NCBI RefSeq assembly: GCF_011492945.1
Contig: NZ_CP045119.1
Span: forward strand, 3,472,001 to 3,536,000
Length of the DNA: 64,000 nt
Source: Rubrobacter tropicus
GTDB taxonomy: Bacteria > Actinomycetota > Rubrobacteria > Rubrobacterales > Rubrobacteraceae
Direction: 5' to 3'
Part shown: positions 1 to 64,000 of the stretch, one piece after another
How the letters are laid out: each line of letters begins with the position of its first letter
How positions within the stretch are numbered: the stretch's first letter is position 1
Notes under the pieces: generated by a model
The model's database searches: none
Told to the model about the DNA's origin: nothing
The model's input: the letters and a program-made list of their open reading frames with translations, nothing else
Position numbers and translations under genes: made by a program

Positions 1-432
1 CCAGGTGTGGTTGGCCCAGCAGATGCAGAAGGGGAAATCCGGCTGGCCCGTCTTCAAGACCTCCTCGAACGGGCGCTCCAGAAGCTCCCTGCCCTCGAAC
101 CAGTAGTGGTAGTACACGAAGCCCCCGATGCCGTGCTCGCGGGCGAGGTCGGCCTGGGCCTGGCGCACCTCGGGCAGCCTCAGGTCGTAGAAGCCGAGGT
201 CGGCCGGGAGGCGGGGCTGGTAGTGGCCCGGGAAGCGGGGCGTGGCCCTGGCGACCGTGGACCACTCCGTAAACCCCTCGCCCCAGGAAGCGTTGTTCTC
301 CGGGATGGGGTGGAACTGGGGCAGGTAGAAGGCGAGCAGCCGCGGCGAGGGCCCGTCTCCGGCGCCGTCCTCCGACGACCGCTCCGGCGAGGCCAGGCTG
401 CCGCCGTTCGGGGACCGCTCCGACGAGACCAT
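1..432 (-). CDS. WbsX-like glycan biosynthesis protein (partial, C-terminus outside window)
   Basis: The reverse strand reads 144 codons from ATG at 432 to the window edge without a stop. After a low-complexity Ser/Gly/Pro stretch of about 32 residues comes LLAFYLPQFHPIPENN, then WGEGFTEW and GFVYYHYWFEGRELL, ending at CWANHTW. These are signature stretches of the WbsX family (related to the GH99-like fold), found in O-antigen and rhamnan loci and often called glycosyltransferases. The start at 432 is preferred over an in-frame ATG at 462 because GAGAGGAG lies just upstream of 432. It is transcribed away from the sulfotransferase at 657 and fits the polysaccharide locus that follows. Activity of the family is not settled; only the N-terminal part is visible. 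Confidence 0.85.
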   Translation of the reverse strand, partial: MVSSERSPNGGSLASPERSSEDGAGDGPSPRLLAFYLPQFHPIPENNASWGEGFTEWSTVARATPRFPGHYQPRLPADLGFYDLRLPEVRQAQADLAREHGIGGFVYYHYWFEGRELLERPFEEVLKTGQPDFPFCICWANHTW

Positions 433-656
433 GTTCCGCTCCTCTCTGCTTGTTGCCGCCATCGTTTCGTCAGGTTTCAGGGTGGCTCCGGTCAGGAAGC
501 CCGTTCGGGCACGACATTCTAGCAAGAGCGGGCGCAAGTCTCAGCGGGAGCGCGGGGTTTCGGCCCCGAACGTTACTGCTATAATTTCTCGCCGGTTGAT
601 CCTGGATTGATACGAAAGGCTTCGGCCATGTTTCACGGACAAAGATCAGACCTCCG

Positions 657-1493
657 GTGAACGGGAAGGGTCGAGACATACCCGTCTGCATCACCGGCAT
701 GCACCGGTCGGGCACGTCGTCCGCGGCCCAGCTCCTGTACCGCTGCGGCGTGTACCTCGGGGACGAGAGCGAGCTCTTCGCCGCGGGGCCGGCCAACCCG
801 GACGGCTACTGGGAGAACAGCCGGTTCGTCTCGATCAACAACCGCGTCTTCGAGGCCCACAGGGGCGGCTGGGACCTCCCCCCCCACCTCGAAGAGGGTT
901 GGCAGGACTCCGAGAAGATGGCGCCCATAAAGGCGGAGGCCAAGGAGCTCGTCAGGCGGTTCGAGGGCAGCGGGGTCTGGGGCTGGAAAGACCCGCGCAG
1001 CAGCCTTACGATGCCGCTCTGGCTGGATCTGCTCCCGGAAATGAAGGTCGTCATTTCCCTTAGAAACCCTCTGGAGGTCGCCCTCTCGCTCCGCAAGCGG
1101 GGCAATTCCTCGCTCGCCTTCGGTCTGAAATTGTGGACGGAATACAGCCAGCGGCTGCTCGCCGCGTTGCCGGCCGACCGATACATAGTCACCCATTACG
1201 GGGCGTACTTCTACCGGCCGCAGGACGAGTTGCGGCGCGTCCTCGACTTTCTGGGCGTTCATGCCTCGGGCCAACTCATCGCCCACGCCCGCTCGACCTC
1301 CCTCAAGGGGCTGCGCCACCACAGCGTCGCGACCGACGAGCTGCGGGATCTCGAAGTCGCCCCGCCGGAGATGTACGACCTTTACGTGCGGATGTGCCGC
1401 GAGGCCGACTTCGACCCCGACAACCCGGCCCCCGTTACCGGGAGCGTCCTCTCCGGGGAACTCTCGGAGAAGAAAGGGAGCCCGTCCGCGTAA
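657..1493 (+). CDS. Sulfotransferase family protein
   Basis: A 278-residue protein. Residues about 8-25 contain CITGMHRSGTSSAAQLL, the 5'-phosphosulfate-binding loop of PAPS-dependent sulfotransferases. About 140 residues in, VVISLRNPLEVALSL matches the 3'-phosphate-binding motif. GWKDPRSS lies between them, as in the bacterial carbohydrate sulfotransferase branch. No signal peptide is seen, so it should act in the cytoplasm on a nucleotide- or lipid-linked glycan. The start is GTG with a poor ribosome site; no better in-frame start was found. A TATAAT-like hexamer at about 577-582 could serve as its -10. It is the first of several sulfotransferase modules in this locus; the acceptor is unknown. 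Confidence 0.88.
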   Translation: MNGKGRDIPVCITGMHRSGTSSAAQLLYRCGVYLGDESELFAAGPANPDGYWENSRFVSINNRVFEAHRGGWDLPPHLEEGWQDSEKMAPIKAEAKELVRRFEGSGVWGWKDPRSSLTMPLWLDLLPEMKVVISLRNPLEVALSLRKRGNSSLAFGLKLWTEYSQRLLAALPADRYIVTHYGAYFYRPQDELRRVLDFLGVHASGQLIAHARSTSLKGLRHHSVATDELRDLEVAPPEMYDLYVRMCREADFDPDNPAPVTGSVLSGELSEKKGSPSA

Positions 1494-1534
1494 GCCGTCC
1501 GAGGCCGGGACGTAGTCCATCCCCGAGCTCCGGC

Positions 1535-1795
1535 TCAGTCAGCCGAAGTTTCGCCCCCGTCTTCTCCACGGGTTCGGCCGGGTTGCGCGTCGCCCCTCTG
1601 TAGTTGAGCGACCCGCTTCTCCAGGCGCTTCCGGGCGGCGAGCAACTGGTCGTTGCGCCTCTGTAGCTGGTCGTTGCGCTTTTTCAGCCAGGCGAGGTCC
1701 CGTCTGGACTGCTCCCGCAGCTCTTCCAGCTCACTTCGGGGATGCAAGCCGAACGCTTTCAACGCCCGCGCGATGCGGATCTTGATCGCTGACAT
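1535..1795 (-). CDS. Small coiled-coil protein, function unknown
   Basis: An 86-residue protein starting MSAIKIRIARALKAFGLHP. Residues about 23-68 form a strong predicted coiled coil with a tandem NDQLQRR/NDQLLAARKRLEKR repeat, and the tail is polar (RTRGEDGGETSAD). GGAGG sits six bases before ATG 1795; an ATG six bases further upstream (1801) has the GGAGG directly against it, so 1795 was chosen. The gene is antisense to the 5' open stretch ahead of the following fusion gene, and codon use and the ribosome site favour this strand. A role organising the glycan enzymes is only a guess based on position. Confidence 0.6.
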   Translation of the reverse strand: MSAIKIRIARALKAFGLHPRSELEELREQSRRDLAWLKKRNDQLQRRNDQLLAARKRLEKRVAQLQRGDAQPGRTRGEDGGETSAD

Positions 1796-1937
1796 ACCCA
1801 TCCTCCGCAACGTAGATCGGCCACCGCCCCAGCGCACGACGCCGTGGTCTCTCCGCCAGAGAAAATTCAGGATAAGAAAGTCGTCACATCGTGTCAAACC
1901 AACGGAGGAGTGGTGGGATCGCACGGACCCCCGATAT

Positions 1938-1966
1938 TTGACCCGGCAGATCCCGCTCCCTAGACT
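1938..1966 (+). promoter_or_regulatory. Sigma-70-type promoter, copy 1 of a conserved pair
   Basis: TTGACC (1938-1943), 17-base spacer, TAGACT (1961-1966). The spacer CGGCAGATCCCGCTCCC is nearly the same as in the promoter at 4846-4875, so whole-unit conservation goes beyond the two hexamers. It would produce a leader of roughly 125 bases before the TTG start at 2097. Confidence 0.65.
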
Positions 1967-2096
1967 CCCACCGCACGCGTTCGCGTCCGGGCAACCATCG
2001 TGGCGTGATAGCATCAAACGGGGAGCGTGCAAGAGATTCGCCCGGCTCGGGCAGCGGGAGACCGCGTCGGCCCTCATACAACAGGGAGAACGTCGC

Positions 2097-4688
2097 TTGC
2101 GGGTAATCGCGATACTCGCCGCTTACAACGAGGAACGGTTCATAGCCCCGTGCCTGGATCACTTCGCCGCGCAGGGCGTCGAGACGTACCTTTTGGACAA
2201 CGAATCCACGGACCGGACGGTCGAGATCGCCGAGCGGTACCTGGGGCGGGGTCTGATCGGTATCGAGTCGTTTCCCCGCGAGGGTGTCTTCGACCTGACC
2301 GCGCAACTCGGGCGAAAAGAGGAGCTGGCCCTCGAGCTGGGAGCCGACTGGTTTATCCACGCGGACCCTGACGAGGTGAGGCTGCCGCCGAGGTCCGACA
2401 AGACCCTGGCCGAGGCGCTCGCCGGGGTGGACGGGCTCGGCTACGACGCCGTGAACTTCGTGGAGTACGCGTTCGTCCCAACCAAGGAAGAGCCGAACCA
2501 CGATCACCCCGAGTACCAGCGGACCATGAGGCACTACTACCCTTTCCTGCCGAGGTTCCCGCACCGGCTCAACGCCTGGAAGCGGCAACCCGAGAGGGTG
2601 GACCTGTCCTCGTCGGGCGGACACAGGGTGGAGTTCCCGGGGTTGCGCGCGTACCCGGAGCCGTTCAAGATGCGCCATTACCCGTTCCTGAGCGCCGAAC
2701 ACTTCGTCGAGAAGTACGCCGGCAAAGATTACGACGCCGCGGAACTGCGAACCGGAAAGCACGGCTGGCGCGCTCGCGTGGACGCGCGAAAGATTCAACT
2801 TCCGTCACAGTCCGAGTTGAGCGTGTACGCCTCCGACGACGCGCTGGACCTCTCCAACCCGAGAACGCAACACGTCGGTGAGGACTGGACCGCGCCGCGT
2901 AAGGGCCTCCCCGTGATCGTTGGAGGATGCCACCGCTCCGGCACCTCGCTCGTACGCAGGATGCTCGACGCCCACTCCCGCATCCACTGCGGCCCTGAGG
3001 TCAAGTTTTTCAGGGACTTTTTTGGCGACTACGCGGAAGACCCGCTCCGGCACATACGCTTCGCGACCACGGCCCGCCACATGTTACCGGAGCAGGACTT
3101 GCTCGAAGAGTTCGGGGGAGCCTTCGTGCGCTCTCAGGAGAGGGCCGCCTCCCGGGCGGGCAAGCCGCGCTGGGCGGACAAGAACCCTGAGAACGTCCTT
3201 TACCTGAGACAGTGGACCCACCTCCTCGGAAGACGGTGGGTCTTCGTGCACGTGGTCCGAAACCCTCTCGACACGCTGGCCTCGATCAAGGAGGCCCGCT
3301 TCCCGCTCACCATACCGCCGGACCTGGAATCCCGCATAGAGCTCTACAAGCGCTACACGCGGGTCGGGGCCAAGTTCGGCGACCGTCACCCCGCGTACTA
3401 CTACCGGATCGTCTACGAGCGGCTGGTCGAGGACCCGGAAGGCGTGCTCGCCGACCTCATGGACTGGCTGGAAGAGGATTTCGAGCCCGCGCAGCTCGCC
3501 TTCAACAGCGCGGAACGCGAAAGAGGGTTGGAAGACCCGAAAATCCGGCAGACCACCGCGGCCCACACGGACAGCGTCGGACGCTGGAGAAAGGTGCTCA
3601 CGCAGGAGGAGGCCGTCCAGATCGCCCGCGAGTGCGCCCCACTGTGGCACAGGGTCTCCGGCGAGAGGCTGGCCGACCCGTCGGGCAACGGATCTCGCCC
3701 CCCGAAAACCATGCTGCCGCGCCGCATCGCGTCCCGGCTGAGATCGAAGCTCTACTCTTGGAAGGACCGGAGCAGAATCGGCGAACCGGGTGAAGAGGGC
3801 CGCGCTCCGACACCCTTCATCGTGGGCGCCGGCCGCTCGGGGACGACGCTGCTGCGGCTGATGCTCGACGCCCACCCCGACCTCGCCATACCGCCCGAGA
3901 CACACTTCATCCCGGAGGTGTCGCGGGCGTGCGGAAAAGCCCTGGATAACTCCGGCGACCCGCGCCGGGTCTTTCTCGAAACGGTAACTGCGCACCGCAG
4001 GTGGGAGGATTTCAAGCTGGAGAAGCGCCTGCTGGCGGAGAGGATCGCCGCGATAGAGCCCTTCGACCTGGGCCAGGCGCTGCGCGCTTTCTACGGGCTT
4101 TACGCGCAGAGGTTCGGCAAGCCGCGCTGGGGCGACAAGACGCCGCCCTACGTGCGGAACATGGGGCTGGTGGGCGGTCTGCTCCCGGAAGCCCGGTTTC
4201 TGCACGTGATCCGTGACGGCCGGGACGTTGCGCTCTCGAGCATGGGCCTGTGGTTCGGACCGGGGTCCGTAGAGGAAGCCGCCAGGCGCTGGCAGTCCGC
4301 CATCCGGGAGTCGCGGCGGCAAGCGGAAGACCTGCCCCACTACCTCGAAGTCCACTACGAGGACCTGGTGACGGACACGGAGGCCACGCTCAAGGGCGTC
4401 TGCGACTTCGTGGACCTCCCCTGGAACCCCATCATGCTCGAATACCACGAGACGGCCCAAAAGCGCATGGACGAGATGCGCCGGGACGTAACCCTGCCGG
4501 ATGGGGAGACCGTCGTCAGCGGCGAGCAACGCACGGGCATCCACGCCCTGACCAACCGCCCCCCCCAGTCGGACCGCATCGGCCGCTGGAAGACCGGGAT
4601 GGCCGAAGGGGACCGGGAAACGTTCGAAGGCATCGCGGGAGAGACGCTGAAAGACCTGGGCTACGAGAGCGGGTTCCGGAAGCAATGA
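2097..4688 (+). CDS. Three-domain fusion: family 2 glycosyltransferase + two sulfotransferase domains
   Basis: An 863-residue protein. Residues 1-250 are a GT2-type domain: LRVIAILAAYNEERFIAPCL, then LLDNESTDRTVEIAERYL and WFIHADPDEVR (DPD in the metal-binding position). About residues 270-525 form a first sulfotransferase domain (VIVGGCHRSGTSLVRRMLDA; VFVHVVRNPLDTLASI). About residues 572-863 form a second (FIVGAGRSGTTLLRLMLDA; FLHVIRDGRDVALSS). Both sulfotransferase copies keep the P-loop-like 5' site and the RNP/RDG 3' site, so both look active. The open frame extends upstream to 1653, but that part is antisense to the coiled-coil gene; TTG 2097 with GGGAGAACG upstream is the likely start. 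A single chain that adds and sulfates sugars is inferred, not shown. Confidence 0.88.
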   Translation: MRVIAILAAYNEERFIAPCLDHFAAQGVETYLLDNESTDRTVEIAERYLGRGLIGIESFPREGVFDLTAQLGRKEELALELGADWFIHADPDEVRLPPRSDKTLAEALAGVDGLGYDAVNFVEYAFVPTKEEPNHDHPEYQRTMRHYYPFLPRFPHRLNAWKRQPERVDLSSSGGHRVEFPGLRAYPEPFKMRHYPFLSAEHFVEKYAGKDYDAAELRTGKHGWRARVDARKIQLPSQSELSVYASDDALDLSNPRTQHVGEDWTAPRKGLPVIVGGCHRSGTSLVRRMLDAHSRIHCGPEVKFFRDFFGDYAEDPLRHIRFATTARHMLPEQDLLEEFGGAFVRSQERAASRAGKPRWADKNPENVLYLRQWTHLLGRRWVFVHVVRNPLDTLASIKEARFPLTIPPDLESRIELYKRYTRVGAKFGDRHPAYYYRIVYERLVEDPEGVLADLMDWLEEDFEPAQLAFNSAERERGLEDPKIRQTTAAHTDSVGRWRKVLTQEEAVQIARECAPLWHRVSGERLADPSGNGSRPPKTMLPRRIASRLRSKLYSWKDRSRIGEPGEEGRAPTPFIVGAGRSGTTLLRLMLDAHPDLAIPPETHFIPEVSRACGKALDNSGDPRRVFLETVTAHRRWEDFKLEKRLLAERIAAIEPFDLGQALRAFYGLYAQRFGKPRWGDKTPPYVRNMGLVGGLLPEARFLHVIRDGRDVALSSMGLWFGPGSVEEAARRWQSAIRESRRQAEDLPHYLEVHYEDLVTDTEATLKGVCDFVDLPWNPIMLEYHETAQKRMDEMRRDVTLPDGETVVSGEQRTGIHALTNRPPQSDRIGRWKTGMAEGDRETFEGIAGETLKDLGYESGFRKQ

Positions 4689-4743
4689 GCTTCCGAAACC
4701 CACGCCGTCAGCGGTCAGCCCGCTTGGCCTTCGGCCATCGCTT

Positions 4744-4786
4744 TCAGCTGTCAGCTTTTTGTCTTTGGCTGAAAGCTGACAGCTGA
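4744..4786. repeat. Dispersed TCAGC/GCTGA inverted repeat
   Basis: Perfect 12-base arms TCAGCTGTCAGC (4744-4755) and GCTGACAGCTGA (4775-4786) with a T-rich 19-base loop, just after the fusion gene. Related units lie near 12334, 23786, 27689 and 31028. It may act as a terminator for the gene ending at 4688. Confidence 0.7.
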
Positions 4787-4845
4787 TAGCTTTGCAAGGA
4801 TCTCCGGGAGGAGCGGAGACCGGAGACCGCCTGGGCCGTCGCTAT

Positions 4846-4875
4846 TTGACCCGGAAGATCCCGCTACCCTAGACT
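4846..4875 (+). promoter_or_regulatory. Sigma-70-type promoter, copy 2; probably gives a leaderless mRNA
   Basis: TTGACC (4846-4851), 18-base spacer CGGAAGATCCCGCTACCC, TAGACT (4870-4875). The ATG of the next gene (4882) is only 7 bases after the -10 element, about where transcription should begin, and that gene lacks a ribosome site. A leaderless transcript is the simplest reading. Confidence 0.7.
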
Positions 4876-4881
4876 TCCTTC

Positions 4882-5802
4882 ATGCGCGTTTGGTCGAGCC
4901 GGTTAGTTGGGGAAGGGTGGACGGCCCTCGTCCGGGCGGCGGGCGTCCTCGTCTTGGCCCTGGCGCTCATCGTCGCGGTTACCGGCAGGCTCGACGCGGA
5001 GGACCGGCCCGCTCCGAAGCAGCCGGGGGCGCAGTTCGCCACCGGGTGCAAGTTCGGCCACACGGCCTCCGCGGACCCGATCACGGACGATTCCCACCCC
5101 CACCTGCACGACTTTTTCGGCAACGCATCGACCTCCGGAAGCTCCACCTACGACTCCCTGCGCAAGGCCAAAACGGGGTGCTTCCACCAGGCCGACAGGT
5201 CGGCCTACTGGGTCCCCGCCGTAAGGTGGGACGGGGAGCGCCTCACACCCTCCAGGGCGAGCATCTACTACAGGACCGCCGGCAAGGACCACGAGCGGGT
5301 GCGGGCCGTGCCCCCGGCCCTGAAGATGATCGCCGGCGGCCTCCAGGAGAGGAACCACGTCCTCTGGTCCTGCGGGCGCAAGGACAAGACGAAGTCGCAG
5401 GCCCCTCCTCGCAGGTGCGAGAGCGGGGTGCTCGCCGCCACGGTTTACTTCCCGGACTGCTGGGACGGACGGAACCTCGACAGCGCCGACCACAGGTACC
5501 ACGTGGAGTACGCGGATACGACCGACGGCGGGCGCGGTTGCCCCGGCTCCCACCCCGTTCCCCTCCCCAGCGTGGACGCCACCTTCTTCTACGAGCTGCC
5601 CGCGGGCGACCCGTCGGGCCGGGTGCTCGTCTCGGCCGGCCACGGCTTCTGGGAAGAGCCCGCCAACTACCACGCAGACCTCTTCAACGCCTGGGACCAG
5701 GAGAGCCTCACCAGGCTCGTACGGGAGTGCATCAACGGCACGAAACCAACCGAACCGCTGCCCGACCAGTGCCGCAACCCGGCGCCGCGACGAGGGGAAT
5801 AG
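4882..5802 (+). CDS. Exported DUF1996 domain protein
   Basis: A 306-residue protein. The N-terminus has a hydrophobic segment (about residues 16-36, VRAAGVLVLALALIVAV) that acts as signal peptide or anchor. The rest matches DUF1996: CKFGHTASADPI, HPHLHDFFGN, YWVPAV, a Cys-rich middle (VLWSCG, CESG, FPDCWDG) and a late SAGHGFWEEPANYHADLFNAW. Paired cysteines fit an extracytoplasmic protein with disulfides. DUF1996 is best known from fungi and actinobacteria and has no established function; association with carbohydrate is often suggested. The start is ATG 4882, coinciding with the predicted transcription start. Confidence 0.85.
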   Translation: MRVWSSRLVGEGWTALVRAAGVLVLALALIVAVTGRLDAEDRPAPKQPGAQFATGCKFGHTASADPITDDSHPHLHDFFGNASTSGSSTYDSLRKAKTGCFHQADRSAYWVPAVRWDGERLTPSRASIYYRTAGKDHERVRAVPPALKMIAGGLQERNHVLWSCGRKDKTKSQAPPRRCESGVLAATVYFPDCWDGRNLDSADHRYHVEYADTTDGGRGCPGSHPVPLPSVDATFFYELPAGDPSGRVLVSAGHGFWEEPANYHADLFNAWDQESLTRLVRECINGTKPTEPLPDQCRNPAPRRGE

Positions 5803-6032
5803 GTCCGGCAAACCAGGCCCAAACAGTGTCGGTTTGCGTAGCTGGGCCACGCGGGGAGTAGAGATCTATACGTTTCGACGTGAAGAAGTGGCCGCCTCGA
5901 CGAGGCGTAACTTTCGGAGTTCATCTACTTCGGACCGGGTGTGGCGCGTAGAGCGTCCTCGCCTCACGATTCGGTGCCGCTTGCTATTATTGGTCGCGTG
6001 CACGGTCGCGAGCGGTAAACGGAGGGCGCGGG

Positions 6033-6869
6033 TTGAGGGACAGCGAGATCGTAGAGAAAATAGAGAGTTTCCCGAGGTGGCACTACCGCTTCGACCTCGG
6101 CGGGCACAAGACGCCCATCTACGACAGCAAGGTTGCGGTGCGCCACCGCAACCGCGCCCTTCACTTTTTCGACCCGATAGTCGAGTTGTTCGGCGGCTCA
6201 CTCAAGGGCAAGCGCGTGCTGGACCTCGGCTGCAACGCCGGGTGGTGGTCTTTGCGCGCTATCAACGCGGGCGCGGATTACGTGCTCGGCGTGGACGGCA
6301 GACGGATGCACGTGGAACAGTCGGAGTTCGTCTTCGATGTCAAGAGCGTCGACAAGGACCGCTACGACTTTGTCGAAGCCAACCTCTTCGACCTGGATTT
6401 CCGAAAGTTCGGCGAGTTCGACATAGTCCTGTGCCTCGGACTCCTGTACCACATCTCGAAGCCCGTCGACCTAATGGAGCGCATAAACCCCGTGAGCACG
6501 GATCTGCTCGTGGTGGACACCGCGATCTCACCCGCCAAGCGCTCCATCTTCGAGGTGCGCCGGGACAGCCTGGAAGAGGCGCGCGACGCCGTGGACTACG
6601 AGTTCGTCCTGGTGCCGAGCGCGCGGGCCGTCCACGACCTGGCCTCCCAATTCGGCTACAGAACGATTACGCTCAAGCCAGATTTCCGCAACCTCAAAGG
6701 TTCACCCGACTACCGGGGCGCAAACGATTATCGTAAGGGCCTGCGCCGGGCCTTCCTCTGCTCCAAAAAGACCGACCTCTCCGGCCTGTCGGCCGAGATC
6801 GAGCCGCTGCCCGAGGCGCCGCGGAGCTTCCTGCGGGAGGCCTGGCGCAACGAGTCGTTCGGCAACTAG
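6033..6869 (+). CDS. Class I SAM-dependent methyltransferase
   Basis: A 278-residue protein. Motif I VLDLGCNAGWWSLRAINAGA (about residues 62-81) binds SAM, the acidic strand-2 end is VLGVDGRRMH, and FDIVLCLGLLYHISKPVDLM is the motif IV/post-IV region. The N-terminal WHYRFDLGGHKTPIYD resembles the CmoB-like (DUF1698) group, but in a polysaccharide locus a sugar or lipid-carrier methyltransferase is more likely than a tRNA enzyme. The start is TTG 6033, with GGAGG eight bases upstream. The gene is transcribed alone, after a 230-base gap holding no other recognisable feature. Confidence 0.85.
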   Translation: MRDSEIVEKIESFPRWHYRFDLGGHKTPIYDSKVAVRHRNRALHFFDPIVELFGGSLKGKRVLDLGCNAGWWSLRAINAGADYVLGVDGRRMHVEQSEFVFDVKSVDKDRYDFVEANLFDLDFRKFGEFDIVLCLGLLYHISKPVDLMERINPVSTDLLVVDTAISPAKRSIFEVRRDSLEEARDAVDYEFVLVPSARAVHDLASQFGYRTITLKPDFRNLKGSPDYRGANDYRKGLRRAFLCSKKTDLSGLSAEIEPLPEAPRSFLREAWRNESFGN

Positions 6870-6889
6870 TAGAAGCCCTCCAACTCGCC

Positions 6890-7020
6890 TCACCGCCGCC
6901 GGAACGTCGCCGTATACTTCCCGTAGTCGACCGGGACGACGATGGCGTGGCCCGCGGCGCGGCCGTCCGACCAGGAGCGGAAGACGTAGCCCTGGCCGTC
7001 CTTCTGCCGGTTCGCTTGCG
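6890..7020 (-). pseudogene. Remnant of the 3' end of the sugar dehydrogenase gene
   Basis: The reverse strand encodes QKDGQGYVFRSWSDGRAA and VDYGKYTATFRRR then a stop, matching the last 45 or so residues of the protein encoded at 7928-10057 (QKDGQRYVFRSWSDGRAA, VDYKKYTATFQRR). A run of about 35 bases, ending aagacgtag, is identical in both copies; the rest has diverged moderately. There is no start or upstream domain. It appears to be a leftover of a duplication; the intact copy lies beyond the DUF433/DUF5615 pair. Confidence 0.75.
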
Positions 7021-7047
7021 TGGATGCCGGGTGGGGTCCAGGTTGAG

Positions 7048-7401
7048 CTACAGGAAGTCCAGGGTGTAGGGACCGAAGCTCTCGGGGCGGTTTGCGTTCT
7101 TGTCCACCCAGCGTTTCAGGGCGTGTGCGATTCTCCCGGGCCGGTTGTTGGGTAGCTTGCGGCCGACTACGAGCACCCCGCGGTGGCTTTCGCCGGCCCT
7201 GTAGAACTCCAGTGTGAGCGCGCGAAAGTCGTCGCGGTTGCGGGTGACGAACACCATCTCTTCTCTGGCCGAGAAGCGCAACTGTTCCCTGTCGGTGAGG
7301 CCGAGCCGTCCGAGTTCGTGCACGCTGGCGGCGTCGATGTCCAGGCCGCGTGAGATCTCCGCCGCCTTCGGCGGAAGGTCTTCGTCGAAGAGAAACCTCA
7401 A
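7048..7401 (-). CDS. DUF5615 PIN-like protein (toxin-like partner)
   Basis: A 117-residue protein, MRFLFDEDLPPKAAEI at the start, with VHELGRLGLTDREQL and MVFVTRNRDDFRAL. These are the DUF5615 hallmarks: an early Asp/Glu pair and a later NRDDF acidic cluster as in PIN-fold nucleases. It overlaps the upstream DUF433 gene by 4 bases (ATGA), the usual order for this pair. Family context says RNase toxin of a type II-like module; activity has rarely been shown. Confidence 0.85.
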   Translation of the reverse strand: MRFLFDEDLPPKAAEISRGLDIDAASVHELGRLGLTDREQLRFSAREEMVFVTRNRDDFRALTLEFYRAGESHRGVLVVGRKLPNNRPGRIAHALKRWVDKNANRPESFGPYTLDFL

Positions 7402-7844
7402 GAACTTTCGCGACGCCCGGCTTCATTGCCCCGGTCTGGCCGCATGAATGGGTGCTCTCGCCACAGACTCTCCGGCGTCCAACGCTCTTCCTTTTCGAGG
7501 CGGGCGTCTATCTCTTCCGGGTAGATCTCGTAGTAGCCGAGGGCGGACGAGAGCTGGACCCCGGTGAGCCACGGATAACAGGCCTTCAACTCCTCGAAAT
7601 CTTCGCCGACCTCGCGGTACTGCCCGACGATCTCCCACACGTCGACGCCGGTGCCCGCCACCACAGCCCGCCGGCCCGTCGCGCCGTCCATGAACACTAT
7701 TCCCGGCACCCGGCGCATCCGCAAGGCCTCGCGCAAGAGGGAGACCGCAACCTCCGTAAAACCAGCGCCCTGCAACCTCATCTCGCGCTCGATCTCCGCC
7801 TCCAACGCCCCCGGAAGCCGTATCCCTCGCGCCTTCGTAGCCAC
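7398..7844 (-). CDS. DUF433 protein (antitoxin-like partner)
   Basis: A 148-residue protein. Residues about 5-45 look like a ribbon-helix-helix-type DNA-binding arm (IRLPGALEAEIEREMRLQG, FTEVAVSLLREALRMR). The C-terminal half is DUF433: GRRAVVAGTGVDVWEIVGQY, LKACYPWLTGVQLSSALGYY. DUF433 proteins are predicted winged-helix antitoxins paired with DUF5615. The start is GTG 7844 with AAAGGTGAGAAG upstream. Direct repeats in the promoter just upstream fit autoregulation. Confidence 0.85.
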   Translation of the reverse strand: MATKARGIRLPGALEAEIEREMRLQGAGFTEVAVSLLREALRMRRVPGIVFMDGATGRRAVVAGTGVDVWEIVGQYREVGEDFEELKACYPWLTGVQLSSALGYYEIYPEEIDARLEKEERWTPESLWREHPFMRPDRGNEAGRRESS

Positions 7845-7857
7845 CTTCTCACCTTTC

Positions 7858-7880
7858 GTTCACGATGTTCACAGAATATA
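7858..7880 (-). promoter_or_regulatory. Promoter and direct-repeat operator of the DUF433/DUF5615 pair
   Basis: On the + strand GTTCAC occurs twice with a 9-base period (7858-7863, 7867-7872), next to TATATT on the - strand (7880-7875), a good -10. Transcription would start inside the repeats, so a protein bound there would block it. Autorepression by the DUF433 protein is an inference. Confidence 0.45.
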
Positions 7881-7927
7881 ACACGCACGAGCATCGGGCG
7901 GCGACGTGTTCGGGGTCCGGCCCTTCG

Positions 7928-10057
7928 TTACCGGCGTTGGAAGGTGGCGGTGTACTTTTTGTAGTCGACGGGGGTGACGATGGTGTGCTGTGCGGCGCGG
8001 CCGTCCGACCAGGAGCGGAAGACGTAGCGCTGGCCGTCCTTCTGCTGGTTCGGGGCGGAGACTGTTAGTCGATCGCCCTCCCACGCGAGGAAGGTCCTCG
8101 GGGCGACGAACGACCGGCCGTTGACGGCGAGGCGCAGGTCCGTCGGGTTGGAGGCGAGCGTGATGCCGGTGGTCCTCGGCTGGAGCCTGCGGGTTACGGT
8201 CTTGGTGAGGCCCCGCGAGTCCGTGGCCGTAAGCCGGACCTCCAGGTAGTTGCCCTCGGGGTTGGTCGCCGTCAGGTCCTCCGGTTCGGGGCCGGTGACC
8301 GACAGGGTCTGCCCCGTGCCCGACTTGTACGGGTGGAAGTGTTGGCCGGAATGCCAGCGGCGGACCTCCCAGGTCAGGGTGGGGGCGGCCGGGTCCTCGG
8401 CGTCTGTGGCGGAGCCCTGGAGCGTGATCTGCTGCCCAACCCGGAAGCGCATCCCCTCCGCCGGGTTCTCTATGACCGGCCGGGGCGGCGTGTCGCCGGG
8501 AAAGACCTCGACGGTCGCCGTGTGGGAGAGGCCCTTGTCGTCCGTGGCGCGCAGCGCGGCGGTCTTCTTGCCGGCCGTGGGATAAGTGTGGGACGGCGCC
8601 GGGCCCGTGGCGTCGGCCTGGAAGTTCTGGCCGTCGTAGTCGAAGTCCCACTCGTAGGTCAGGGGGTCGCCGTCGGGGTCGCGGCTTTCGGAGCCGTCGA
8701 AGGCTATGGTGAGGTCGCCCGGGGATTCGGCGTGGGGAGGGTTGGCCGCGGCCCTGGCGTTCGGGGCGACGTTGCCCGAGGTGTAGGTGATGCGCCGGAT
8801 CTCACCTCCCGGGTTCTCGCCGGCGTAGGTGGTGTAGTAGAGGTCCCTGCCGGATGGCCCGAAGGTCATGGCGACGGGGCCTCCCTGGCCGAGGCCGGTC
8901 GCGAACGCCTCCTTGGCGTACCCGCCGGCGGCCTTCGGGGTGAGCTTGAAGATCCTGCCGCACACGTAGTCGCCGAAGAGGTACGCGTCGTCGTAGGACT
9001 CTGGCCAGGGCCCGGCGTTTGGAACGAAGGCCGCGCCCGTCACGGAGGAGCAGCCGCTCCCGTGGCTGTATTCGTGGATGGGCGGCGTGAAGGGTGCGGC
9101 GCCGCAGGCCACGGAGCCCGCGCGGTCGGGGTTGTCGTGGCGTCCCTCGCAGAGGTTCCAGGCGTAATCCGCGCCCTTCCGGCCTGCGTCGATCTCCTCC
9201 CACGCGTTCTGGCCCACGTCGTTTATGTTGAAGCGGGTGCCGGCGGCGTCCGGGTCGAAGGCCATCCTGAAGGGGTTCCTCAAGCCCCTGGCGAAGGTCT
9301 CCTTGCAGACGTTGCCCGGGGCCGTGCGCCCGTTGGCGGAGGGCACGCCGCAGCGGGCGCCGTTGGAGGCGTTCGCGTATGGGTTGTCGGCGGGTATCGT
9401 GCCGTCGCGGGTTACGCGCAGGATCTTGCCGAGCAGAACGTGCCGGTCGCGCGAGGCGTCGTTCGCCCCGGCCCGGTCGTGGGGAAACCTGTAGTCGCGT
9501 CCCCCGTCGCCCACGCTGACGTAGAGGAGGCCGTCCTTGCCGAAGTGCAGGTCTCCCCCGTTGTGGTTGCCGTTGGGGGAGGGGATGTTGTCCACGAGGA
9601 TCTTGTCCATCGTGGCGTCGCCGGCCTCGGGAAGCCTGTAGCGCGCCACCCGGTTCACCGGGTTCTTCGGGTTGCCCGGCTGCATCGCGGGACAGACGCC
9701 GAACTTCTTGAAGGTGTAGTAAATGTAGATGAAGCGGTTGGACTCGAAGTCCGGGTCGACGGCGACGCCGAGCAGGCCCTGCTCGGAGTTGGCGCAGGTC
9801 CTGGCCTGGAGGTCGAGCACGCCGCGCTTGCCCCCCGTCGCCGGGTCGTACGTCTGCAGGAGGCCGGGCTGCGTGGCGACGAGCATCCGCCCGTCCGGCA
9901 GAAACGCCATCGAAGTCGGCTGCTGGACGTCCGTAACCAGACGGTCCTCGAAACCGGGCGGCACGGTGGCCGCCCGCGTGGGCTCCGCGCCGAAAGACAG
10001 CGCCACCCCGGCAACCGCAAGGGCCGAGATCACCGCAGCCAGCGCCGCTTTTTTCAC
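7928..10057 (-). CDS. Exported PQQ-type glucose/sorbosone dehydrogenase with PKD and C-terminal domains
   Basis: A 709-residue protein. Signal peptide at residues 1-30 (VKKAALAAVISALAVAGVAL then AAT). Residues about 35-380 are a GSDH-type beta-propeller: PTSMAFLPDGRMLVATQPG, LLGVAVDPDF, NGNHNGGDLHFGKDGLLYVS, GLRNPFRMAFDPD, CSSVTGAAFVP. About 395-480 is a PKD domain (FDGSESRDPDGDPLTYEWDF), followed by one or two further Ig-like modules and a tail with YVFRSWSDG. These proteins oxidise aldoses or related sugars outside the cell with PQQ; whether this branch still uses PQQ is unknown. The start is GTG 10057 with AGGAGGA seven bases upstream rather than an earlier in-frame start. A partial copy of its 3' end lies at 6890. 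Confidence 0.88.
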   Translation of the reverse strand: MKKAALAAVISALAVAGVALSFGAEPTRAATVPPGFEDRLVTDVQQPTSMAFLPDGRMLVATQPGLLQTYDPATGGKRGVLDLQARTCANSEQGLLGVAVDPDFESNRFIYIYYTFKKFGVCPAMQPGNPKNPVNRVARYRLPEAGDATMDKILVDNIPSPNGNHNGGDLHFGKDGLLYVSVGDGGRDYRFPHDRAGANDASRDRHVLLGKILRVTRDGTIPADNPYANASNGARCGVPSANGRTAPGNVCKETFARGLRNPFRMAFDPDAAGTRFNINDVGQNAWEEIDAGRKGADYAWNLCEGRHDNPDRAGSVACGAAPFTPPIHEYSHGSGCSSVTGAAFVPNAGPWPESYDDAYLFGDYVCGRIFKLTPKAAGGYAKEAFATGLGQGGPVAMTFGPSGRDLYYTTYAGENPGGEIRRITYTSGNVAPNARAAANPPHAESPGDLTIAFDGSESRDPDGDPLTYEWDFDYDGQNFQADATGPAPSHTYPTAGKKTAALRATDDKGLSHTATVEVFPGDTPPRPVIENPAEGMRFRVGQQITLQGSATDAEDPAAPTLTWEVRRWHSGQHFHPYKSGTGQTLSVTGPEPEDLTATNPEGNYLEVRLTATDSRGLTKTVTRRLQPRTTGITLASNPTDLRLAVNGRSFVAPRTFLAWEGDRLTVSAPNQQKDGQRYVFRSWSDGRAAQHTIVTPVDYKKYTATFQRR

Positions 10058-10166
10058 CTTGAATCCTCCTGGTCTCAAACTGCTTCGGCGCAGACGGGCA
10101 GCCCGGCACGAACCACACTATGCACGAAGTATACGGAGCGCCCCCCGGTCCCGGACGTGTCCGCTC

Positions 10167-10205
10167 TTACCGGGAGGTATCAGGCCTCAGGTTGCAGGTT
10201 TCAGG
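10167..10205. repeat. Dispersed CAGGTTTCAGG-type repeat
   Basis: The stretch carries GGTATCAGGCCTCAGG followed by TTGCAGGTTTCAGGG, related to units at 34576-34695 and 53965-53997. It lies between the two minus-strand genes. Confidence 0.45.
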
Positions 10206-10224
10206 GAGGGGTTGGTAGGCGCTG

Positions 10225-11312
10225 CTATTGGCTGTTGTTCTTTTCCGTGTAGCCTAGTCGCTGGAGCAGGGGCCCCGCCTCCCGCTCGAAGATGCGCCGG
10301 TCGCTTCCGGTGAAGGCCTCTTTCCAGTCTCCCGCCACGCCCTTTCTGAAGAAGGAGGAGGGGTCCTCCTCCCCGCGGCTCCTGCCCCGGGAGAGCTTCT
10401 CGAAGCTGGCGGCGTTCACGCAGTGGCCGGCTCCTCCCTCGTCCGCGCCCAGAAAACGCAAAAGACGCGCCATCTCGGCCTCCGGTCGAATCAGGAGATC
10501 CTCGTAGCGGACTTCGGCGTAGCAGTCCCCGAACAGCTTTGGGCCGTCTTCGACGGTCCTGCCCACCCTGGCGTTCCAGTCGGCGGCGAGCTTTCGGAGG
10601 CGGTCATCCTCGAAGACGCCCTCGCCCGAACCACGCTCCCCTGGTTTCCTGCCGAAGTTGCGGGCGTGGTGGGCGGCGGAGACGGCCGTGTCCCGGCCGT
10701 CGCGGATGATGTGAATTAAGCGGGCTTCGGGGTAGACGTGTGAGATCTCCTCGACCGTCTCGGGGGTGAGCAGGGGGGACTTGTCCCCGACGAGCCTTTT
10801 TCCGGTCTTGGCGAGCTCCCCCTGGAGAAAGTAGTCGACGGCCATGCGGGCGAGGTTGTCCAGGTGCTCTCGCGGATCGTCGTTGCGGCTCCAGACGGAG
10901 CGCTCGATCCAGAGCCTCAGGTACTCGGCCTCGCGCACGGCGTAGAGCAGCGAACTCGGGGGCCGCATGGCGTCCGACTTGACGAGGCTCTTCTGCCGCC
11001 AGGCCGCGCCGAAGAACCTGCCCTCCCCCCTGCACAGGATCTCCGGGTGCGCGTCCAGCATCCGCATGAGCCACGTCGTCCCGGACTTCTGGTAGCCAAC
11101 CACGAAGAACACGGGCGTCTCGACCGGGGCGCCGGCCCCCTCGCCCGGGTTCGGGCGAGCACCTTTCTCAGGGCGGAGATCTCGGCGTTCTTGGCCGCGA
11201 TGGAGCGCCTCTCCCCCCGGCCGCTCCTTGAGCGGGCGGCGTTCAACCCGCGTTCGACGAGCGCCTTCGCGGCCCGCAGCCCGTTCGAGATCCCTGCCCG
11301 GGGGCCGCTCAA
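10225..11312 (-). CDS. Sulfotransferase family protein, probably frameshifted near its N-terminus
   Basis: The main open frame (10225-11112, 295 residues from GTG) begins VFFVVGYQKSGTTWLMRMLDA, the PAPS 5'-phosphosulfate loop. RLIHIIRDGRDTAVSA is the 3'-phosphate site, and FFRKGVAGDWKEAFT is the late conserved stretch (KG.xGDW) of sulfotransferases. The GTG has no ribosome site. Immediately upstream, in another frame, an open stretch from TTG 11312 (8 bases after the rmlD stop) reads ISNGLRAAKALVERGLNAA and then AAKNAEISALRKVLARTRA with strong GC3 bias. A one-base shift near 11,130-11,165 (which holds a GGGGG run) would join them into one protein of about 360 residues, like the sibling at 15514-16515. 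Either a sequencing error or a real lesion. Confidence 0.75.
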
Positions 11313-11319
11313 ACCGGCC

Positions 11320-12165
11320 CTATCCGCGGGCCGCGCCGGCCGCGGCCTCCCGCTCCAGGTAGTCGGCCAGAGCCTCCTGCCAGGGACGGAGGGTCGGGCC
11401 GCCGAGGGCGGAGAGGACCCCGTTCGCCGGGCGGGCCGCCGGCAGCGGGTACTCGGAGCCCGGGATGGGGACCAGCTCCGTCTCGACGCCGGAGAGGCGG
11501 AAGATCTCGCGCGTGAACTCGTACCACGAGCAGGAGCCTGCGTTGGTGAGGTGGTAGAGGCCGTACCCCTCTTCTTCTATTATCCCGGCGATACCCTCGG
11601 CGAGGTCGCGCGCGTATGTCGGGGAGACGAACTCGTCGTCTTTTACCTTGAGCACGTCGCGTTCTCCGGCCACCCTGAGCATGGTCCGCACGAAGTTGTG
11701 GCCTTGGCCGTAGACCCCGGCCGTCCTGACGACGGTCCAGCGGTTGGTAAGCCGCATCACGTACTCCTCGCCGGCGAGCTTGGTTCTGCCGTAGGCGCTG
11801 ATCGGGCGCGCCGCGTCGAACGGCTCGTAGGGCCGCTCCTGTCCGCCGTCGAAGACGTAGTTGGTGCTCACGTGCAGAAGCGAGGCCCCCCGCTTCTCGC
11901 AGGCCCGCGCCAGGTTGCGCGGCCCGAGGGCGTTGACGGCGTAGGCCGCCTCCGTCTCCTCCTCGCAGAGGTCCACGTTCGTGAAGGCCGCCGCGTTGAC
12001 CACGACCCCGGGCTCGTGCTCCCCGACGGCCCCGTCCACGGCCCGGGCGTCCGCTATGTCGAGGTCCCGGCGGGAGAGGGCTACTACCTCGTGCCCGCGC
12101 CCGGGCAACAGCTCCGCGAGATCCAGGCCAAGCTGCCCGCCGCTCCCCGTCACGAGCACCTTCAA
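11320..12165 (-). CDS. rmlD: dTDP-4-dehydrorhamnose reductase
   Basis: A 281-residue protein. MKVLVTGSGGQLGLDLAELL is the NADPH-binding Rossmann glycine loop. VVVNAAAFTNVDLCEEE, LHVSTNYVFDG and SAYGRTKLAGEE (the SDR Tyr-x3-Lys) are characteristic of RmlD. It performs the last step of dTDP-L-rhamnose synthesis, reducing the 4-keto group. The other three genes (rmlB, rmlA, rmlC) form a separate operon at 25,159-27,676. The start is TTG (12165). It is followed 8 bases later by the sulfotransferase reading frame, implying co-transcription. Confidence 0.93.
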   Translation of the reverse strand: MKVLVTGSGGQLGLDLAELLPGRGHEVVALSRRDLDIADARAVDGAVGEHEPGVVVNAAAFTNVDLCEEETEAAYAVNALGPRNLARACEKRGASLLHVSTNYVFDGGQERPYEPFDAARPISAYGRTKLAGEEYVMRLTNRWTVVRTAGVYGQGHNFVRTMLRVAGERDVLKVKDDEFVSPTYARDLAEGIAGIIEEEGYGLYHLTNAGSCSWYEFTREIFRLSGVETELVPIPGSEYPLPAARPANGVLSALGGPTLRPWQEALADYLEREAAAGAARG

Positions 12166-12284
12166 GGTGCCCCCCGTCCGTCGTGGTTCTTCCTTCTCGA
12201 CTCCAAGCTCCGTAAGCCCCCAGAACCCTTAGCCTGCAGGGACCCGGACACTCTACCAAAGCCCCAGTACGACGTCGGCCGCAA

Positions 12285-12320
12285 ACCAAAAAGAGGGCCG
12301 GGGGAGTTGCCCCGGCCCTC
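12285..12320 (-). terminator. Rho-independent terminator for the RTX-repeat gene
   Basis: Perfect 11-base arms (12293-12303 and 12310-12320, GAGGGCCGGGG and its complement) with a 6-base loop. Reading on the minus strand the stem is followed directly by TTTTTGG. It lies downstream of the minus-strand gene at 12378-12773. Confidence 0.85.
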
Positions 12321-12333
12321 CTCGAAACGCCCC

Positions 12334-12376
12334 ATCAGCCCCGGCTGATAGCTGAAAGCTGACGACTGAAAGCTAG
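12334..12376. repeat. Dispersed TCAGC/GCTGA repeat
   Basis: Hairpin ATCAGCC-CC-GGCTGAT (12334-12349) followed by AGCTGAAAGCTGAC and GACTGAAAGCT. It shares units with copies at 4744, 23786, 27689 and 31028. Confidence 0.6.
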
Positions 12377-12377
12377 A

Positions 12378-12773
12378 CTACTTCAGCGGTGCGGCCTTGG
12401 TGACCTCGCAATCGCCGGCGAGGGCGTCCTGCGGGTTGGCCTTCACCACGTCGCGGCCGGAGCCGCAGCGGACCACGTCGCGACGGTCGTCGCCCTGCAC
12501 CTCGATGTAGTCGTCGCCGCGCCCGGCGTTCACCGTGTCGGCCCCGACGCCGGCGTAGACGTCGTCGTCGCCGCGGTTGGCGATGAGGCGGTCGTTGCCG
12601 CCGCCGCCGAAGAGATTGTCGTCGCCGGCGAGGGCGTCGATCCTGTCCGCGTTCTTGGTGCCGATGATCGTGTTCGGCCCGTCGGTGCCCCTGAAGTTGG
12701 CGGCGAGGGCAACGCCGGCCGTCATCACCAGGAGCGCGGCGACCATTACGGCCACCATAGTCACTTTCCGCAT
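12378..12773 (-). CDS. Small exported protein with RTX (hemolysin-type) calcium-binding repeats
   Basis: A 131-residue protein. A clear Sec signal peptide (MRKVTMVAVMVAALLVMTAG, cut near ALA-AN) is followed by about eight degenerate RTX nonapeptides: GPNTIIGTKNADRIDALAG, GDDNLFGGGGNDRLI, GADTVNAGRGDDYIEV. Two cysteines near the C-terminus could form a disulfide. RTX repeats fold into a Ca2+-binding beta-roll outside the cell. Canonical RTX proteins use type I secretion; here a Sec signal replaces it. AGGAGG lies before ATG 12773, and a strong terminator follows, so it is likely a one-gene transcript. Function unknown. Confidence 0.85.
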   Translation of the reverse strand: MRKVTMVAVMVAALLVMTAGVALAANFRGTDGPNTIIGTKNADRIDALAGDDNLFGGGGNDRLIANRGDDDVYAGVGADTVNAGRGDDYIEVQGDDRRDVVRCGSGRDVVKANPQDALAGDCEVTKAAPLK

Positions 12774-12982
12774 TCTCTTCCTCCTTGTCGCGGGCCTTCG
12801 GGCCCACGATCTCCACCCCTACCGGGCTCCGCGGCCCGACCGACCGTCACCGTGTTTTGGCGACGACTTCTCCCCTCCGCGCACGTTCAGACCCGGGTCA
12901 CCACCCCCTTGAGACGACTACTCCACCCCGCAGAGCCAGAACTATAACCCGCTGGAATACGCTTTTGAATAGTCAATCGGTA

Positions 12983-14326
12983 CTATTTTTCGCCCGCGAG
13001 GTCGGCGTAGACCTCCTCCAGCTCCCCGGCGTACTCGCCGACGGTCTTTACGGGCCCGATGCCGGCCTTGAGCCTCTCCAGGAGGCCCGGCTCGTCGACG
13101 AGCCGCCGCAACTGCCGCGCGAGGTCCCCGACGTCGTCGAGCCGGAAGAGCAGCCCGTTGTCTTCGTGCCGGACGAACTCGGAGATCCCGCCAAGGTCGG
13201 TGGCGACGACGGGCGCCCCGGCGGCGAGTGCCTCGAAGACGACGCCCGGCCCGTTCTCGTACCAGCGGGACGGCACGACGAGCACGTCCGTCCCGGCGAG
13301 CACCCGCCCAAGCTCCCCACCCGGGAAGAGTCCCGGCAGGCTTATCCTCCGGTCGCCGCCCGCGAGCCGGCGCAGTTCTTCCACGTATCTCTCGTAGCCC
13401 TCCCCGCCGCCGTGGACCGCGAGCGTGGCGTCGAGCTCGCGGGGCAGCATCCCGAAGGCCTTGATGAGCAGGTCGGGACCCTTGTGCGGCGCCAGCGTCC
13501 CCACGAACCCGACCCGCAGCGTCGGCGACGGGCGCCGGCGGGCGCGGGCCTCTCGCAGCCGGCCGGCGTCGATCCCGTACGGCGAGACCAGGGTCTTCCC
13601 GCCCGCCCCGACGCCGTTGCGCGAGAGGAGGTCCCTCGTAAGACTGGTGTAGGCGAGGAAGCGGTCCACCCCTTCCATCTCCTCCCGGATGCGGGCCGGT
13701 CGCTCCCGCACGTCGGCCACCTGCCGCAGAGCCCCGGAGGAGCGGGCGAGGGGCGTGCGGGAGAGAAAGCCCGCGGCCCGAACCGCCGCGCCGGACAGGT
13801 TGGCCCTCTCGCTGATGCGCGGGTCCGGGTTGCGGGACGCGATGCACCGGACGCAGTGGTGGGTCTCGGGGCCCTCGCACATTGCGCCGTCATGGCGGCG
13901 CAGGTCCACGACGGGGCAGACCGTCCAGAAATCCGCGGCCGTGAAGACCACTGGCAGGCCGAGCTGCTTGAAGGCCGGCACCACGCTCGCGGAGAGCCCC
14001 TGCAGGTGCATGGCGTGGACGACGTCGGGCCCGACCTCCAGCGCGTACTCCCGCGTCAGGGCCGCCATCTCGCCGTTCTCGTAGTTGAGGCGGTAAGGGC
14101 GCGAGGGGCCCTCCTCCGGCCGTCCAACCCTCCGGACCGGGACGCCTTCGTACTCGTAGTCCTCGGTCTCGTGGGGCCGGATGCCGCCCGGGAGGCTCCG
14201 CTTCGCGGCGAGGACGAAAGGCTCGTGGCCCCTGGCCTTCAGCTCCTTCGCCAGCCCGAGCGTCACGAGCTCGACGCCGGCGCGGCTCTCGGGGAAGAAC
14301 TGGTGGGCGGCGAAGAGAATCCTCAT
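12983..14326 (-). CDS. Glycosyltransferase, GT4 family (GT-B fold)
   Basis: A 447-residue protein. MRILFAAHQFFPESRAGVE is a GT4 N-terminus. DVVHAMHLQGLSASVVPAF is the acceptor-domain core, and VGFVGTLAPHKGPDLLIKA opens the nucleotide-sugar domain. VVPSRWYENGPGVVFEALAA carries the E-x7-E region. A Cys-containing insert (CEGPETHHCVRCIASRNPD, about residues 145-170) is seen in some actinobacterial GT4 enzymes and might bind a metal. Sugar and linkage cannot be read from sequence. The ribosome site is weak (ATG 14326). Confidence 0.88.
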   Translation of the reverse strand: MRILFAAHQFFPESRAGVELVTLGLAKELKARGHEPFVLAAKRSLPGGIRPHETEDYEYEGVPVRRVGRPEEGPSRPYRLNYENGEMAALTREYALEVGPDVVHAMHLQGLSASVVPAFKQLGLPVVFTAADFWTVCPVVDLRRHDGAMCEGPETHHCVRCIASRNPDPRISERANLSGAAVRAAGFLSRTPLARSSGALRQVADVRERPARIREEMEGVDRFLAYTSLTRDLLSRNGVGAGGKTLVSPYGIDAGRLREARARRRPSPTLRVGFVGTLAPHKGPDLLIKAFGMLPRELDATLAVHGGGEGYERYVEELRRLAGGDRRISLPGLFPGGELGRVLAGTDVLVVPSRWYENGPGVVFEALAAGAPVVATDLGGISEFVRHEDNGLLFRLDDVGDLARQLRRLVDEPGLLERLKAGIGPVKTVGEYAGELEEVYADLAGEK

Positions 14327-14504
14327 GGGCGTCGATCAGTCTAACGTATGGAAGATCGCAATCCCCGTACCGAAGGGTCGAACGTTCCGGTCACAGCGGT
14401 TCGAGGAAGGATGGGGCCCGTTGCGAGTGGGCCACGAGTTGCGGAGGTTCTTAGGCTTTTAGGGGCGGAGGGTCGGGGCTCCCTCGGGGTTTCGTGACGC
14501 GCCC

Positions 14505-14544
14505 CTCAAGACCTCGGTGCCTCAATACCTCAAAACCTCACCAA
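14505..14544. repeat. Imperfect 8-base tandem repeat
   Basis: Five units of period 8: CTCAAGAC, CTCGGTGC, CTCAATAC, CTCAAAAC, CTCACCAA. It lies in the 249-base gap between two glycosyltransferase genes; nothing else is recognised in that gap. Confidence 0.6.
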
Positions 14545-14575
14545 CACCAAGGTTCGGTCCTTATGCGACCCGCTA

Positions 14576-15517
14576 TCAGACGCCCTTGCCGAGGAACGCG
14601 TTCAGGCGGGCCGGCAACCCGTCGCGCCTCGCCGCCAGGTACAGGCCCAGCTGGGACGGGACGGCGTACCCGACGGCGAGGGGCAGGGCCCACCATCCAG
14701 ACCCCTCGTCCAGCAGGAGGAGGCGGCGGGTGAGATGGGCGGAGGCGAGTAGGGTGTTTTTGAGGAGAACGAGGAGGCTCGGGACGGGGGCGAGGTCGAA
14801 GAGGTCGAGCAGGAGCAGGCCCTCCGCGTAGTGGCGGCGCAGGTTGTAGAGGGGACCGCGTTCGTGGGAGTGGACGACGGCCGAGCGGGGCTCGTAGACG
14901 AGCTTATGGCCCGACTCGACGGCCCTCTTGCCCCAGCGTAGATCCTCCCCGAAGCCGGTCTGTCCGAAGGGGATCTCCTCCCATACCTCGCGGCGCAAGC
15001 AGGAGCTGACGTTGTCGAAGAGGGCGAGCGCGCGGCGTTCGGGCGGCGCCAACGTCTCGTACGTTCCCCCGGCCGACTGCACCCGGCGGGCGGGGCCCGC
15101 GGTCGGGGCGTTCTCGACGAGGACGCGGGCAAGCGGGCCGCTGTCGGGGCGCGGTACCTGGCGCCCGTAGACCCCGGCGACGGAAGGATCCGCTTCGAGG
15201 TCCTCGACCATCGAGGCGAGCCAGAGGTTGTCGAGCGGCACGGCGTCCTGCACCAGCAGGGCTACGAAGTCCCCCTTCGAGAGGGAGACCCCGAGGTCGC
15301 GGGCGGCGCCGTGGTCGAAAGTGGAGGACGCCGTGCGATGCACATGGGCGCCCGACCGTCCCGCCATCTCTACCGTCCCGTCCGTCGAGCCGGAATCGAG
15401 GACGAGGACCTCGAAGTCGAAGGCCGTTCTCTGGGAGAAGACGGCGCGCAGGGTATCTTCGAAGGCGGGTCCGGCGTTGAGGGTGAGGAGGACGACGGAG
15501 GCCTTTGGCCGGTTCAA
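14576..15517 (-). CDS. Glycosyltransferase family 2 (rhamnosyltransferase-like)
   Basis: A 313-residue protein. ASVVLLTLNAGPAFEDTL and FEVLVLDSGSTDGTVEMA form the GT-A N-terminus; DFVALLVQDAVPLDNLWL carries the acidic QDA motif in the DxD position, typical of rhamnosyltransferases; GFGEDLRWGKRAVESGH is the catalytic ED region. A hydrophobic C-terminal part could associate with the membrane. TTG start, overlapping the stop of the upstream sulfotransferase by TTGA, so translation is coupled. With rml genes nearby, dTDP-rhamnose is a plausible donor. Confidence 0.88.
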   Translation of the reverse strand: MNRPKASVVLLTLNAGPAFEDTLRAVFSQRTAFDFEVLVLDSGSTDGTVEMAGRSGAHVHRTASSTFDHGAARDLGVSLSKGDFVALLVQDAVPLDNLWLASMVEDLEADPSVAGVYGRQVPRPDSGPLARVLVENAPTAGPARRVQSAGGTYETLAPPERRALALFDNVSSCLRREVWEEIPFGQTGFGEDLRWGKRAVESGHKLVYEPRSAVVHSHERGPLYNLRRHYAEGLLLLDLFDLAPVPSLLVLLKNTLLASAHLTRRLLLLDEGSGWWALPLAVGYAVPSQLGLYLAARRDGLPARLNAFLGKGV

Positions 15518-16515
15518 CTCCCGGTACTCTTCCCTTCGGCGTAGAACCTCTCTATAACGGGTGCGGCCATCTCCCCGACGAGGGCGGCCTGATCCGGGGT
15601 GAGGTCCTCGCGCCAGCCGCCGGGCGTGCCCTTCCTGTAGAACTTGCCGGCGCCCTTCTCCTCCTTCGGCACGTTCTCCCAGGCGTGCTTCGCGACGACG
15701 CGGTCGAGATCCGCGCCACCGGCCGGGATGCCAAGGTCGGAGTAGACGCGGCGCATCGTGGCGGGGGTGTCGGCGACGAGGTCCTCGTAGCGGACCAGCG
15801 TCTTCTTGCCCGTGTGGGCTTCGAAGGCGCGGAGGGCGGCGCCGACGCCCTGCATGTAGGTGCGGGTTCTCAGGCGGACGAAGGCCTCCGGCTTGCGGTC
15901 GGCGAGCGCCCGGCGGCCGACGGCGCCACGGCCGAAGCGCTCTCGGTGCCAGCCGCCCTCGCCGGCCGCGTCCAACATCGAGGCCACGACGTCCCTGGGG
16001 TCCCGGATCAGCACCACCATCCGGCTCTCCGGCAGCGCCTCCATCAGGATGGGCGCACCCACGGAGCCGTTCGGCTCCTTCACGACCAGGTACTCGTCAG
16101 GCTTCAGCTTCGGGTTCGAGTAGCCGGCGCCGTCGAGCACGAAGTTCCTGACCGAGTGGGTCCATCCTTTTCGTATCGGGTCGCCCATCACGTAGTCGGC
16201 GGAGCGGAGGTTCTCCTTGGGAGCGCGAGAGTAGAAGTCCCCGAACAGAGCGCCCACCATCGGCTCCTCCCAGACTTTATGCTTCGGCATTTCGCCCATC
16301 ATGCGCCGCAGCCACGTGCTGCCGCTGCGCCCCGAGCCGAAGATCCAGACGACGTTGGCAGGGTTCACGCCGCCCGCGCGCCCTTCCGCGAGCCTGACCC
16401 GGCGGCGCCTGCCGGAGAACCTGCGCCGGAGCTCGACGAGCGTCCGGCTCTTTTTCGCCGCTGGGCGCAGGAGGTCGCCGAGCATTCGGGCCCGGTTCCT
16501 GAGGGCTTCAAGCAC
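15514..16515 (-). CDS. Sulfotransferase family protein
   Basis: A 333-residue protein. After a basic N-terminal extension of about 50 residues, NVVWIFGSGRSGSTWLRRMM is the PAPS 5'-phosphosulfate loop and SRMVVLIRDPRDVVASMLDA the 3'-phosphate site. GKFYRKGTPGGWREDLTPDQ is the late conserved region. The N-terminal extension resembles that predicted for the frameshifted sibling ending at 11312. GTG start without a clear ribosome site; an internal ATG about 10 codons later is an alternative. Co-transcribed with the following GT2 gene. Confidence 0.87.
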   Translation of the reverse strand: MLEALRNRARMLGDLLRPAAKKSRTLVELRRRFSGRRRRVRLAEGRAGGVNPANVVWIFGSGRSGSTWLRRMMGEMPKHKVWEEPMVGALFGDFYSRAPKENLRSADYVMGDPIRKGWTHSVRNFVLDGAGYSNPKLKPDEYLVVKEPNGSVGAPILMEALPESRMVVLIRDPRDVVASMLDAAGEGGWHRERFGRGAVGRRALADRKPEAFVRLRTRTYMQGVGAALRAFEAHTGKKTLVRYEDLVADTPATMRRVYSDLGIPAGGADLDRVVAKHAWENVPKEEKGAGKFYRKGTPGGWREDLTPDQAALVGEMAAPVIERFYAEGKSTGS

Positions 16516-16646
16516 CGCGAGGCCGGTACTCGGGGGCGTGGTCTTCGTACCTCGGATACAGGATCAAAAAGGGTCCTCCGCCGCGCGAAGCCGCGCGGTC
16601 ATGGCCGGGTGAGTGTTCAAGGTCCGGAAAAAGTATGCCCAAACAC

Positions 16647-16675
16647 TTAAGTTTTGCCAAGTTGTCGGCGATAAT
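16647..16675 (+). promoter_or_regulatory. Candidate promoter of the Sec-amidase gene
   Basis: TTAAGT (16647-16652), 17-base spacer, GATAAT (16670-16675) in an unusually AT-rich patch. The leader before TTG 16716 would be about 34 bases. Confidence 0.4.
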
Positions 16676-16715
16676 GTCTTCCAGCACAACCTTATTTTCT
16701 CTTGGAGGGGGAAAG

Positions 16716-18260
16716 TTGAAGAACAGAGCGGCGGTCTTATTGACCCTATGTATAGCGCTAGCTATGGGGATCGTGGGGTCCGGCGCCCAGGCCCAGGAAG
16801 CCGAGAAGCCCTCCCTCGCCGAAGAATTCTCGCGGGCGTCGGACGAGTACGGCGTCCCGCAGGAGCTGTTGCGGGCGATGGGCTACGTCAACACCCTCTG
16901 GGAGATGCCGCCGCCCGACGCGAGCCCCTACGAGCCCGGAGACCTCCACGGCCGCGGCGCCTACGGCCTGATGCAGCTCCAGCAGAACCCGTCCAAAGAC
17001 ACGCTCGGCAGGGCCGCGCAACTGACGGGCCTCACGGAAGAGGAGCTCAAGAACGACCGCGCCGCGAACGTCAGCGGCGGCGCCGCGGTCCTCGCGGATA
17101 TCGCCGGCGAGGACAAGCCCTCGGACCTCGACGGGTGGTTCGACGCCGTCGCGGAATACGGTGGCACGCCCCTGTACGCCGAGCAGGTCTACGAGACCCT
17201 GAAGAGCGGGGCGTCGGGCATCACGTCGGACGGCGAGAAACTGGAGTTGACCCCGCGGGAGGGGGTCGAGACGAAGTCCGGGGCCGTAAGCAAGGCGGCG
17301 GGGCAGTACGGCGGCTCCACCTGGTACGGGGCCCACCCGAACAACTACTACGAGGGCCGGACTTACAGGAGAGAGACCTACGACATAGACAAGATCGTCA
17401 TCCACGTGACCCAGGGTTCGTGGTCGGGTTCCCTCAGCTGGTTCCAGGACTCTCGTGCCGGATCTTCGGCCCACTACACCGTTCGTTCTTCTGACGGCAA
17501 GATCGGCCAATCGGTCCGGGAGGGGGACACCGCCTACCACGCCGGCCACTGGTACACCAACCTGCAGAGCATCGGCATAGAGCACGAAGGCTACGTCAGC
17601 GCGCCGAACAGGTGGTTCACGGACGCCATGTACCGCTCGTCGGCGAGGTTGTCCGCCTACCTCGCGAAAAAGTACAGGATACCCATAGACCGCAACCACA
17701 TCATCGGCCACGGTCAGGTCCCCGGGTGCCCCGGCACGGGGGGCGGCGTCTCCTGCCACACCGACCCGGGCTCCGGCTGGAACTGGGACAAATACATGAG
17801 CCTGGTAAGGAGCTACGCCGGCGCGGGAGGCGGGGGAGCCCCCAGCCCCTACACGCAGACGGTGGACAACGCCTCGCCGCGGTTCGAAGCGTCGAGCCGT
17901 TGGATAGCGAGCACCTTCCGCCAGGCCCAGAGCTACGGCACAAACCACAGGGTCCTGAGGACGCCGCTCTCGTTCGACGACAACGCGAAGTTCAAGCTCC
18001 GGGCACCGGCCAGAGACAAGTACTCCGTCTACGCCCGCTGGCCGGCCGACGCCGGCTACAACTACCGGACGACCTTTCTGGTCAGGGGCCTGAACGGCTG
18101 GAACAAGGTGGTCCGCACCCAGAGGGCCAACGGCGGCAAGTGGGTGTCTTTGGGCGACTACACCTTCCCGGCCGGCGACTCCTACAAGGTGCAGGTCTCG
18201 AGCAGGAGCCCCGTTAACGGCTACATAGTCGCCGACGCGGTCAAGATCGTCCGCAGGTAG
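16716..18260 (+). CDS. Exported N-acetylmuramoyl-L-alanine amidase (Sec signal)
   Basis: A 514-residue protein. Signal peptide at residues 1-27 (LKNRAAVLLTLCIALAMGIV ending AQAQ). About 30-190: a lysozyme/SLT-like helical module (YGVPQELLRAMGYVNT, GRGAYGLMQLQQNPSKDTLG). About 221-375: Amidase_2/PGRP zinc domain (DKIVIHVTQGS, IEHEGYVSAPNRW, CHTDPGSGW, with His and Asp as likely zinc ligands). About 390-514: a golvesin/xanthan-lyase-like beta domain (YSVYARWPADAGYNYRTTF, VKIVRR end). It should cleave peptidoglycan stem peptides. The start is TTG 16716 with GGAGG seven bases upstream, not an earlier in-frame start that would bury the signal peptide. Paralogue of the next gene. Confidence 0.9.
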   Translation: MKNRAAVLLTLCIALAMGIVGSGAQAQEAEKPSLAEEFSRASDEYGVPQELLRAMGYVNTLWEMPPPDASPYEPGDLHGRGAYGLMQLQQNPSKDTLGRAAQLTGLTEEELKNDRAANVSGGAAVLADIAGEDKPSDLDGWFDAVAEYGGTPLYAEQVYETLKSGASGITSDGEKLELTPREGVETKSGAVSKAAGQYGGSTWYGAHPNNYYEGRTYRRETYDIDKIVIHVTQGSWSGSLSWFQDSRAGSSAHYTVRSSDGKIGQSVREGDTAYHAGHWYTNLQSIGIEHEGYVSAPNRWFTDAMYRSSARLSAYLAKKYRIPIDRNHIIGHGQVPGCPGTGGGVSCHTDPGSGWNWDKYMSLVRSYAGAGGGGAPSPYTQTVDNASPRFEASSRWIASTFRQAQSYGTNHRVLRTPLSFDDNAKFKLRAPARDKYSVYARWPADAGYNYRTTFLVRGLNGWNKVVRTQRANGGKWVSLGDYTFPAGDSYKVQVSSRSPVNGYIVADAVKIVRR

Positions 18261-18336
18261 CAACGCGCCTTGCGAACCCGGCCGCGGTCGGGTTAAGGTG
18301 TCCCCGAACTCGGAAGCAAGACCGTGAGGGGGCAAG

Positions 18337-19440
18337 ATGCGTTCCGAGGACATCCACCGCGGGCTCGACCGCCGGCGGTTCCTGAAGATCGGTGGCGCGG
18401 GCCTCGCCGGCGCCGTACTGCTCGGCACGACCGGGGGCCGGAGCCTGGCCCGGGCGGGGCGGTCGCTCGGCGCCGAGTTCGAGGCCGCGTCGAGGCGCCA
18501 CGGGGTCCCGAAAGACCTGCTGCTGGCGATGGGCTATGCGAACACGTTCTGGGAGATGCCGCCGCCCGCGACCACGGACTACGAGCCCGGAGACCTGCAC
18601 GGCTTCGGGGCCTACGGCGTCATGGGGCTCTACCAGAACCCGTCCAAAGACACGCTCGGCAGGGCCGCGCAACTGACGGGCCTCACGGAAGAGGAGCTCA
18701 AGAACGACCGCGCCGCGAACGTCAGCGGTGGGGCCGCGGTCCTCGCGGACCTGCAGGGAAAGATCAGGCCGGATGAGTCGGAAGCCTGGCAGGAGGCGGT
18801 CGCAGAGTACGGCGGCATAGACCTGTACGCCAGGACCGTCTACGAGACCTTGCGCGAAGGCGTTACGGCGACCATCTCGACCGGGGAGACGCTGAAGCTC
18901 CCGGCCGACCAAAGCGTCGCGGCGCCGAGGACCGTCAGCACCAAGGCGGCCCGCCGCGACTACCCTTACGCCTACTGGCGCGGCGCCTACGGGGGCAACT
19001 ACACCAACGCCTACAGGGAGAAGTCATACCCCATAAACCGGCTGGTGGTTCACGTGGTGCAGGGCTCCGCGGCGGCGGCCATAAACTGGTTCCAGGACCC
19101 GAGGGCCAACGTCTCGGCCCACTACGTGGTCGGCAGGAGGGGCGGGGTGGTCCAGTGCGTGCGGCACTCGGACGTAGCCTGGCACGCGGGCAACTGGTAC
19201 TACAACACGAGATCCATCGGCATCGAACACGAGGGCTGGGCCGGCAGGCGCCAGACGTGGACGGACCGCATGTACAGGGCGTCGGCCAGGCTCGCGGCTT
19301 ACTGCTGCAGGAGGCACAAGATCCCCGTGGACCGAAGGCACATCCTCGAACACAGGTGGGTCCCGGGCACCGACCACTACTGTCCCGGACGCTACTTCGA
19401 CTACGAGAGGTACCTGCGCCTGATCCGCCGATACAAATAA
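18337..19440 (+). CDS. Exported N-acetylmuramoyl-L-alanine amidase (Tat signal)
   Basis: A 367-residue protein with a twin-arginine signal: LDRRRFLKIGGAGLAGAV (residues 10-27). It then repeats the architecture of its neighbour: helical module (HGVPKDLLLAMGYANTFWEM, GFGAYGVMGLYQNPSKDTLG) and Amidase_2 domain (NRLVVHVVQGS, SIGIEHEGWAGRRQTW, DHYCPGRYFDY). The third zinc ligand position is Cys (HYCPG) where the neighbour has Asp (HTDPG). It lacks the C-terminal beta domain. About 115 bases in the helical module are nearly identical to the neighbouring gene. ATG 18337 lies after GAGGGGGCAAG. Tat export implies folding, perhaps with zinc, before export. Confidence 0.9.
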   Translation: MRSEDIHRGLDRRRFLKIGGAGLAGAVLLGTTGGRSLARAGRSLGAEFEAASRRHGVPKDLLLAMGYANTFWEMPPPATTDYEPGDLHGFGAYGVMGLYQNPSKDTLGRAAQLTGLTEEELKNDRAANVSGGAAVLADLQGKIRPDESEAWQEAVAEYGGIDLYARTVYETLREGVTATISTGETLKLPADQSVAAPRTVSTKAARRDYPYAYWRGAYGGNYTNAYREKSYPINRLVVHVVQGSAAAAINWFQDPRANVSAHYVVGRRGGVVQCVRHSDVAWHAGNWYYNTRSIGIEHEGWAGRRQTWTDRMYRASARLAAYCCRRHKIPVDRRHILEHRWVPGTDHYCPGRYFDYERYLRLIRRYK

Positions 19441-19454
19441 GCACGCTCGCTTCG

Positions 19455-19665
19455 CGAACTTGTCAGCCCGCTCCGGCCTACGGCCTCCGCTCTCGGCGCG
19501 CATCGGGCCTGCGGCCCTCGCTCTCAGCCTGTCAGTTCTCCGCCTTATGAAGCCCGACCGGGCCGCGCGGGGCGCGGCGGTCCGGGTGCCGGGAGGCGTA
19601 ACATGTACAGATGACTTGCTGACGAGGCGCGAAGCGCCGGGCTGACAAGCCGCCCGAAGGGCGGA
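19455..19665. repeat. Long dispersed intergenic repeat, copy 1
   Basis: CTTGTCAGCCCGCTCCGGCC begins a stretch with GGCCTGCGGCCCTCGCTCTC and CAGCCTGTCAG, then GCCGGGAGGCGTAAC and GACTTGCTGAC (19586-19623). The same blocks occur in the same order at 56,935-57,118 with a few substitutions (4 in the 38-base core). No gene is recognised here. Confidence 0.75.
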
Positions 19666-19730
19666 GCGTGCTGGAATTCCCGGGCCGAGGGCTTACACTA
19701 CCGGGTGGCGTTGGCGAAGCAGGGGAACAT

Positions 19731-20576
19731 TTGACCACCTACACCTCCGGAGAGAGAAAGAGCATCGCGGGCGGGTTCTTCGACGGGCTCGCGACGTTCT
19801 GGCGCAAGCGGTGGTTGCTCCGGTACTTTATCCAGCGGCAGGTTACCCGCAGCTACAAGCGGTCTTACCTTGGGATCTCGTGGATACTATTGAGCCCGCT
19901 GGTCTGGGTCTTCTTTCTCACGCTCATCTTCTCTGATGCCGTCGGGATCAGGGTAAGGATCGTCGATGACCACCCGAACCTAAACTTCGGGCTCTACCTG
20001 TACTGCGGCCTCTTGCCGTTCCTCGCCTTCTCGGAGGCGATGAACAAGGGCATGAACAGCATCAGGAGCAGCTCCGGGCTGGTGCAGAAGGTCATCTTTC
20101 CGCTCGAGTTGTTGCCCTTCACGAACGCCATGGCGTCCATGGTCGACAAGTTCTTCGGGGCGGGGGCGCTCGTTATAGCGGTGGTCTTGTCTGGGATGAG
20201 CCTTCACTGGACGGCCCTGCTGCTGCCCGCCGTGATCGCGCTGCAGGTGCTCTTTATCCTGGGGCTCACGTATTTTATGTCCGTCTTCGGCACCTACCTG
20301 CCGGACCTGGGTGAGATCATGCGGCCCGTGATCCGGGGCATGTTCTTCCTAACGCCCATCATCTGGACGCCGGACAGGCTGCCGGAGTCGATCCGATGGG
20401 TCGTCGACTACAACCCGCTGGCGTACCTGGTGAACGCCTACAGGGAGATCTTGCTGTTCGGCAACCCGCCGGGCGGGCTCGCGACCCTCTACTTCACGTT
20501 GTTCTCCGTGGCGCTCTTCGTCGCGGGGTTCGCGTTTTTCAACCGGGTCAAGTGGGGGTTCGCGGACAGGCTATGA
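19731..20576 (+). CDS. wzm: Polysaccharide ABC exporter, permease (Wzm type)
   Basis: A 281-residue membrane protein of the ABC-2 family: FIQRQVTRSYKRSYLGISWI is the conserved cytoplasmic entry helix, followed by six hydrophobic segments and the late PLAYLVNAYREILLFG motif. It partners with the following Wzt-like ATPase to export a lipid-linked polysaccharide. The start is TTG 19731 (AGGGG upstream); an in-frame start at 19668 would add 21 residues from within a repeat. The 3' end overlaps the ATPase gene as ATGA. The symbol is a functional-type label. Confidence 0.9.
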   Translation: MTTYTSGERKSIAGGFFDGLATFWRKRWLLRYFIQRQVTRSYKRSYLGISWILLSPLVWVFFLTLIFSDAVGIRVRIVDDHPNLNFGLYLYCGLLPFLAFSEAMNKGMNSIRSSSGLVQKVIFPLELLPFTNAMASMVDKFFGAGALVIAVVLSGMSLHWTALLLPAVIALQVLFILGLTYFMSVFGTYLPDLGEIMRPVIRGMFFLTPIIWTPDRLPESIRWVVDYNPLAYLVNAYREILLFGNPPGGLATLYFTLFSVALFVAGFAFFNRVKWGFADRL

Positions 20577-21886
20577 GCTCGGTCGTCTCCCTACAAGGCG
20601 TTGGTAAGCGATACAAGGTCTCCTCCAGCCGCTCCTCCTGGTTCAAGGACATCTTCCGCCCGGGCAAGACCAGCACCCACGAGTTCTGGGCCGTCGAGGA
20701 CATAGACCTCGAGATAGAGCGGGGCGCCACTTTGGGCATCCTGGGGCGCAACGGGGCCGGCAAGAGCACGCTGCTGCGCATGATCTCCGGCGTCTCGCAG
20801 CCGACCACGGGCACGGTCGAGGTGAGGGGCAGGCTCGCGGCGATCTTCTCGACGGGGGCCGGCTTCAACCCGGAGTTCACGGGCCGCGAGAACGTGATGC
20901 TGAACGGCCTGATCCTTGGCATAGAACGCGACGAGATGCTCGCCCGCATGGGCGATATAGAGGCCTTTGCCGACATCGGCGAGTTCATGGACCAGCCCAT
21001 AAAGACTTACTCAAGCGGGATGCGCTCCCGTCTGGGCTTCGCCGTCGCGGTGAACGTCGAGGCCGAGGTGCTGGTTTTGGACGAGGCCCTCTCCGCGGGT
21101 GATGCGGCCTTCAAGAAAAAGGCGCTGCAGCGGATGTACGACCTGCGCGACTCGGGGACGACGGTCCTCTTCGTCTCCCACAGCCTCGGCATGGTGCAGA
21201 GGTTCTGCACCGAGGCGATCCTGCTCCACAAGGGCCACCTCGTCACCTCAGGCGAACCCGAAGAGGTGGTGAACAGCTACCGCGAGCTGCTGGAGAACTC
21301 CGAAGACGGCAAGAAGGCCCGCCAGGACGAGAAGGAGCGGCAACTGGAGTACGCCGTGGACCACGAGGACGAGGACGACACGCCTTTCAGGAACGGTCCG
21401 CCGGCCCCGGCGGCCGGGGGAAAGGTTCCCACCGGCGAGGCGACGGTCCTCGGGGCGGAGATCCTGGACGGGGACGGCAACCCCGCCCGCGCGGTCGCCT
21501 CGGGCTCGGAGGTCACGGTAAGGGTGCGCCTCCAGTACGGGCGGGATGAGGAGAAGAGTTCCGCGGTCGTCACCGTGCGCAACGCGGCCGGCCTCCCCGT
21601 CTTCTCGACGACCACGGGGGACGGGGGGGCCACCCTGGGGCCGCGCTCGCTGGGCGAACGCGCCTCGGTAGACTTCGCCTTCGGGGTCCCTTTGCGTCCG
21701 GGGACCTACACCCTCGACACGGCCGTCCTCTCCCCCAGGGACGGCGGAACGTGCCTGAGCCGGGCCGAGGCCGCGGCCACCCTGGAAGTCGTCCCGCCAG
21801 AAGACGGGCATCCGGTTCGGGGCCTGGTGGACCTTCCTGCCGAGGTCAGGGTCCTCGACCCGGCCGAACGGGAAGCCCCCGGCTGA
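20573..21886 (+). CDS. wzt: Polysaccharide ABC exporter, ATPase (Wzt type) with C-terminal glycan-binding-like domain
   Basis: A 437-residue protein. Walker A GILGRNGAGKSTLLRMI, signature YSSGMRSRLGFAVA, Walker B EVLVLDEALSAGD and H-loop FVSHSLG lie in residues 1-240. An acidic linker (DEKERQLEYAVDHEDEDD) leads to a beta-rich C-terminal domain (about 290-430) like Wzt_C, which in characterised systems recognises the capped end of the glycan. That makes export dependent on a terminal modification; here a sulfate or methyl cap would be a testable candidate. It overlaps wzm by 4 bases. Confidence 0.92.
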   Translation: MSSVVSLQGVGKRYKVSSSRSSWFKDIFRPGKTSTHEFWAVEDIDLEIERGATLGILGRNGAGKSTLLRMISGVSQPTTGTVEVRGRLAAIFSTGAGFNPEFTGRENVMLNGLILGIERDEMLARMGDIEAFADIGEFMDQPIKTYSSGMRSRLGFAVAVNVEAEVLVLDEALSAGDAAFKKKALQRMYDLRDSGTTVLFVSHSLGMVQRFCTEAILLHKGHLVTSGEPEEVVNSYRELLENSEDGKKARQDEKERQLEYAVDHEDEDDTPFRNGPPAPAAGGKVPTGEATVLGAEILDGDGNPARAVASGSEVTVRVRLQYGRDEEKSSAVVTVRNAAGLPVFSTTTGDGGATLGPRSLGERASVDFAFGVPLRPGTYTLDTAVLSPRDGGTCLSRAEAAATLEVVPPEDGHPVRGLVDLPAEVRVLDPAEREAPG

Positions 21887-21891
21887 GGGCG

Positions 21892-22905
21892 GTGCCCCCC
21901 CGCGTCACGGTGGTCGTCCCAAACTGGAACACCAAAGAGTTCCTGGGCCCTTGCCTGCGCTCCCTCCGGGGCCAGACGTTCCGGGACTTCGAGACGGTGG
22001 TGGTCGACGGCGCCTCCACAGACGGGTCCGTGGAGTTCGTGGGCGAGAATTTCCCAGAAGCCCGGACCATCGCCCTGCGAGAGAACCGGGGTTTCTCCGG
22101 CGCGGTCAACGCCGGGATAGAGGCGTCGGAGGCGGAGTTCGTGGTGCTCCTCAACAACGACACGGAGCAAGACCCGGGCTGGCTCGGCACCCTCGTGCGG
22201 GCCGCGGAACGTCACCCCGCGGCCGGCCTCTTCGCCAGCAAGCTCGTGGATTTCCGGGATCGGAACCGGCTCGACGGGGCCGGGGACGCGCTCAGGCGGA
22301 GCGGGCTCCCGTACAGGCTCGGGCACGGGGAGGTCGACCGCGGACAGTTCGAGGTCGAGGAGTTCGTCTTCGGGGCGTGCGCTGCGGCGGCCCTCTACAG
22401 GCGTTCGGTCTTCGACGAGGTCGGGCTCTTCGACGAGGATTTCTTCGCCTACTGCGAGGACGGGGACGTGAGCTTCCGCGCCCAGCTCGCGGGCCACCGT
22501 TGCCTCTACGCGCCTGGCGCGGTCGTCTACCACGTCGGCGGCGCCTCAACCGGCGGCAAGCGGAGCGCCACGGCCACCCGCCTCGGCACCCGCAACGGCC
22601 TGCTCCTGCTCGTCAAGAACCTGCCGGCTCCGCTCGCGTGGCGCTTCCTTCCCTCTATAGTGCTCGGCCAGATCTCACGCCTCCTCGTCGTCTCCCTCTC
22701 CCCCGGCGGGCTCAGGGCCCACCTCGAAGGGCTCGCCGGCGCCTGGCGCCTCCTGCCGAAGATGAGGGAGAAGCGGCGGAAGATACAGAACACGCGCCGC
22801 GTCTCAGACGCCTACCTGCGGGAGCTTCTGGTCCGGTCCTCCCGCCGGGCGGCGGAGAGCCGGCGGCGCCGGATCAAAGACTCCCTGCAAGCCGGGATCC
22901 GGTGA
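21892..22905 (+). CDS. Glycosyltransferase family 2
   Basis: A 337-residue protein starting PRVTVVVPNWNTKEFLGPCL. ETVVVDGASTDGSVEFV and EFVVLLNNDTEQDPGW carry the GT-A Asp residues (NND as DxD equivalent); FDEDFFAYCEDGDVSFRAQL is the catalytic ED region. The C-terminal third is basic and amphipathic. This is the group containing rhamnosyltransferases of the RfbF/WbbL kind. GTG start at 21892, 5 bases after the wzt stop with GAGGG upstream; the 3' end overlaps the next GT2 gene by GTGA. Confidence 0.9.
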   Translation: MPPRVTVVVPNWNTKEFLGPCLRSLRGQTFRDFETVVVDGASTDGSVEFVGENFPEARTIALRENRGFSGAVNAGIEASEAEFVVLLNNDTEQDPGWLGTLVRAAERHPAAGLFASKLVDFRDRNRLDGAGDALRRSGLPYRLGHGEVDRGQFEVEEFVFGACAAAALYRRSVFDEVGLFDEDFFAYCEDGDVSFRAQLAGHRCLYAPGAVVYHVGGASTGGKRSATATRLGTRNGLLLLVKNLPAPLAWRFLPSIVLGQISRLLVVSLSPGGLRAHLEGLAGAWRLLPKMREKRRKIQNTRRVSDAYLRELLVRSSRRAAESRRRRIKDSLQAGIR

Positions 22906-23756
22906 AGTTCTCCGTCGTCATCGTCAACTACCACTCCTGGCCGCTCACGCTCGCGTGCGTGGCCTCGCTGCGGGCGACCGGCCGGGAAGACGTCGAGATC
23001 CTCATCGTAGACAACGACGCCGAAACGGTGCCCGACCTCCCCCCCGGCGTCAATCTCGCCCGAAGCGGCGAGAACCTGGGCCTTACGAGGGCCTGGAACC
23101 GTGCGATCCCGCAGACCACCGGAGAGTTCGTGGTCCTACTGAACCCCGATACCCTCGTGGAGGAAGACTTTTTCGGGCAGATGGAGGCGTTTTTCGAGGG
23201 CGAGCCTTCGGCCGGGGTGGCGGGACCGCGCATACTCGACGCGGACGGGGAGTTACAGCTCTCCGCGCGGCGGGAGATCTCGCTTCTAAGCGGCCTCCTC
23301 GGCCGCACCTCCCTCCTCACCCGCCTCTTCCCGAAGAGCCCGCTGGTAAAGAACCAGTTCCCGGCGCTGGAGGAGCTGGCCGATCCCACAAAGGTAGACT
23401 GGGTCTCGGGGGCGTGCATGGCCGTGAGGCGCGAGACGCTAAGGGATATTTCCCCCCTGGACGAGCGGTTCTTCCTGTACTTCGAGGACGCGGACCTCTG
23501 CCGCCGCGCCCGCGAGGCCGGATGGCCCGTCTTCTACCTGCCCGACGTCGAGGTGCTGCACCAGACCGGCGGCAGCAGCCGCAGCAAACCGAAGGCCATC
23601 TGGCTTCTCCACAAGAGCGCCTTCCTCTACCACCGCAAGCACGGCCCCCACGGCCCCATGAGCCTATACAGCGCCGTCATCCTCGCGGGCCTAGCCGCCC
23701 GCGCCCTGGCGAAGCTCCTCACCTCGGCAGCAGGACGCGTCCTGGAGAAAACGTAG
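22902..23756 (+). CDS. Glycosyltransferase family 2
   Basis: A 284-residue protein. FSVVIVNYHSWPLTLACVAS, VEILIVDNDAETVPDL, TTGEFVVLLNPDTLVEEDF (DxD equivalent) and LDERFFLYFEDADLCRRARE (catalytic ED) identify a rhamnosyltransferase-like GT2. GTG 22902 overlaps the upstream stop by GTGA. It is the last gene of the wzm-wzt-GT2-GT2 operon and converges on the hydrolase gene at 23903. Confidence 0.9.
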   Translation: MKFSVVIVNYHSWPLTLACVASLRATGREDVEILIVDNDAETVPDLPPGVNLARSGENLGLTRAWNRAIPQTTGEFVVLLNPDTLVEEDFFGQMEAFFEGEPSAGVAGPRILDADGELQLSARREISLLSGLLGRTSLLTRLFPKSPLVKNQFPALEELADPTKVDWVSGACMAVRRETLRDISPLDERFFLYFEDADLCRRAREAGWPVFYLPDVEVLHQTGGSSRSKPKAIWLLHKSAFLYHRKHGPHGPMSLYSAVILAGLAARALAKLLTSAAGRVLEKT

Positions 23757-23785
23757 GAACAAGTCGGGTCCGCTCTTGAACCGGC

Positions 23786-23829
23786 TTCAGCCATCAGCCT
23801 TCAGCTAGTGCAAAAAGCTGATGGCTGAA
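23786..23829. repeat. Dispersed TCAGC/GCTGA inverted repeat between converging operons
   Basis: Perfect 13-base arms TTCAGCCATCAGC (23786-23798) and GCTGATGGCTGAA (23817-23829) with an 18-base loop ending in five A. It could end transcription from either side. Confidence 0.7.
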
Positions 23830-23902
23830 AGCGGAGGCGAAGCCGCAGCGGTCCGATAGCTGACCGCGCGGTTCGAAGAGGCAAAAGCCTCTGCACACCG
23901 CT

Positions 23903-24760
23903 TCAGCAGAAGAACGCCCGGGCTTCCGCCAACGTCTCCTCCGGCACCTCTTCGGGGATGTAGTGGCCGGAGTCGACGGACCTGCCGCGCACGTCGCCGG
24001 CCCAGCCGCGCCAGACTTCGAGAACGTCGTACCACTCTTCCAGGTTGCCCTTGCTCCCCCAGAGGGCGAGCACCGGGCAGGTTATGCGCCTGCCGGCCTC
24101 CCGGTCTTCGGCGTCGTGCTCGAAATCTATGGTGGCCGCGGCGCGGTAGTCCTCGCAGATGGCGTGGATGGTCTCGGGGTCGCGCAGGCAGCGGACGTAT
24201 TCGTCCATCGCCTCGGGGGCCAAGGTCTCGCTGCCGCCCCTGAAGAGGGACTTCTCCGGGTTGGCCGCCAGCAGGCGCTCGGGCAGGTCGTAGGGCTGGG
24301 CGAGAAAGAACCAGTGCCAGTAGCCAAGGCCGAAGGACATGCCGGCGCGCGAGAAAGCCTCCCACGTCGGGACGATGTCGAGGACGGCGAGCTTCGTCAC
24401 GGTTTCCGGGTGGTCCAGGGCCATGCGGTAGCCCACGCGGCCTCCGCGGTCGTGGCCGCAGACGGCGAAGCGCTCGAACCCGAAGTGGCGCATCACGGAG
24501 ATCTGATCTTCCGCCATCACCCGCTTGGAGTACGGGAAATGGTCCTCGTCCGTCTCGGGTTTGGAGGAGTCGCCGTAGCCGCGCAGGTCCGTGGCGACCA
24601 CCGTGAAGTCTTCGGCAAGGCGCGGGGCGACGAGGTGCCACATCGCGTGCGTCTGGGGGTTGCCGTGCAGGAGCAGGAGCGGGGGGCCGGACCCGGCCTT
24701 GAGGGCCGGGATCTCCACCCCTCCCACATCGACCCTCTCGCTCTCGAAACCCTCGAACAA
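23903..24760 (-). CDS. Alpha/beta hydrolase, fluoroacetate (haloacetate) dehalogenase-like
   Basis: A 285-residue protein. PPLLLLHGNPQTHAMWHLVA is the oxyanion-hole region, VCGHDRGGRVGYRMALDHP the nucleophile elbow with Asp in the nucleophile place, GLGYWHWFFLAQPYDLPERL the halide-binding His-Trp loop of fluoroacetate dehalogenases, and SGHYIPEEVPEETLAEAR holds the catalytic His. All main dehalogenase residues visible in the family are kept, so C-F or C-Cl hydrolysis is possible, though many relatives are epoxide hydrolases or esterases. It is the third gene after rmlC and the PPOX gene, 2 bases downstream. The link to rhamnose synthesis is positional only. Confidence 0.85.
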   Translation of the reverse strand: MFEGFESERVDVGGVEIPALKAGSGPPLLLLHGNPQTHAMWHLVAPRLAEDFTVVATDLRGYGDSSKPETDEDHFPYSKRVMAEDQISVMRHFGFERFAVCGHDRGGRVGYRMALDHPETVTKLAVLDIVPTWEAFSRAGMSFGLGYWHWFFLAQPYDLPERLLAANPEKSLFRGGSETLAPEAMDEYVRCLRDPETIHAICEDYRAAATIDFEHDAEDREAGRRITCPVLALWGSKGNLEEWYDVLEVWRGWAGDVRGRSVDSGHYIPEEVPEETLAEARAFFC

Positions 24761-24762
24761 GA

Positions 24763-25155
24763 CTACTCCTTCTCCACCGGCGGGCTGAGCTCCAGGAAGA
24801 CCAGATCCTCCGCGGAGCCGATCAGCCCCTCGACGAACTCGAAGACGCGGTACTGCCAGCCGTACTTGCTCCGCAGAGCCCGGTCGGCCGGGCCGCCCTT
24901 TTGCTCGTCCGTCAGGCTGGCGACGGCCCGCACGTCGCGGCCCTTCGGGCGTCCCCTGAAGTCGCTCGGGGCGAGCGCCACCTCGGGGTTGTTTCGGATG
25001 CGTTTGGCCTTGCCGGTGTTGCGCCCCGTGGTCACGTAGAGGTTATCTCCGACCCTGGCGAACCAGACGGGCGTGGGGACGGCCTCGCCGCTCTTTCGGA
25101 AGGTGCTCAGGCGCACGTAGCGGGCGCCTTCGAGGGCGTCGAAGGGGTTCGCCAC
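24763..25155 (-). CDS. PPOX-class (split-barrel) oxidoreductase, probably F420- or FMN-dependent
   Basis: A 130-residue protein. YVRLSTFRKSGEAVPTPVWF, NLYVTTGRNTGKAKRIRNNP and VALAPSDFRGRPKGRDVRAV match the small flavin/F420 split-barrel family common in actinobacteria. The pattern LSTFRKSGEAVPTPVW is that of the PPOX class F420-dependent subgroup. Substrate unknown. GTG start 3 bases after the rmlC stop; ends 2 bases before the hydrolase start, so the three are one transcript. Confidence 0.82.
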   Translation of the reverse strand: MANPFDALEGARYVRLSTFRKSGEAVPTPVWFARVGDNLYVTTGRNTGKAKRIRNNPEVALAPSDFRGRPKGRDVRAVASLTDEQKGGPADRALRSKYGWQYRVFEFVEGLIGSAEDLVFLELSPPVEKE

Positions 25156-25158
25156 GGG

Positions 25159-25728
25159 CTAGTCCGCCCGGTAGACGGGAAGTGAGCCTTCCGGCATCCC
25201 GGCGAGCGGCGGGGCGGCGGCGTCCTTGCCCGAGAGGGTCGGGGCCTCGATGGGCCACTCGATACCTATCTCCGGGTCGTTCCAGAGGATCGAACCGTCG
25301 TGCTCGGGTGCGTAGTAGTCCGTGCATTTGTACGAGAACAGCGCGTCCTCGCCCGTGACCACGAAGCCGTGGGCGAAGTCCGGCGGGACCCAGAACTGGC
25401 GCTTGTTCTCGGCCGAGAGGGTTACCCCCGTCCAGCGGCCGAAGGTCGGGGAGCCGGTCCTGATGTCCACGGCGACGTCGAAGACCTCGCCCCGCAAGAC
25501 CGAGACCAGCTTGCCCTGGGGTTGCGGGTTCTGGAAGTGGAGGCCGCGCAGGACGCCGTGGGCCGAGAAAGAGAGGTTGTCCTGGACGAAGCCCAGCTCC
25601 GCTGCCGGGATGCCGAGGTCCTCGTAGCGGCGGCCGTTCCAGGTCTCCATGAAAAAGCCCCGGTCGTCGCCGAAGACTCTGGGCTCCAGGATCAGGACGC
25701 CGGGAAGGTCCGTCTCCAGCACGTTCAC
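25159..25728 (-). CDS. rmlC: dTDP-4-dehydrorhamnose 3,5-epimerase
   Basis: A 189-residue cupin. Conserved RmlC stretches: [39 protein letters not shown] (catalytic His in RGLHFQ), [32 protein letters not shown] and the Tyr region [19 protein letters not shown]. It epimerises C3 and C5 of dTDP-4-keto-6-deoxyglucose. GTG start overlaps the rmlA stop by GTGA. Confidence 0.95.
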
Positions 25729-26606
25729 GTTACGGGTCCCCCGTCTTCGAGGAGTTCCAGGAGGTACTGGCCGTAGTCGTTCTTCATCATCGGGGCGGCG
25801 AGAGATTCCAACTGCCCGGCGTCGATGTAACCCTTGCGGTAGGAGATCTCCTCGGGGCAGCCGATCTTGAGCCCCTGGCGCTGCTCGATGGTCTCTATAA
25901 AGTTGCCCGCCTGCTGCAACGACTCGTGCGTGCCGGCGTCGAGCCAGGCCATGCCGCGGCCCATGATCTCGACCCTTAGCTCATCGCGCTTCAGGTAATC
26001 CACGTTGACGTCCGTGATCTCGATCTCCCCCCGCGCCGACGGCTCCAGGTTCTCGGCCACGTCCAACACCCTGTTGTCGTAGAAGTAGAGCCCCGTCACC
26101 GCGTAGTGCGACCGCGGCTTCTCTGGCTTCTCCTCTATGGAGAGGACTCTTCCTCCGCCGTCGAACTCGACGACGCCGTACCGCTCGGGGTCCCTGACGT
26201 AGTAGCCGAAGACGGTGGCGCCGGCCCCGCCGCCGGACGCGCGCTCGAGCTGGTCGACGAACCCCTCGCCGTAGAAGATGTTGTCCCCGAGCACCAGGGA
26301 CACGTCGTCGCCTCCGACGAACTTCCGCCCCACGACGAAGGCGTCGGCCAGCCCTCTAGGCTCCGGCTGGACGGCGTACTCGAAGCTTATGCCCCATTGG
26401 GAGCCGTCGCCGAGCAGGTCCCGAAAGCGGGGCAAATCGTGCGGGGTGGAGATGACGAGGATCTCGCGGATGCCGGAGAGCATCAGGGTGGTGAGGGGGT
26501 AGTAGATCATGGGCTTGTCGTAGACGGGCAGGAGCTGCTTGCTGACGGCGTGGGTCAGCGGGTAGAGCCGCGTCCCCGACCCCCCCGCCAGCACTATCCC
26601 CTTCAA
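25725..26606 (-). CDS. rmlA: Glucose-1-phosphate thymidylyltransferase
   Basis: A 293-residue protein. [20 protein letters not shown] is the nucleotidyltransferase signature; [28 protein letters not shown] and ITDVNVDYL follow in RmlA order. It makes dTDP-glucose. The start is TTG 26606, overlapping the rmlB stop (TTGA) and giving the usual length; the frame is open further upstream but only inside rmlB. Confidence 0.95.
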
Positions 26607-27676
26607 GACCGCCCCCCGCCGAGCCCGAGCCGCTCCTGCCTGTAGCCGCGGGAGAGGACGCCCTCGCACCACTCCCGGTTCTCCAGGTACCAGCGCACCG
26701 TCTTCTCCATCCCGCTCTCGAAAGTCTCTTCGGGCGTCCATCCTAGCTCGCGCTCGATCTTGCCCGCGTCTATGGCGTAACGCCTGTCGTGCCCCGGCCT
26801 GTCCTCGACGAAGGTGATGAGAGATGCGTGCGGCGCGTGCGGGGAGTCCGGCACGAGCTCGTCGAGCAGGGCGCAGACCGTCTCGACGACCTCCAGGTTC
26901 GTCCGTTCGTTGTGCCCGCCGACGTTGTAGACCTCGCCCGGAACTCCCCCCTCCAACACCCGCTCGATGGCCCGGCAGTGGTCCACCACGTAGAGCCAGT
27001 CGCGAACCTGTCGGCCGTCGCCGTAGACCGGGAGCGGGCCGCCGCGAAGGGCGGTCAGGATCATGAGCGGTATAAGCTTCTCCGGGAAGTGGTAGGACCC
27101 ATAGTTGTTGGAGCAGTTGGTCGTGAGCACCGGCAGCCCGTAGGTGTGATGGTACGCCCGCACGAGGTGGTCCGAGGCCGCCTTCGAGGCCGAGTAAGGC
27201 GAGTTCGGCCTGTAAGGGCTCTCTTCGGTGAAGTATCCGGTGGCTCCGAGCGTCCCGTACACCTCGTCCGTCGAGACGTGCAAGAACCGGAAAGCGTCGC
27301 GCTCCGCGCCCTCGAGCGTCCGCCAGTGGTCGAGAACCGCATCCAGCAGCCCTTGCGTCTCGACCACGTTCGTCTGCACGAAGACGGCCGGACCGTCGAT
27401 GGAGCGGTCCACGTGCGACTCCGCGGCGAAGTTCACCACCGCCGCCGGCCGGTGCTCCGCCAGCAGCCCCCCGACAAGCTCCCTGTCCCCGATCCTCCCC
27501 TCCACGAACGCGTAGTCGGGGTCGTCCGAGACGGACGCGAGCGTCTCGGGGTTGCCCGCGTAGGTCAGGGCGTCCAGGTTGACGACCCTGAACCGCCCAA
27601 CCGTCTCAAGGACGAAGTTCCCCCCGATAAACCCGGCGCCGCCGGTGACGAGGACGGTGCGTTTGTGGTCTTCCAA
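26603..27676 (-). CDS. rmlB: dTDP-glucose 4,6-dehydratase
   Basis: A 357-residue extended [20 protein letters not shown] binds [34 protein letters not shown] (catalytic Thr-Asp-Glu) and [20 protein letters not shown] (Tyr-x3-Lys) are standard RmlB signatures. First gene of rmlBAC-PPOX-hydrolase. TTG start with AAGGAAGAA upstream, close to the rmlB length norm. Confidence 0.95.
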
Positions 27677-27688
27677 AATTCTTCCTTT

Positions 27689-27757
27689 CAGCTTGTCAGC
27701 ATTTCAGCTCGTCAGCACTTCAGCTTCTTGCTGACTAGCTGACCGGCTGACAAGCTG
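27689..27757. repeat. Dispersed TCAGC/GCTGA inverted repeat
   Basis: Perfect 12-base arms CAGCTTGTCAGC (27689-27700) and GCTGACAAGCTG (27746-27757) enclosing further TTCAGC, GTCAGC and GCTGAC units. It lies just upstream of rmlB and before thrC, in a divergent promoter region. Confidence 0.7.
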
Positions 27758-27887
27758 ACTGGCTACCTCCACAATCTACTAGACGCGGCGCACCGTCGCC
27801 ACGCTTCTCGAAAGCTGGCGGGGCGGCATGATGCTCCTTCGGCCGGTAGAGTACGATACGTTCTCTTTACGAAAGGCGGCATCTTCT

Positions 27888-28964
27888 ATGGACGTTGGGA
27901 CGCGGGTTATGAGGCAGGGCGTTATACGGCGGTTTCGCGGGTGGTTGCCGGAGGTTCCGGACCACGCCGTGACGACCATCGGCGAGGGGGACACGCCCCT
28001 GATCGAGGCTCCTACGCTCTCCGAGCGGATCGGCGCCAAGCTCTTCTTGAAGTTCGAGGGGATGAACCCGACGGCGTCCTTCAAGGACAGGGGGATGACG
28101 GTCGCGATGAGCCGGGCCGTCGCGTCCGGGAGCCGGGCCTGCGTCTGCGCCTCCACCGGCAACACGGCGGCGTCCGCCGCGGCCTACGCCGCGCGTGCCG
28201 GGATAAAGTGCTTCGTGGTGGTGCCGGCGGGCAAGATCGCCCTGGGCAAGGCGGTGCAAGTGCTGGCGCACGGGGCCGAGATCGTCCAGATAGAGGGCAA
28301 CTTCGACGCCGCCTTGCGGATCTCACAACAGATCGCCGGCGATAGGGGCGACGTAACCCTCGTAAACTCCGTGAACCCGGACCGCATCCAGGGCCAAAAG
28401 ACTGGCGCTTTCGAGGTCTGCGAGGTGCTCGGCTCTCCGCCCGACGCCCTCGCCCTGCCGGTCGGCAACGCCGGCAACATCACCTCCTACTGGAAGGGGT
28501 TTTCGGAGTGGCGCGATGCCGGGTATTCGGGCTTGGCGCCCCGGATGCTCGGCTTCCAGGCCGAGGGGGCGTCGCCGCTGGTGGCGGGGCACGACTTCGA
28601 GAACCCGGAGACGGTGGCGAGCGCGATCAGGATCGGGGCCCCGGCCAGCAAGGAGGGAGCGCTCGCCGCCGCGCGCGAGTCGGGCGGTGCCATAGAGAGC
28701 GTGACGGACGACGAGATCCTGGCGGCCCAGGGCCTGCTCGCGAGGGAGGAGGGCGTCTTCTGCGAGCCGGCCAGCGCCGCCGGCCTGGCCGGGCTCCTCA
28801 AGCTGGCCGGGGAAGGGCGCGGTCCGGAAGGCACAGTCGTCAGCGTGCTGACCGGGCACGGGCTCAAGGACCCCGACGTCATCCTGGACAGGGTCGAGTT
28901 GCCGGAGCCGGTGGCGGCGACGTTCGAGGCCGTGGCCGGACGAATGGAGAGGCTCGTTCCGTGA
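27888..28964 (+). CDS. thrC: Threonine synthase
   Basis: A 358-residue PLP enzyme. FEGMNPTASFKDRGMTVAMS holds the PLP lysine; CASTGNTAASAAAYAARAG, LVNSVNPDRIQGQKTGAFE and LPVGNAGNITSYWKG (phosphate loop) are threonine synthase hallmarks, close in pattern to the short actinobacterial ThrC. It converts O-phosphohomoserine to threonine. Start is uncertain: ATG 27888 gives the usual N-terminus before GVIRRFRGWLP; ATG 27828 and ATG 27909 are alternatives. A weak -10 (TACGAT, 27852-27857) would exclude 27828. It overlaps thrB by GTGA. Confidence 0.93.
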   Translation: MDVGTRVMRQGVIRRFRGWLPEVPDHAVTTIGEGDTPLIEAPTLSERIGAKLFLKFEGMNPTASFKDRGMTVAMSRAVASGSRACVCASTGNTAASAAAYAARAGIKCFVVVPAGKIALGKAVQVLAHGAEIVQIEGNFDAALRISQQIAGDRGDVTLVNSVNPDRIQGQKTGAFEVCEVLGSPPDALALPVGNAGNITSYWKGFSEWRDAGYSGLAPRMLGFQAEGASPLVAGHDFENPETVASAIRIGAPASKEGALAAARESGGAIESVTDDEILAAQGLLAREEGVFCEPASAAGLAGLLKLAGEGRGPEGTVVSVLTGHGLKDPDVILDRVELPEPVAATFEAVAGRMERLVP

Positions 28965-29893
28965 TCTCCGTCCGCGTCCCGGCCACCTCGGCGAACCTGG
29001 GGCCTGGCTACGACGCGGTCGGGCTGGCGCTCTCCTTGAGCACCCGTATATCCCTGGACCGGGCGCAGCATCCCGAGGTGGAAGTGTCGGGGACGGGGGC
29101 CGAGCTGGTCCCGCTCGGTCCGGATCATCCCGCATACAGGGCGGCCCGGTTCGTGGCCGAGATCGTCGGCGAGGGGGAGATCTCTTTCCACCTGATCCAG
29201 GAGAACGACATCCCGCCCATCCGCGGGCTCGGCGGGAGTGCTGCGGCGCTCGTTGGCGGAGCGGTGGCGGCGAACGAGCTTTTCGGGGGACAGATCGCGG
29301 CCCCCGACCTCCTCAACATCGTCTGCGAGCTGGACGGCCACCCGGACAACGCCGCCCCCGCCCTTCTCGGCGGCCTCGTCATAGGTACCCTGACCCCGAC
29401 CGGCGTGAGCGCCGTCCGCCTGGAACCCAAGGACCTCGGGGTGGCCGTAGCCGTCCCGGACTTCGCCGTTTCGACCACCGCGGCGAGGCGGGCCCTGCCC
29501 GAGAACGTCACCCACCGCGACGCCGCCTTCAACGTGGGCCGCTCCGGCCTCCTCCTCGGCGCCCTCGCGACCGGCGAGTACGACCTTTTGCGCGTCGCCA
29601 TGCAGGACCGCCTCCACCAGCCCTACCGCGCCCACCTGGTGCCGGGCCTGGAAGAGGTAATAGAAGCGGCGCTCGGATCCGGCGCCCACGGCGCCTGCCT
29701 CTCGGGATCCGGCCCCACCGTGCTCGCCTTCGCCCCGCCGGAGAGCGCCCCCGCCGTCGCCGCCGCGATGAAGAAGACCTTCGAGGCCGGGGGGGTCGAG
29801 GCGCGGTCCTGGGCGCTGGACGTCGACCTCATGGGCGCCAGGGTCGAGCCGCCCGGCGAGGTTTCAGTCCCGTCTCCCGTTCCCGTTCTCTGA
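28961..29893 (+). CDS. thrB: Homoserine kinase
   Basis: A 310-residue GHMP kinase. VRVPATSANLGPGYDAVGLA at the N-terminus, PIRGLGGSAAALVGGAVAAN as the ATP glycine loop, and HGACLSGSGPTVLAFAPPES as the third GHMP motif. It makes O-phosphohomoserine for ThrC. GTG 28961 overlaps the thrC stop; the frame is open further upstream only inside thrC. No hom gene is visible in the window. Confidence 0.94.
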   Translation: MISVRVPATSANLGPGYDAVGLALSLSTRISLDRAQHPEVEVSGTGAELVPLGPDHPAYRAARFVAEIVGEGEISFHLIQENDIPPIRGLGGSAAALVGGAVAANELFGGQIAAPDLLNIVCELDGHPDNAAPALLGGLVIGTLTPTGVSAVRLEPKDLGVAVAVPDFAVSTTAARRALPENVTHRDAAFNVGRSGLLLGALATGEYDLLRVAMQDRLHQPYRAHLVPGLEEVIEAALGSGAHGACLSGSGPTVLAFAPPESAPAVAAAMKKTFEAGGVEARSWALDVDLMGARVEPPGEVSVPSPVPVL

Positions 29894-30002
29894 TCCGAGA
29901 TCCCGGTATTTCTCCGTCGAAGGATCTCGTCTGCAAGGGAGTAGCGTGGGATTTCCGACGCCACCGACCGGCTCCCGCCGGAGTGCGTCCATGCCCGAAA
30001 AA

Positions 30003-30038
30003 ACTTCTGGAGATGGGGCCGGGACACTTGCCCCATCC
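30003..30038 (-). terminator. Candidate terminator of the SDR gene at 30049
   Basis: Stem GATGGGGC / GCCCCATC (30013-30020, 30031-30038) with a 10-base loop. On the minus strand it is followed about 10 bases later by TTTTTT, so it is only moderately convincing. Confidence 0.45.
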
Positions 30039-30048
30039 CCCACGGCGG

Positions 30049-30945
30049 TTACCCTCGCGCGGCCGGGTGCAGAAGGTCTTCCAGGCCGATGCGGGTGAGG
30101 AACTCGGCGCGGATGCGGTCGGCGACCACGCTCACCACCTCGGAGCCGTCGTCGGCCGGGTCTATGTGGCTGCGGAAGGGCCGCGCCCCGTCCGGCAGGG
30201 CGACGACGCGCGAGATCTCGTCCGAGACCTGGCTCGCGCTGGCGTCTTCGGGCGCCTGCTCGGCGAGCCTCCCGGCCACCGACTCGAGCATCCCGCCGTA
30301 GAGCGCCTCGTACTCCGCCGCCCTCTCCGCGTCGGCCGGCCGGCCGGCGTTGACGAAGTGCTCCGTCCCGCTGGTGAACGAGCCCGGAACCACGATGGTC
30401 GTCTCGATGCCGAAGCGGGCGAGCTCGGCGGCGTAGCTCACCGCGAGGGCGTCCATCGCCGACTTGGCAGCGAAGTACGGGGCGAGGTAGGGCGGGGTGC
30501 CGCCCCTCGTGCTCGTGCTCCCGACCCACAGGACCAGGCCACCTCCCTGCTCTCTCAGGTGGGGCAGGGCGGCGCGGTTAAGGCGCTGGGTCGAGAGGAC
30601 GTTCGTGTCGTAGACGCGCGCCATCTCCTCCGGCGTGAACGCCTCGGTCGGCCCGTTGACCATGTGGCCGGCGTTGTGGATGACCACGTCCAGCCGGCCC
30701 GCCTCGTCGATGATCTTCGCAACGCCGGCGTCGACGGAGTCCTGCGAGGACACGTCTAGCTCGACGCTACGCAGGTCCACGCCGTGCTCTTCGGCATACT
30801 TCCTGGCCTCCTCGACCCGCCCCGCGTTGCGGCCGGCCGTCTCGCGGATGCCGGCGTAGACGGTGTGACCATCGTCGGCGAGGGCGCGGGCGCTGAGCGC
30901 CCCGAACCCGCTGCCGGCTCCGCTGATCACTATTACCTTTCTCAT
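30049..30945 (-). CDS. Short-chain dehydrogenase/reductase
   Basis: A 298-residue SDR. KVIVISGAGSGFGALSARAL is the cofactor glycine motif; LDVVIHNAGHMVNG the NAG motif; WVGSTSTRG supplies Ser and YLAPYFAAKSAMDALAVSYA the Tyr-x3-Lys. The GxGSGFG form and lack of an early Asp favour NADP(H) weakly. The length (298) exceeds the classical 250 through a C-terminal tail. AGGGAGGACTTC precedes ATG 30945. Substrate unknown. Confidence 0.9.
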   Translation of the reverse strand: MRKVIVISGAGSGFGALSARALADDGHTVYAGIRETAGRNAGRVEEARKYAEEHGVDLRSVELDVSSQDSVDAGVAKIIDEAGRLDVVIHNAGHMVNGPTEAFTPEEMARVYDTNVLSTQRLNRAALPHLREQGGGLVLWVGSTSTRGGTPPYLAPYFAAKSAMDALAVSYAAELARFGIETTIVVPGSFTSGTEHFVNAGRPADAERAAEYEALYGGMLESVAGRLAEQAPEDASASQVSDEISRVVALPDGARPFRSHIDPADDGSEVVSVVADRIRAEFLTRIGLEDLLHPAARG

Positions 30946-31027
30946 GAAGTCCTCCCTTGCTCTTCAAATCTCGCAGGACGAGAGTTCCGAAGCGATTTGA
31001 AGAGGCACCGCCTCTTCAAACCACGCC

Positions 31028-31060
31028 GTCAGCCTCTTTGCCCTTGCTGACAGCTGATAG
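31028..31060. repeat. Dispersed TCAGC/GCTGA repeat
   Basis: GTCAGC (31028-31033) and GCTGAC (31046-31051) as a short hairpin, then AGCTGATAGCTC, directly downstream of the stop of the SDR gene at 31063. Confidence 0.55.
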
Positions 31061-31062
31061 CT

Positions 31063-31800
31063 CTAAACAATGCCCCCGTTGGCGTAGACGACCTGGCCGT
31101 TGACCCAGCGGGCGGGACCGGCGAGGAACGCGACCGCTTCTGCGACGTCGTCCGGCGTGCCGAGGCGCTCCAGCGGGGCCATCTTGGATAGGTGGCCGAT
31201 GGTCTCCTCGTCCTTGCCGTCGAGGAACAGGGGGGTCGCGGTCGGGCCGGGGGCTACGGCGTTGACGGTGATGTCGCGGCCCCGGAGCTCGCGGGCGAGG
31301 ATCAGGCCTACCGCGTCGACGGCCCCCTTGGTGGCGGCGTAGGGCGCGTAGGTTGGCATCGCCAGCTTCACTACCGACGAGGAGAAGTTGACGATGGCAC
31401 CGCCCTCGCGCACCCGTCGGGCGGCCAGTTGGTCGACCACGAAGGTGCCGCGGATGTTGGTGCGGATCATGCCGTCGAGGTCGTCGAGGTCAAAGTCGGT
31501 CAGAGGGCCGAGGACCATCCGGCCCGCGGTATGCACGACGACGTCTACCCCGCCGAAGCCCTGCTCGACGGCGTCGAACGCTTCGGCCATGGCCCGCTCG
31601 TCCGCCACGTCGCCGCCGACGGTCATCGCCCGGCCGCCGGCGGAGGCGATCCCCCCTACGACCTCGTCGGCCCCGGCCTCGTTGCCGGCGTAATGCACGG
31701 CGACGGCCATGCCGTCCCTGGCGAGCCGCTCCGAGACGACGCGGCCGATGCCGCCGGATCCTCCCGTAACCAATGCGACGCGGTTGGTTGCAGTGTCCAC
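31063..31800 (-). CDS. Short-chain dehydrogenase/reductase (FabG-like)
   Basis: A 245-residue classical SDR: VALVTGGSGGIGRVVSERLA, DVVVHTAGRM, IVNFSSSVVKL (Ser), YAPYAATKGAVDAVGLILA (Tyr-x3-Lys), DITVNAVAPGPTATPLF and a GQVVYANGGIV end. The family usually reduces 3-oxo substrates with NADPH; specificity cannot be told. GTG start after AAGGACGGAAAC. It lies between another SDR and the HxlR regulator on the same strand. Confidence 0.9.
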   Translation of the reverse strand: MDTATNRVALVTGGSGGIGRVVSERLARDGMAVAVHYAGNEAGADEVVGGIASAGGRAMTVGGDVADERAMAEAFDAVEQGFGGVDVVVHTAGRMVLGPLTDFDLDDLDGMIRTNIRGTFVVDQLAARRVREGGAIVNFSSSVVKLAMPTYAPYAATKGAVDAVGLILARELRGRDITVNAVAPGPTATPLFLDGKDEETIGHLSKMAPLERLGTPDDVAEAVAFLAGPARWVNGQVVYANGGIV

Positions 31801-31912
31801 GATGTTTCCGTCCTTTCGTTGGTGACCGGATTACGCTTGGGAGTATCCGGTCCGAAGGACGCCGTGCCGCTCAAGAACCTGCCGCCTTTGAGCAGATTCT
31901 TGCTCTCTGAGG

Positions 31913-32395
31913 CTACCGGACGGGGTGGGACGCCGTGCGTTCCAGGCGCACCTCGTCCTGCGGCACGGCCGTGCCGTCAGCGCTCACGAAGCTCGCGTGT
32001 ACCGTACTACCCTCGCCCGTAACGAACGCGACGGTGGGCGGGTAAGCGGAGGGAACGTACTCGTCCCCCCACTGCTGCATGGCGGCGAGGACGAGGCCGA
32101 GCCGCCTCCCCGACTCGGTCAGATGGTACGACTCGCGGGCCCGCTGTCCCGGCTCCCGGTAGCCGCGTTTCTCCATGACGCCGGCCTCGACCAGCGTGCG
32201 GAGCCTGTCCGCCAGTACGTCGGAGGCGATCCCGAGGGCCGAACGGAACTCGGCGTAGCGCGTGGTCCCGACGAGCGCCTCCCGCAGTATGAAGAACGCC
32301 CAGCGCTCACCCACGATATCCAAAGTGTTCGCGAGGGAACAGGGGTCCGAACCCCGATAGTCTCCCCGCACATCATCGTTCTCAACTCGCGCCAT
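31913..32395 (-). CDS. HxlR-family transcriptional regulator
   Basis: A 160-residue protein. CSLANTLDIVGERWAFFILR is the HxlR entry with its characteristic Cys, followed by the winged helix (YAEFRSALGIASDVLADRLR, LVEAGVMEKRGYREPG, SYHLTESGRRLGLVLAAMQQ). HxlR proteins often sense electrophiles or quinones through that Cys. About 40 residues of C-terminal extension follow. It diverges from the SDR gene at 32486 across a 90-base gap holding a palindrome, so it probably controls that gene and itself. Confidence 0.9.
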   Translation of the reverse strand: MARVENDDVRGDYRGSDPCSLANTLDIVGERWAFFILREALVGTTRYAEFRSALGIASDVLADRLRTLVEAGVMEKRGYREPGQRARESYHLTESGRRLGLVLAAMQQWGDEYVPSAYPPTVAFVTGEGSTVHASFVSADGTAVPQDEVRLERTASHPVR

Positions 32396-32404
32396 CGTGC
32401 CCCG

Positions 32405-32462
32405 AGTATAGCTCGCTTGACATATCCAATCCAGCCGTTAAGCTAAGTTGGTAATTACAACT
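32405..32462. promoter_or_regulatory. Divergent promoters and probable HxlR operator
   Basis: On + : TTGACA (32417-32422), 16-base spacer, TAAGCT (32439-32444) for the SDR gene. On - : TATACT (32410-32405) as -10 for hxlR, whose ATG is about 10 bases on. The perfect palindrome GTAATTAC (32451-32458), flanked by AGTTG and AACT, lies at the + strand transcription start and resembles the symmetrical sites of HxlR-type repressors. Confidence 0.55.
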
Positions 32463-32485
32463 CAGGCTCGATCGGAGGCACATCG

Positions 32486-33193
32486 GTGAAGATCTCTGGT
32501 TCCGTCGCCCTGGTTACGGGCGCCGGCCGCGGCATCGGGAAGCATTTTGCGGCGCAGCTTCTGGAGAGGGGTGCGAGCAAGGTCTACGCGACCGCGCGTG
32601 ATCCCGAGAAGGTTGATGTCCCCGGGGTGGAGGTGCTCAGGCTCGACATCACCGACCCGGATTCCGTCGCCGAGGCCGCGGCCCGGGCATCGGACGTGAC
32701 GCTCCTCGTCAACAACGCCGGGGTCTCCAACTTCCGAAACTTTTTGGGCGGTGACCCCGGTGGCGCCCGGCAGGAGATGGAGACCAACTACTACGGGACG
32801 TTGAACATGGTGCGGGCTTTCGCCCCGGTTCTCGGGGCGAACGGGGGAGGCGCGATCCTTAACGTCCTCTCGGTCCTGTCGTGGCTCTCTTTCGACGGGT
32901 CCAACACCTACGCCGCCGCGAAGGCCGCGGAGTGGAGCCTCACCAACGGCGTGCGGCTCGAACTCGCCGGCCAGGGGACGCTCGTGACGGGCCTCGTCCT
33001 CGCGAGCACCGACACCGACATGATGGCCGGCATAGACGTCGAGAAAAACGACCCCGCCGACGTGGTGCGCGCCGCCCTCGACGGCATCGAGGCGGGTAAG
33101 CTGGAGGTCATCGCAGATGATCAGAGCGCCCAGGTCAAGGCCGCTATGGCCGCCGACCCCGCCATGCTCTACTCGCGGGTTGTCTCCGGCTAG
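32486..33193 (+). CDS. Short-chain dehydrogenase/reductase
   Basis: A 235-residue SDR. VALVTGAGRGIGKHFAAQLL, VTLLVNNAGVSNF, NVLSVLSWLS (Ser) and SNTYAAAKAAEWSLTNGVRL (Tyr-x3-Lys). Close in pattern to small oxidoreductases co-regulated by HxlR repressors. GTG 32486 with GGAGG eight bases upstream. Divergent from hxlR; ends in a strong hairpin. Confidence 0.9.
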   Translation: MKISGSVALVTGAGRGIGKHFAAQLLERGASKVYATARDPEKVDVPGVEVLRLDITDPDSVAEAAARASDVTLLVNNAGVSNFRNFLGGDPGGARQEMETNYYGTLNMVRAFAPVLGANGGGAILNVLSVLSWLSFDGSNTYAAAKAAEWSLTNGVRLELAGQGTLVTGLVLASTDTDMMAGIDVEKNDPADVVRAALDGIEAGKLEVIADDQSAQVKAAMAADPAMLYSRVVSG

Positions 33194-33217
33194 CCCCTAC
33201 GCAAAGGCAACGTCAGG

Positions 33218-33250
33218 GCGAAGGGGGCTTCGGACCGACGCCCCCTTCGC
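33218..33250 (+). terminator. Hairpin terminator between converging SDR and AraC genes
   Basis: Perfect 11-base arms GCGAAGGGGGC / GCCCCCTTCGC with an 11-base loop, 25 bases after the SDR stop. The following T stretch is poor, but the stem is very stable and could serve both strands. Confidence 0.6.
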
Positions 33251-33316
33251 TTCCCTCGGGTGCCCGTCCGCGTCCACGACCCCGAGAGCGCTGCCCGCCG
33301 CTCCGTGGGTGGCTGG

Positions 33317-34249
33317 TCATCCGCGCAGCGAAGATGGGGCGACGCCGAAGTGGCGCCTGACGTGGTGGGCGAGGTGGCTCTGGTGGGTAAAGCCGACCGC
33401 GCTCGCCACGTCGCCCACGGGGAGGTCGGTCTTCGAGAGCAGTTCCCTGGCCCGTCTTACCCTGCGTTGGATCACGTACTGGTGCGGCGAGAGACCCGTC
33501 GAGCGCTTGAACTGCCTGGAAAAGTGGTACTGGCTCAGGTTCGCCACCCCGGCCATCTCGGAGAGCCCGAGGTCCATGGAGAGGTTTTCGTTCACGAAGT
33601 CGGTCACGCGCCGGAGCGCGCTCCTGGGCAGCCCTCCCTTCCGGTCCGGCGCGGCCTGCGGGGAGGCGCCGTGGTTGCGTAGCAGGTGCGTCGCGAGCGC
33701 GGTGGCCAAAGAGTCGCCGTAGACCCTGCCGCCGGTTCCCCCTGATTCCATCTCGGCGAGCATCGCGAGGCCTATGTGCTTGACCGCGTCGTCTTGCTGA
33801 TCGAGGCTCGGACGGAGCTCGATCGCGTCGGCGTTGAGCCCGTTCTCCTCGGCCACGTGGCCGAGAAAAGCGGGCGCCAGGCGCATCACGAGCAGGTCCA
33901 CGTCTTTGTCGAAGCGCCAGCCGACCGGCTGCCCGGAAGCCTTCACCGTGACGTCGCCTTCCGAGGTGGGTCCCTCGTAGATCCCGTCGTCCGACCACCT
34001 CACCGAGCTTACGGGCTGCCCCAGGTACAGGGAGGTCGTGTTCTCGGTGAGGGGTGGAAAGTGGTGCTCGGCCGGCGCGTGCCTGAACCGCTCCGCGATC
34101 AGGCCATTCCAGCCAAGCGGCCTGCTGGAGAGGATCGGGGGGTCGGGGTTGCCTTCCATCCGCGTCGACACCTGGGTGGTGCCCTCTCTGTATGCCTGGA
34201 TCGTGTCTGTCATGCCACGACTTTCGAATCGAAGAGGTCTTTTTCGCAT
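33317..34249 (-). CDS. AraC-family transcriptional regulator
   Basis: A 310-residue protein. The C-terminal 100 residues hold two helix-turn-helix motifs: MDLGLSEMAGVANLSQYHFS and PVGDVASAVGFTHQSHLAHH, with FKRSTGLSPHQYVIQRRVRR between, typical of AraC/XylS. The N-terminal 190 residues would be the sensor domain; ligand unknown. ATG 34249 follows GAGAGGTAGA; an internal ATG 12 codons later is possible. No obvious target besides the neighbouring SDR genes. Confidence 0.9.
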   Translation of the reverse strand: MRKRPLRFESRGMTDTIQAYREGTTQVSTRMEGNPDPPILSSRPLGWNGLIAERFRHAPAEHHFPPLTENTTSLYLGQPVSSVRWSDDGIYEGPTSEGDVTVKASGQPVGWRFDKDVDLLVMRLAPAFLGHVAEENGLNADAIELRPSLDQQDDAVKHIGLAMLAEMESGGTGGRVYGDSLATALATHLLRNHGASPQAAPDRKGGLPRSALRRVTDFVNENLSMDLGLSEMAGVANLSQYHFSRQFKRSTGLSPHQYVIQRRVRRARELLSKTDLPVGDVASAVGFTHQSHLAHHVRRHFGVAPSSLRG

Positions 34250-34700
34250 TCTACCTCTCGACGTCTATCTGAAAAACCGGCGGCCCCGCAGCGTGGCACG
34301 GGTCCTCCGACGGCGCGACTTCGAGATGCGGTCGTCGGACCGCGGGTTGTGGGAGTCCCGGCCCGGCCGCGCCGACGGCACAGAGCCCAGGCGTCTCGCC
34401 GGGGTGCGGATCCAGCCGCTGGTAGCCGCGTCGCGGCTGGGAGAGGGGGTGGTCCCGGGTGTTCATACTATCGGACCATAGAAAACCGTCCTTTCGACCG
34501 ATTCGCGGCGCGCCGGCGCCCGCTAATCTTGCGTGGTGGCCGGGACGTTCGACTCCCCCCTCCATCGTCCCGGTCATTCCGAGGCATCAGGCATCGGGTT
34601 ACAGGTCGCCTCCTTCGGAGGCTTTCAGGGGCACGAGGTCGGAATCCACGCCGCCAAGCGACCCTGACGCCTGAAACCTGTAGCCCGAAGCCTTCGTCGC
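34250..34700. other. Intergenic stretch without a recognised gene
   Basis: About 450 bases between the AraC start and the ilvB promoter. Open frames here lack family motifs and convincing starts. Part of it is a repeat block (34576-34695): GGCATCAGGCATCGGGTTAC early and CCTGAAACCTGTAGCCCG late, which can pair over CGGGTTACAGG with one mismatch. The upstream part presumably holds the AraC promoter. Confidence 0.5.
34576..34695. repeat. Dispersed CAGGTTTCAGG-type repeat (inverted pair)
   Basis: GAGGCATCAGGCATCGGG on one side and CTGACGCCTGAAACCTG on the other, around a GC-rich middle. Related to units at 10167 and 53965. Confidence 0.5.
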
Positions 34701-34728
34701 TTGACATCCCCCCACCGTTATGTAACGC
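34701..34728 (+). promoter_or_regulatory. ilvB: Candidate ilvB operon promoter
   Basis: TTGACA (34701-34706) is a consensus -35. With a 16-base spacer the -10 would be TAACGC (34723-34728), which is weak. Transcription would start near 34735, giving a leader of about 270 bases before ilvB, enough for a leader peptide and hairpins. Confidence 0.5.
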
Positions 34729-34740
34729 TTCAGGCTGCTT

Positions 34741-34932
34741 GTGCGAACGAGTGAGCGAGGACAGTTGACGGAAGTCTGCAAAAAGGCGGTAAAGAAGGTC
34801 TCGGGCTTGATGCTCAAGATCTCGCGCCTGCTCGCCCCACCGATCCACCCACGAGTACCCACGGGCGTCGTCCTACCCTCCCAGCGACTAATTACGCGGG
34901 CGGGCCGGGGCGTCGCGCTCCAGTCCGCCTAG
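34741..34932 (+). CDS. Candidate ilvB leader peptide
   Basis: A 63-codon frame from GTG 34741, starting close to the predicted transcript start; an internal ATG at 34810 would give 40 residues. The C-terminal half is rich in Leu, Ile and Val (MLKISRLLAPPI, GVVLPSQRLI) and uses codons rare in this genome: GTC GTC CTA and CTA ATT. The stop (34930-34932) falls in the loop of one of two mutually exclusive hairpins. This is the pattern of a transcription- or translation-attenuation leader. It has no similarity I recognise to published leader peptides. Confidence 0.45.
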   Translation: MRTSERGQLTEVCKKAVKKVSGLMLKISRLLAPPIHPRVPTGVVLPSQRLITRAGRGVALQSA

Positions 34933-34954
34933 AGCCGGCGGGACCTGCTCCCGC
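34925..34954 (+). promoter_or_regulatory. Alternative hairpins in the ilvB leader (attenuator candidate)
   Basis: CCGCC (34925-34929) can pair with GGCGG (34937-34941), or GCGGGA (34938-34943) with TCCCGC (34949-34954). The two share bases and cannot form together. An AGGCC-GA-GGCCT stem and a TTTTT run (34985 region) follow before the ilvB ribosome site. Confidence 0.4.
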
Positions 34955-35006
34955 TTCAGGCCGAGGCCTTTAGCACCACAACGCTTTTTATCGGGACAGG
35001 AGAATC

Positions 35007-36710
35007 GTGGAGAACACCGCTTTTAACATCGAATACAAGCCGCGCACGGGCAGCGAAGCCATGTGCGAGGCCCTGCTGGACGAAGGCGTCGAATACCTCT
35101 TCGGCTACCCCGGCGGGGCGATCATGCCGTTCTACGACGCCCTCCCGGACTACCCGCTAAAACACGTCCTCACCCGCCACGAGCAGGCTGCCGCCCACGC
35201 CGCGGACGGTTACGCCAGGGCGACCAACCGCGTCGGCGTGGTGGTGGCGACGAGCGGGCCGGGCGCCACGAACCTGGTTACGGGCCTGGCGACGGCGCAG
35301 ATGGACTCGGTGCCGCTCGTCGCGATCACGGGCCAGGTCGGCCGTCCGGCGCTGGGCAAGGACTCGTTCCAGGAGACGAACGTGATGGGCATGACGCTGC
35401 CCTTCACGAAGCATTCTTTCCTGGTCGAGGACCCGGACGAGCTCTACCCGACGATGCGCCGGGCCTTCGAGATCGCGCGCAGCGGAAGGCCGGGCCCCGT
35501 CCTCGTGGACGTGCCGAAGGACGTGCAATTCGCCGCCTGCAACGACAACGGCTACAGGAGGCTCCGCGAGGCCCCCGTGCCGGTCGAGTCGCCGGCGATG
35601 GAGCGGGCCGCGATGCTGCTCAGGAACGCGAGGCGCCCGCTCATCCTGGCCGGCCACGGCGTGACACTCGCGGGCGCCGAGAAGGAGCTCAGGCTTCTGG
35701 CCGAGAGAACCGGCATCCCGGTCGTGACGACCCTGCTCGGCATAAGCGCCTTCCCCGACGACCACCCGCTGTACCTGGGCTGGCCGGGGATGCACGGCCA
35801 GGCGAGCGTCAACCGGGCCATAGACCGCTCCGACCTCCTCTTCGCCGTCGGGATGCGGTTCGACGACAGGATCACGGGCGCCGTGAGCAAGTTCGCCCCG
35901 AACGCCAAGATCATCCACGTCGACGTCGACCCCTCCGAGCTCGGCAAGGTCGTGAAGCCGACCATCGGCATCGCCGAGGACGCGAAGGCCGCGATGCGCT
36001 CGGTGCTCGGCCACCTCGAAGACATCTCGGACGGCGAGGGCTGCTCCGCCTGGCGCGACGAGCTGGCGAAGAGCCAGGAGCCGGAGAAAAAGCGCGAGGA
36101 ATCGGCGCGGGAGGAGTACGGCCCGATCCAGGTGATGGAGGCCATAAAGAAGGTAGCCGGCCCGGAGATGCGCCTCGTCACCGACGTCGGCCAGCACCAG
36201 ATGTGGGCCGCCCAGTTCTTCGAGTTCACCAAGCACAACAGCCACATCACCAGCGGCGGCCTCGGCACGATGGGCTTCTCGCTCCCGGCGGCGATGGGCG
36301 TGGCGTTCGCCTACCCGGACGAGCCGGTCTGGGTCGTCGCCGGCGACGGCGGTTTCCAGATGAATATCCAGGAGCTGGCCACGATCCGGGACTTCGGCCT
36401 GAACATAAAGGTCGCCGTCCTGAACAACGGCTACCTCGGCATGGTCCGCCAGTGGCAGCAGTTCTTCCACAACCGCCGCTACTCGGAGACGCCGATCACG
36501 GGCCCCGACTACGAGCAGTTGACAGCGGCCTACGGCCTCGCCGGGCGCACGGTGCGCGAGGACGACGACGTGGAGGGCGCGGTTCGGTGGGCCGAGGAGC
36601 AGGACGGGTGCGTGATCCTGGACTTCCACATCGACCCGGAGAAGAACGTCTACCCCATGATCCCCTCGGGCATGAGCGTCAACGAGATGATCGAGGAAGA
36701 TGGCGCCTGA
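35007..36710 (+). CDS. ilvB: Acetolactate synthase, large (catalytic) subunit
   Basis: A 567-residue ThDP enzyme. EYLFGYPGGAIMPFYDAL holds the catalytic Glu region (later RHEQAAAHAADGYARATNR), and VWVVAGDGGFQMNIQELATI is the ThDP/Mg2+ GDG motif ending in NNGYLGMVRQWQQFFHNRRY, diagnostic of AHAS. It condenses pyruvate with pyruvate or 2-oxobutyrate. GTG 35007 follows AGGAGAATC. The next gene (ACT small subunit) overlaps it by 11 bases. Confidence 0.96.
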   Translation: MENTAFNIEYKPRTGSEAMCEALLDEGVEYLFGYPGGAIMPFYDALPDYPLKHVLTRHEQAAAHAADGYARATNRVGVVVATSGPGATNLVTGLATAQMDSVPLVAITGQVGRPALGKDSFQETNVMGMTLPFTKHSFLVEDPDELYPTMRRAFEIARSGRPGPVLVDVPKDVQFAACNDNGYRRLREAPVPVESPAMERAAMLLRNARRPLILAGHGVTLAGAEKELRLLAERTGIPVVTTLLGISAFPDDHPLYLGWPGMHGQASVNRAIDRSDLLFAVGMRFDDRITGAVSKFAPNAKIIHVDVDPSELGKVVKPTIGIAEDAKAAMRSVLGHLEDISDGEGCSAWRDELAKSQEPEKKREESAREEYGPIQVMEAIKKVAGPEMRLVTDVGQHQMWAAQFFEFTKHNSHITSGGLGTMGFSLPAAMGVAFAYPDEPVWVVAGDGGFQMNIQELATIRDFGLNIKVAVLNNGYLGMVRQWQQFFHNRRYSETPITGPDYEQLTAAYGLAGRTVREDDDVEGAVRWAEEQDGCVILDFHIDPEKNVYPMIPSGMSVNEMIEEDGA

Positions 36711-37320
36711 GGCGACGGGCGTGGCCCAGAGCACCGTCAGGGTCGGCCTGGCCCCCGGCATCCTCGCCCTCAACCGCTTCACGATGACCCTCCAGAACAA
36801 GCGGATGCCCGCCACGGAGATAAGGGTGGACGCCGACGCGAAGGGAACGAGCATCGAGATCGGTCTCGACTGCCCGGAGGAGAGCGCCCGCCGTTACGCG
36901 GTGCTGCTGGAGAACATGGAGGACGTGCGGGAGCTCCACTTCGCCGGTGCCGCGCCGGAAAACCGGGCGGGCTCGTCCATAGACTACGACGGCAGGCGAT
37001 TCCGGTCGGTCGAGAACTCCGGGACGGGCGAGGTCGGGCCCGAGACGGTCTTCGACTACAGCCAGGACGGTAACGTCGTCAGCGCGACCTACGAGGGCGG
37101 GGACGTCCGTTTCGGGACGCTGGTGGCCACCGTGGACGAAGACGGAAACCTCGACGCCAGGTACGGGCACGTGAATGCTTCGGGCGAACTCATGACGGGC
37201 GAGTGCCGTTCCACGCCGGAGGTCTTGGCCGACGGGCGGATCAGGTTGCACGAAGAGTGGCGGTGGACTTCGGGGGACGGATCTTCCGGCCGGTCCGTCG
37301 TCGAAGAGATAGGAGACTGA
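36700..37320 (+). CDS. Acetolactate synthase small subunit-like ACT domain fused to an uncharacterised 110-residue domain
   Basis: A 206-residue protein. Residues about 8-85 read as a single ACT domain of the short IlvM kind ([47 protein letters not shown]). Residues about 95-205 ([75 protein letters not shown]) match a small stand-alone family often labelled 'n-acetylglutamate synthase' without firm proof. The second half of a usual IlvH is absent. Start ATG 36700 inside ilvB's end (GAGGAAG upstream). It probably regulates IlvB; what the extra domain senses is unknown. Confidence 0.8.
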
Positions 37321-37321
37321 C

Positions 37322-38344
37322 ATGGCGCGCGTATACCGCGAAGGCGACATAGGCAACGAGATCACGCAGAGAAAGGTCGCGATCCTCGGCTACGGCAGCC
37401 AGGGCCACGCCCACGCCCTCAACCTGAAGGACTCGGGCTGCGACGTCACCGTCGGCCTCTACGAGGGCTCCAAGAGCTGGCCCAAAGCGGAGCAGGACGG
37501 CCTACAGGTAATGACCATCGCGGACGCGGCGCGACACGCCGACGTGGTGATGATGCTCCTCCCCGACGAGCGTCAACCTGCGGTCTTCGAGGCAGAGGTA
37601 AGGGAGAACCTCTCCGAGGGCGACCTGATGCTCTTCGCCCACGGCTTCAACATCCACTTCAACCAGATAGTGGTTCCCCCCGAAGTGGACCTCGGCCTCG
37701 TCGCCCCGAAGGGTCCTGGCCACGTCCTCAGGCGCCTCTACGTAGAAGGCAAGGGCATGCCCTCCCTCTTCGCCGTCCAGAACGACGCGAGCGGCGGGGC
37801 GCGGGACGTGGTCCTCTCCTACGCCCGCGGCATCGGGAGCGGCAGGGCCGGCATCATCGAGACCACTTTCGCCGAGGAGACGGAGACGGACCTCTTCGGG
37901 GAGCAGGCGGTGCTCTGCGGCGGCCTTTCGGCGCTGCTCACGGCCGGGTTCGAGACGCTCGTCGAGGCCGGGTACCAGCCCGAGCTCGCGTACTACGAGT
38001 GCGTAAACGAGCTGAAGCTCATAGTGGACCTCATCTACGAGGGCGGGCTGGCCGGGATGCGGTACTCGATCTCGAACACAGCCGAGTACGGCGACTACAC
38101 CGCGGGCCCCAAGATAGTGGACGACGCGGTAAAGGAGAGGATGCGCGGCATCCTGACGGACATACAGACCGGCAAGTGGGCAAAGGAGTGGGTGCTCGAA
38201 AACCAGGCGGGCGGTTCCAGCTTCCTCGCCATGCGCCGCCGCCAGGCCGAGATGCAGGTCGAGAAGGTCGGGCAAGAGCTGCGGGCTCTCGCGGCCGAGG
38301 GTGCTGAGGCCCCCGCCGCGAGCCCGACGGGAGGTACTAACTGA
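37322..38344 (+). CDS. ilvC: Ketol-acid reductoisomerase
   Basis: A 340-residue class I enzyme. [20 protein letters not shown] is the NADPH-binding loop; [20 protein letters not shown] and the knotted C-terminal domain ([37 protein letters not shown], with Mg2+-binding Asp and Glu) are standard. It acts after acetolactate synthase. ATG 37322, one base after the preceding stop; overlaps ilvE by 1 base. Confidence 0.96.
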
Positions 38345-39300
38345 TGGGAAACAAGGCGTTCGCCGCGAACGACGCGGAGTGGTGCTACCACGGCGGGGAG
38401 CTACAGAAGTTGGGCGACGTGCGCCTCTCCCCCGCGACCCACGCCCTGAACTACGGGACGGGCGTCTTCGAGGGCATCCGGGCCTACTGGAACGAGGAGC
38501 GCGGGACCCTGCAGGTCCTCAAGCTGCGCGAGCACTACGAGCGGTTCGAAAAGAGCAGCCGCCTGCTGCGGATCGATCTCCCCTTGGGCATCGACGAGAT
38601 GTGCGACATAACTCTGGAGATACTAAAGCGCAACGCTCCGCGCGAGGACACCTACATCCGGCCGCTCGCGTACAAGGCTGCCGAGTCGGTCGGGGTGAAC
38701 CTCAAGGGCGAGTCCGAGCTCTCGATCTTCACGGTCCCGATGGGCAACTACGTCGAGCTTTCGGGCCTGCGCTGTTGCGTCTCCTCGTGGCGCCGGACGC
38801 CGGACACGGCCATCCCGGCCAGGGCCAAATGCACCGGCTCCTACGTCAACACGGCGCTCGCGGTGGACGCGGCGCACCGGGCGGGGTACGACGACGCGAT
38901 CTTCCTGACCCAGCAGGGCTTCGTCTCCGAGGCGAGCGCCGCGAACATCTTCCTCGTGCGCAAAGGGCGGCTCATCACGCCGCCCGTCACGGCGGACATC
39001 CTGGAGGGCATCACCCGCGACGCGGTGATGGAACTCGCCGAGAGGGAGCTCGGGATGCCGACCGAGCAGCGCGACGTCGGACGCACCGAGCTCTACGCCG
39101 CCGACGAGGTCTTTCTGACCGGCACCGGGTTTCAGATAGCGCCCGTGATCGAGGTGGACGACCGGCCCGTCGGCACCGGCACCATCGGCCCGGTCGCCGA
39201 ACGCCTGCAGGAGCAGTACTTCAAGGCCGCGCGCGGCGAGCTGACCGAGTACGCGGACTGGACCGTGGCGGTGGAAGTTGCGGAGGGGGCGCGGCGGTGA
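38344..39300 (+). CDS. ilvE: Branched-chain amino acid aminotransferase
   Basis: A 318-residue class IV PLP enzyme. ALNYGTGVFEGIRAYWNEE, TYIRPLAYKAAESVGVNL (PLP Lys in LAYK), TGSYVNTALAVDAAHRAGYD and GFVSEASAANIFLVRKG (class IV signature) are clear. It performs the final transamination to Val, Ile and Leu. ATG 38344 overlaps the ilvC stop. Last gene of the ilvB-ACT-ilvC-ilvE block; a leader region follows before leuA. Confidence 0.95.
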   Translation: MGNKAFAANDAEWCYHGGELQKLGDVRLSPATHALNYGTGVFEGIRAYWNEERGTLQVLKLREHYERFEKSSRLLRIDLPLGIDEMCDITLEILKRNAPREDTYIRPLAYKAAESVGVNLKGESELSIFTVPMGNYVELSGLRCCVSSWRRTPDTAIPARAKCTGSYVNTALAVDAAHRAGYDDAIFLTQQGFVSEASAANIFLVRKGRLITPPVTADILEGITRDAVMELAERELGMPTEQRDVGRTELYAADEVFLTGTGFQIAPVIEVDDRPVGTGTIGPVAERLQEQYFKAARGELTEYADWTVAVEVAEGARR

Positions 39301-39316
39301 GATACTGCCGCCCCAC

Positions 39317-39409
39317 ATGAAGGAAGTCTTCTCCATCTTGCGTCTCCCTCTCGTCATCCTACGACTAACCGGGGTGGCCGCCGGGCGAATTACCAGCCCC
39401 GGTCTCTAA
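39317..39409 (+). CDS. leuA leader peptide
   Basis: A 30-residue frame from ATG 39317. Its core is VFSILRLPLVILRL, with eight of fourteen residues Leu, Ile or Val, encoded partly by rare codons (CTC GTC ATC CTA CGA CTA; later ATT). The frame ends within a set of alternative hairpins ahead of leuA. The composition and position are those of an attenuation leader sensing charged branched-chain tRNAs. Too short for standard gene calling. Confidence 0.65.
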   Translation: MKEVFSILRLPLVILRLTGVAAGRITSPGL

Positions 39410-39428
39410 CCGGCTGCCCCCGGCCACC
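39368..39428 (+). promoter_or_regulatory. leuA: leuA attenuator: mutually exclusive hairpins
   Basis: ACCGGGG (39368-39374) pairs with CCCCGGT (39397-39403). GGTGGCCG (39373-39380) pairs with CGGCCACC (39421-39428). The two share bases 39373-39374 and enclose one another's arms, so they compete. The first stem lies within the leader peptide codons, so ribosome position would choose between them. No T-tract follows, so control may be by Rho or translation instead of an intrinsic terminator. Confidence 0.55.
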
Positions 39429-39480
39429 AGTCTCCCAGCGCCAGAGTATCTCAACGTAGTTTCGTAGGAGGAACAGAGTT

Positions 39481-41022
39481 ATGCGTCGAGTAGAGATCTT
39501 CGACACGACCCTTCGCGACGGCGAACAATCGCCAGGAATTTCCCTTTCAGTAGAGGAAAAAGTAGAGGTGGCCCGCCAGCTCGCCCGCCTGAAGGTCGAC
39601 GTCATAGAGGCTGGCTTCCCTATTACCTCCGAGGGAGACTTCGAGTCGGTCTCCAGGATCGCCGCCGAGGTGAAGGGGCCCCGCATCGCGGGCCTCGCCC
39701 GCATCCACGAGGCGGACATCCGTCGGGCCTGGGAGGCGGTCCAGTGGTCGGACAGGCCCCGCATCCACACCTTCGTCGGCACGAGCGACCTGCACATAGA
39801 ACACCAGATGCGCTCGAACCGCGAGGACATCCTGAAGCGGGCCGGCGAGGCGGTGGCGTTCGCCAAGGGCCTCTGCCCGAACGTCGAGTTCTCCCCGATG
39901 GACGCCACCAGGACGGACATAGGTTTTCTCTCCGAAGTTGTCGCCGCGGCGGTCGAGGCCGGGGCCGACGTCGTCAACATCGCCGACACCGTCGGCTACA
40001 CGACGCCCGTCGAGTTCGCCGCGTTCTTGAAGGAGCTTCAAGAGCGGGTTCCGGGGCTGAAGGATCGGACGCTCTCGGTCCATTGCCACGACGACCTCGG
40101 GATGGCCGTGGCAAACTCGCTCGCCGGGGTCGAGGTCGGGGCCGGGCAGGTCGAGGTGGCGGTAAACGGGATCGGGGAGCGCGCGGGGAACGCCTCGCTC
40201 GAAGAGGTGGTGATGGCGCTCGCGACGCGCGGGGACTTCTACGGGGTAGAGGTCGGCGTGGAGACCAGGCAGCTCGCGAACACGTCGCGCATGGTCTCGA
40301 ACATGACGGGCTACGAGGTCCCGCCGAACAAGGCCGTCGTCGGCAGGAACGCCTTCCTGCACGAGTCGGGGATACACCAGGACGGCGTGCTCAAGGACCG
40401 GCGGACGTTCGAGATCATGACGAAAGAAGACATAGGCCTCGAAGGCACGAACATCTTCCTCGGCAAGCATTCCGGCCGCCACGCCCTCAAGGACGCCCTC
40501 GAAGAGCTCGGCTACGTGGTCGAGGGGGAGATCCTCAAGCGGGCCTTCGTCCGGTTCAAGGAGATAGCCGACCACAAGAAGACCGTCACGGCCGCCGACC
40601 TCGAAGCGATAGCCGCCGACGAGGTGGGCTCCTTCGAGGGCAAGTTCGTCCTCGACTCCTTCCGGGTGGTCGCCGCGACAGGCCGCCAGAGCCGGGCCGC
40701 CGTGACCATCTCCCACGCCGAACACGGCACGTTCGAGGCCGAGGCCGAGGGCGAGGGCCCCGTGGACGCCGTCTTCCGCGCCGTGGACGCCGCCACCAAC
40801 ATAAAGGGCAGGCTCACGGACTTCCGCATCGACGCCGTCACGGGCGGCAAGGACGCCCTCGGCGAGGTCCGGGTCTCCGTCGAGTTCGAGGGCAACGAGT
40901 ACGCCGGGCGCGGCCTCTCCCAGGACGTCGTCGAGGCCGCGGCCCGCGCCTACGTGCGGGCGGCGAACGTGTACTCCGCCGGGCGGGTGAAGTCCCCGTG
41001 GGAAGCCCCGGTAGCGCCGTAG
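39481..41022 (+). CDS. leuA: 2-isopropylmalate synthase
   Basis: A 513-residue protein. [20 protein letters not shown] opens the TIM barrel with the metal Asp; [20 protein letters not shown] has the HxH metal site; [12 protein letters not shown] follows. Residues about 390-505 form the LeuA dimer/allosteric domain ([15 protein letters not shown]), where leucine inhibits. ATG 39481 with AGGAGGAACAG upstream. First enzyme gene of the leu block, preceded by a leader peptide. Confidence 0.96.
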
Positions 41023-41804
41023 CGGAGCCCCGCCGAACCGTCTCCGGGCCTCTCCCCGGCTACCGTTGCCTGGACGGCCCCGTTCCCACGTTCCACGCCC
41101 CGCGGCTTGCGGGGGAGGCGCGGGAGGTTCGAGGGTATCTGTCGCAGGGGTCCGGCGCCCTGGCCGGAATCCTGGGAGCCGAAGCGCCGGATGGTCCGCA
41201 TACGCCCGGCGGGGGCGTCTCCCCCGTGCGGGCGTTTCTCGTCGCGGACGAGGATTGGCACGGGGCGCCGCGCGAGAACGCGCATCCTTACCCTCCGGGG
41301 CTCCCGTATTTCACCAGATCAGTCGACCCTCCGGCGCTCGTGCTGCCGGAGCGACTGTCCGCGGTCTTCCGGCCCAGGACGGGGGCGCTCCTGCCGCTCA
41401 CGGTCTGGCACGAGCTGGCGCACGCCACCCTGCTGGACCGCGAGGTCGTAAGAGCGCCCCTGTGGTTGGGCGAGCTCGTGCCGCAGGCGGTCTCGGCGGC
41501 GGTCGCCGGCAGGGTGGGGCTGCCGCTCGGGGAGCACCTCGGCCGGGTAGACCCGGCCCCCGGGTTCACGGTTCGGACCTTCAGGGGGCCGGCGGGCGCG
41601 GAAGAACAGATGAAGTTCCAGAACCTGCTGCTCCTCTTCGGGACGGCGGCGCTTCGGGACTTCGGGGAAGGGTTTATCGGACGTATTTTCCGGGCGTTGT
41701 GGGACGAGAAAGACGTTGTTGGGGAGGCCAGGGCGGAAGGGCTGCTCGCCCGTTCGCTGGGTCCGGGCGGACAGGAATGGCTCCGGTCGAGGCCGGAGTT
41801 CTAG
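40998..41804 (+). CDS. Metallopeptidase-like protein inside the leucine operon
   Basis: A 268-residue protein with no family I can name. The middle has TVWHELAHATLLDREVV, a perfect HExxH zinc motif, and 20-odd residues on APLWLGELVPQAVSAAV, where the Glu fits the third ligand in the gluzincin 'WLxE' pattern (peptidase MA-like). No signal peptide or membrane segment. Start is uncertain: GTG 40998 overlaps the leuA end by 25 bases with GGGTGAAG upstream; the frame is open far upstream only as a leuA shadow. High GC3 and 10-base spacing to leuB show it belongs to the operon. Substrate unknown. Confidence 0.7.
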   Translation: MGSPGSAVAEPRRTVSGPLPGYRCLDGPVPTFHAPRLAGEAREVRGYLSQGSGALAGILGAEAPDGPHTPGGGVSPVRAFLVADEDWHGAPRENAHPYPPGLPYFTRSVDPPALVLPERLSAVFRPRTGALLPLTVWHELAHATLLDREVVRAPLWLGELVPQAVSAAVAGRVGLPLGEHLGRVDPAPGFTVRTFRGPAGAEEQMKFQNLLLLFGTAALRDFGEGFIGRIFRALWDEKDVVGEARAEGLLARSLGPGGQEWLRSRPEF

Positions 41805-41814
41805 GAGGATTATT

Positions 41815-42882
41815 ATGCGCGACTCTTTCGACATACTCTTGCTACCGGGCGACGGCATAGGCCCCGAGGTGGTCGGGGCCGCGCGCGGGGTAATGGACCT
41901 CGCGGCCGAGCACTTCGGCGTGAAGTTACGTTACGAGGAGCGCAAGATCGGGGGTGAGGCCATCCGCGACGAAGGCGGTCCCGTCTCCGACGAGACGCTC
42001 GAAGCCGCCAGAGCCTCCGACTCCGTCCTGCTCGGCGCGGTCGGCCACCCCGACTTCGACGACGCGCCGGTGCGTCCCGAAGCGGGCCTTCTGAAGCTCA
42101 GGAAGCATCTCGGGGCGTTCGCGAACCTGCGGCCCGTCGCGGCGGTTCCGGCGTTGCTCGACGCCTCGCCGCTCAAGAAGGAGGTTGTGTCCGGGGTCGA
42201 CGTCCTGATCGTGCGCGAGCTTACGGGCGGCGCGTACTTCGGCGAGAAGGAGGAGGGCGACGAACGGGCGAGCGACCTCTCCGTCTACACCAAAGAGGAG
42301 ATAGACCGGGTGGCCCGCGTCGCCTTCGACGCCGCCAAGCGCAGGAAGCGCCGGGTAACGAGCGTGGACAAGGCGAACGTGATGGCGACCGGCCGCCTGT
42401 GGCGCAAGGTGGTTACGGAGGTCTCCAAGGACTACCCGGACGTCGAGCTGGACCACGTGCTCGTGGACGCGGCGGCGATGCATCTCGTGCGGGAGCCCGG
42501 GCGGTTCGACGTGATGCTCACCGAGAACCTCTTCGGGGACATACTCTCCGACGAGGCGGCGATGCTCCCCGGTTCGATGGGGATGCTCCCTAGCGCTTCT
42601 CTAGGGGAGCCCGGCTCGCCCGGCATCTTCGAGCCCGTCCACGGCTCCGCGCCGGATATCGCGGGGCAGGGCAAGGCGAACCCGTACGCCGCGATCTTAT
42701 CTGCGGCCATGATGTTCCGCCACACTTTGGGCCGGCCCGACGTGGCGGAGGCCATAGAGCAGGGAGTCTCGGTGGCGCTGGAGGCCCACTTCTTGACGGC
42801 CGACCTCGGCGGCAGCAAGACCACGGAGCAAGTAGCGGAGGCCGTTGGACGCTGGATCGGGGCCGGGGAGGGCGTGGCATGA
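41815..42882 (+). CDS. leuB: 3-isopropylmalate dehydrogenase
   Basis: A 355-residue protein. FDILLLPGDGIGPEVVGAAR, FANLRPVAAVPAL, LIVRELTGGAYFGEKEE, VTSVDKANVMATGRLWRKVV, MLTENLFGDILSDEAAMLPG and the GSAPDIAGQGKANPYAAILS end are all LeuB signatures (Mg2+-binding Asp, NAD site). AGGAGG sits six to seven bases before ATG 41815. leuC and leuD are not in the window. Confidence 0.96.
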   Translation: MRDSFDILLLPGDGIGPEVVGAARGVMDLAAEHFGVKLRYEERKIGGEAIRDEGGPVSDETLEAARASDSVLLGAVGHPDFDDAPVRPEAGLLKLRKHLGAFANLRPVAAVPALLDASPLKKEVVSGVDVLIVRELTGGAYFGEKEEGDERASDLSVYTKEEIDRVARVAFDAAKRRKRRVTSVDKANVMATGRLWRKVVTEVSKDYPDVELDHVLVDAAAMHLVREPGRFDVMLTENLFGDILSDEAAMLPGSMGMLPSASLGEPGSPGIFEPVHGSAPDIAGQGKANPYAAILSAAMMFRHTLGRPDVAEAIEQGVSVALEAHFLTADLGGSKTTEQVAEAVGRWIGAGEGVA

Positions 42883-44426
42883 GCGTCAGGCTTTTCGACA
42901 CCACCCTTCGGGACGGCACGCAGCGCGAGGGCGTCAGTTTGACGACCGAGGACAAGATCCGGATAGCCAAAGAGCTTGACACCCTCGGCGTCCACTACAT
43001 CGAGGCGGGCTTCCCCGCCTCCAACCCCAAGGACCTGGAGTTCTTCGAGAACTTCGACGCGTCCGAGCTTGAGAACGCGAGGCTCGTCGCCTTCACCCGC
43101 GCCCGGCGCCCGAACGGCCGGGCCGACGAAGACCCCGCCGTGACGCTCCTCCCCTCCCTCACAGCCCCCGTCGCCTGCATCGTCGCCAAGAGCTGGAAGC
43201 TGCACGTGGAGAAGGTCCTCAGGACCACGCCGGAGGAGAACATGGAGTCCGTGAGGGATACCGTCTCCTACCTGGCGAGCGCCGGAAAAGAGGTCCTCTT
43301 CGACGCCGAGCACTACTTCGACGGCTTCAGGGACGACCCCGACCACGCGCTCGCGGTGCTGCGGGCGGCGGCCGAATCCGGCGCGACGACGCTCGTCCTG
43401 TGCGACACGAACGGCGGCACGCTCCCGACGGAGCTAAAGGCGGTAGTACAAAGGACCGTGCGCGAGTTTCCCGACGTCGAGGTCGGCATCCACACCCACA
43501 ACGACGCCGGGTGCGGGGTGGCGAACGCGCTCGCGGCCGTCGAGGCCGGGGCCACGCACGTCCAGGGGACCGTAAACGGCGTCGGGGAGCGGACCGGCAA
43601 CTGCGACCTCGTCACGACCATCGCCAACCTGCAGCTAAAGATGGGCCTGAAGGTCGTGGATGAGGAGGGCTTGAAGAAGCTGACGGGGGTCTCGAACTAC
43701 GTCTCCGAGCTCATGAACCTGACGCCGGACACGCACAGGCCCTACGTCGGGAGGAGCGCCTTCGCCCACAAAGGCGGGTTGCACGTGGACGGTATCAGCA
43801 AGGACCCATCGACCTACGAGCACGTGGCGCCCGAGGTCGTGGGCAACGTCAGGCGCACGCCGGTCGGGGAGCTCTCGGGCAAGAACTCCATCAAGGCAAA
43901 GGCGGCGGAGCTCGGCATAGACGCCGGCGACGCAGCCCAGATCCTCTCCGCCATAAAGAGGCGCGAGTATGAGGGCTACCACTACGAGGCCGCCGACGCC
44001 TCCCTCGCCCTCCTTATCGGACGCACGGCCGGCGAGGCCACCCCACTCTTCGAGCTAGAGACGTTCAGGATAATCTCCGAGAAAAGGGCAGACGGCCGCA
44101 CGACCACGGAGGCGACCGTAAAGCTCTTCGTTCGGGGCCAGAGGGTCATCTCGACCGCGGAGGGCAACGGCCCCGTCAACGCTTTGGACAAGGCGCTAAG
44201 AGAAGCGATCGGCCCGCACTACCCGGAGCTCAAGGAGATCCACCTCTCCAACTACAAGGTCCGCATCCTAGACGAGCACCGGGCGACGGCGGCAACGACC
44301 CGCGTCCTCATAGACTCCACGGACGGCAAGCGCGTCTGGGGCGCCGTCGGGGTGGGCGAAAACATCATCGAGGCGAGCTGGCAGGCCCTCGTCGACGGCC
44401 TCGAGTACGGGGTGAACTCCGGCTAG
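42879..44426 (+). CDS. cimA: (R)-citramalate synthase
   Basis: A 515-residue DRE-TIM enzyme. [40 protein letters not shown] (HxH), HVQGTVNGVGERTGNCDLVT and HPY-equivalent THRPYVGRSAFAHKGGLHVD place it in the CimA branch (not LeuA or NifV), with a C-terminal LeuA dimer domain. It condenses pyruvate and acetyl-CoA towards 2-oxobutyrate, a threonine-independent isoleucine route. ATG overlaps leuB by 4 bases. Confidence 0.92.
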   Translation: MSVRLFDTTLRDGTQREGVSLTTEDKIRIAKELDTLGVHYIEAGFPASNPKDLEFFENFDASELENARLVAFTRARRPNGRADEDPAVTLLPSLTAPVACIVAKSWKLHVEKVLRTTPEENMESVRDTVSYLASAGKEVLFDAEHYFDGFRDDPDHALAVLRAAAESGATTLVLCDTNGGTLPTELKAVVQRTVREFPDVEVGIHTHNDAGCGVANALAAVEAGATHVQGTVNGVGERTGNCDLVTTIANLQLKMGLKVVDEEGLKKLTGVSNYVSELMNLTPDTHRPYVGRSAFAHKGGLHVDGISKDPSTYEHVAPEVVGNVRRTPVGELSGKNSIKAKAAELGIDAGDAAQILSAIKRREYEGYHYEAADASLALLIGRTAGEATPLFELETFRIISEKRADGRTTTEATVKLFVRGQRVISTAEGNGPVNALDKALREAIGPHYPELKEIHLSNYKVRILDEHRATAATTRVLIDSTDGKRVWGAVGVGENIIEASWQALVDGLEYGVNSG

Positions 44427-44480
44427 CGACCTTCCGCTGGCAAGTCGCGAGAGCCGATTCCCTCCGGTCTCGTGTCCGGG

Positions 44481-45515
44481 CTAGCTTCCCTGCCGGGCTG
44501 AAGACGCGCCTGCGGGCGAGATCTCGAAGGCTTCGGCGAGGAGCTCGTAGGAGCGCAGGCGTTCGGAGGGGTCGTGGACGTTGGTGGTGACCATGATCTC
44601 GTCCGCCCCCGTGCGCCCGGCTAGCTCCTCGATCCGCGCCCTGACGCTCCGGGGGTCGCCGACGATCTGCATGGAGCTGTAGGTTTCGGCGAGCCGGCGC
44701 TCCGCGGGGGTGTAGGGGTAATCGACGGCCTCTTCGGGGCTGGGAAGCGGCCCCGGACGCCCGCTCCGCATCCGGACCCAGGCGAGTTCCATGGACGAGG
44801 CGAGCTCCCGCGCCCGCCCGCCGGTCTCGGCGCAGACGACGGCGACGGCGAGGATGGCCGAGGCCCGCTCGAACGTGGGTGAGGGCTCGAAGCCCTCGTT
44901 GTAGGCGCGCATGGCGGGGGCCGGGTCCGTGGGGCTGAAGTGCGCGGCGAAGGCGTAGCCGAGGCCCATCTCCCCGGCCGCCCTGGCGGAGTAGCCGCTG
45001 GAGCCGAGGAGCCAGATCGGGGGCAGCTCCACGTCGTCGGGCATCGCCGCGACGGACCGGAACGGGTGCCCTTCGGGAAACTCGTCGCCAGCGTAGGCCA
45101 AAAGCTCGGCGAACTGCTGGGGGAAATCGTCGCCCCCGGCCTGCGAGCGTCTCAGAGCGGCCGCTGTCGTGGGATCGGTGCCGGGCGCGCGTCCGATGCC
45201 GAGGTCGATGCGACCGGGGTGGAGGGCCTCCAGGACCCTGAAAGTCTCGACGACCTGGAGCGGGGCGTGGTTGGGGAGCATTATGCCCCCCGCCCCGACC
45301 CTCAAGTTCTCCGTGACGCTGGCGACGTGCCCGATCATTACCTCCGGCGCGGAGCTGGCGATCATGGCGAGGTTGTGGTGCTCGGCGAGCCAGTACCTCC
45401 TGTAGCCGAGCCCGTCTACCAGCCGCGCCAGATCCAACGTGTCGCGCAGCGCCCGCGAACTGCTCGAACCCGCGCTGACCGGCGAGACGTCCAGGACGGA
45501 GAGCCCCAGGTCCAT
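44481..45515 (-). CDS. LLM-class flavin-dependent oxidoreductase
   Basis: A 344-residue bacterial-luciferase-like protein: GLSVLDVSPVSAGSSSSRAL, YRRYWLAEHHNLAMIASSAP (conserved AEHHN), VGAGGIMLPNHAPLQVVETF, GRIDLGIGRAPGTDP and WLLGSSGYSARAAGEMGLGY. This is the 'MsnO8/alkanal monooxygenase-like' group using FMN. Start ATG 45515 with GGGAGG upstream; the frame is open to 45716 but without a start signal. A TTGTATACGCAA near-palindrome (about 45553-45564) lies in its upstream region and may be an operator. Confidence 0.9.
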   Translation of the reverse strand: MDLGLSVLDVSPVSAGSSSSRALRDTLDLARLVDGLGYRRYWLAEHHNLAMIASSAPEVMIGHVASVTENLRVGAGGIMLPNHAPLQVVETFRVLEALHPGRIDLGIGRAPGTDPTTAAALRRSQAGGDDFPQQFAELLAYAGDEFPEGHPFRSVAAMPDDVELPPIWLLGSSGYSARAAGEMGLGYAFAAHFSPTDPAPAMRAYNEGFEPSPTFERASAILAVAVVCAETGGRARELASSMELAWVRMRSGRPGPLPSPEEAVDYPYTPAERRLAETYSSMQIVGDPRSVRARIEELAGRTGADEIMVTTNVHDPSERLRSYELLAEAFEISPAGASSARQGS

Positions 45516-45628
45516 GTGGCCTCCCTTGTGAAGAGTAGGTTGATGCCGCACGCTATTGTATACGCAATATCGTAGGGTTCCCGGGATATGGCTCACCTGC
45601 TCCGCGCCCGGGGAACCTCTACCCCGCG

Positions 45629-45829
45629 TTGTCGGAGGCGACCCGTGAGGCGATCCTGACCGCGGTGACCACGGACGCAGCATCCGATACGGCGACCGGC
45701 CACGACCGGGTCTCAAGCCGCGCCGTTGCCCTGAAGGTCGTCCTTTTCGAAGCGCCCGCCGGGTTCACGCCCCTGGAGAGCGCCCTGCTCTCGGAGTGGC
45801 TCGACAGGCTCGGTCGTCACCGCGGCTGA
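45629..45829 (+). CDS. Small unknown frame, doubtful
   Basis: A 66-residue frame from TTG with good GC3 bias (SEATREAILTAVTTDAASD ... LESALLSEWLDRLGRHRG). No ribosome site and no recognised domain. It may be a real small protein or a remnant. Divergent from the LLM gene. Confidence 0.25.
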   Translation: MSEATREAILTAVTTDAASDTATGHDRVSSRAVALKVVLFEAPAGFTPLESALLSEWLDRLGRHRG

Positions 45830-45886
45830 TCCCCCGCCAGAGACGCTGGGTCGGGCCGTACGACCGTTCCTCTCCCGTTCGGGACT

Positions 45887-47206
45887 TTAGCCTTCGCCGT
45901 CGATGAGGTCCATGGCCGTCTTGCGGACGGTATCTCCGGCACCGTTCGACGCGCCGCCGTTGCGGGTTAGTTGCGGGATCATCTGGGCCAGGATGAGGGT
46001 AGAGAGCGCGGACTGCTCGCCCCCCTCACCCCGCACCAGCACGGGGCGCGGGGCGTGCTGCATGAGCCTCTCTCCGACTTCGATGCGGCGCCGGGCGAGC
46101 TCGTAGCGGACGACCGCGCGGTTGTCCCTGTGCGCCTGGCCCAGGTGGCGGAGGGCCGTCGCCTCGTTCTCGGCCTCGGTCAAGGCCGCCCTGCCCCTCG
46201 TCTCTATCTCGAGGCGCACGCGCTGGGCCTCGGTCTCTTTCTCCTCCAGCATGCGGGCCACGTCCTGGCGGGCGCGGTTGCGGGCCTCCTTTACCTCGAT
46301 TAGGCGGGCGTCGCGGTCTTTTTTGGAGCGCTCTATCTCCATCAGGAGCGTGTCTATGCGCTGTTTGCGGGTAAGCTCCCACTCGCGTTCGTAGGCGGCG
46401 AGTTCCTTGGCTACGCGCTCGCGGGTGGCGAGGTGGGTCTGGTACTGGTCGGGGAGTTGGACGTCGGGGATGTTGGCCCCGAGGATGCGCACGCCGTAGC
46501 TGGCGAGCTGGCGGTTCAGGTACTCCTGCATGTCCCCCACGTCCGAGCCGCGCAGGTCGTACGCCTTCTCGGTGCTGACCTGGCGGCTCCTTTGCCGGAT
46601 CGCGTCCTGCACGGCGCTGCTCAAGACGAGGTCGAAGTTGGAAGCGCCTATCGTCCTGACGAAAGCGAGCGGGTCGACTATGCGGAACTTGAGGAAGAAC
46701 TCGATCGCCTTGAGCGGCACGTTCTCGCGCGTCGGGCAGACGGCGACGGGGGCGAGGTAAGGGATCTCGGTGGCCGTGTCGACGACGAACTCGACCTTGT
46801 CCCACGGCCTCCAGAGGTAGTGGCGGCCCGGCGGGAGCGTCCCCTCTATCCTGCCGTAGCGCGAGAGGACGCCCGTCGTCCCCTGCTCTATCTCGACGAT
46901 GGCCCCGCGCCAGAGCCAGAGGAGGGCGAGCGCCAGGAAGAAGAGGGCGACGAGGCCGGCGAGGACAGCGACCGCGACGCTGCCGGAGAAGAGGCCGAAG
47001 CCCATTACGTAGATGGCGACGCCGAGAAGGAAGAGCCAGCCGTAGCGGCGGCGGTCCTTGAGGATGACGACGGGCACGATCTGGCCCCCCTCCCCACCCC
47101 GCAGGAACTGCCGCACCCCGGACCAGCCGGAGACCACTTCCTTTATCCGGGAGAACTCCTGCGCGTTCGCGACCGCCCTGGCCTGCGCCCCCATCGACTC
47201 GGCCAT
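45887..47206 (-). CDS. SPFH/band-7 domain membrane protein
   Basis: A 439-residue protein. Two hydrophobic segments (about residues 54-95: YGWLFLLGVAIYVMGFGLF and VAVLAGLVALFFLALALLWL) precede a band-7 domain (IVEIEQGTTGVLSRYGRIEG, LPPGRHYLWRPWDKVEFVVD, about 100-260). A long charged coiled coil follows (AAYEREWELTRKQRIDTLLM to about residue 390). The layout is that of flotillin/stomatin scaffold proteins that oligomerise on the membrane. Its ATG overlaps the stop of the upstream SPFH gene (TGATG-type), so the two are likely made together. Confidence 0.88.
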   Translation of the reverse strand: MAESMGAQARAVANAQEFSRIKEVVSGWSGVRQFLRGGEGGQIVPVVILKDRRRYGWLFLLGVAIYVMGFGLFSGSVAVAVLAGLVALFFLALALLWLWRGAIVEIEQGTTGVLSRYGRIEGTLPPGRHYLWRPWDKVEFVVDTATEIPYLAPVAVCPTRENVPLKAIEFFLKFRIVDPLAFVRTIGASNFDLVLSSAVQDAIRQRSRQVSTEKAYDLRGSDVGDMQEYLNRQLASYGVRILGANIPDVQLPDQYQTHLATRERVAKELAAYEREWELTRKQRIDTLLMEIERSKKDRDARLIEVKEARNRARQDVARMLEEKETEAQRVRLEIETRGRAALTEAENEATALRHLGQAHRDNRAVVRYELARRRIEVGERLMQHAPRPVLVRGEGGEQSALSTLILAQMIPQLTRNGGASNGAGDTVRKTAMDLIDGEG

Positions 47207-48849
47207 CAGGCCTCCTCCCCGTTCGTGCCGGGTTGCTCGTCGTGGCCGAGGCGCTCGACGCGCTCCTTGACGGCCTCGTCCGTCACGGACTGCCGGATCT
47301 CCTCGACCCTGTCTTCTGTCGCGGCCTCGGCCACCGGGCGTTCGGGCGGTCCCGCTTCCGGCCGGGCGCCCTGGCCGCCCGAGAGGCGCTCTATCTCACG
47401 GGCGCGGTCGCGGATGCGGGCCTGAATCTCCTCCATCCGATTTCGGATAGCCTGCATGTCCCCGGGCGTGAAGAGCGGCTCGTCGCCGGTCCCGATCATG
47501 CGGCGCGAGATCTCCAGAAAGTCCACGGCCTCCTCACCGTCTTTTCCGATCTGGACCACCTGCGGCAGGCTGTCGGCCACCCCGGCGAGCTTCTCGAGCA
47601 CGTCCTGCTGGAAACGGTACTCGAGTATCTCCGGCGCTTCGGCGCTACTCACGGCCCTGATGTCCAAAGCCTGGGCCTCCAGCAGGGAGGCGTTTGCGTT
47701 TGCCGTGCTCTCGACCTCGACCATCCGCTCGCGGGCGCTGGCGTTGGCCCGGTTCGTCTCGCGCTCGCGGGCCGTGTCGATCTGGGCCTGGTAGGTCGCG
47801 ATCTCGGCGCTTATGGCAGAGCGCGTCTCGCGCAGGGACGCGAGTTCCCCCCGCAGCTCACCCTCGTCCTGCTCCTTGCGCAGCCTGAGCTCGTACTCGT
47901 AGGTGTAGGCCTCCTTCGCCACGCGGACCATCTCGGGGGCCGCGAGGTCCATCCTGTACTCCTGGCTGGAGGGCTCGGCGTGCGTGATGTTCGCGTTGGT
48001 GAAGCGTATGGCCGGGAGGAACTGCTCGTTGAGGGAGTCCAGGAACTTCTGGGTGCTCTCGCCGACGAGGTCGTAGATGTCCTCGGCTCGCTGCTCGTAG
48101 ATCAGGGCGCGCGTGACCTCGCTTATGGCGTTCTCCAGCTTGTCCGAGAACCCCTTGACCCCGCCCACGGTGAAGATGAACTCCGCGGGCTCCTCGATCC
48201 TGAACTGCAAGAAGAGATCCACGCTCGCGTTGACCCGGCTCGACGTCGGCGCCTGGCGAATGGGCGCGTTGTACGGGTACTCCCTGGTCGTGTTGACGAT
48301 GTAGCTCACCTGCTTCCACGGGTTGAACAGGAGCTTCCGTCCGGCCCCGACGACCTCTTCGAGCTTGCCGAAGCGGGTTATTACGGCCCGGCAGCCGTCG
48401 GGGACCATGACGACGCTCTGGCGCCACCAGGTAAAGGCGGCCAGCCCGATCAGGAGCAGCCAGAGGTGCGGCCCGAAGAGCGCGAGCCCCAAAGCGCCGA
48501 CGCCCGGCACCTGGCTCAACGCCACCGTGACAACGACCCCGAGAAAGACGAACACGGCGAGCATCCCTATCGGCATCAAACGCCAGAACAGGGACTGGCG
48601 GTTCGGGATGACGACGGGGGAGATCGCGTTTATGAACCTCCCCGACCCGTCCACGGTAGGGAAGCTCCTGTTGACGATCTCGGCCGCCTCCGAGAGCGCG
48701 GCGCTCTGCTGCTCTATCCTGGTCCCGGTCGTCCCCCCACGCTCCCGCGCCGAGAGGAAGTCCCTGGCGTCTATCCTGAACTGCTCGGCCCCGTCATCCT
48801 CGTCGAAGCCTTCTACCGCGTCGCGCACCCTCTCGCCAAGCCTCGCCAC
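47206..48849 (-). CDS. SPFH/band-7 domain membrane protein
   Basis: A 547-residue protein. N-terminal cytoplasmic stretch, two hydrophobic segments (about 85-130: LMPIGMLAVFVFLGVVVTVA, LALFGPHLWLLLIGLAAFTW), band-7 domain (VPDGCRAVITRFGKLEEVVG, AGRKLLFNPWKQVSYIV), and a coiled-coil region (ELRLRKEQDEGELRGELASL to about 400). The Gly/Pro/Arg-rich C-terminus is likely disordered. Unlike its downstream partner it lacks a close sequence match, so the pair probably forms a hetero-oligomer. TTG or GTG-type start near 48849; ribosome site AGGAT. Confidence 0.87.
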   Translation of the reverse strand: MARLGERVRDAVEGFDEDDGAEQFRIDARDFLSARERGGTTGTRIEQQSAALSEAAEIVNRSFPTVDGSGRFINAISPVVIPNRQSLFWRLMPIGMLAVFVFLGVVVTVALSQVPGVGALGLALFGPHLWLLLIGLAAFTWWRQSVVMVPDGCRAVITRFGKLEEVVGAGRKLLFNPWKQVSYIVNTTREYPYNAPIRQAPTSSRVNASVDLFLQFRIEEPAEFIFTVGGVKGFSDKLENAISEVTRALIYEQRAEDIYDLVGESTQKFLDSLNEQFLPAIRFTNANITHAEPSSQEYRMDLAAPEMVRVAKEAYTYEYELRLRKEQDEGELRGELASLRETRSAISAEIATYQAQIDTARERETNRANASARERMVEVESTANANASLLEAQALDIRAVSSAEAPEILEYRFQQDVLEKLAGVADSLPQVVQIGKDGEEAVDFLEISRRMIGTGDEPLFTPGDMQAIRNRMEEIQARIRDRAREIERLSGGQGARPEAGPPERPVAEAATEDRVEEIRQSVTDEAVKERVERLGHDEQPGTNGEEA

Positions 48850-48948
48850 AAGAATCCTCCCACCCTATCGGACGGCCACGAACCTTCTCGCGGACCATGT
48901 TTGCACGGCCACGCCCACCACACAACTCGGACCGGAGTCCGCTTCTCT

Positions 48949-51057
48949 TTAGTCGAACAGACCGGGTTGCGCCCCACCATCTTTACGGAACGAGGCGGTG
49001 GATAGTTTCGGGAACCGCCCGCGCTCGATCCCTGCCCGCCGGCAAGCCACGCCAAAGAGCCGCGACACGTGCTCCGCGTAGACTCCCCCACCCTCCATGC
49101 GCGACCCGAACTCGGGATCGTTGAGTTTCCCGCCCCGCATCGAGCGGACGCGGCCCAGCACCTTCTCCTTGCGGTCGGGGAAGTGACGCCTCAGCCAGTC
49201 CTCGAAGATCGGGGCGACGGCCCCCGGAAGGCGCACGGGGACGTAGCCGGCGAAGGTCGCGCCGGCCTCCGCGGCGGCGGAGAGGAGGTTCGGGAGCTCG
49301 TGGTCGTTGAGGCCGGGTATCACGGGCGCCGTCATCACGCCGACCGGGATGCCCGCTTCCGCGAGCTTCCTTATAGCGGCCAGCCGCCGCACCGGCCTCG
49401 AAGTCCGCGGCTCCATGATCCTGCGCAGTTCGTCGTCCAGGGTGGTCAGCGAGACGGCAACGGCGGCTGCGTCGTGGCGGGCTAGCTCCGAGAGCAAGTC
49501 TATATCCCTGGTTACGAGGTGGTTCTTGGTGACCACGACCACCGGGTTTCGGAAATCGGCGAGGACTTCGAGGCAGCCGCGGGTGATCCCGAGCTTCTTC
49601 TCGACCGGCTGGTAGCAGTCAGTAACGCCGCTCATCGAGAGCACCTTCGGCTCCCACCGCGCCGAAGAGAGTCGCTTGCGGAGCAAGGCGGGCGCCTCCT
49701 CCTTCACGAGCACCTTGCTCTCGAAGTCCAGCCCAGCCGAGAGACCAAGATACTCGTGCGTGGGACGGGCGTAGCAATTGTGGCTGACCACGCCGTCAGC
49801 GATAAAGTCTCCGGTGCCCGTGGTGATGTCGAAGAGCTTCCTGACGCCCAGCGGTTCGACGGACACTACGCGCAAATTCGCGTTGCTCTTCAAAGCGATT
49901 CCTTCTATATCCCGCTTACGCGAGATGGCGGGGTCCATGGTATGGAAGAAGCGCAAATGTTCTTTCAAACCGCCGCGGATTCTAATCACCTTGATGGGTC
50001 GTGCCTGTCTCTTGCCAGCAATTTCGATCTCCAGATCAAAACCGAAACGCTCCAGGCAATGCACGGCACGATCAACGATTTCCGTATCGGTGTTGTGGAT
50101 ACGCAGCGTGTTGTTTCCGTAACTACCTTCCGCGTCGAAGATGCCTGCCAGGAATCCTTTGCACCAGGAATCGGAGGGTAAGTACGACCAGGCTATGATC
50201 CCGCGTATGCGTTCCACGTTCCCACGGGTGCCGGTACGGATCGCCCGCATCGATTTCCTGCCAGCGATAGCTTCTTGAAAGGCGTAGCTCTGCGTCGTTA
50301 TCTTGAAATCCAGTAGATACTTCGTTGTCTTATCTAGAGCTTCTTTATCGGTGAGCGCAAGCCGAAACCGGTACTGTTTGCCTTGAGTTCCCCAAGGACG
50401 TTCGTACAAGTGCGTCGCAAGATGTCCGTCTCCTCGTATCATTCCGCAAAGATAGCCTTGCTTGTAGTCTTGATCTTCCTGCGGTGGCGCCGCGAACGCC
50501 CCTGTACCTATCAGTTTGTCGTTCGTCGTCAGGTACGGTCTCTGCCCGTGTCCTTGCATAGTTCCAACGACAAACTTCCAACCTCGCTCTGTCAGGAACC
50601 GATGGTCACCGCTTGAGATGAGGCTTGTTCCGTCTCCCAAAGTCACGCGGTACGCTGGCCTACGTACGCTCCATTGATCCAGAACGTGCGTCTTTGTGTA
50701 GCGACGATACCGGCCACGTCTAGCTGTCCCATATATCTCGTCTCCGACGCATAGATTCTTGAGACGCCGAGCAGTCCCGTCCGCCATGAGAATCGGTGTG
50801 TCGCCACCCAGGCAATAACTGCACCCATGACTACATCCCCTGTACGGGTTGATGCTTGCGTCGAAGCCGATGTCGGGGCTGTTGTTCGTGGCGATTATGG
50901 AACGGGAGTGGTCGCGCAGGTAGACGGTCTCGGGGCGGGGCTCGTCTTGTGTCTCGGCCGGGTCCGGCTCTATGGCTATCTTCTCGAAGCGGTTTTTCGG
51001 GTTGGCTGCGGCCCCGCGGCCGACGATGCTCGGGGGGATCCCGTTCCCTTCGTTCAA
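48949..51057 (-). CDS. Radical SAM protein (SplB/Rv2578c-like) interrupted by an intein
   Basis: 702 residues before splicing, 356 after. The host protein has [20 protein letters not shown] once spliced, a C-x3-C-x2-C cluster motif, then [36 protein letters not shown] and [20 protein letters not shown]: the uncharacterised PA0069/Rv2578c family related to spore photoproduct lyase. The intein starts at the third position of the cluster, with the following extein residue being the third cluster Cys itself. TTG start 3 bases after the YjbR-like gene stop. Without splicing the cluster cannot form, so activity depends on the intein. Confidence 0.9.
   Translation of the reverse strand: [702 protein letters not shown]
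49777..50814 (-). mobile_element. Intein with LAGLIDADG-type homing endonuclease, inside the radical SAM gene
   Basis: 346 codons. Block A [18 protein letters not shown] at the start (Cys1), block B [16 protein letters not shown], endonuclease motifs [11 protein letters not shown] and [12 protein letters not shown] (two DOD blocks with acidic residues kept), block F [20 protein letters not shown], block G ADGVVSHN ending His-Asn, then Cys+1 of the extein. Base composition is visibly less GC-rich than the flanking extein (more A/T third positions), which supports transfer. All residues needed for standard splicing are present, and both endonuclease acidic residues too, so it may still home. 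Confidence 0.92.
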
Positions 51058-51060
51058 CGG

Positions 51061-51432
51061 TTATCTGACGCCTCTCAGGGCTTCTCTGTCGGATTTATTG
51101 AGGCTTTCGACGACTATGTCGTAGGAGGCGTCGATGAGTTCCGTCGCCTCGTCCTCGGGGACAGTTCCGTCGCAGGCGAGGGTGCTCCAGTAGCGTTTGT
51201 CGAAGTAGCGGGCGGGCCGGACGGACGGGTACTGGCCGCGAAGGAGGCCGGTTAGTTCCGGGTCGGCCTTGAACGTCACCTTCGCGGGCGACTCCTCGGC
51301 GTGCAGGACGACGAAGATCTTGCCCCGGACCTTGAAGACCAGGTGCTCCTCGCCGAACGGGAAGCCCGACGTGACGCCCGGCTTCTGTCCGCAGTGGTCT
51401 CTCAGGTATTCCGGAGAGGGCCGTTCGTTCAA
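51061..51432 (-). CDS. MmcQ/YjbR-family protein
   Basis: A 123-residue protein: YLRDHCGQKPGVTSGFPFGE, HLVFKVRGKIFVVLHAEESP, VTFKADPELTGLLRGQYPSV and the KRYWSTLACDGTVPEDEATE tail with a Trp-containing segment match the YjbR fold (CyaY-like, DNA-binding proposed). TTG start. It ends 3 bases before the radical SAM gene, so they share a transcript. Confidence 0.88.
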   Translation of the reverse strand: MNERPSPEYLRDHCGQKPGVTSGFPFGEEHLVFKVRGKIFVVLHAEESPAKVTFKADPELTGLLRGQYPSVRPARYFDKRYWSTLACDGTVPEDEATELIDASYDIVVESLNKSDREALRGVR

Positions 51433-51685
51433 GAGAGGCTCGCTTTCGTTGGTTGCACCTCCTCCGGGGTAAGTCTAATCACGCGGTGTGGTTCTCCAAG
51501 GGGCCGTTTTTCGGATGCAGGGCGCCGGAAAGCGGTAGGATATTAGGCTTGAGTTGGAACGAACCCGGAGATCTCGGCCAGGGGCCGCGGGGAGGTTCGG
51601 TGAGGATGGAGCCGTACGCACAGAGCATCGCTCGCGCCTGGACTCTATGTACGCCTGCCTCCGGTTCTTACCGGGGGCATTCGCT

Positions 51686-53971
51686 GTGAGGCGGGCCGTC
51701 GGGCCGGCGTTGTTCTCGACGTTCGTGGCGCTCTTCGCGGTCGTGAGCCTGCTGCCCGTGGCGTGGGTCTTCAAGACGAACGCGGTGGGCAGGATCGTAA
51801 GCCCGGGCGAGATCTTCGCCCCCCCGCCCGAGGTCTTCCCGGACGGCTTCTCGCTGCTGCCGTACGTCTCCATCCTCTACGACCTGGACTTCTTGAGGCC
51901 TCTGGCGAACGGGATCATAACGACGGCGACGACGGCTGTGGTTTGCTTCTTGATCGGCTCGATGGCGGCCTACGCCATAGCCCGGCGCGGTTTCCGGCCG
52001 GGAAACACGGCCCTGACGCTGGTGCTCGCGATGGGCCTTCTGCCCCCGCTCGCGGCCGTGGCGCCGCCGCTGGTCAGGTCGGCGGTACTCGAGGTGTCGC
52101 ACAGCCGCCTGGCGATGCTCGTTCCCGACCTCGTCGTCGCGCTGCCGCTCGCCATCTGGTTTCTGGTGTCGTACTTCAGGGAGCTTCCGGCGGAGCTCGG
52201 GGAGGCGGCGAAGACAGACGGGACCGGGCCCGGGACCTTCTGGCGCATCATGCTGCCGATCGCCACCCCGGGCGTGCTTACGACGGCCGTCCTCACGTTC
52301 GTCTTCGCCTGGAACCAGTACCTCTTCGCCAGAAACCCGGCCATCGAGGAGAGGCTTCGGCCCGTCGCGGCCGTCCTGCCCGAGCTTCCGAACGACCTCC
52401 TGCCGGCCCTCTCCGTCGTCGTCACCCTGCCGCTCGTGGCCCTCGTCCTGGGCTACCAGCGCCTCGTGGTCACGGGCTCCCCGGCCGTGGTGGAAGGGGA
52501 CCCGGGGGCCAGCACGAAAGACCCGGCGAAGGTGCGCGCGCGACGGGTCGCGCCGGGTGTCGCGACCGCCGTCCTGTTGCTCGCCCAGAGTTGGGCGCTG
52601 TTGCTCTTTTTGCGCCACGGGTGGGACGCGCTCGCCTTCCAGTATCCGCTCAACTACGGGGAGGGACCCCTGCTCGACCAGGCCGTGAGGCTCGCTGGCC
52701 TCGGGAACATCTATCCGGGGGATCTCGGGGATGCGCCGTACACGATCTCGAACTATCCCCCTTTCTACCTGCTCGTCCAGGCGCCGTTCGTGTGGCTCTT
52801 CGGGCCGGAGTTCTGGTACGGGCGCCTGATCTCACTCGCAAGCGTCGGCGCAACGGCCCTCTTCGTGGCCTTTACGCTCTACACGCTCACGAAGGACCGC
52901 ATAGCGGCCCTCGCCGCGGGCCTGACCTTCCCGGCGATCCCGTACGTCCTCCGCTGGTCCGCTCTCGGCCGGGTGGACCTTCTCGGCCTCGCCCTCTCCT
53001 GGGCCGGCCTCTTCGCCGTCGTGCGCTGGCCGGATAGGCGCCGGACGATGGTGCTGGCGGCCCTCCTGTTCGTGGCTGCCGTCTCGACCCGCCAGACCTA
53101 CGTGCTCGCGGCCCCGCTGACGGCATTCGTGTGGCTCGCGGTCCAGGGCAAGCGCCGCCGGGCGCTGGAGCTGGCCGGCGTCTCCTGCGGCGTCGGGCTC
53201 TTCACCTTTCTCTCCCTGAACCTCGCCACCGACGGCGGCTTCTTTCTCCACACGGTAACGGCCAACATAAACGACTTCCGGTGGGAGCGGGTGAGCTTCA
53301 ACGCCCTGGGCGCGCTGCTCGCGTGCCCGCTGCTCTTGCTCGGCGGGCTCGCGGTGGCGTGGAAGGCCCCGCGGGATAGGGCGTGGTGGCTCGTTATGCC
53401 CTACCTGGCGCTCAGCTTCCCGTCGGCCCTGCTCGTCGGCAAGGTGGGCTCGGACGTCAACTACCTGCTCGAGCTCTCCGCCGCGCTCTGCCTGGCGACC
53501 GGCGCCCTCATAGCCTGGCAGCGAGAGCGCCCGCGCCTGAGGGCCCTGCTCATCTCGCTGCTCGCCGTGCAGGTGCTCGCCCTCGCCCAGTCCTCGCTCG
53601 TCCCCTCGGGACTGCAGGACTACGTGGTGGATCAGGAACAGGAAGTCGCGCAACTCTCCAGGATCGTGGCCGAGGCCGACGGGCCGGTCCTGACGGACGA
53701 GTACATGGGCCTTCTGCCCCTCAACGGCAAACGCATCCACCTTCAACCCTTCGAGATGACCCAGCTCTCCCGGGACGGCTCCTGGAACCAGGACCGCGCC
53801 GTAGAGTCCGTCCGCAAGGAAAAATACTCGGTCATCATGATGTGGGAGCCGCCCTTCGCCAAAGACATAAAGCAGGACCGCTGGACGGAGGAGATGCTCG
53901 GCGCGGTCGAAGCCAGCTACGAGCCCGAAGAGAGGCTCGCGGACATGGTGGTGTACCGACCCAGGCATTAG
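51686..53971 (+). CDS. Fusion of ABC sugar-permease domain and family-39-like membrane glycosyltransferase domain
   Basis: A 761-residue membrane protein. Residues about 1-265 match MalG/UgpE-type ABC permeases: six hydrophobic segments and the EAA loop ELGEAAKTDGTGPGTFWRIM with following LPIATPGVLTTAVLTFVFAW. After a short linker (DPGASTKDPAKVRARR), about 285-690 read like a GT39/ArnT-type polytopic glycosyltransferase: LNYGEGPLLDQAVRLAGLG early, YPPFYLLVQAPFVWLFG, ALGRVDLLGLALSWAG, and many helices; a soluble tail follows. No partner permease, ATPase or binding protein is nearby. Start GTG 51686 (GGGGGC upstream); ATG 51647 is the alternative. Function unknown; a permease domain re-used in a glycosylation enzyme is one idea. 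Confidence 0.8.
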   Translation: MRRAVGPALFSTFVALFAVVSLLPVAWVFKTNAVGRIVSPGEIFAPPPEVFPDGFSLLPYVSILYDLDFLRPLANGIITTATTAVVCFLIGSMAAYAIARRGFRPGNTALTLVLAMGLLPPLAAVAPPLVRSAVLEVSHSRLAMLVPDLVVALPLAIWFLVSYFRELPAELGEAAKTDGTGPGTFWRIMLPIATPGVLTTAVLTFVFAWNQYLFARNPAIEERLRPVAAVLPELPNDLLPALSVVVTLPLVALVLGYQRLVVTGSPAVVEGDPGASTKDPAKVRARRVAPGVATAVLLLAQSWALLLFLRHGWDALAFQYPLNYGEGPLLDQAVRLAGLGNIYPGDLGDAPYTISNYPPFYLLVQAPFVWLFGPEFWYGRLISLASVGATALFVAFTLYTLTKDRIAALAAGLTFPAIPYVLRWSALGRVDLLGLALSWAGLFAVVRWPDRRRTMVLAALLFVAAVSTRQTYVLAAPLTAFVWLAVQGKRRRALELAGVSCGVGLFTFLSLNLATDGGFFLHTVTANINDFRWERVSFNALGALLACPLLLLGGLAVAWKAPRDRAWWLVMPYLALSFPSALLVGKVGSDVNYLLELSAALCLATGALIAWQRERPRLRALLISLLAVQVLALAQSSLVPSGLQDYVVDQEQEVAQLSRIVAEADGPVLTDEYMGLLPLNGKRIHLQPFEMTQLSRDGSWNQDRAVESVRKEKYSVIMMWEPPFAKDIKQDRWTEEMLGAVEASYEPEERLADMVVYRPRH

Positions 53972-53997
53972 GCATCAGGTTTCGGGTTTTTCTGAGG
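53965..53997. repeat. Dispersed CAGGTTTC-type repeat
   Basis: GGCATTAGGCATCAGGTTTC, then GGGTTTTTCTGAGG, just at and after the stop of the fusion gene. Shares units with 10167 and 34576. Confidence 0.45.
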
Positions 53998-54047
53998 CGT
54001 GGACGGGGTTCATGTCCGCGCCGTAGTCTGAAACGCAGGGTTACCCC

Positions 54048-54088
54048 GGACGGTAGGGGCGGTTCGCGAACCGTCCTAACGACTTTTT
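54048..54088 (+). terminator. Candidate terminator after the permease-GT fusion gene
   Basis: Arms GGACGGT (54048-54054) and ACCGTCC (54070-54076) around the 14-base palindrome CGGTTCGCGAACCG (54060-54073), followed by TAACGACTTTTT with a five-T run at 54084-54088. Confidence 0.55.
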
Positions 54089-54153
54089 GGCCGGCGACGC
54101 GACTACGCGCGCGCCGGTAGACTGGGGCCCGTTACCGGAGAGGAGGCGAGGCG

Positions 54154-55491
54154 GTGCGGGTCGTGATCGTTGGCGGCGGCGAGGTAGGGTTCAACGCGGC
54201 GAGGATGCTCTCAGGCGAGGGCCACAGGGTGGTGGTCATAGACCAGGACGAGGCCCACGTCGAGCGGATGTCCGAGCAACTCGACGCCCTCGTGATGCAG
54301 GGCAACGGGGCGAGCCCGAAGACGTTGCGGGAGGCGGAGACAGACAAGTCCGACCTCCTCATAGCCGTCACGAGCTCGGACGAGTCGAACATCATCGCGT
54401 GTCTGGCGGCCAGGGCGCAGGGCGTGGCGCGCACCGTCGCCCGCATCAACAACCCCGACTACTACGACCCCGAGGAGACCTTCGCCGGAAAGACCCTCGG
54501 GATAGACTTCGTCATACACACCGAGCAGATGGCGGCGGAGGAGATCTTCGAGGCCCTCATGGCCCCCGGCGCCGTGGACGTGGAGACCTTCGCCGAAAAG
54601 ACCATCCAGGTGGCCGAGGTGGTCCTCAAGGAAGGCTCCCCGGCCGTTGACAGGGCGGTCAGGGACGTGAGGCTTCCGCGGCGGAGCCTAGTGGTCGGGG
54701 TGGTGCGGGGCGGGGAGCCGCTCGTGCCGACGGGGAAGACCGTGCTCAGGAGGGGGGATCACGTGTTCCTGATCGGGGAGCGGCGGCGCAGCATCCCCGC
54801 GGCCGTCGCGGCCGTCGCCACGGACACGGAGCCTGTCAAAGAAGTCATGATCCTGGGCGGCCACCGCATCGGCCTGATACTGGCCCAGATCCTGGAGCGC
54901 GCCGGCATCTCCGTGAAGGTCGTCGAGCGCGACGAGGCCCGCGCCCGCCACGTCGCCTCCCAGCTGAAGAGGGGCCTGGTACTGCGCGACGAGGGCGTCT
55001 CACGAGACTTCCTGCTCGCCGAGGGCGTGGACACGACGGACGCCTTCGTGGCCGTGACCGAGGACGACCGGGCGAACCTTTTGGCGGCCATGAACGCGCG
55101 AACGCTCGGCGCCCGGTTGACGGTCGCCGGGATAAGCCGCTCGGAGTTCTCCCCGCTCTCGGAGGCGCTCGGGGTGGACGTCGCCGTCTCGCCGCGGCTG
55201 CTGGCGGCCGGGGCGATCCTGCGGTTCGTCAGGCGGGGTGAGATCGCGGCGGTCACCCTGCTCGAGAGCGGGGCCCAGATCATAGACCTCGGCGTGCCGG
55301 CGGGCTGCCGCGTCGTCGACCGCCCGCTCTCGGAGGTCGCCTTCCCGAAAGGCGCCATCGTCGGGGCGGTCTTGAGGGACGGCGCGGTGCTCATCCCGGG
55401 CGGGGGGGACGCGCTGCGGGCGGGGGACGAGGCCGTGGTCTTCACCGTCGGGTCGGCGGTCGAAGAGGTGGAGGCGCTCTTTGCACCCTAG
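54154..55491 (+). CDS. trkA: Trk potassium uptake regulator (two RCK domains)
   Basis: A 445-residue protein with two tandem TrkA_N/TrkA_C units: VVIVGGGEVGFNAARMLSGE and, halfway, VMILGGHRIGLILAQILERA, both NAD-binding glycine loops. It forms the cytoplasmic gating ring on TrkH. GTG start after GAGAGGAGGCGAG. It overlaps trkH by 11 bases. TAGACT at 54118-54123 may be the -10, though no good -35 is seen. Confidence 0.95.
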   Translation: MRVVIVGGGEVGFNAARMLSGEGHRVVVIDQDEAHVERMSEQLDALVMQGNGASPKTLREAETDKSDLLIAVTSSDESNIIACLAARAQGVARTVARINNPDYYDPEETFAGKTLGIDFVIHTEQMAAEEIFEALMAPGAVDVETFAEKTIQVAEVVLKEGSPAVDRAVRDVRLPRRSLVVGVVRGGEPLVPTGKTVLRRGDHVFLIGERRRSIPAAVAAVATDTEPVKEVMILGGHRIGLILAQILERAGISVKVVERDEARARHVASQLKRGLVLRDEGVSRDFLLAEGVDTTDAFVAVTEDDRANLLAAMNARTLGARLTVAGISRSEFSPLSEALGVDVAVSPRLLAAGAILRFVRRGEIAAVTLLESGAQIIDLGVPAGCRVVDRPLSEVAFPKGAIVGAVLRDGAVLIPGGGDALRAGDEAVVFTVGSAVEEVEALFAP

Positions 55492-56920
55492 GGTGATCGC
55501 AAACGCCCTCGGGGCCGTATACGCCGCCGGGGGCGCCGCGATGCTCGTCCCCGCCCTCTACGCCCTGCTCGTCCGCGACGGCAACGCCCTCTCTTTCGCC
55601 GCTCCCGCCCTCGCGACCGTGGTGGCCGGGGCGGCCGTCTTCTTTCTGACGCGCAGCGAGAGGCCCTACGTCTCCGGGCGGGACGTGTACATGATCGTGA
55701 CGCTCGGGTGGCTCGGGGTGGGGGCGGTCGGCGCCATACCCTTCGTCCTCTCCGGGCTTATGGGACCCGTGGACGCCTTTTTCGAGTCGATGGCGGGCTT
55801 TACGACCACCGGGGCTTCGACGATAGGGACGCCGGAGGAGGTGGCGCCCTCTCTCCTTCTCTGGCGCAGCCTCAGCCAGTGGGCCGGGGGGATAGGTATC
55901 GTGCTCCTCTTCGTGGCCGTGGCGCCCCTAGTTGGCTTCGGGGCGACGCAGCTGTACTCCGCCGAGGCCGCGGACCCGGTCCCGGACCGGATGACCACCC
56001 GCATCGCTGACACGGCCAAGATCCTCGCCCTCGTCTACGGCTCCCTGACCGCGGGCGGCGTCGTGGCCCTCTTCCTGGCAGGCATGAACCCCTTCGACGC
56101 GGTCAACCACGCCCTCACCACGGTCTCGACGGGCGGCTACTCGACCCGCACGGAGTCCATAGCCGCCTTCGACTCGGTGGCGGTCGAGCTCGCCGTCACG
56201 GCCGGGATGGTCCTCTCGGGGGTCAACTTCGCCCTGTACTTCAGGGCCGCCAGGGGCCGGCTCGGCCTCGCCGTCGGCAACGCCGAGCTGCTCGTCTTTC
56301 TCGGCATCCTGGCGGTGTCGGCCCTGATGGTCTCGGCCTCCCTCTACACCGGGGGCGCTTCCCTCCCGTCTGCCGGGCGGGACGCGCTCTTTCAGACGGC
56401 GAGCCTGCTCACGGGCACGGGCTTCGTGACCGCCGACTGGAAGGCGTGGAGCCCGTTCTGCCAGGGCCTCTTGATGCTGCTCCTCACCGTCGGCGGCAGC
56501 GCCGGCTCCACGAGCGGCGGCCTCAAGGTGGTCCGGGTTATGCTACTGGCCCGTCACGCCTGGCAGCAGGTCTTCAAAATGGTCCACCCGCAGGCCGTAA
56601 CCCTGCTCAGGTTCGGCCACCGCGTGATCCCGGAGAGGCTCCGTATCGCCTTTTTGGGCTTCTTCTTCGTCTACGTCCTCGCCCTCGTCACGGGAACCCT
56701 GCTCCTCACCCTACACGGCGTGCCACTCGGAGCCTCCTTCGGCTCCATCTTCGCCTGCATAAACATCGCGGGCACGGCCCTCGGCCCCGTCGGCGACGCC
56801 CCCTTCTTCGCCGGCCTGCCCGCCTCCGCCAAGGTCCTGCTCACCTTCTTCATGCTCCTCGGCCGCCTCGAGCTGTTCACGGTGCTCGTGCTCCTCACCC
56901 CCGAGTTCTGGCGGAGTTAG
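55481..56920 (+). CDS. trkH: Trk/Ktr potassium channel-transporter subunit
   Basis: A 479-residue membrane protein. Four pore motifs are visible: FESMAGFTTTGASTIG, ALTTVSTGGYSTRTES, QTASLLTGTGFVTADW, SIFACINIAGTALGPVGD, each with the TG-type selectivity glycine. LLLTVGGSAGSTSGGLKVVR is the conserved intramembrane gate region. TTG start within trkA's end. Works with TrkA for K+ uptake. Confidence 0.95.
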   Translation: MHPRVIANALGAVYAAGGAAMLVPALYALLVRDGNALSFAAPALATVVAGAAVFFLTRSERPYVSGRDVYMIVTLGWLGVGAVGAIPFVLSGLMGPVDAFFESMAGFTTTGASTIGTPEEVAPSLLLWRSLSQWAGGIGIVLLFVAVAPLVGFGATQLYSAEAADPVPDRMTTRIADTAKILALVYGSLTAGGVVALFLAGMNPFDAVNHALTTVSTGGYSTRTESIAAFDSVAVELAVTAGMVLSGVNFALYFRAARGRLGLAVGNAELLVFLGILAVSALMVSASLYTGGASLPSAGRDALFQTASLLTGTGFVTADWKAWSPFCQGLLMLLLTVGGSAGSTSGGLKVVRVMLLARHAWQQVFKMVHPQAVTLLRFGHRVIPERLRIAFLGFFFVYVLALVTGTLLLTLHGVPLGASFGSIFACINIAGTALGPVGDAPFFAGLPASAKVLLTFFMLLGRLELFTVLVLLTPEFWRS

Positions 56921-56929
56921 CACGCCGCC

Positions 56930-57118
56930 CTTCGGGCAGCTTGCCAGCACGCTACGCCCTTCGGGCTCCGCTCTCGGCACGCCTCGGGCCTTCGGCCCTC
57001 GCTCTCAGCCTGTCAGCTTTCTACCGCCCAAGGCCTGGCCGCGTTTGGCGTAGCGGTTTAGATGCCGGGAGGCGTAACGTGTACGGACGACTTGCTGACC
57101 GGCTGAAGTGCTGACCAG
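56930..57118. repeat. Long dispersed intergenic repeat, copy 2
   Basis: CCTTCGGGCTCCGCTCTCGG, GGGCCTTCGGCCCTCGCTCT, CAGCCTGTCAGC, then GCCGGGAGGCGTAAC and GACTTGCTGACC (57062-57099), collinear with the copy at 19455-19665. It fills the gap between the converging trkH and kef genes. Confidence 0.75.
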
Positions 57119-57120
57119 CT

Positions 57121-59088
57121 CTATCCGTCGAAGAGGGCCAGGAAGCCCGCGCGCTGCTCGTTGGTGCCGACGACGCTCACGGTGTCGCCGGGCTCCAGCG
57201 TGAGGTTTGGGCCGGGGTTGGTGAAGACCTCGTCGCCCCGGACGAGGGCGACGATGGAGGCGCCCGTCCTGGAGCGGACGTCGAGGTCCCCTATGGCGCG
57301 GCCGGTCAGGGCGCAGTTCTCTGGGATCTCGATCCAGTCGCCCTCTATCATCCTGGAGGCGCGGCGGAGCCGGGCGAGCCCGGCGTCGCTCCCGTCTCTT
57401 CCCTCGTCGTCGGAGATCGGGGCGTACAGCTCGCGGCGCACGCCGTCCGAGAAGCGCTGCACCTCGACCGCCCCGAAGCCCCGGCTCATGAGGGCCTGCC
57501 GGCCGAGCTCCAGGCCCGCCTCGAACTCCGGCTGGACCGCCTCGTAGACGCCGAGCCGGCCGAGGTCTTCTAGCTGCTCCTCGCCCGCGGAGCGGGCCAC
57601 GATCCTGGCCCGCGGGTTGAGCGCCTTCGTCCGCTCGACCACCAGCCGCGCCCCAACCGCGTCGGGGATGGTCAGCACGACCATCCCCGCCTCCCTGATG
57701 CCCGCCGCCTCCAGCACGGGCTCCGCCGCCGCGTCGCCGTAGACTAGGGGTATACCCTCGTCCTTCGCGGCCTCGACCTTGTTTGGGTCGACGTCGACCA
57801 CCACGAACGGCTGCTCCAGCCGCGCGAGCATCCTGGCGACGAAGCCCCCGACGCGCCCGAAGCCGACGATGATCACGTGGTCCACAAGCTCCCCGGCCGG
57901 CAGGTCCACCGTCCTCGGCGCCGGCGCCGGGAACCGCTCCCGCCACCGGGCGTAAAGCGGGGAGGCCGCGCGCGCGGCGAACGGGGTCAGGGCCATCGTT
58001 ACGACGGCCGTGGTCAACGCGATGGAGTAGGTGCTCGAAGAGAGGACGCCCTCGCTCCTGCCGGAACGGGCGAGCAAGAAGGAGAACTCCCCGACCTGGA
58101 AGAGCCCCAGGCCGACGGCGAACGGGACTATGTTCACGTAACCGAAGGCGCGGGAGATGCCGGCGAAGATCAGGCCCTTGCCGACAAACACGACGAGGAC
58201 GACGGCGAGGACGACGGGGGCGGAGGCGAGCAGGAAGGCGGGGTCTATGAGCATCCCGACGGAGACGAAGAAGAGCATGGCGAAGACGTCGCGCAAAGGC
58301 CCTATATCTGCGAGGGCCTGGTGGCTGTAGTCCGACTGGGAGAGGACGATGCCGGCGACGAAGGCCCCGAAGGCGAAGGAGAGGCCGAAGACGTAGGTCC
58401 CGTAGCCGACGCCGAGGCCGGTCGCGACCACGGAGATCAAAAACAGCTCCCGCGAGCCCAGCCGCGCGACCCGTCCCATCAGCCACGGAAAGACCCGCGT
58501 CCCGAAGAGCGCCATCGCCCCGACGAACAGGACGGCCTCGAGCGCGGCGATGCCCAGCGCCGAGAGCCCCCCCGCGACGTTCCCGAGCTCCGGCAGCAGG
58601 ATCAGCAGCGGCACGACCGCGATGTCCTGGGCCACCAGCATCCCGATGATCACCCTGCTGGATAAAGTCCCGAGTACCTCCTGCTCAGAGAGCGTCTTCA
58701 GCACGACGGCCGTGCTCGACACGGAGAGCAGGGCCCCGAACCAGACCGCCTCGTGCCACCCGAGGCCGAGCAGGGAGGCCATACCGTAGCCGAGCGCGAT
58801 CGTCAGGAGCATCTGGACGGGCGTGCCGATCAGGGCTATCTTCTTGACCGGCGCGAGCGCGCTCAACGGGAAGTCGAGCCCGATGGTGAAGAGGAGAAGA
58901 GCCACGCCTATCTCGGCGAGAAGCTCGATGTCGTGGGCGGAACTGACCGTGGGGCCGCCCGTGTTCGGCCCCACGACGACGCCGGCGAGGATGTAGCCCA
59001 GGATCAGGGGCAGCCCGAGGCGGCGCGCGACGATGCCGCCGACGAAGGCGGCGACCATGATGAGCGCGATGTCCCCGGCTATGCCCAC
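57121..59088 (-). CDS. Kef-type (CPA2) cation/proton antiporter with RCK domain
   Basis: A 655-residue protein. Residues about 1-390 are the CPA2 membrane domain ([76 protein letters not shown]). About 405-520 is TrkA_N ([40 protein letters not shown]), and about 570-655 TrkA_C ([20 protein letters not shown]). Likely K+/H+ exchange gated by nucleotide. It follows mrpG on the same strand with a 60-base gap. Confidence 0.93.
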
Positions 59089-59148
59089 GCTTTCTCTATA
59101 CCAGACGAGGGACGGTTTGGTCGGAAGCAGGATCTCTGCGGCGCGCGC

Positions 59149-59466
59149 TCACGATTCGTCGACGGTCTGGCGGCCCTCCATCTTCTCGCCCTTCAGGTAG
59201 GCGGCGCGGGCCACGACGTGGGCCGAGACCGGGGTCGTGACGACGAGGAAGGCCGAGATCAGGGCAACCCGGAAGACGACCGCCGGGTTGCCCGTGACCG
59301 TCGAGGCGAGAAGCAGGGAGATCACGCCCAAAGAGACGATCTTGCTCGCGGCGTGCAGGCGGGCGTAGGTGTCCGGCAGGCGGATTATGCCGTAGACCCC
59401 GACGGTCATGACGGCGACGCCGAGCACCACGAGCGCGTCGGCGAGGTAAGGGAGGAATGGGCCCAC
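59149..59466 (-). CDS. mrpG: Mrp Na+/H+ antiporter subunit G
   Basis: A 105-residue membrane protein: VVLGVAVMTVGVYGIIRLPD, TYARLHAASKIVSLGVISLL, and AFLVVTTPVSAHVVARAAY match MnhG/MrpG. Last gene of the mrp operon; overlaps mrpF by 1 base. Confidence 0.93.
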   Translation of the reverse strand: MGPFLPYLADALVVLGVAVMTVGVYGIIRLPDTYARLHAASKIVSLGVISLLLASTVTGNPAVVFRVALISAFLVVTTPVSAHVVARAAYLKGEKMEGRQTVDES

Positions 59467-59732
59467 TAGAAGATCTTCCTCTCGCCGTGGTAGAGCGCCG
59501 CCGCCACCGTCCCCACGAAGGCGAGAAGCGCGAGGATGAGCGCGGCGTCCAGGTAGTAGGGCGAGCGCACGGCGGCCCCGTAGAGCGCCAGCAGGGCCAC
59601 CAGCACGAGCGTCAGCGTGTCGAGCGCGAGGATGCGGCCGGCCGTCGAGCGCACGTTTATGACGGTCGCGACCAGGACCGCGGCCAGCACGGTCATCCAG
59701 AGCGCCGCCAGGTAGAACACGGTCTCGTGCAA
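59466..59732 (-). CDS. mrpF: Mrp Na+/H+ antiporter subunit F
   Basis: An 88-residue membrane protein: FYLAALWMTVLAAVLVATVI, RILALDTLTLVLVALLALYG, YYLDAALILALLAFVGTVAA. The conserved Asp in the middle helix (ALDTL) is present. TTG 59732 with GAGGAGG about seven bases upstream; the frame is open further but without a start signal. Confidence 0.92.
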   Translation of the reverse strand: MHETVFYLAALWMTVLAAVLVATVINVRSTAGRILALDTLTLVLVALLALYGAAVRSPYYLDAALILALLAFVGTVAAALYHGERKIF

Positions 59733-59743
59733 GGGGAACCTCC

Positions 59744-60235
59744 TCAGGGAAAGACTCTTCGTTGGTAGCGCCGGTAGAAATCTTCGTGGCGGCGCCGGAT
59801 CTCCTCCGGGTCGGCCGCGTCTATGACGTGGACGAGCATCACGCCCCGCTCCCTGTCCACGTCCACCAATACCTCCCCCGGCGAGAGCGTCGCGACGAGC
59901 GCGCTGACCGCCACCCCCGTCTCGCTCCGCTCCCCGACGGGGATGGCGACGATGCCGGACCGTCCGAGCGGCCTGACGTGCAGCGTGATGAGCGCCACCT
60001 CCCACGTCCCGACCGCCACGTCGCGCGCCACGGCGGCCGCGAAGGGGAAGAACCCGACCACGCGCCCGAAGGGGCCGCCCGGCGCCGCCTCCCCGGGCAA
60101 GACGAAGGGGCGCAACACGAAGAGCAGCACGCCGGACAGGGCCGCGCCGAGGGCCAGATCGGCCGGTGAGAAGCTCCCGACAACCAGCGCGTAGACGAGG
60201 GTGAGCAGGAGAAGCGGAAGGACTATACGGCCCAT
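59744..60235 (-). CDS. mrpE: Mrp Na+/H+ antiporter subunit E
   Basis: A 163-residue protein: two N-terminal helices (IVLPLLLLTLVYALVVGSFS, ALSGVLLFVLRPFVLPG) and a soluble domain (TLSPGEVLVDVDRERGVMLV, HVIDAADPEEI), as in MnhE. ATG 60235 overlaps the mrpD stop (TGATG); a GTG one codon upstream is equivalent. Confidence 0.92.
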   Translation of the reverse strand: MGRIVLPLLLLTLVYALVVGSFSPADLALGAALSGVLLFVLRPFVLPGEAAPGGPFGRVVGFFPFAAAVARDVAVGTWEVALITLHVRPLGRSGIVAIPVGERSETGVAVSALVATLSPGEVLVDVDRERGVMLVHVIDAADPEEIRRRHEDFYRRYQRRVFP

Positions 60236-61620
60236 CACGGGCCCTCCAGTAGCGCGCCGGCCGCCGCCTCACCGAGGACCAGCAGCGGCTCGGGCCAGAG
60301 CCCCAACGCCAGGACCAGGCCGGCCAGAAGCAGGACGAGGGCCAGGACGGGAGATGGGCTGGCCTTGCCCTTGCCGCCCTCCGGCGTCCAGTAGGCCCGC
60401 TGGTAGACCTGGAAGGCGTAGACGAAAGAGAGGGCGCCGCCCAGGAAGATCAGGGCGGTAAGCGCCACGCTCCCGGCCCCAACGCTCGCCCGGAACATCG
60501 CCAGCTTGCCGACGAACCCCGCGACCGGCGGCACCCCCACGACGCTGAACGCGCCGACCGCGAACGCCGCCCCGACGAACCTCCCGCCGGCGCCCGCCGC
60601 CAGGAAGAGCAGGGCCTTGTTGAGGGAGTTGATCACCGCGTAGACCACCGCCGCTGTGTACCCGACGGGCCCCCCGATGGCGAGGGCCACCAGGATGTAG
60701 CCGGCCTGGCCGATAGCCGAGTAGGCCAGGACCTCGACGATCTCGTGGCGCGAGATCGCCTGCAGCGCCCCGTAGAGGATGCTCGCCGTGCCGAGAACGA
60801 GAACGGCCGCCGTTCCTAGCTCCAGCTCCCGCGGCAGGACGTCCGCCCCGAAGCGCAGCAGGCCGTAGCCCCCTATGTTCGCCAGGGCGCCCGAGAGGAT
60901 GGCGGCGACCGGGGCGTGGCTCCCGACGTAGACCGCCGGCAGCCAGAAATGGAACGGGAAGAGGCCGAGCTTTAGCGAAAAGGCCACGAAGACCGCGACG
61001 GCTATCGAGATGATCGAGCTCGGCCGCACCCTTGCGGCCCTCTCGGCCATCACCTCCATGTCCAGGGTGCCGGTTACGTGGTAGAGGGCCGCGACCGCTA
61101 TCAGGAAGATGACGGACCCTAGAAGGTTTATGACGGCGAAGATAAAGGCCGCCCGCACCTGGTAGTCCTTCTCCCGGTAGCCGGTGAGCGCGTAGGCCGC
61201 GGTCATGGAGATCTCGAAAAAGACGTAGAAGTTGAAGGCGTCCCCCGTCAGGAAGAGCCCCGTGAGCCCGGCGGCCATAAACGCCACGAGCGCGGGGAAG
61301 GTCCGCGAACGAACCCCGCCGAGAACCTCGTAGACGAGGGAGACCAGGATCACACCCACCGAGACAGCCGAGAACGTCACCCCGAGGGCGTCCGCCCTGA
61401 GCGTTATGCCGACGCCCTCGGGCCACCCGCCGGCGACCATCTCCACGGGCCCGTTCCCGAGCACCGCGAAGGTCAGGCCGAGCACGCAGGCGAAGCCCGC
61501 GCCGAGCCCGGCCACGGAGACCCAGCCGACCAGCGGGCGGCGCCCGTCGGCGAGGGCGAGCGCGGCGGCCAGAACCCACGGGATCAGGACGGCGAGCGGG
61601 AGTAGCGTGTCGCCCGTCAC
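60235..61620 (-). CDS. mrpD: Mrp Na+/H+ antiporter subunit D
   Basis: A 461-residue proton-translocating module (Nqo13/14-like): GLFLTGDAFNFYVFFEISMT with the essential Glu, FSLKLGLFPFHFWLPAVYVG with the TM7 Lys, EVLAYSAIGQAGYILVALAI and LNKALLFLAAGA with the later Lys. Overlaps mrpC by 4 bases and mrpE by a few. Confidence 0.94.
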   Translation of the reverse strand: MTGDTLLPLAVLIPWVLAAALALADGRRPLVGWVSVAGLGAGFACVLGLTFAVLGNGPVEMVAGGWPEGVGITLRADALGVTFSAVSVGVILVSLVYEVLGGVRSRTFPALVAFMAAGLTGLFLTGDAFNFYVFFEISMTAAYALTGYREKDYQVRAAFIFAVINLLGSVIFLIAVAALYHVTGTLDMEVMAERAARVRPSSIISIAVAVFVAFSLKLGLFPFHFWLPAVYVGSHAPVAAILSGALANIGGYGLLRFGADVLPRELELGTAAVLVLGTASILYGALQAISRHEIVEVLAYSAIGQAGYILVALAIGGPVGYTAAVVYAVINSLNKALLFLAAGAGGRFVGAAFAVGAFSVVGVPPVAGFVGKLAMFRASVGAGSVALTALIFLGGALSFVYAFQVYQRAYWTPEGGKGKASPSPVLALVLLLAGLVLALGLWPEPLLVLGEAAAGALLEGP

Positions 61621-62045
61621 CGCGTGTCCTCCCCGAGTTCCACGTCCGCCGGGCTCTCCTTCGGCTCCTCTTCCTTTTCCGGGTCATCGCCGCGTTCCAG
61701 CGCTTCGGCCTCGCGCATCTCGGCGGCGGAGACGTCCTCGATGTCCACGGAGTCGTGGGCGAGGTAGAGACGGTAGACCAGGCTCAGGAGCAGGGCGGCG
61801 ACGCTGGAGCTGATCACGATGGCCGTCAGCGCCATGGCCTGCACCAGCGGGTCGGCGACGGGACCCTCGGGCAGGGGGTAGATCGGGGGTTCCCCGCGCG
61901 TCAGGCCGGCCGAGATGATGAACAGGTTCGCGGCGTTGGAGATGAGCACTATGCCGACCACCACCCGGAAGAGGTCGCGCTGCAGGATCAAGAACGCCCC
62001 CGACCCGAAGACGACCGCGATGACGAGCGAGAGGAAGAGGATCAA
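61617..62045 (-). CDS. mrpC: Mrp Na+/H+ antiporter subunit C
   Basis: A 142-residue NuoK-like protein: FGSGAFLILQRDLFRVVVGI, VLISNAANLFIISAGL, DPLVQAMALTAIVISSSVAA. About 40 residues of acidic C-terminal tail (DDPEKEEEPKESPADVELGE) extend beyond the usual length of about 110. Confidence 0.93.
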   Translation of the reverse strand: MILFLSLVIAVVFGSGAFLILQRDLFRVVVGIVLISNAANLFIISAGLTRGEPPIYPLPEGPVADPLVQAMALTAIVISSSVAALLLSLVYRLYLAHDSVDIEDVSAAEMREAEALERGDDPEKEEEPKESPADVELGEDTR

Positions 62046-62491
62046 AGGTCTTCCCCCCCGTCCGCGTCTTCTATGGCGCGCGAGATCGCGCTGACCGTCC
62101 CGACGACGAACCCGAAGACGAGCAAGAATACGGCACAGTCGAAGAGCACGGCCGTTATGAACTCCAGCGTCCCGAGATGGAGCACCTTGGCCCCCGGCGG
62201 CGGGTAGTGCGTCAGGACCGAATCTCCCATTAGCAGCGGCACGACCGCGAGCCCGAGCGCCGCCAGCAGGCCCACGAACGCCAGCGTCCCCGCCTGGCGC
62301 ACGCCCGGTATCTTCTCGGCTTCCTCGCGGCCGAAGACCATGAGCTGCAAAAGAACCCCCAAGGAGGCCACGACCCCGGCGGAGAACCCGTCGCCGGGTT
62401 GGGTGTAGCCCTTGACGAGGATGGCGAGGGCCGTCACGAGCGTTGGCAGCAGGAGGAGCCTCGCCACCATCCGGGTCATGGCGCCCGTCAC
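62042..62491 (-). CDS. mrpB: Mrp Na+/H+ antiporter subunit B
   Basis: A 149-residue membrane protein: LLLPTLVTALAILVKGYTQP, GDGFSAGVVASLGVLLQLMV and LHLGTLEFITAVLFDCAVFL match MnhB. Start taken as GTG 62491 overlapping the mrpA stop (GTGA); ATG 62479 with AGGTGA upstream is as likely. Confidence 0.92.
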   Translation of the reverse strand: MTGAMTRMVARLLLLPTLVTALAILVKGYTQPGDGFSAGVVASLGVLLQLMVFGREEAEKIPGVRQAGTLAFVGLLAALGLAVVPLLMGDSVLTHYPPPGAKVLHLGTLEFITAVLFDCAVFLLVFGFVVGTVSAISRAIEDADGGEDL

Positions 62492-64000
62492 CTGAGCCGT
62501 CCGCCTCGGAGCAAGGTTACGACGGCGAGCAGGACCAGGGCGACCACCGAGATCTCGCCCAGAGTGTCCAACCCGCGGAAGTCGGCCAGGATCGCCGTTA
62601 CGGCGTCCCCGGCGTGGGCGTCGGGGGTGAGCCGGAGGTGCTCTTCCGAGACGCTCCTCTCGGCGGCGGGCCTGGAGAGCGTCGCCCAGACGACGGCGAA
62701 GGTCGAGGCGCCGGCCACGGCGGCGAAGAAGACCTTGCGCCACCGCCGCTCCGTCGGAAGCCCGGCCTGGCGGTGGAGCACCTCGTAGGGAACGAGCCGT
62801 AAAGTTCCGAGAAAGAGCAGCGTGAGCACGGTCTCGACCAGGACCGCCACGAGCGCCACGTCGGGCGCCCCGAAGAACGCGTAGACGAGGGCGAGCACGA
62901 ACCCGGCGCTCGAGAGCACCAGGGCCAAAGTTACGTGGCGTTTGGTGAACGTGGTCGTGAGGGCCGCGACCGCGACCGGCACGAGGGCCAGCAGCAGCGG
63001 GATGTCCCGGGCCTGTATAGCCCCCACCCTGTAGGTCCCGCCGGTCGGCGTAACAAGGATGCCTATTCCGATGAGGATGCCTCCGGGCAGGAGTATCGCG
63101 GCCACCCGGCTGCGGAGGTCCCGCGCCTCGGCCCGGTGAACCCGGTCCGAGAGCCCGTTCAAACCCCGCAACCCGAGCCCGTACAGACGCTCCGGCCCAA
63201 CCATCTCCCCGAGCCGCGAGAAGGCCCCCGCCGCCCCGGACCAGAGGGGCCTTGAGAGGACTATCGCCACCCCGAGCCCGTAGGTAGCGAGCGCCATCAG
63301 GTTCTCGGGTCTGGCGTCGAGGTGGTAGGCGGCACTCACGGAGGCCGCAGATCCCAGGGAGTCCGAGCCCGCCGCCAGGGCCAGCCCCAGGTACGGCCCG
63401 ACGAGGACGCCGCCGAACAGCGCCAGCGCCCCGAGCGCCGCGATGGGCCAGACGAGGGTCCAGGACGGGCGCTCCGCCGCCCCCGGCCTTCCCGCAAAGA
63501 TCCCACCCCAGAACCGCCAGGCGTAGGCGAAGGTCAGGGCGGCGCCCAGGACCGCGAGCCCGGCGAAGATGGGCCCCCGCCCGAGCGCGGCGGCGAAGAA
63601 CAGCTCGTCCTTGAAGAAGCCGACGGTGAGCGGCAGCGCCGCCAGCCCCGCCGCGGCTACCCCGGCGGCGCCGGCGAGAAGGGGCAGGGACCCGTACAGC
63701 CCGCCGAGACGGGAGAGCCGGTCCTCCCCCGTCGCCTCCGTAACGGTACCGGCGGTAAGGAAGAGGGCGCTCTTGCACAGGGCGTGCGCGAGGACGTAGA
63801 ACGAGGCGCCGACGGCCCCGTACTCCCCGCCGAGGCCGTACATCACCACCACGTAGCCGTACTGGCTTATCGTGGAGTAGGCGAGCAGCTGTTTCAGCAC
63901 GTCCCGCGTCAACGCCAGCACCCCGCCTACCGCCATCGAGAGAAAGCCGACGACCAGAAGGGAGTCGAGCAGGAACTCGCTCTTCTGTATCAGCGGGTAG
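62488..64000 (-). CDS. mrpA: Mrp Na+/H+ antiporter subunit A (partial, N-terminus outside window)
   Basis: 504 residues are visible, open to the window edge. LKQLLAYSTISQYGYVVVMY, HALCKSALFLTAGTVTEATG and LPLTVGFFKDELFFAAALGR are the late NuoL-like part; the C-terminal half (KRHVTLALVLSSAGFVLALV, FFGAPDVALVAVLVETVLTL, FRGLDTLGEISVVALVLLAV) carries the NuoJ-like and extra MrpA-specific helices. MrpA and MrpD form the ion path. Gene order A-B-C-D-E-F-G is complete. Confidence 0.95.
   Translation of the reverse strand, partial: YPLIQKSEFLLDSLLVVGFLSMAVGGVLALTRDVLKQLLAYSTISQYGYVVVMYGLGGEYGAVGASFYVLAHALCKSALFLTAGTVTEATGEDRLSRLGGLYGSLPLLAGAAGVAAAGLAALPLTVGFFKDELFFAAALGRGPIFAGLAVLGAALTFAYAWRFWGGIFAGRPGAAERPSWTLVWPIAALGALALFGGVLVGPYLGLALAAGSDSLGSAASVSAAYHLDARPENLMALATYGLGVAIVLSRPLWSGAAGAFSRLGEMVGPERLYGLGLRGLNGLSDRVHRAEARDLRSRVAAILLPGGILIGIGILVTPTGGTYRVGAIQARDIPLLLALVPVAVAALTTTFTKRHVTLALVLSSAGFVLALVYAFFGAPDVALVAVLVETVLTLLFLGTLRLVPYEVLHRQAGLPTERRWRKVFFAAVAGASTFAVVWATLSRPAAERSVSEEHLRLTPDAHAGDAVTAILADFRGLDTLGEISVVALVLLAVVTLLRGGRLR

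Follow-up and report, generated by a model that had tools for sequence, protein, structure and literature searches.

A glycosyltransferase and two sulfotransferase domains in one reading frame of a Wzm/Wzt-dependent glycan cluster of Rubrobacter tropicus

The fused gene and its surroundings

The window, that is the whole stretch of 64,000 nucleotides of the Rubrobacter tropicus genome that was analysed, carries at 2097..4688 (+) a gene of 863 codons, open throughout from a TTG at 2097 to the stop at 4688 and with a GGAG placed 8 nt 5' of the start codon. Its product consists of a glycosyltransferase domain (GT, residues 1-264) followed by two sulfotransferase domains, termed here STa (residues ~268-520) and STb (residues ~569-862). 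In the Pfam scan the protein matches Glycos_transf_2 over one stretch (PF00535, E 1.9e-7, 31.6 bits against a curated cut-off of 23.3) and Sulfotransfer_3 over two separate stretches (E 5.8e-61, 206.9 bits, cut-off 27), and no kinase or methyltransferase domain is present; the Rfam scan found nothing. At the first junction, 2889..2897 (+), a few residues separate the native end of the GT (...GEDWTAP) from the start of STa (RKGLPVIVGG), and relatives consisting of the GT alone end at the residue where STa begins. The linker between the two sulfotransferase domains (residues 521-568, 3657..3800, +) is basic and contains MLPRRIASRLRSKLY, which may be a former N-terminus of STb.

In this frame, codon position 3 has a G+C content of 0.78-0.93 over ~2100-4620 that passes both junctions without a break, the other two frames being lower; a scan of the two domain boundaries revealed no strong internal start with a ribosome site. 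Relatives of the gene are mostly split genes and neighbouring genes overlap, making a wrong merge possible, so that the single frame might be put down to two or three genes having been joined in error during sequencing or assembly. Such an explanation is highly improbable: it requires two independent errors, leaves the unbroken codon bias at both junctions and the native GT end kept right up to the junction to be accounted for, and concerns a genome assembled in 2 contigs in which the other long genes of the window are intact. A frameshift merging separate genes was likewise judged unlikely, given the position-3 G+C without a break. The sequence-only reading of this DNA, which had described one 863-residue polypeptide joining a GT-A domain to two sulfotransferases, is borne out by the open frame, the Pfam stretches and the codon composition, and the fused frame with three complete domains is confirmed as real.

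The surrounding genes form an ABC (Wzm/Wzt) dependent glycan cluster, in which wzm, wzt and glycosyltransferases occur together and Wzt has a cap-binding Wzt_C domain (PF14524, 68.6 bits). Wzm, the ABC-2 transporter membrane subunit, is encoded at 19668..20576 (+), and the Wzt ATPase with its carbohydrate-binding Wzt_C domain, not fused to a GT, at 20396..21886 (+). Upstream of the fused gene, a separate sulfotransferase was identified by Pfam at 657..1493 (+), whose relatives adjoin STa in other loci, and downstream Pfam identified a methyltransferase (6033..6869, +), a further sulfotransferase (10225..11112, -) and RmlD of dTDP-rhamnose synthesis (11320..12165, -). The cluster continues with a GT4-type glycosyltransferase (12983..14326, -), a GT2 glycosyltransferase (14576..15517, -), another sulfotransferase (15514..16515, -), a second GT2 glycosyltransferase (21751..22905, +), an RmlA-like nucleotidyltransferase (25725..26741, -) and an RmlB-like nucleotide-sugar dehydratase (26603..27676, -). 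The glycan made by this cluster is, from its gene content, probably sulfated, of the rhamnose type and exported by Wzm/Wzt. The sulfate donor PAPS should be available, given two strong APS kinase genes in the genome.

Some minor features were observed in the same region. Three tandem sulfotransferase genes of the same cluster lie directly upstream of the window (L045:9279-12259), and between two sulfotransferase genes a short, strongly coiled-coil-like frame (1535-1798, -) may or may not be a gene. The frames at 6890-7426 (-) and 7928-10078 (-) have near-identical C-terminal ends, KDGQxYVFRSWSDGRAAxHxIVxPVDYxKYTATFxRR, and the shorter one may therefore be the remnant of a duplicated gene. Two small overlapping genes at 7048-7844 (-) have, by eye, the look of a toxin-antitoxin pair of the DUF433/DUF5615 type.

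Predicted folds and active sites of the three domains

The GT domain (2097..2888, +) is assigned to glycosyltransferase family 2, with a predicted GT-A fold and a metal-binding DxD, on the basis of Pfam, alignment, tree, and an AlphaFold2 model with its structural alignment. The motif D90-x-D92-E93 is invariant among the aligned relatives, and the model, which is weak (pLDDT 72), has the GT-A fold and finds its best structural match in WrtF (Z 16.6, rmsd 2.6 over 164 residues). AlphaFold2 was run on the GT and on STa as single domains. The model of STa (2898..3656, +) has a sulfotransferase fold (pLDDT 87.7) whose best structural matches are human TPST1/2 (TPST1, 5wrj: Z 24.0, rmsd 4.2 over 245 residues), and the fold of STb (3801..4682, +) is assigned by profile only, through a match at 1e-25 to solved tyrosylprotein sulfotransferases. 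The three folds proposed in the sequence-only reading were thus recovered by structure prediction for GT and STa, and by profile match for STb.

In STa the residues R280-S-G-T, E301, K362, R388 and S396 are invariant in an alignment of 16 sequences, and in STb the corresponding R580-S-G-T-T, E601, K681, R706 and S714 are invariant in one of 7 sequences; by analogy with the tyrosylprotein sulfotransferases, we take these to be the PAPS-binding and catalytic positions. Both domains can therefore be assigned to Sulfotransfer_3, TPST-like, the family profile being matched twice and a PAPS site being predicted in each. By solved fold or by sequence, both domains come closest to tyrosylprotein sulfotransferases and the sulfotransferase domains of OlsST/CurM, but these act on tyrosine or polyketides, and STa is ~16-22% identical to them. 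One copy is often degenerate in tandem enzyme domains, and STa or STb could in principle be non-catalytic, merely binding substrate or donor; this is improbable, however, as both retain every PAPS-site and catalytic-site position that is invariant in their clades. The two domains share 27% identity and fall into separate clades of the tree, STa with 17 rows (support 100/100) and STb with 8 rows (100/99), and are, judging from these sequences, anciently distinct and not the product of a recent duplication. The claims that both sulfotransferases are motif-complete and only distantly alike are therefore upheld, and their different clades would fit the further suggestion that they modify two different positions. 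Elsewhere in the genome (G000:C1:1532013-1534733) lie three STb-like sulfotransferases in tandem, with 36-39% identity to STb.

Split relatives, export genes and probable origin of the fusion

Relatives were collected from 15 loci in many phyla by a scan of genome contigs, plus one from a sampling of Chloroflexota. STa is a stand-alone gene in 16/16 of these loci, and no second case of all three domains in one frame was found among them. The GT, STb and STa adjoin in L026, L027, L029 and L031, and the GT and STa in L032, L035, L036 and L037, a divergent STb being present in L036; the frequent order in other phyla is wzm-wzt-GT-(STb)-STa. In L027, L029, L031 and L036, next to wzm/wzt, the parts are the same three as in the window and orthologous by tree, but they are separate genes, usually ordered GT-STb-STa, as opposed to GT-STa-STb in the window. 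In L027 the start of STb overlaps the stop of the GT (TAATG), and in L038 STb is in frame with the GT tail through a proline-rich linker and is followed by a separate STa. In three loci (L029:2923-5010, L032:1567-3660 and L037:5663-7795), ABC_tran, Wzt_C and a GT2 from the family of the window GT lie in a single frame. The GTs of these fusions form one clade (98/94), which occurs in Chlorobiota and Thermodesulfobacteriota; they share GT family and neighbourhood with the window protein, but are joined to the exporter ATPase and not to sulfotransferases. The possibility, raised in the sequence-only reading, that homologues are always split into separate genes holds for STa in all other loci, but not for the family of parts as a whole, in view of the GT-STb fusion of L038, the Wzt-GT fusions of L029, L032 and L037, and the window frame itself, which runs without a stop.

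Wzm/Wzt genes are near 8/8 loci with an adjacent GT and STa: in seven of the eight they are inside the 7 kb flank, and in the eighth, L026, they are ~11-12 kb away. No Wzm/Wzt was seen in the stretches read of four loci with STa only (L024, L028, L034 and L063), so the export link is restricted to the GT+STa module and does not extend to every STa. Sampling ~300 genomes in each of four other phyla yielded only one new STa, which points to a rare family of patchy distribution. Phage records contained no relatives, and plasmids no full-length one. This export link, the operons in which the parts are separate genes, and the indications of acquisition described below go beyond what the sequence-only reading had reported.

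GT-only relatives of 55-60% identity are found in the same bacterial family as the window, and the clusters in which they lie (L040, L042 and L043) have sulfotransferase, RmlD, GT or Wzm/Wzt genes in common with the window. In the tree, the window GT groups with the GTs of the family and is split from those of other phyla with support of 100/100. STa, on the other hand, has no other carrier among the 39 family genomes (38 relatives), nor among 296 genomes sampled from the phylum. Since the GT is native to the family and STa is absent from the relatives, the simplest account is probably that an STa-STb pair was acquired and became joined to a GT resident in the family. Loss in the relatives is also possible, because the family includes one weak, frame-disrupted relative of STb, on a short contig of G034.

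A proposed function in surface-polysaccharide sulfation

On these grounds, we consider it rather probable that the fused protein is a trifunctional enzyme of a Wzm/Wzt-dependent surface-polysaccharide cluster, adding a sugar and sulfating up to two positions of the chain end. Working in the cytoplasm, the GT-A domain would use a nucleotide sugar to extend a lipid-linked glycan, probably one containing rhamnose, by a sugar at its end; STa and STb, with PAPS as donor, would next sulfate two distinct hydroxyls of this sugar or of the adjacent one, all before the glycan is exported. The gene itself would combine a family-resident GT with a sulfotransferase pair that elsewhere shares an operon with wzm-wzt and a related GT. 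We infer the catalytic activity of the fused protein, its sugar donor and acceptor, the substrate shared by its enzymes, disulfation, where the protein acts and in what order the steps occur; the shared substrate is supported by the repeated fusion and adjacency of the parts, and the whole suggests that three cooperating steps attach a sulfated sugar to a surface polysaccharide that is exported. The two sulfotransferase domains could also act on two residues instead of disulfating one sugar. Three observations count against the trifunctional reading, namely that the window Wzm/Wzt genes are 15 kb from the fused gene and not in one operon with it, that the order of the parts differs from the GT-STb-STa usual elsewhere, and that in the four STa-only loci the stretches read contain no Wzm/Wzt.

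The trifunctional reading has two sub-cases, whose probabilities are contained in that of the whole and do not add to it. In one, to which we give slightly less than an even chance, a branch or repeat-unit sugar is added and sulfated, and neither the termination of the chain nor its export depends on it. This matches the role assumed for sulfotransferases of other polysaccharide clusters, namely the decoration of repeats (PMC11641403), and several further sulfotransferases in the cluster make heavy sulfation of the repeat likely; it leaves unexplained, however, why GT homologues are fused to the Wzt cap-binding domain. In the other, which we advance more tentatively and regard as rather doubtful, the GT adds a terminal sugar that STa and STb sulfate, whereupon chain growth stops, the Wzt C-terminal domain binds and export follows, sulfate replacing the known caps, which are methyl, (methyl)phosphate or Kdo (PMC9445017). 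Consistent with such a sulfate cap, GT homologues stand directly behind the Wzt cap-binding domain in L029, L032 and L037, every GT+STa locus is near Wzm/Wzt, no methyltransferase or kinase cap enzyme occurs among the Pfam-scanned genes of the limited flanks of L032 and L037, and WsaE offers the precedent of a capping methyltransferase joined to two GTs in one protein (PMC2943079). Against it, the window Wzt is not fused to a GT, the methyltransferases of the window cluster, such as that at 6033..6869, are rival enzymes that could make the cap, and the Wzt frames of L035 and L071 consist of the ATPase domain only in the piece read. Among the open-access literature matches listed, no clear case of a sulfated non-reducing end with ABC export was found. 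With the same reserve, a sulfated terminal sugar may be a new kind of export cap, whose parts are fused variously as Wzt-GT, GT-STb and GT-STa-STb.

If the exporter does read a sulfated chain end, sulfate would join methyl, methyl-phosphate and Kdo among the caps, and a test of the control of chain length and export outside the enteric models would be opened; this reading, which can be tested, would be of considerably greater importance if true. To our knowledge, the sulfated polysaccharides of bacteria are poorly understood, and assignments exist for very few of the sulfotransferases involved. The module described here draws attention to three enzymes, probably with a common substrate, that are available for expression and testing as a single chain.

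The fused protein is not a member of the WsaE or WbdD kind, since kinase and methyltransferase domains are both absent from it; WbdD, for its part, is not known to have a GT domain. WsaE of Geobacillus stearothermophilus, which contains a methyltransferase and two rhamnosyltransferases, is similar in being a multidomain protein that combines glycan-building GTs with a chain-end modifier in a Wzm/Wzt-dependent, rhamnose-rich cluster (PMC2943079). Compared by layout, however, WsaE methylates and has two GT domains, whereas the window protein has one GT followed by two sulfotransferases. WbdD of E. coli O9a is a kinase and methyltransferase chain terminator of an ABC-dependent pathway and resembles the window protein as a bifunctional modifier of the growing end, with a two-step modification in one protein (PMC3482155). 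It uses phosphate and methyl, in contrast to the sulfate predicted for the window protein, for which the role of terminator is a proposal.

No described GT-sulfotransferase fusion was found in the open-access literature. The suggestion that the layout was not previously known applies to the exact order GT-STa-STb, found once, but the fusion of a GT to a sulfotransferase as such is not unique to the window gene, and the other layouts met are GT2-GT2-ST (L042), ST-GT4 (L077, by eye) and ST-coiled repeat-GT2 (L029, L032, L035 and L037). The 978-aa frame at L042:4086-7019 combines GT2 domains with a sulfotransferase at its C-terminus, which is a relative of the stand-alone sulfotransferase at 15514-16515 of the window. 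In a member of the family, a 774-aa frame (L077:507-2828), read by eye, joins a sulfotransferase-like N-terminus to a GT4-like C-terminus, and is followed by a frame-disrupted STb relative. The large proteins at L032:4460-7483, L029:8694-13205, L037:8595-12500 and L035:7060-9567 begin with a weak sulfotransferase domain, continue with a repeated, coiled-looking 'RDGQI.xLNQ' stretch and end with GT domains, a layout that recalls the methyltransferase-coiled coil-GT terminators. Finally, at L065:8468-10864 a polysaccharide pyruvyl transferase domain precedes a fused GT relative.
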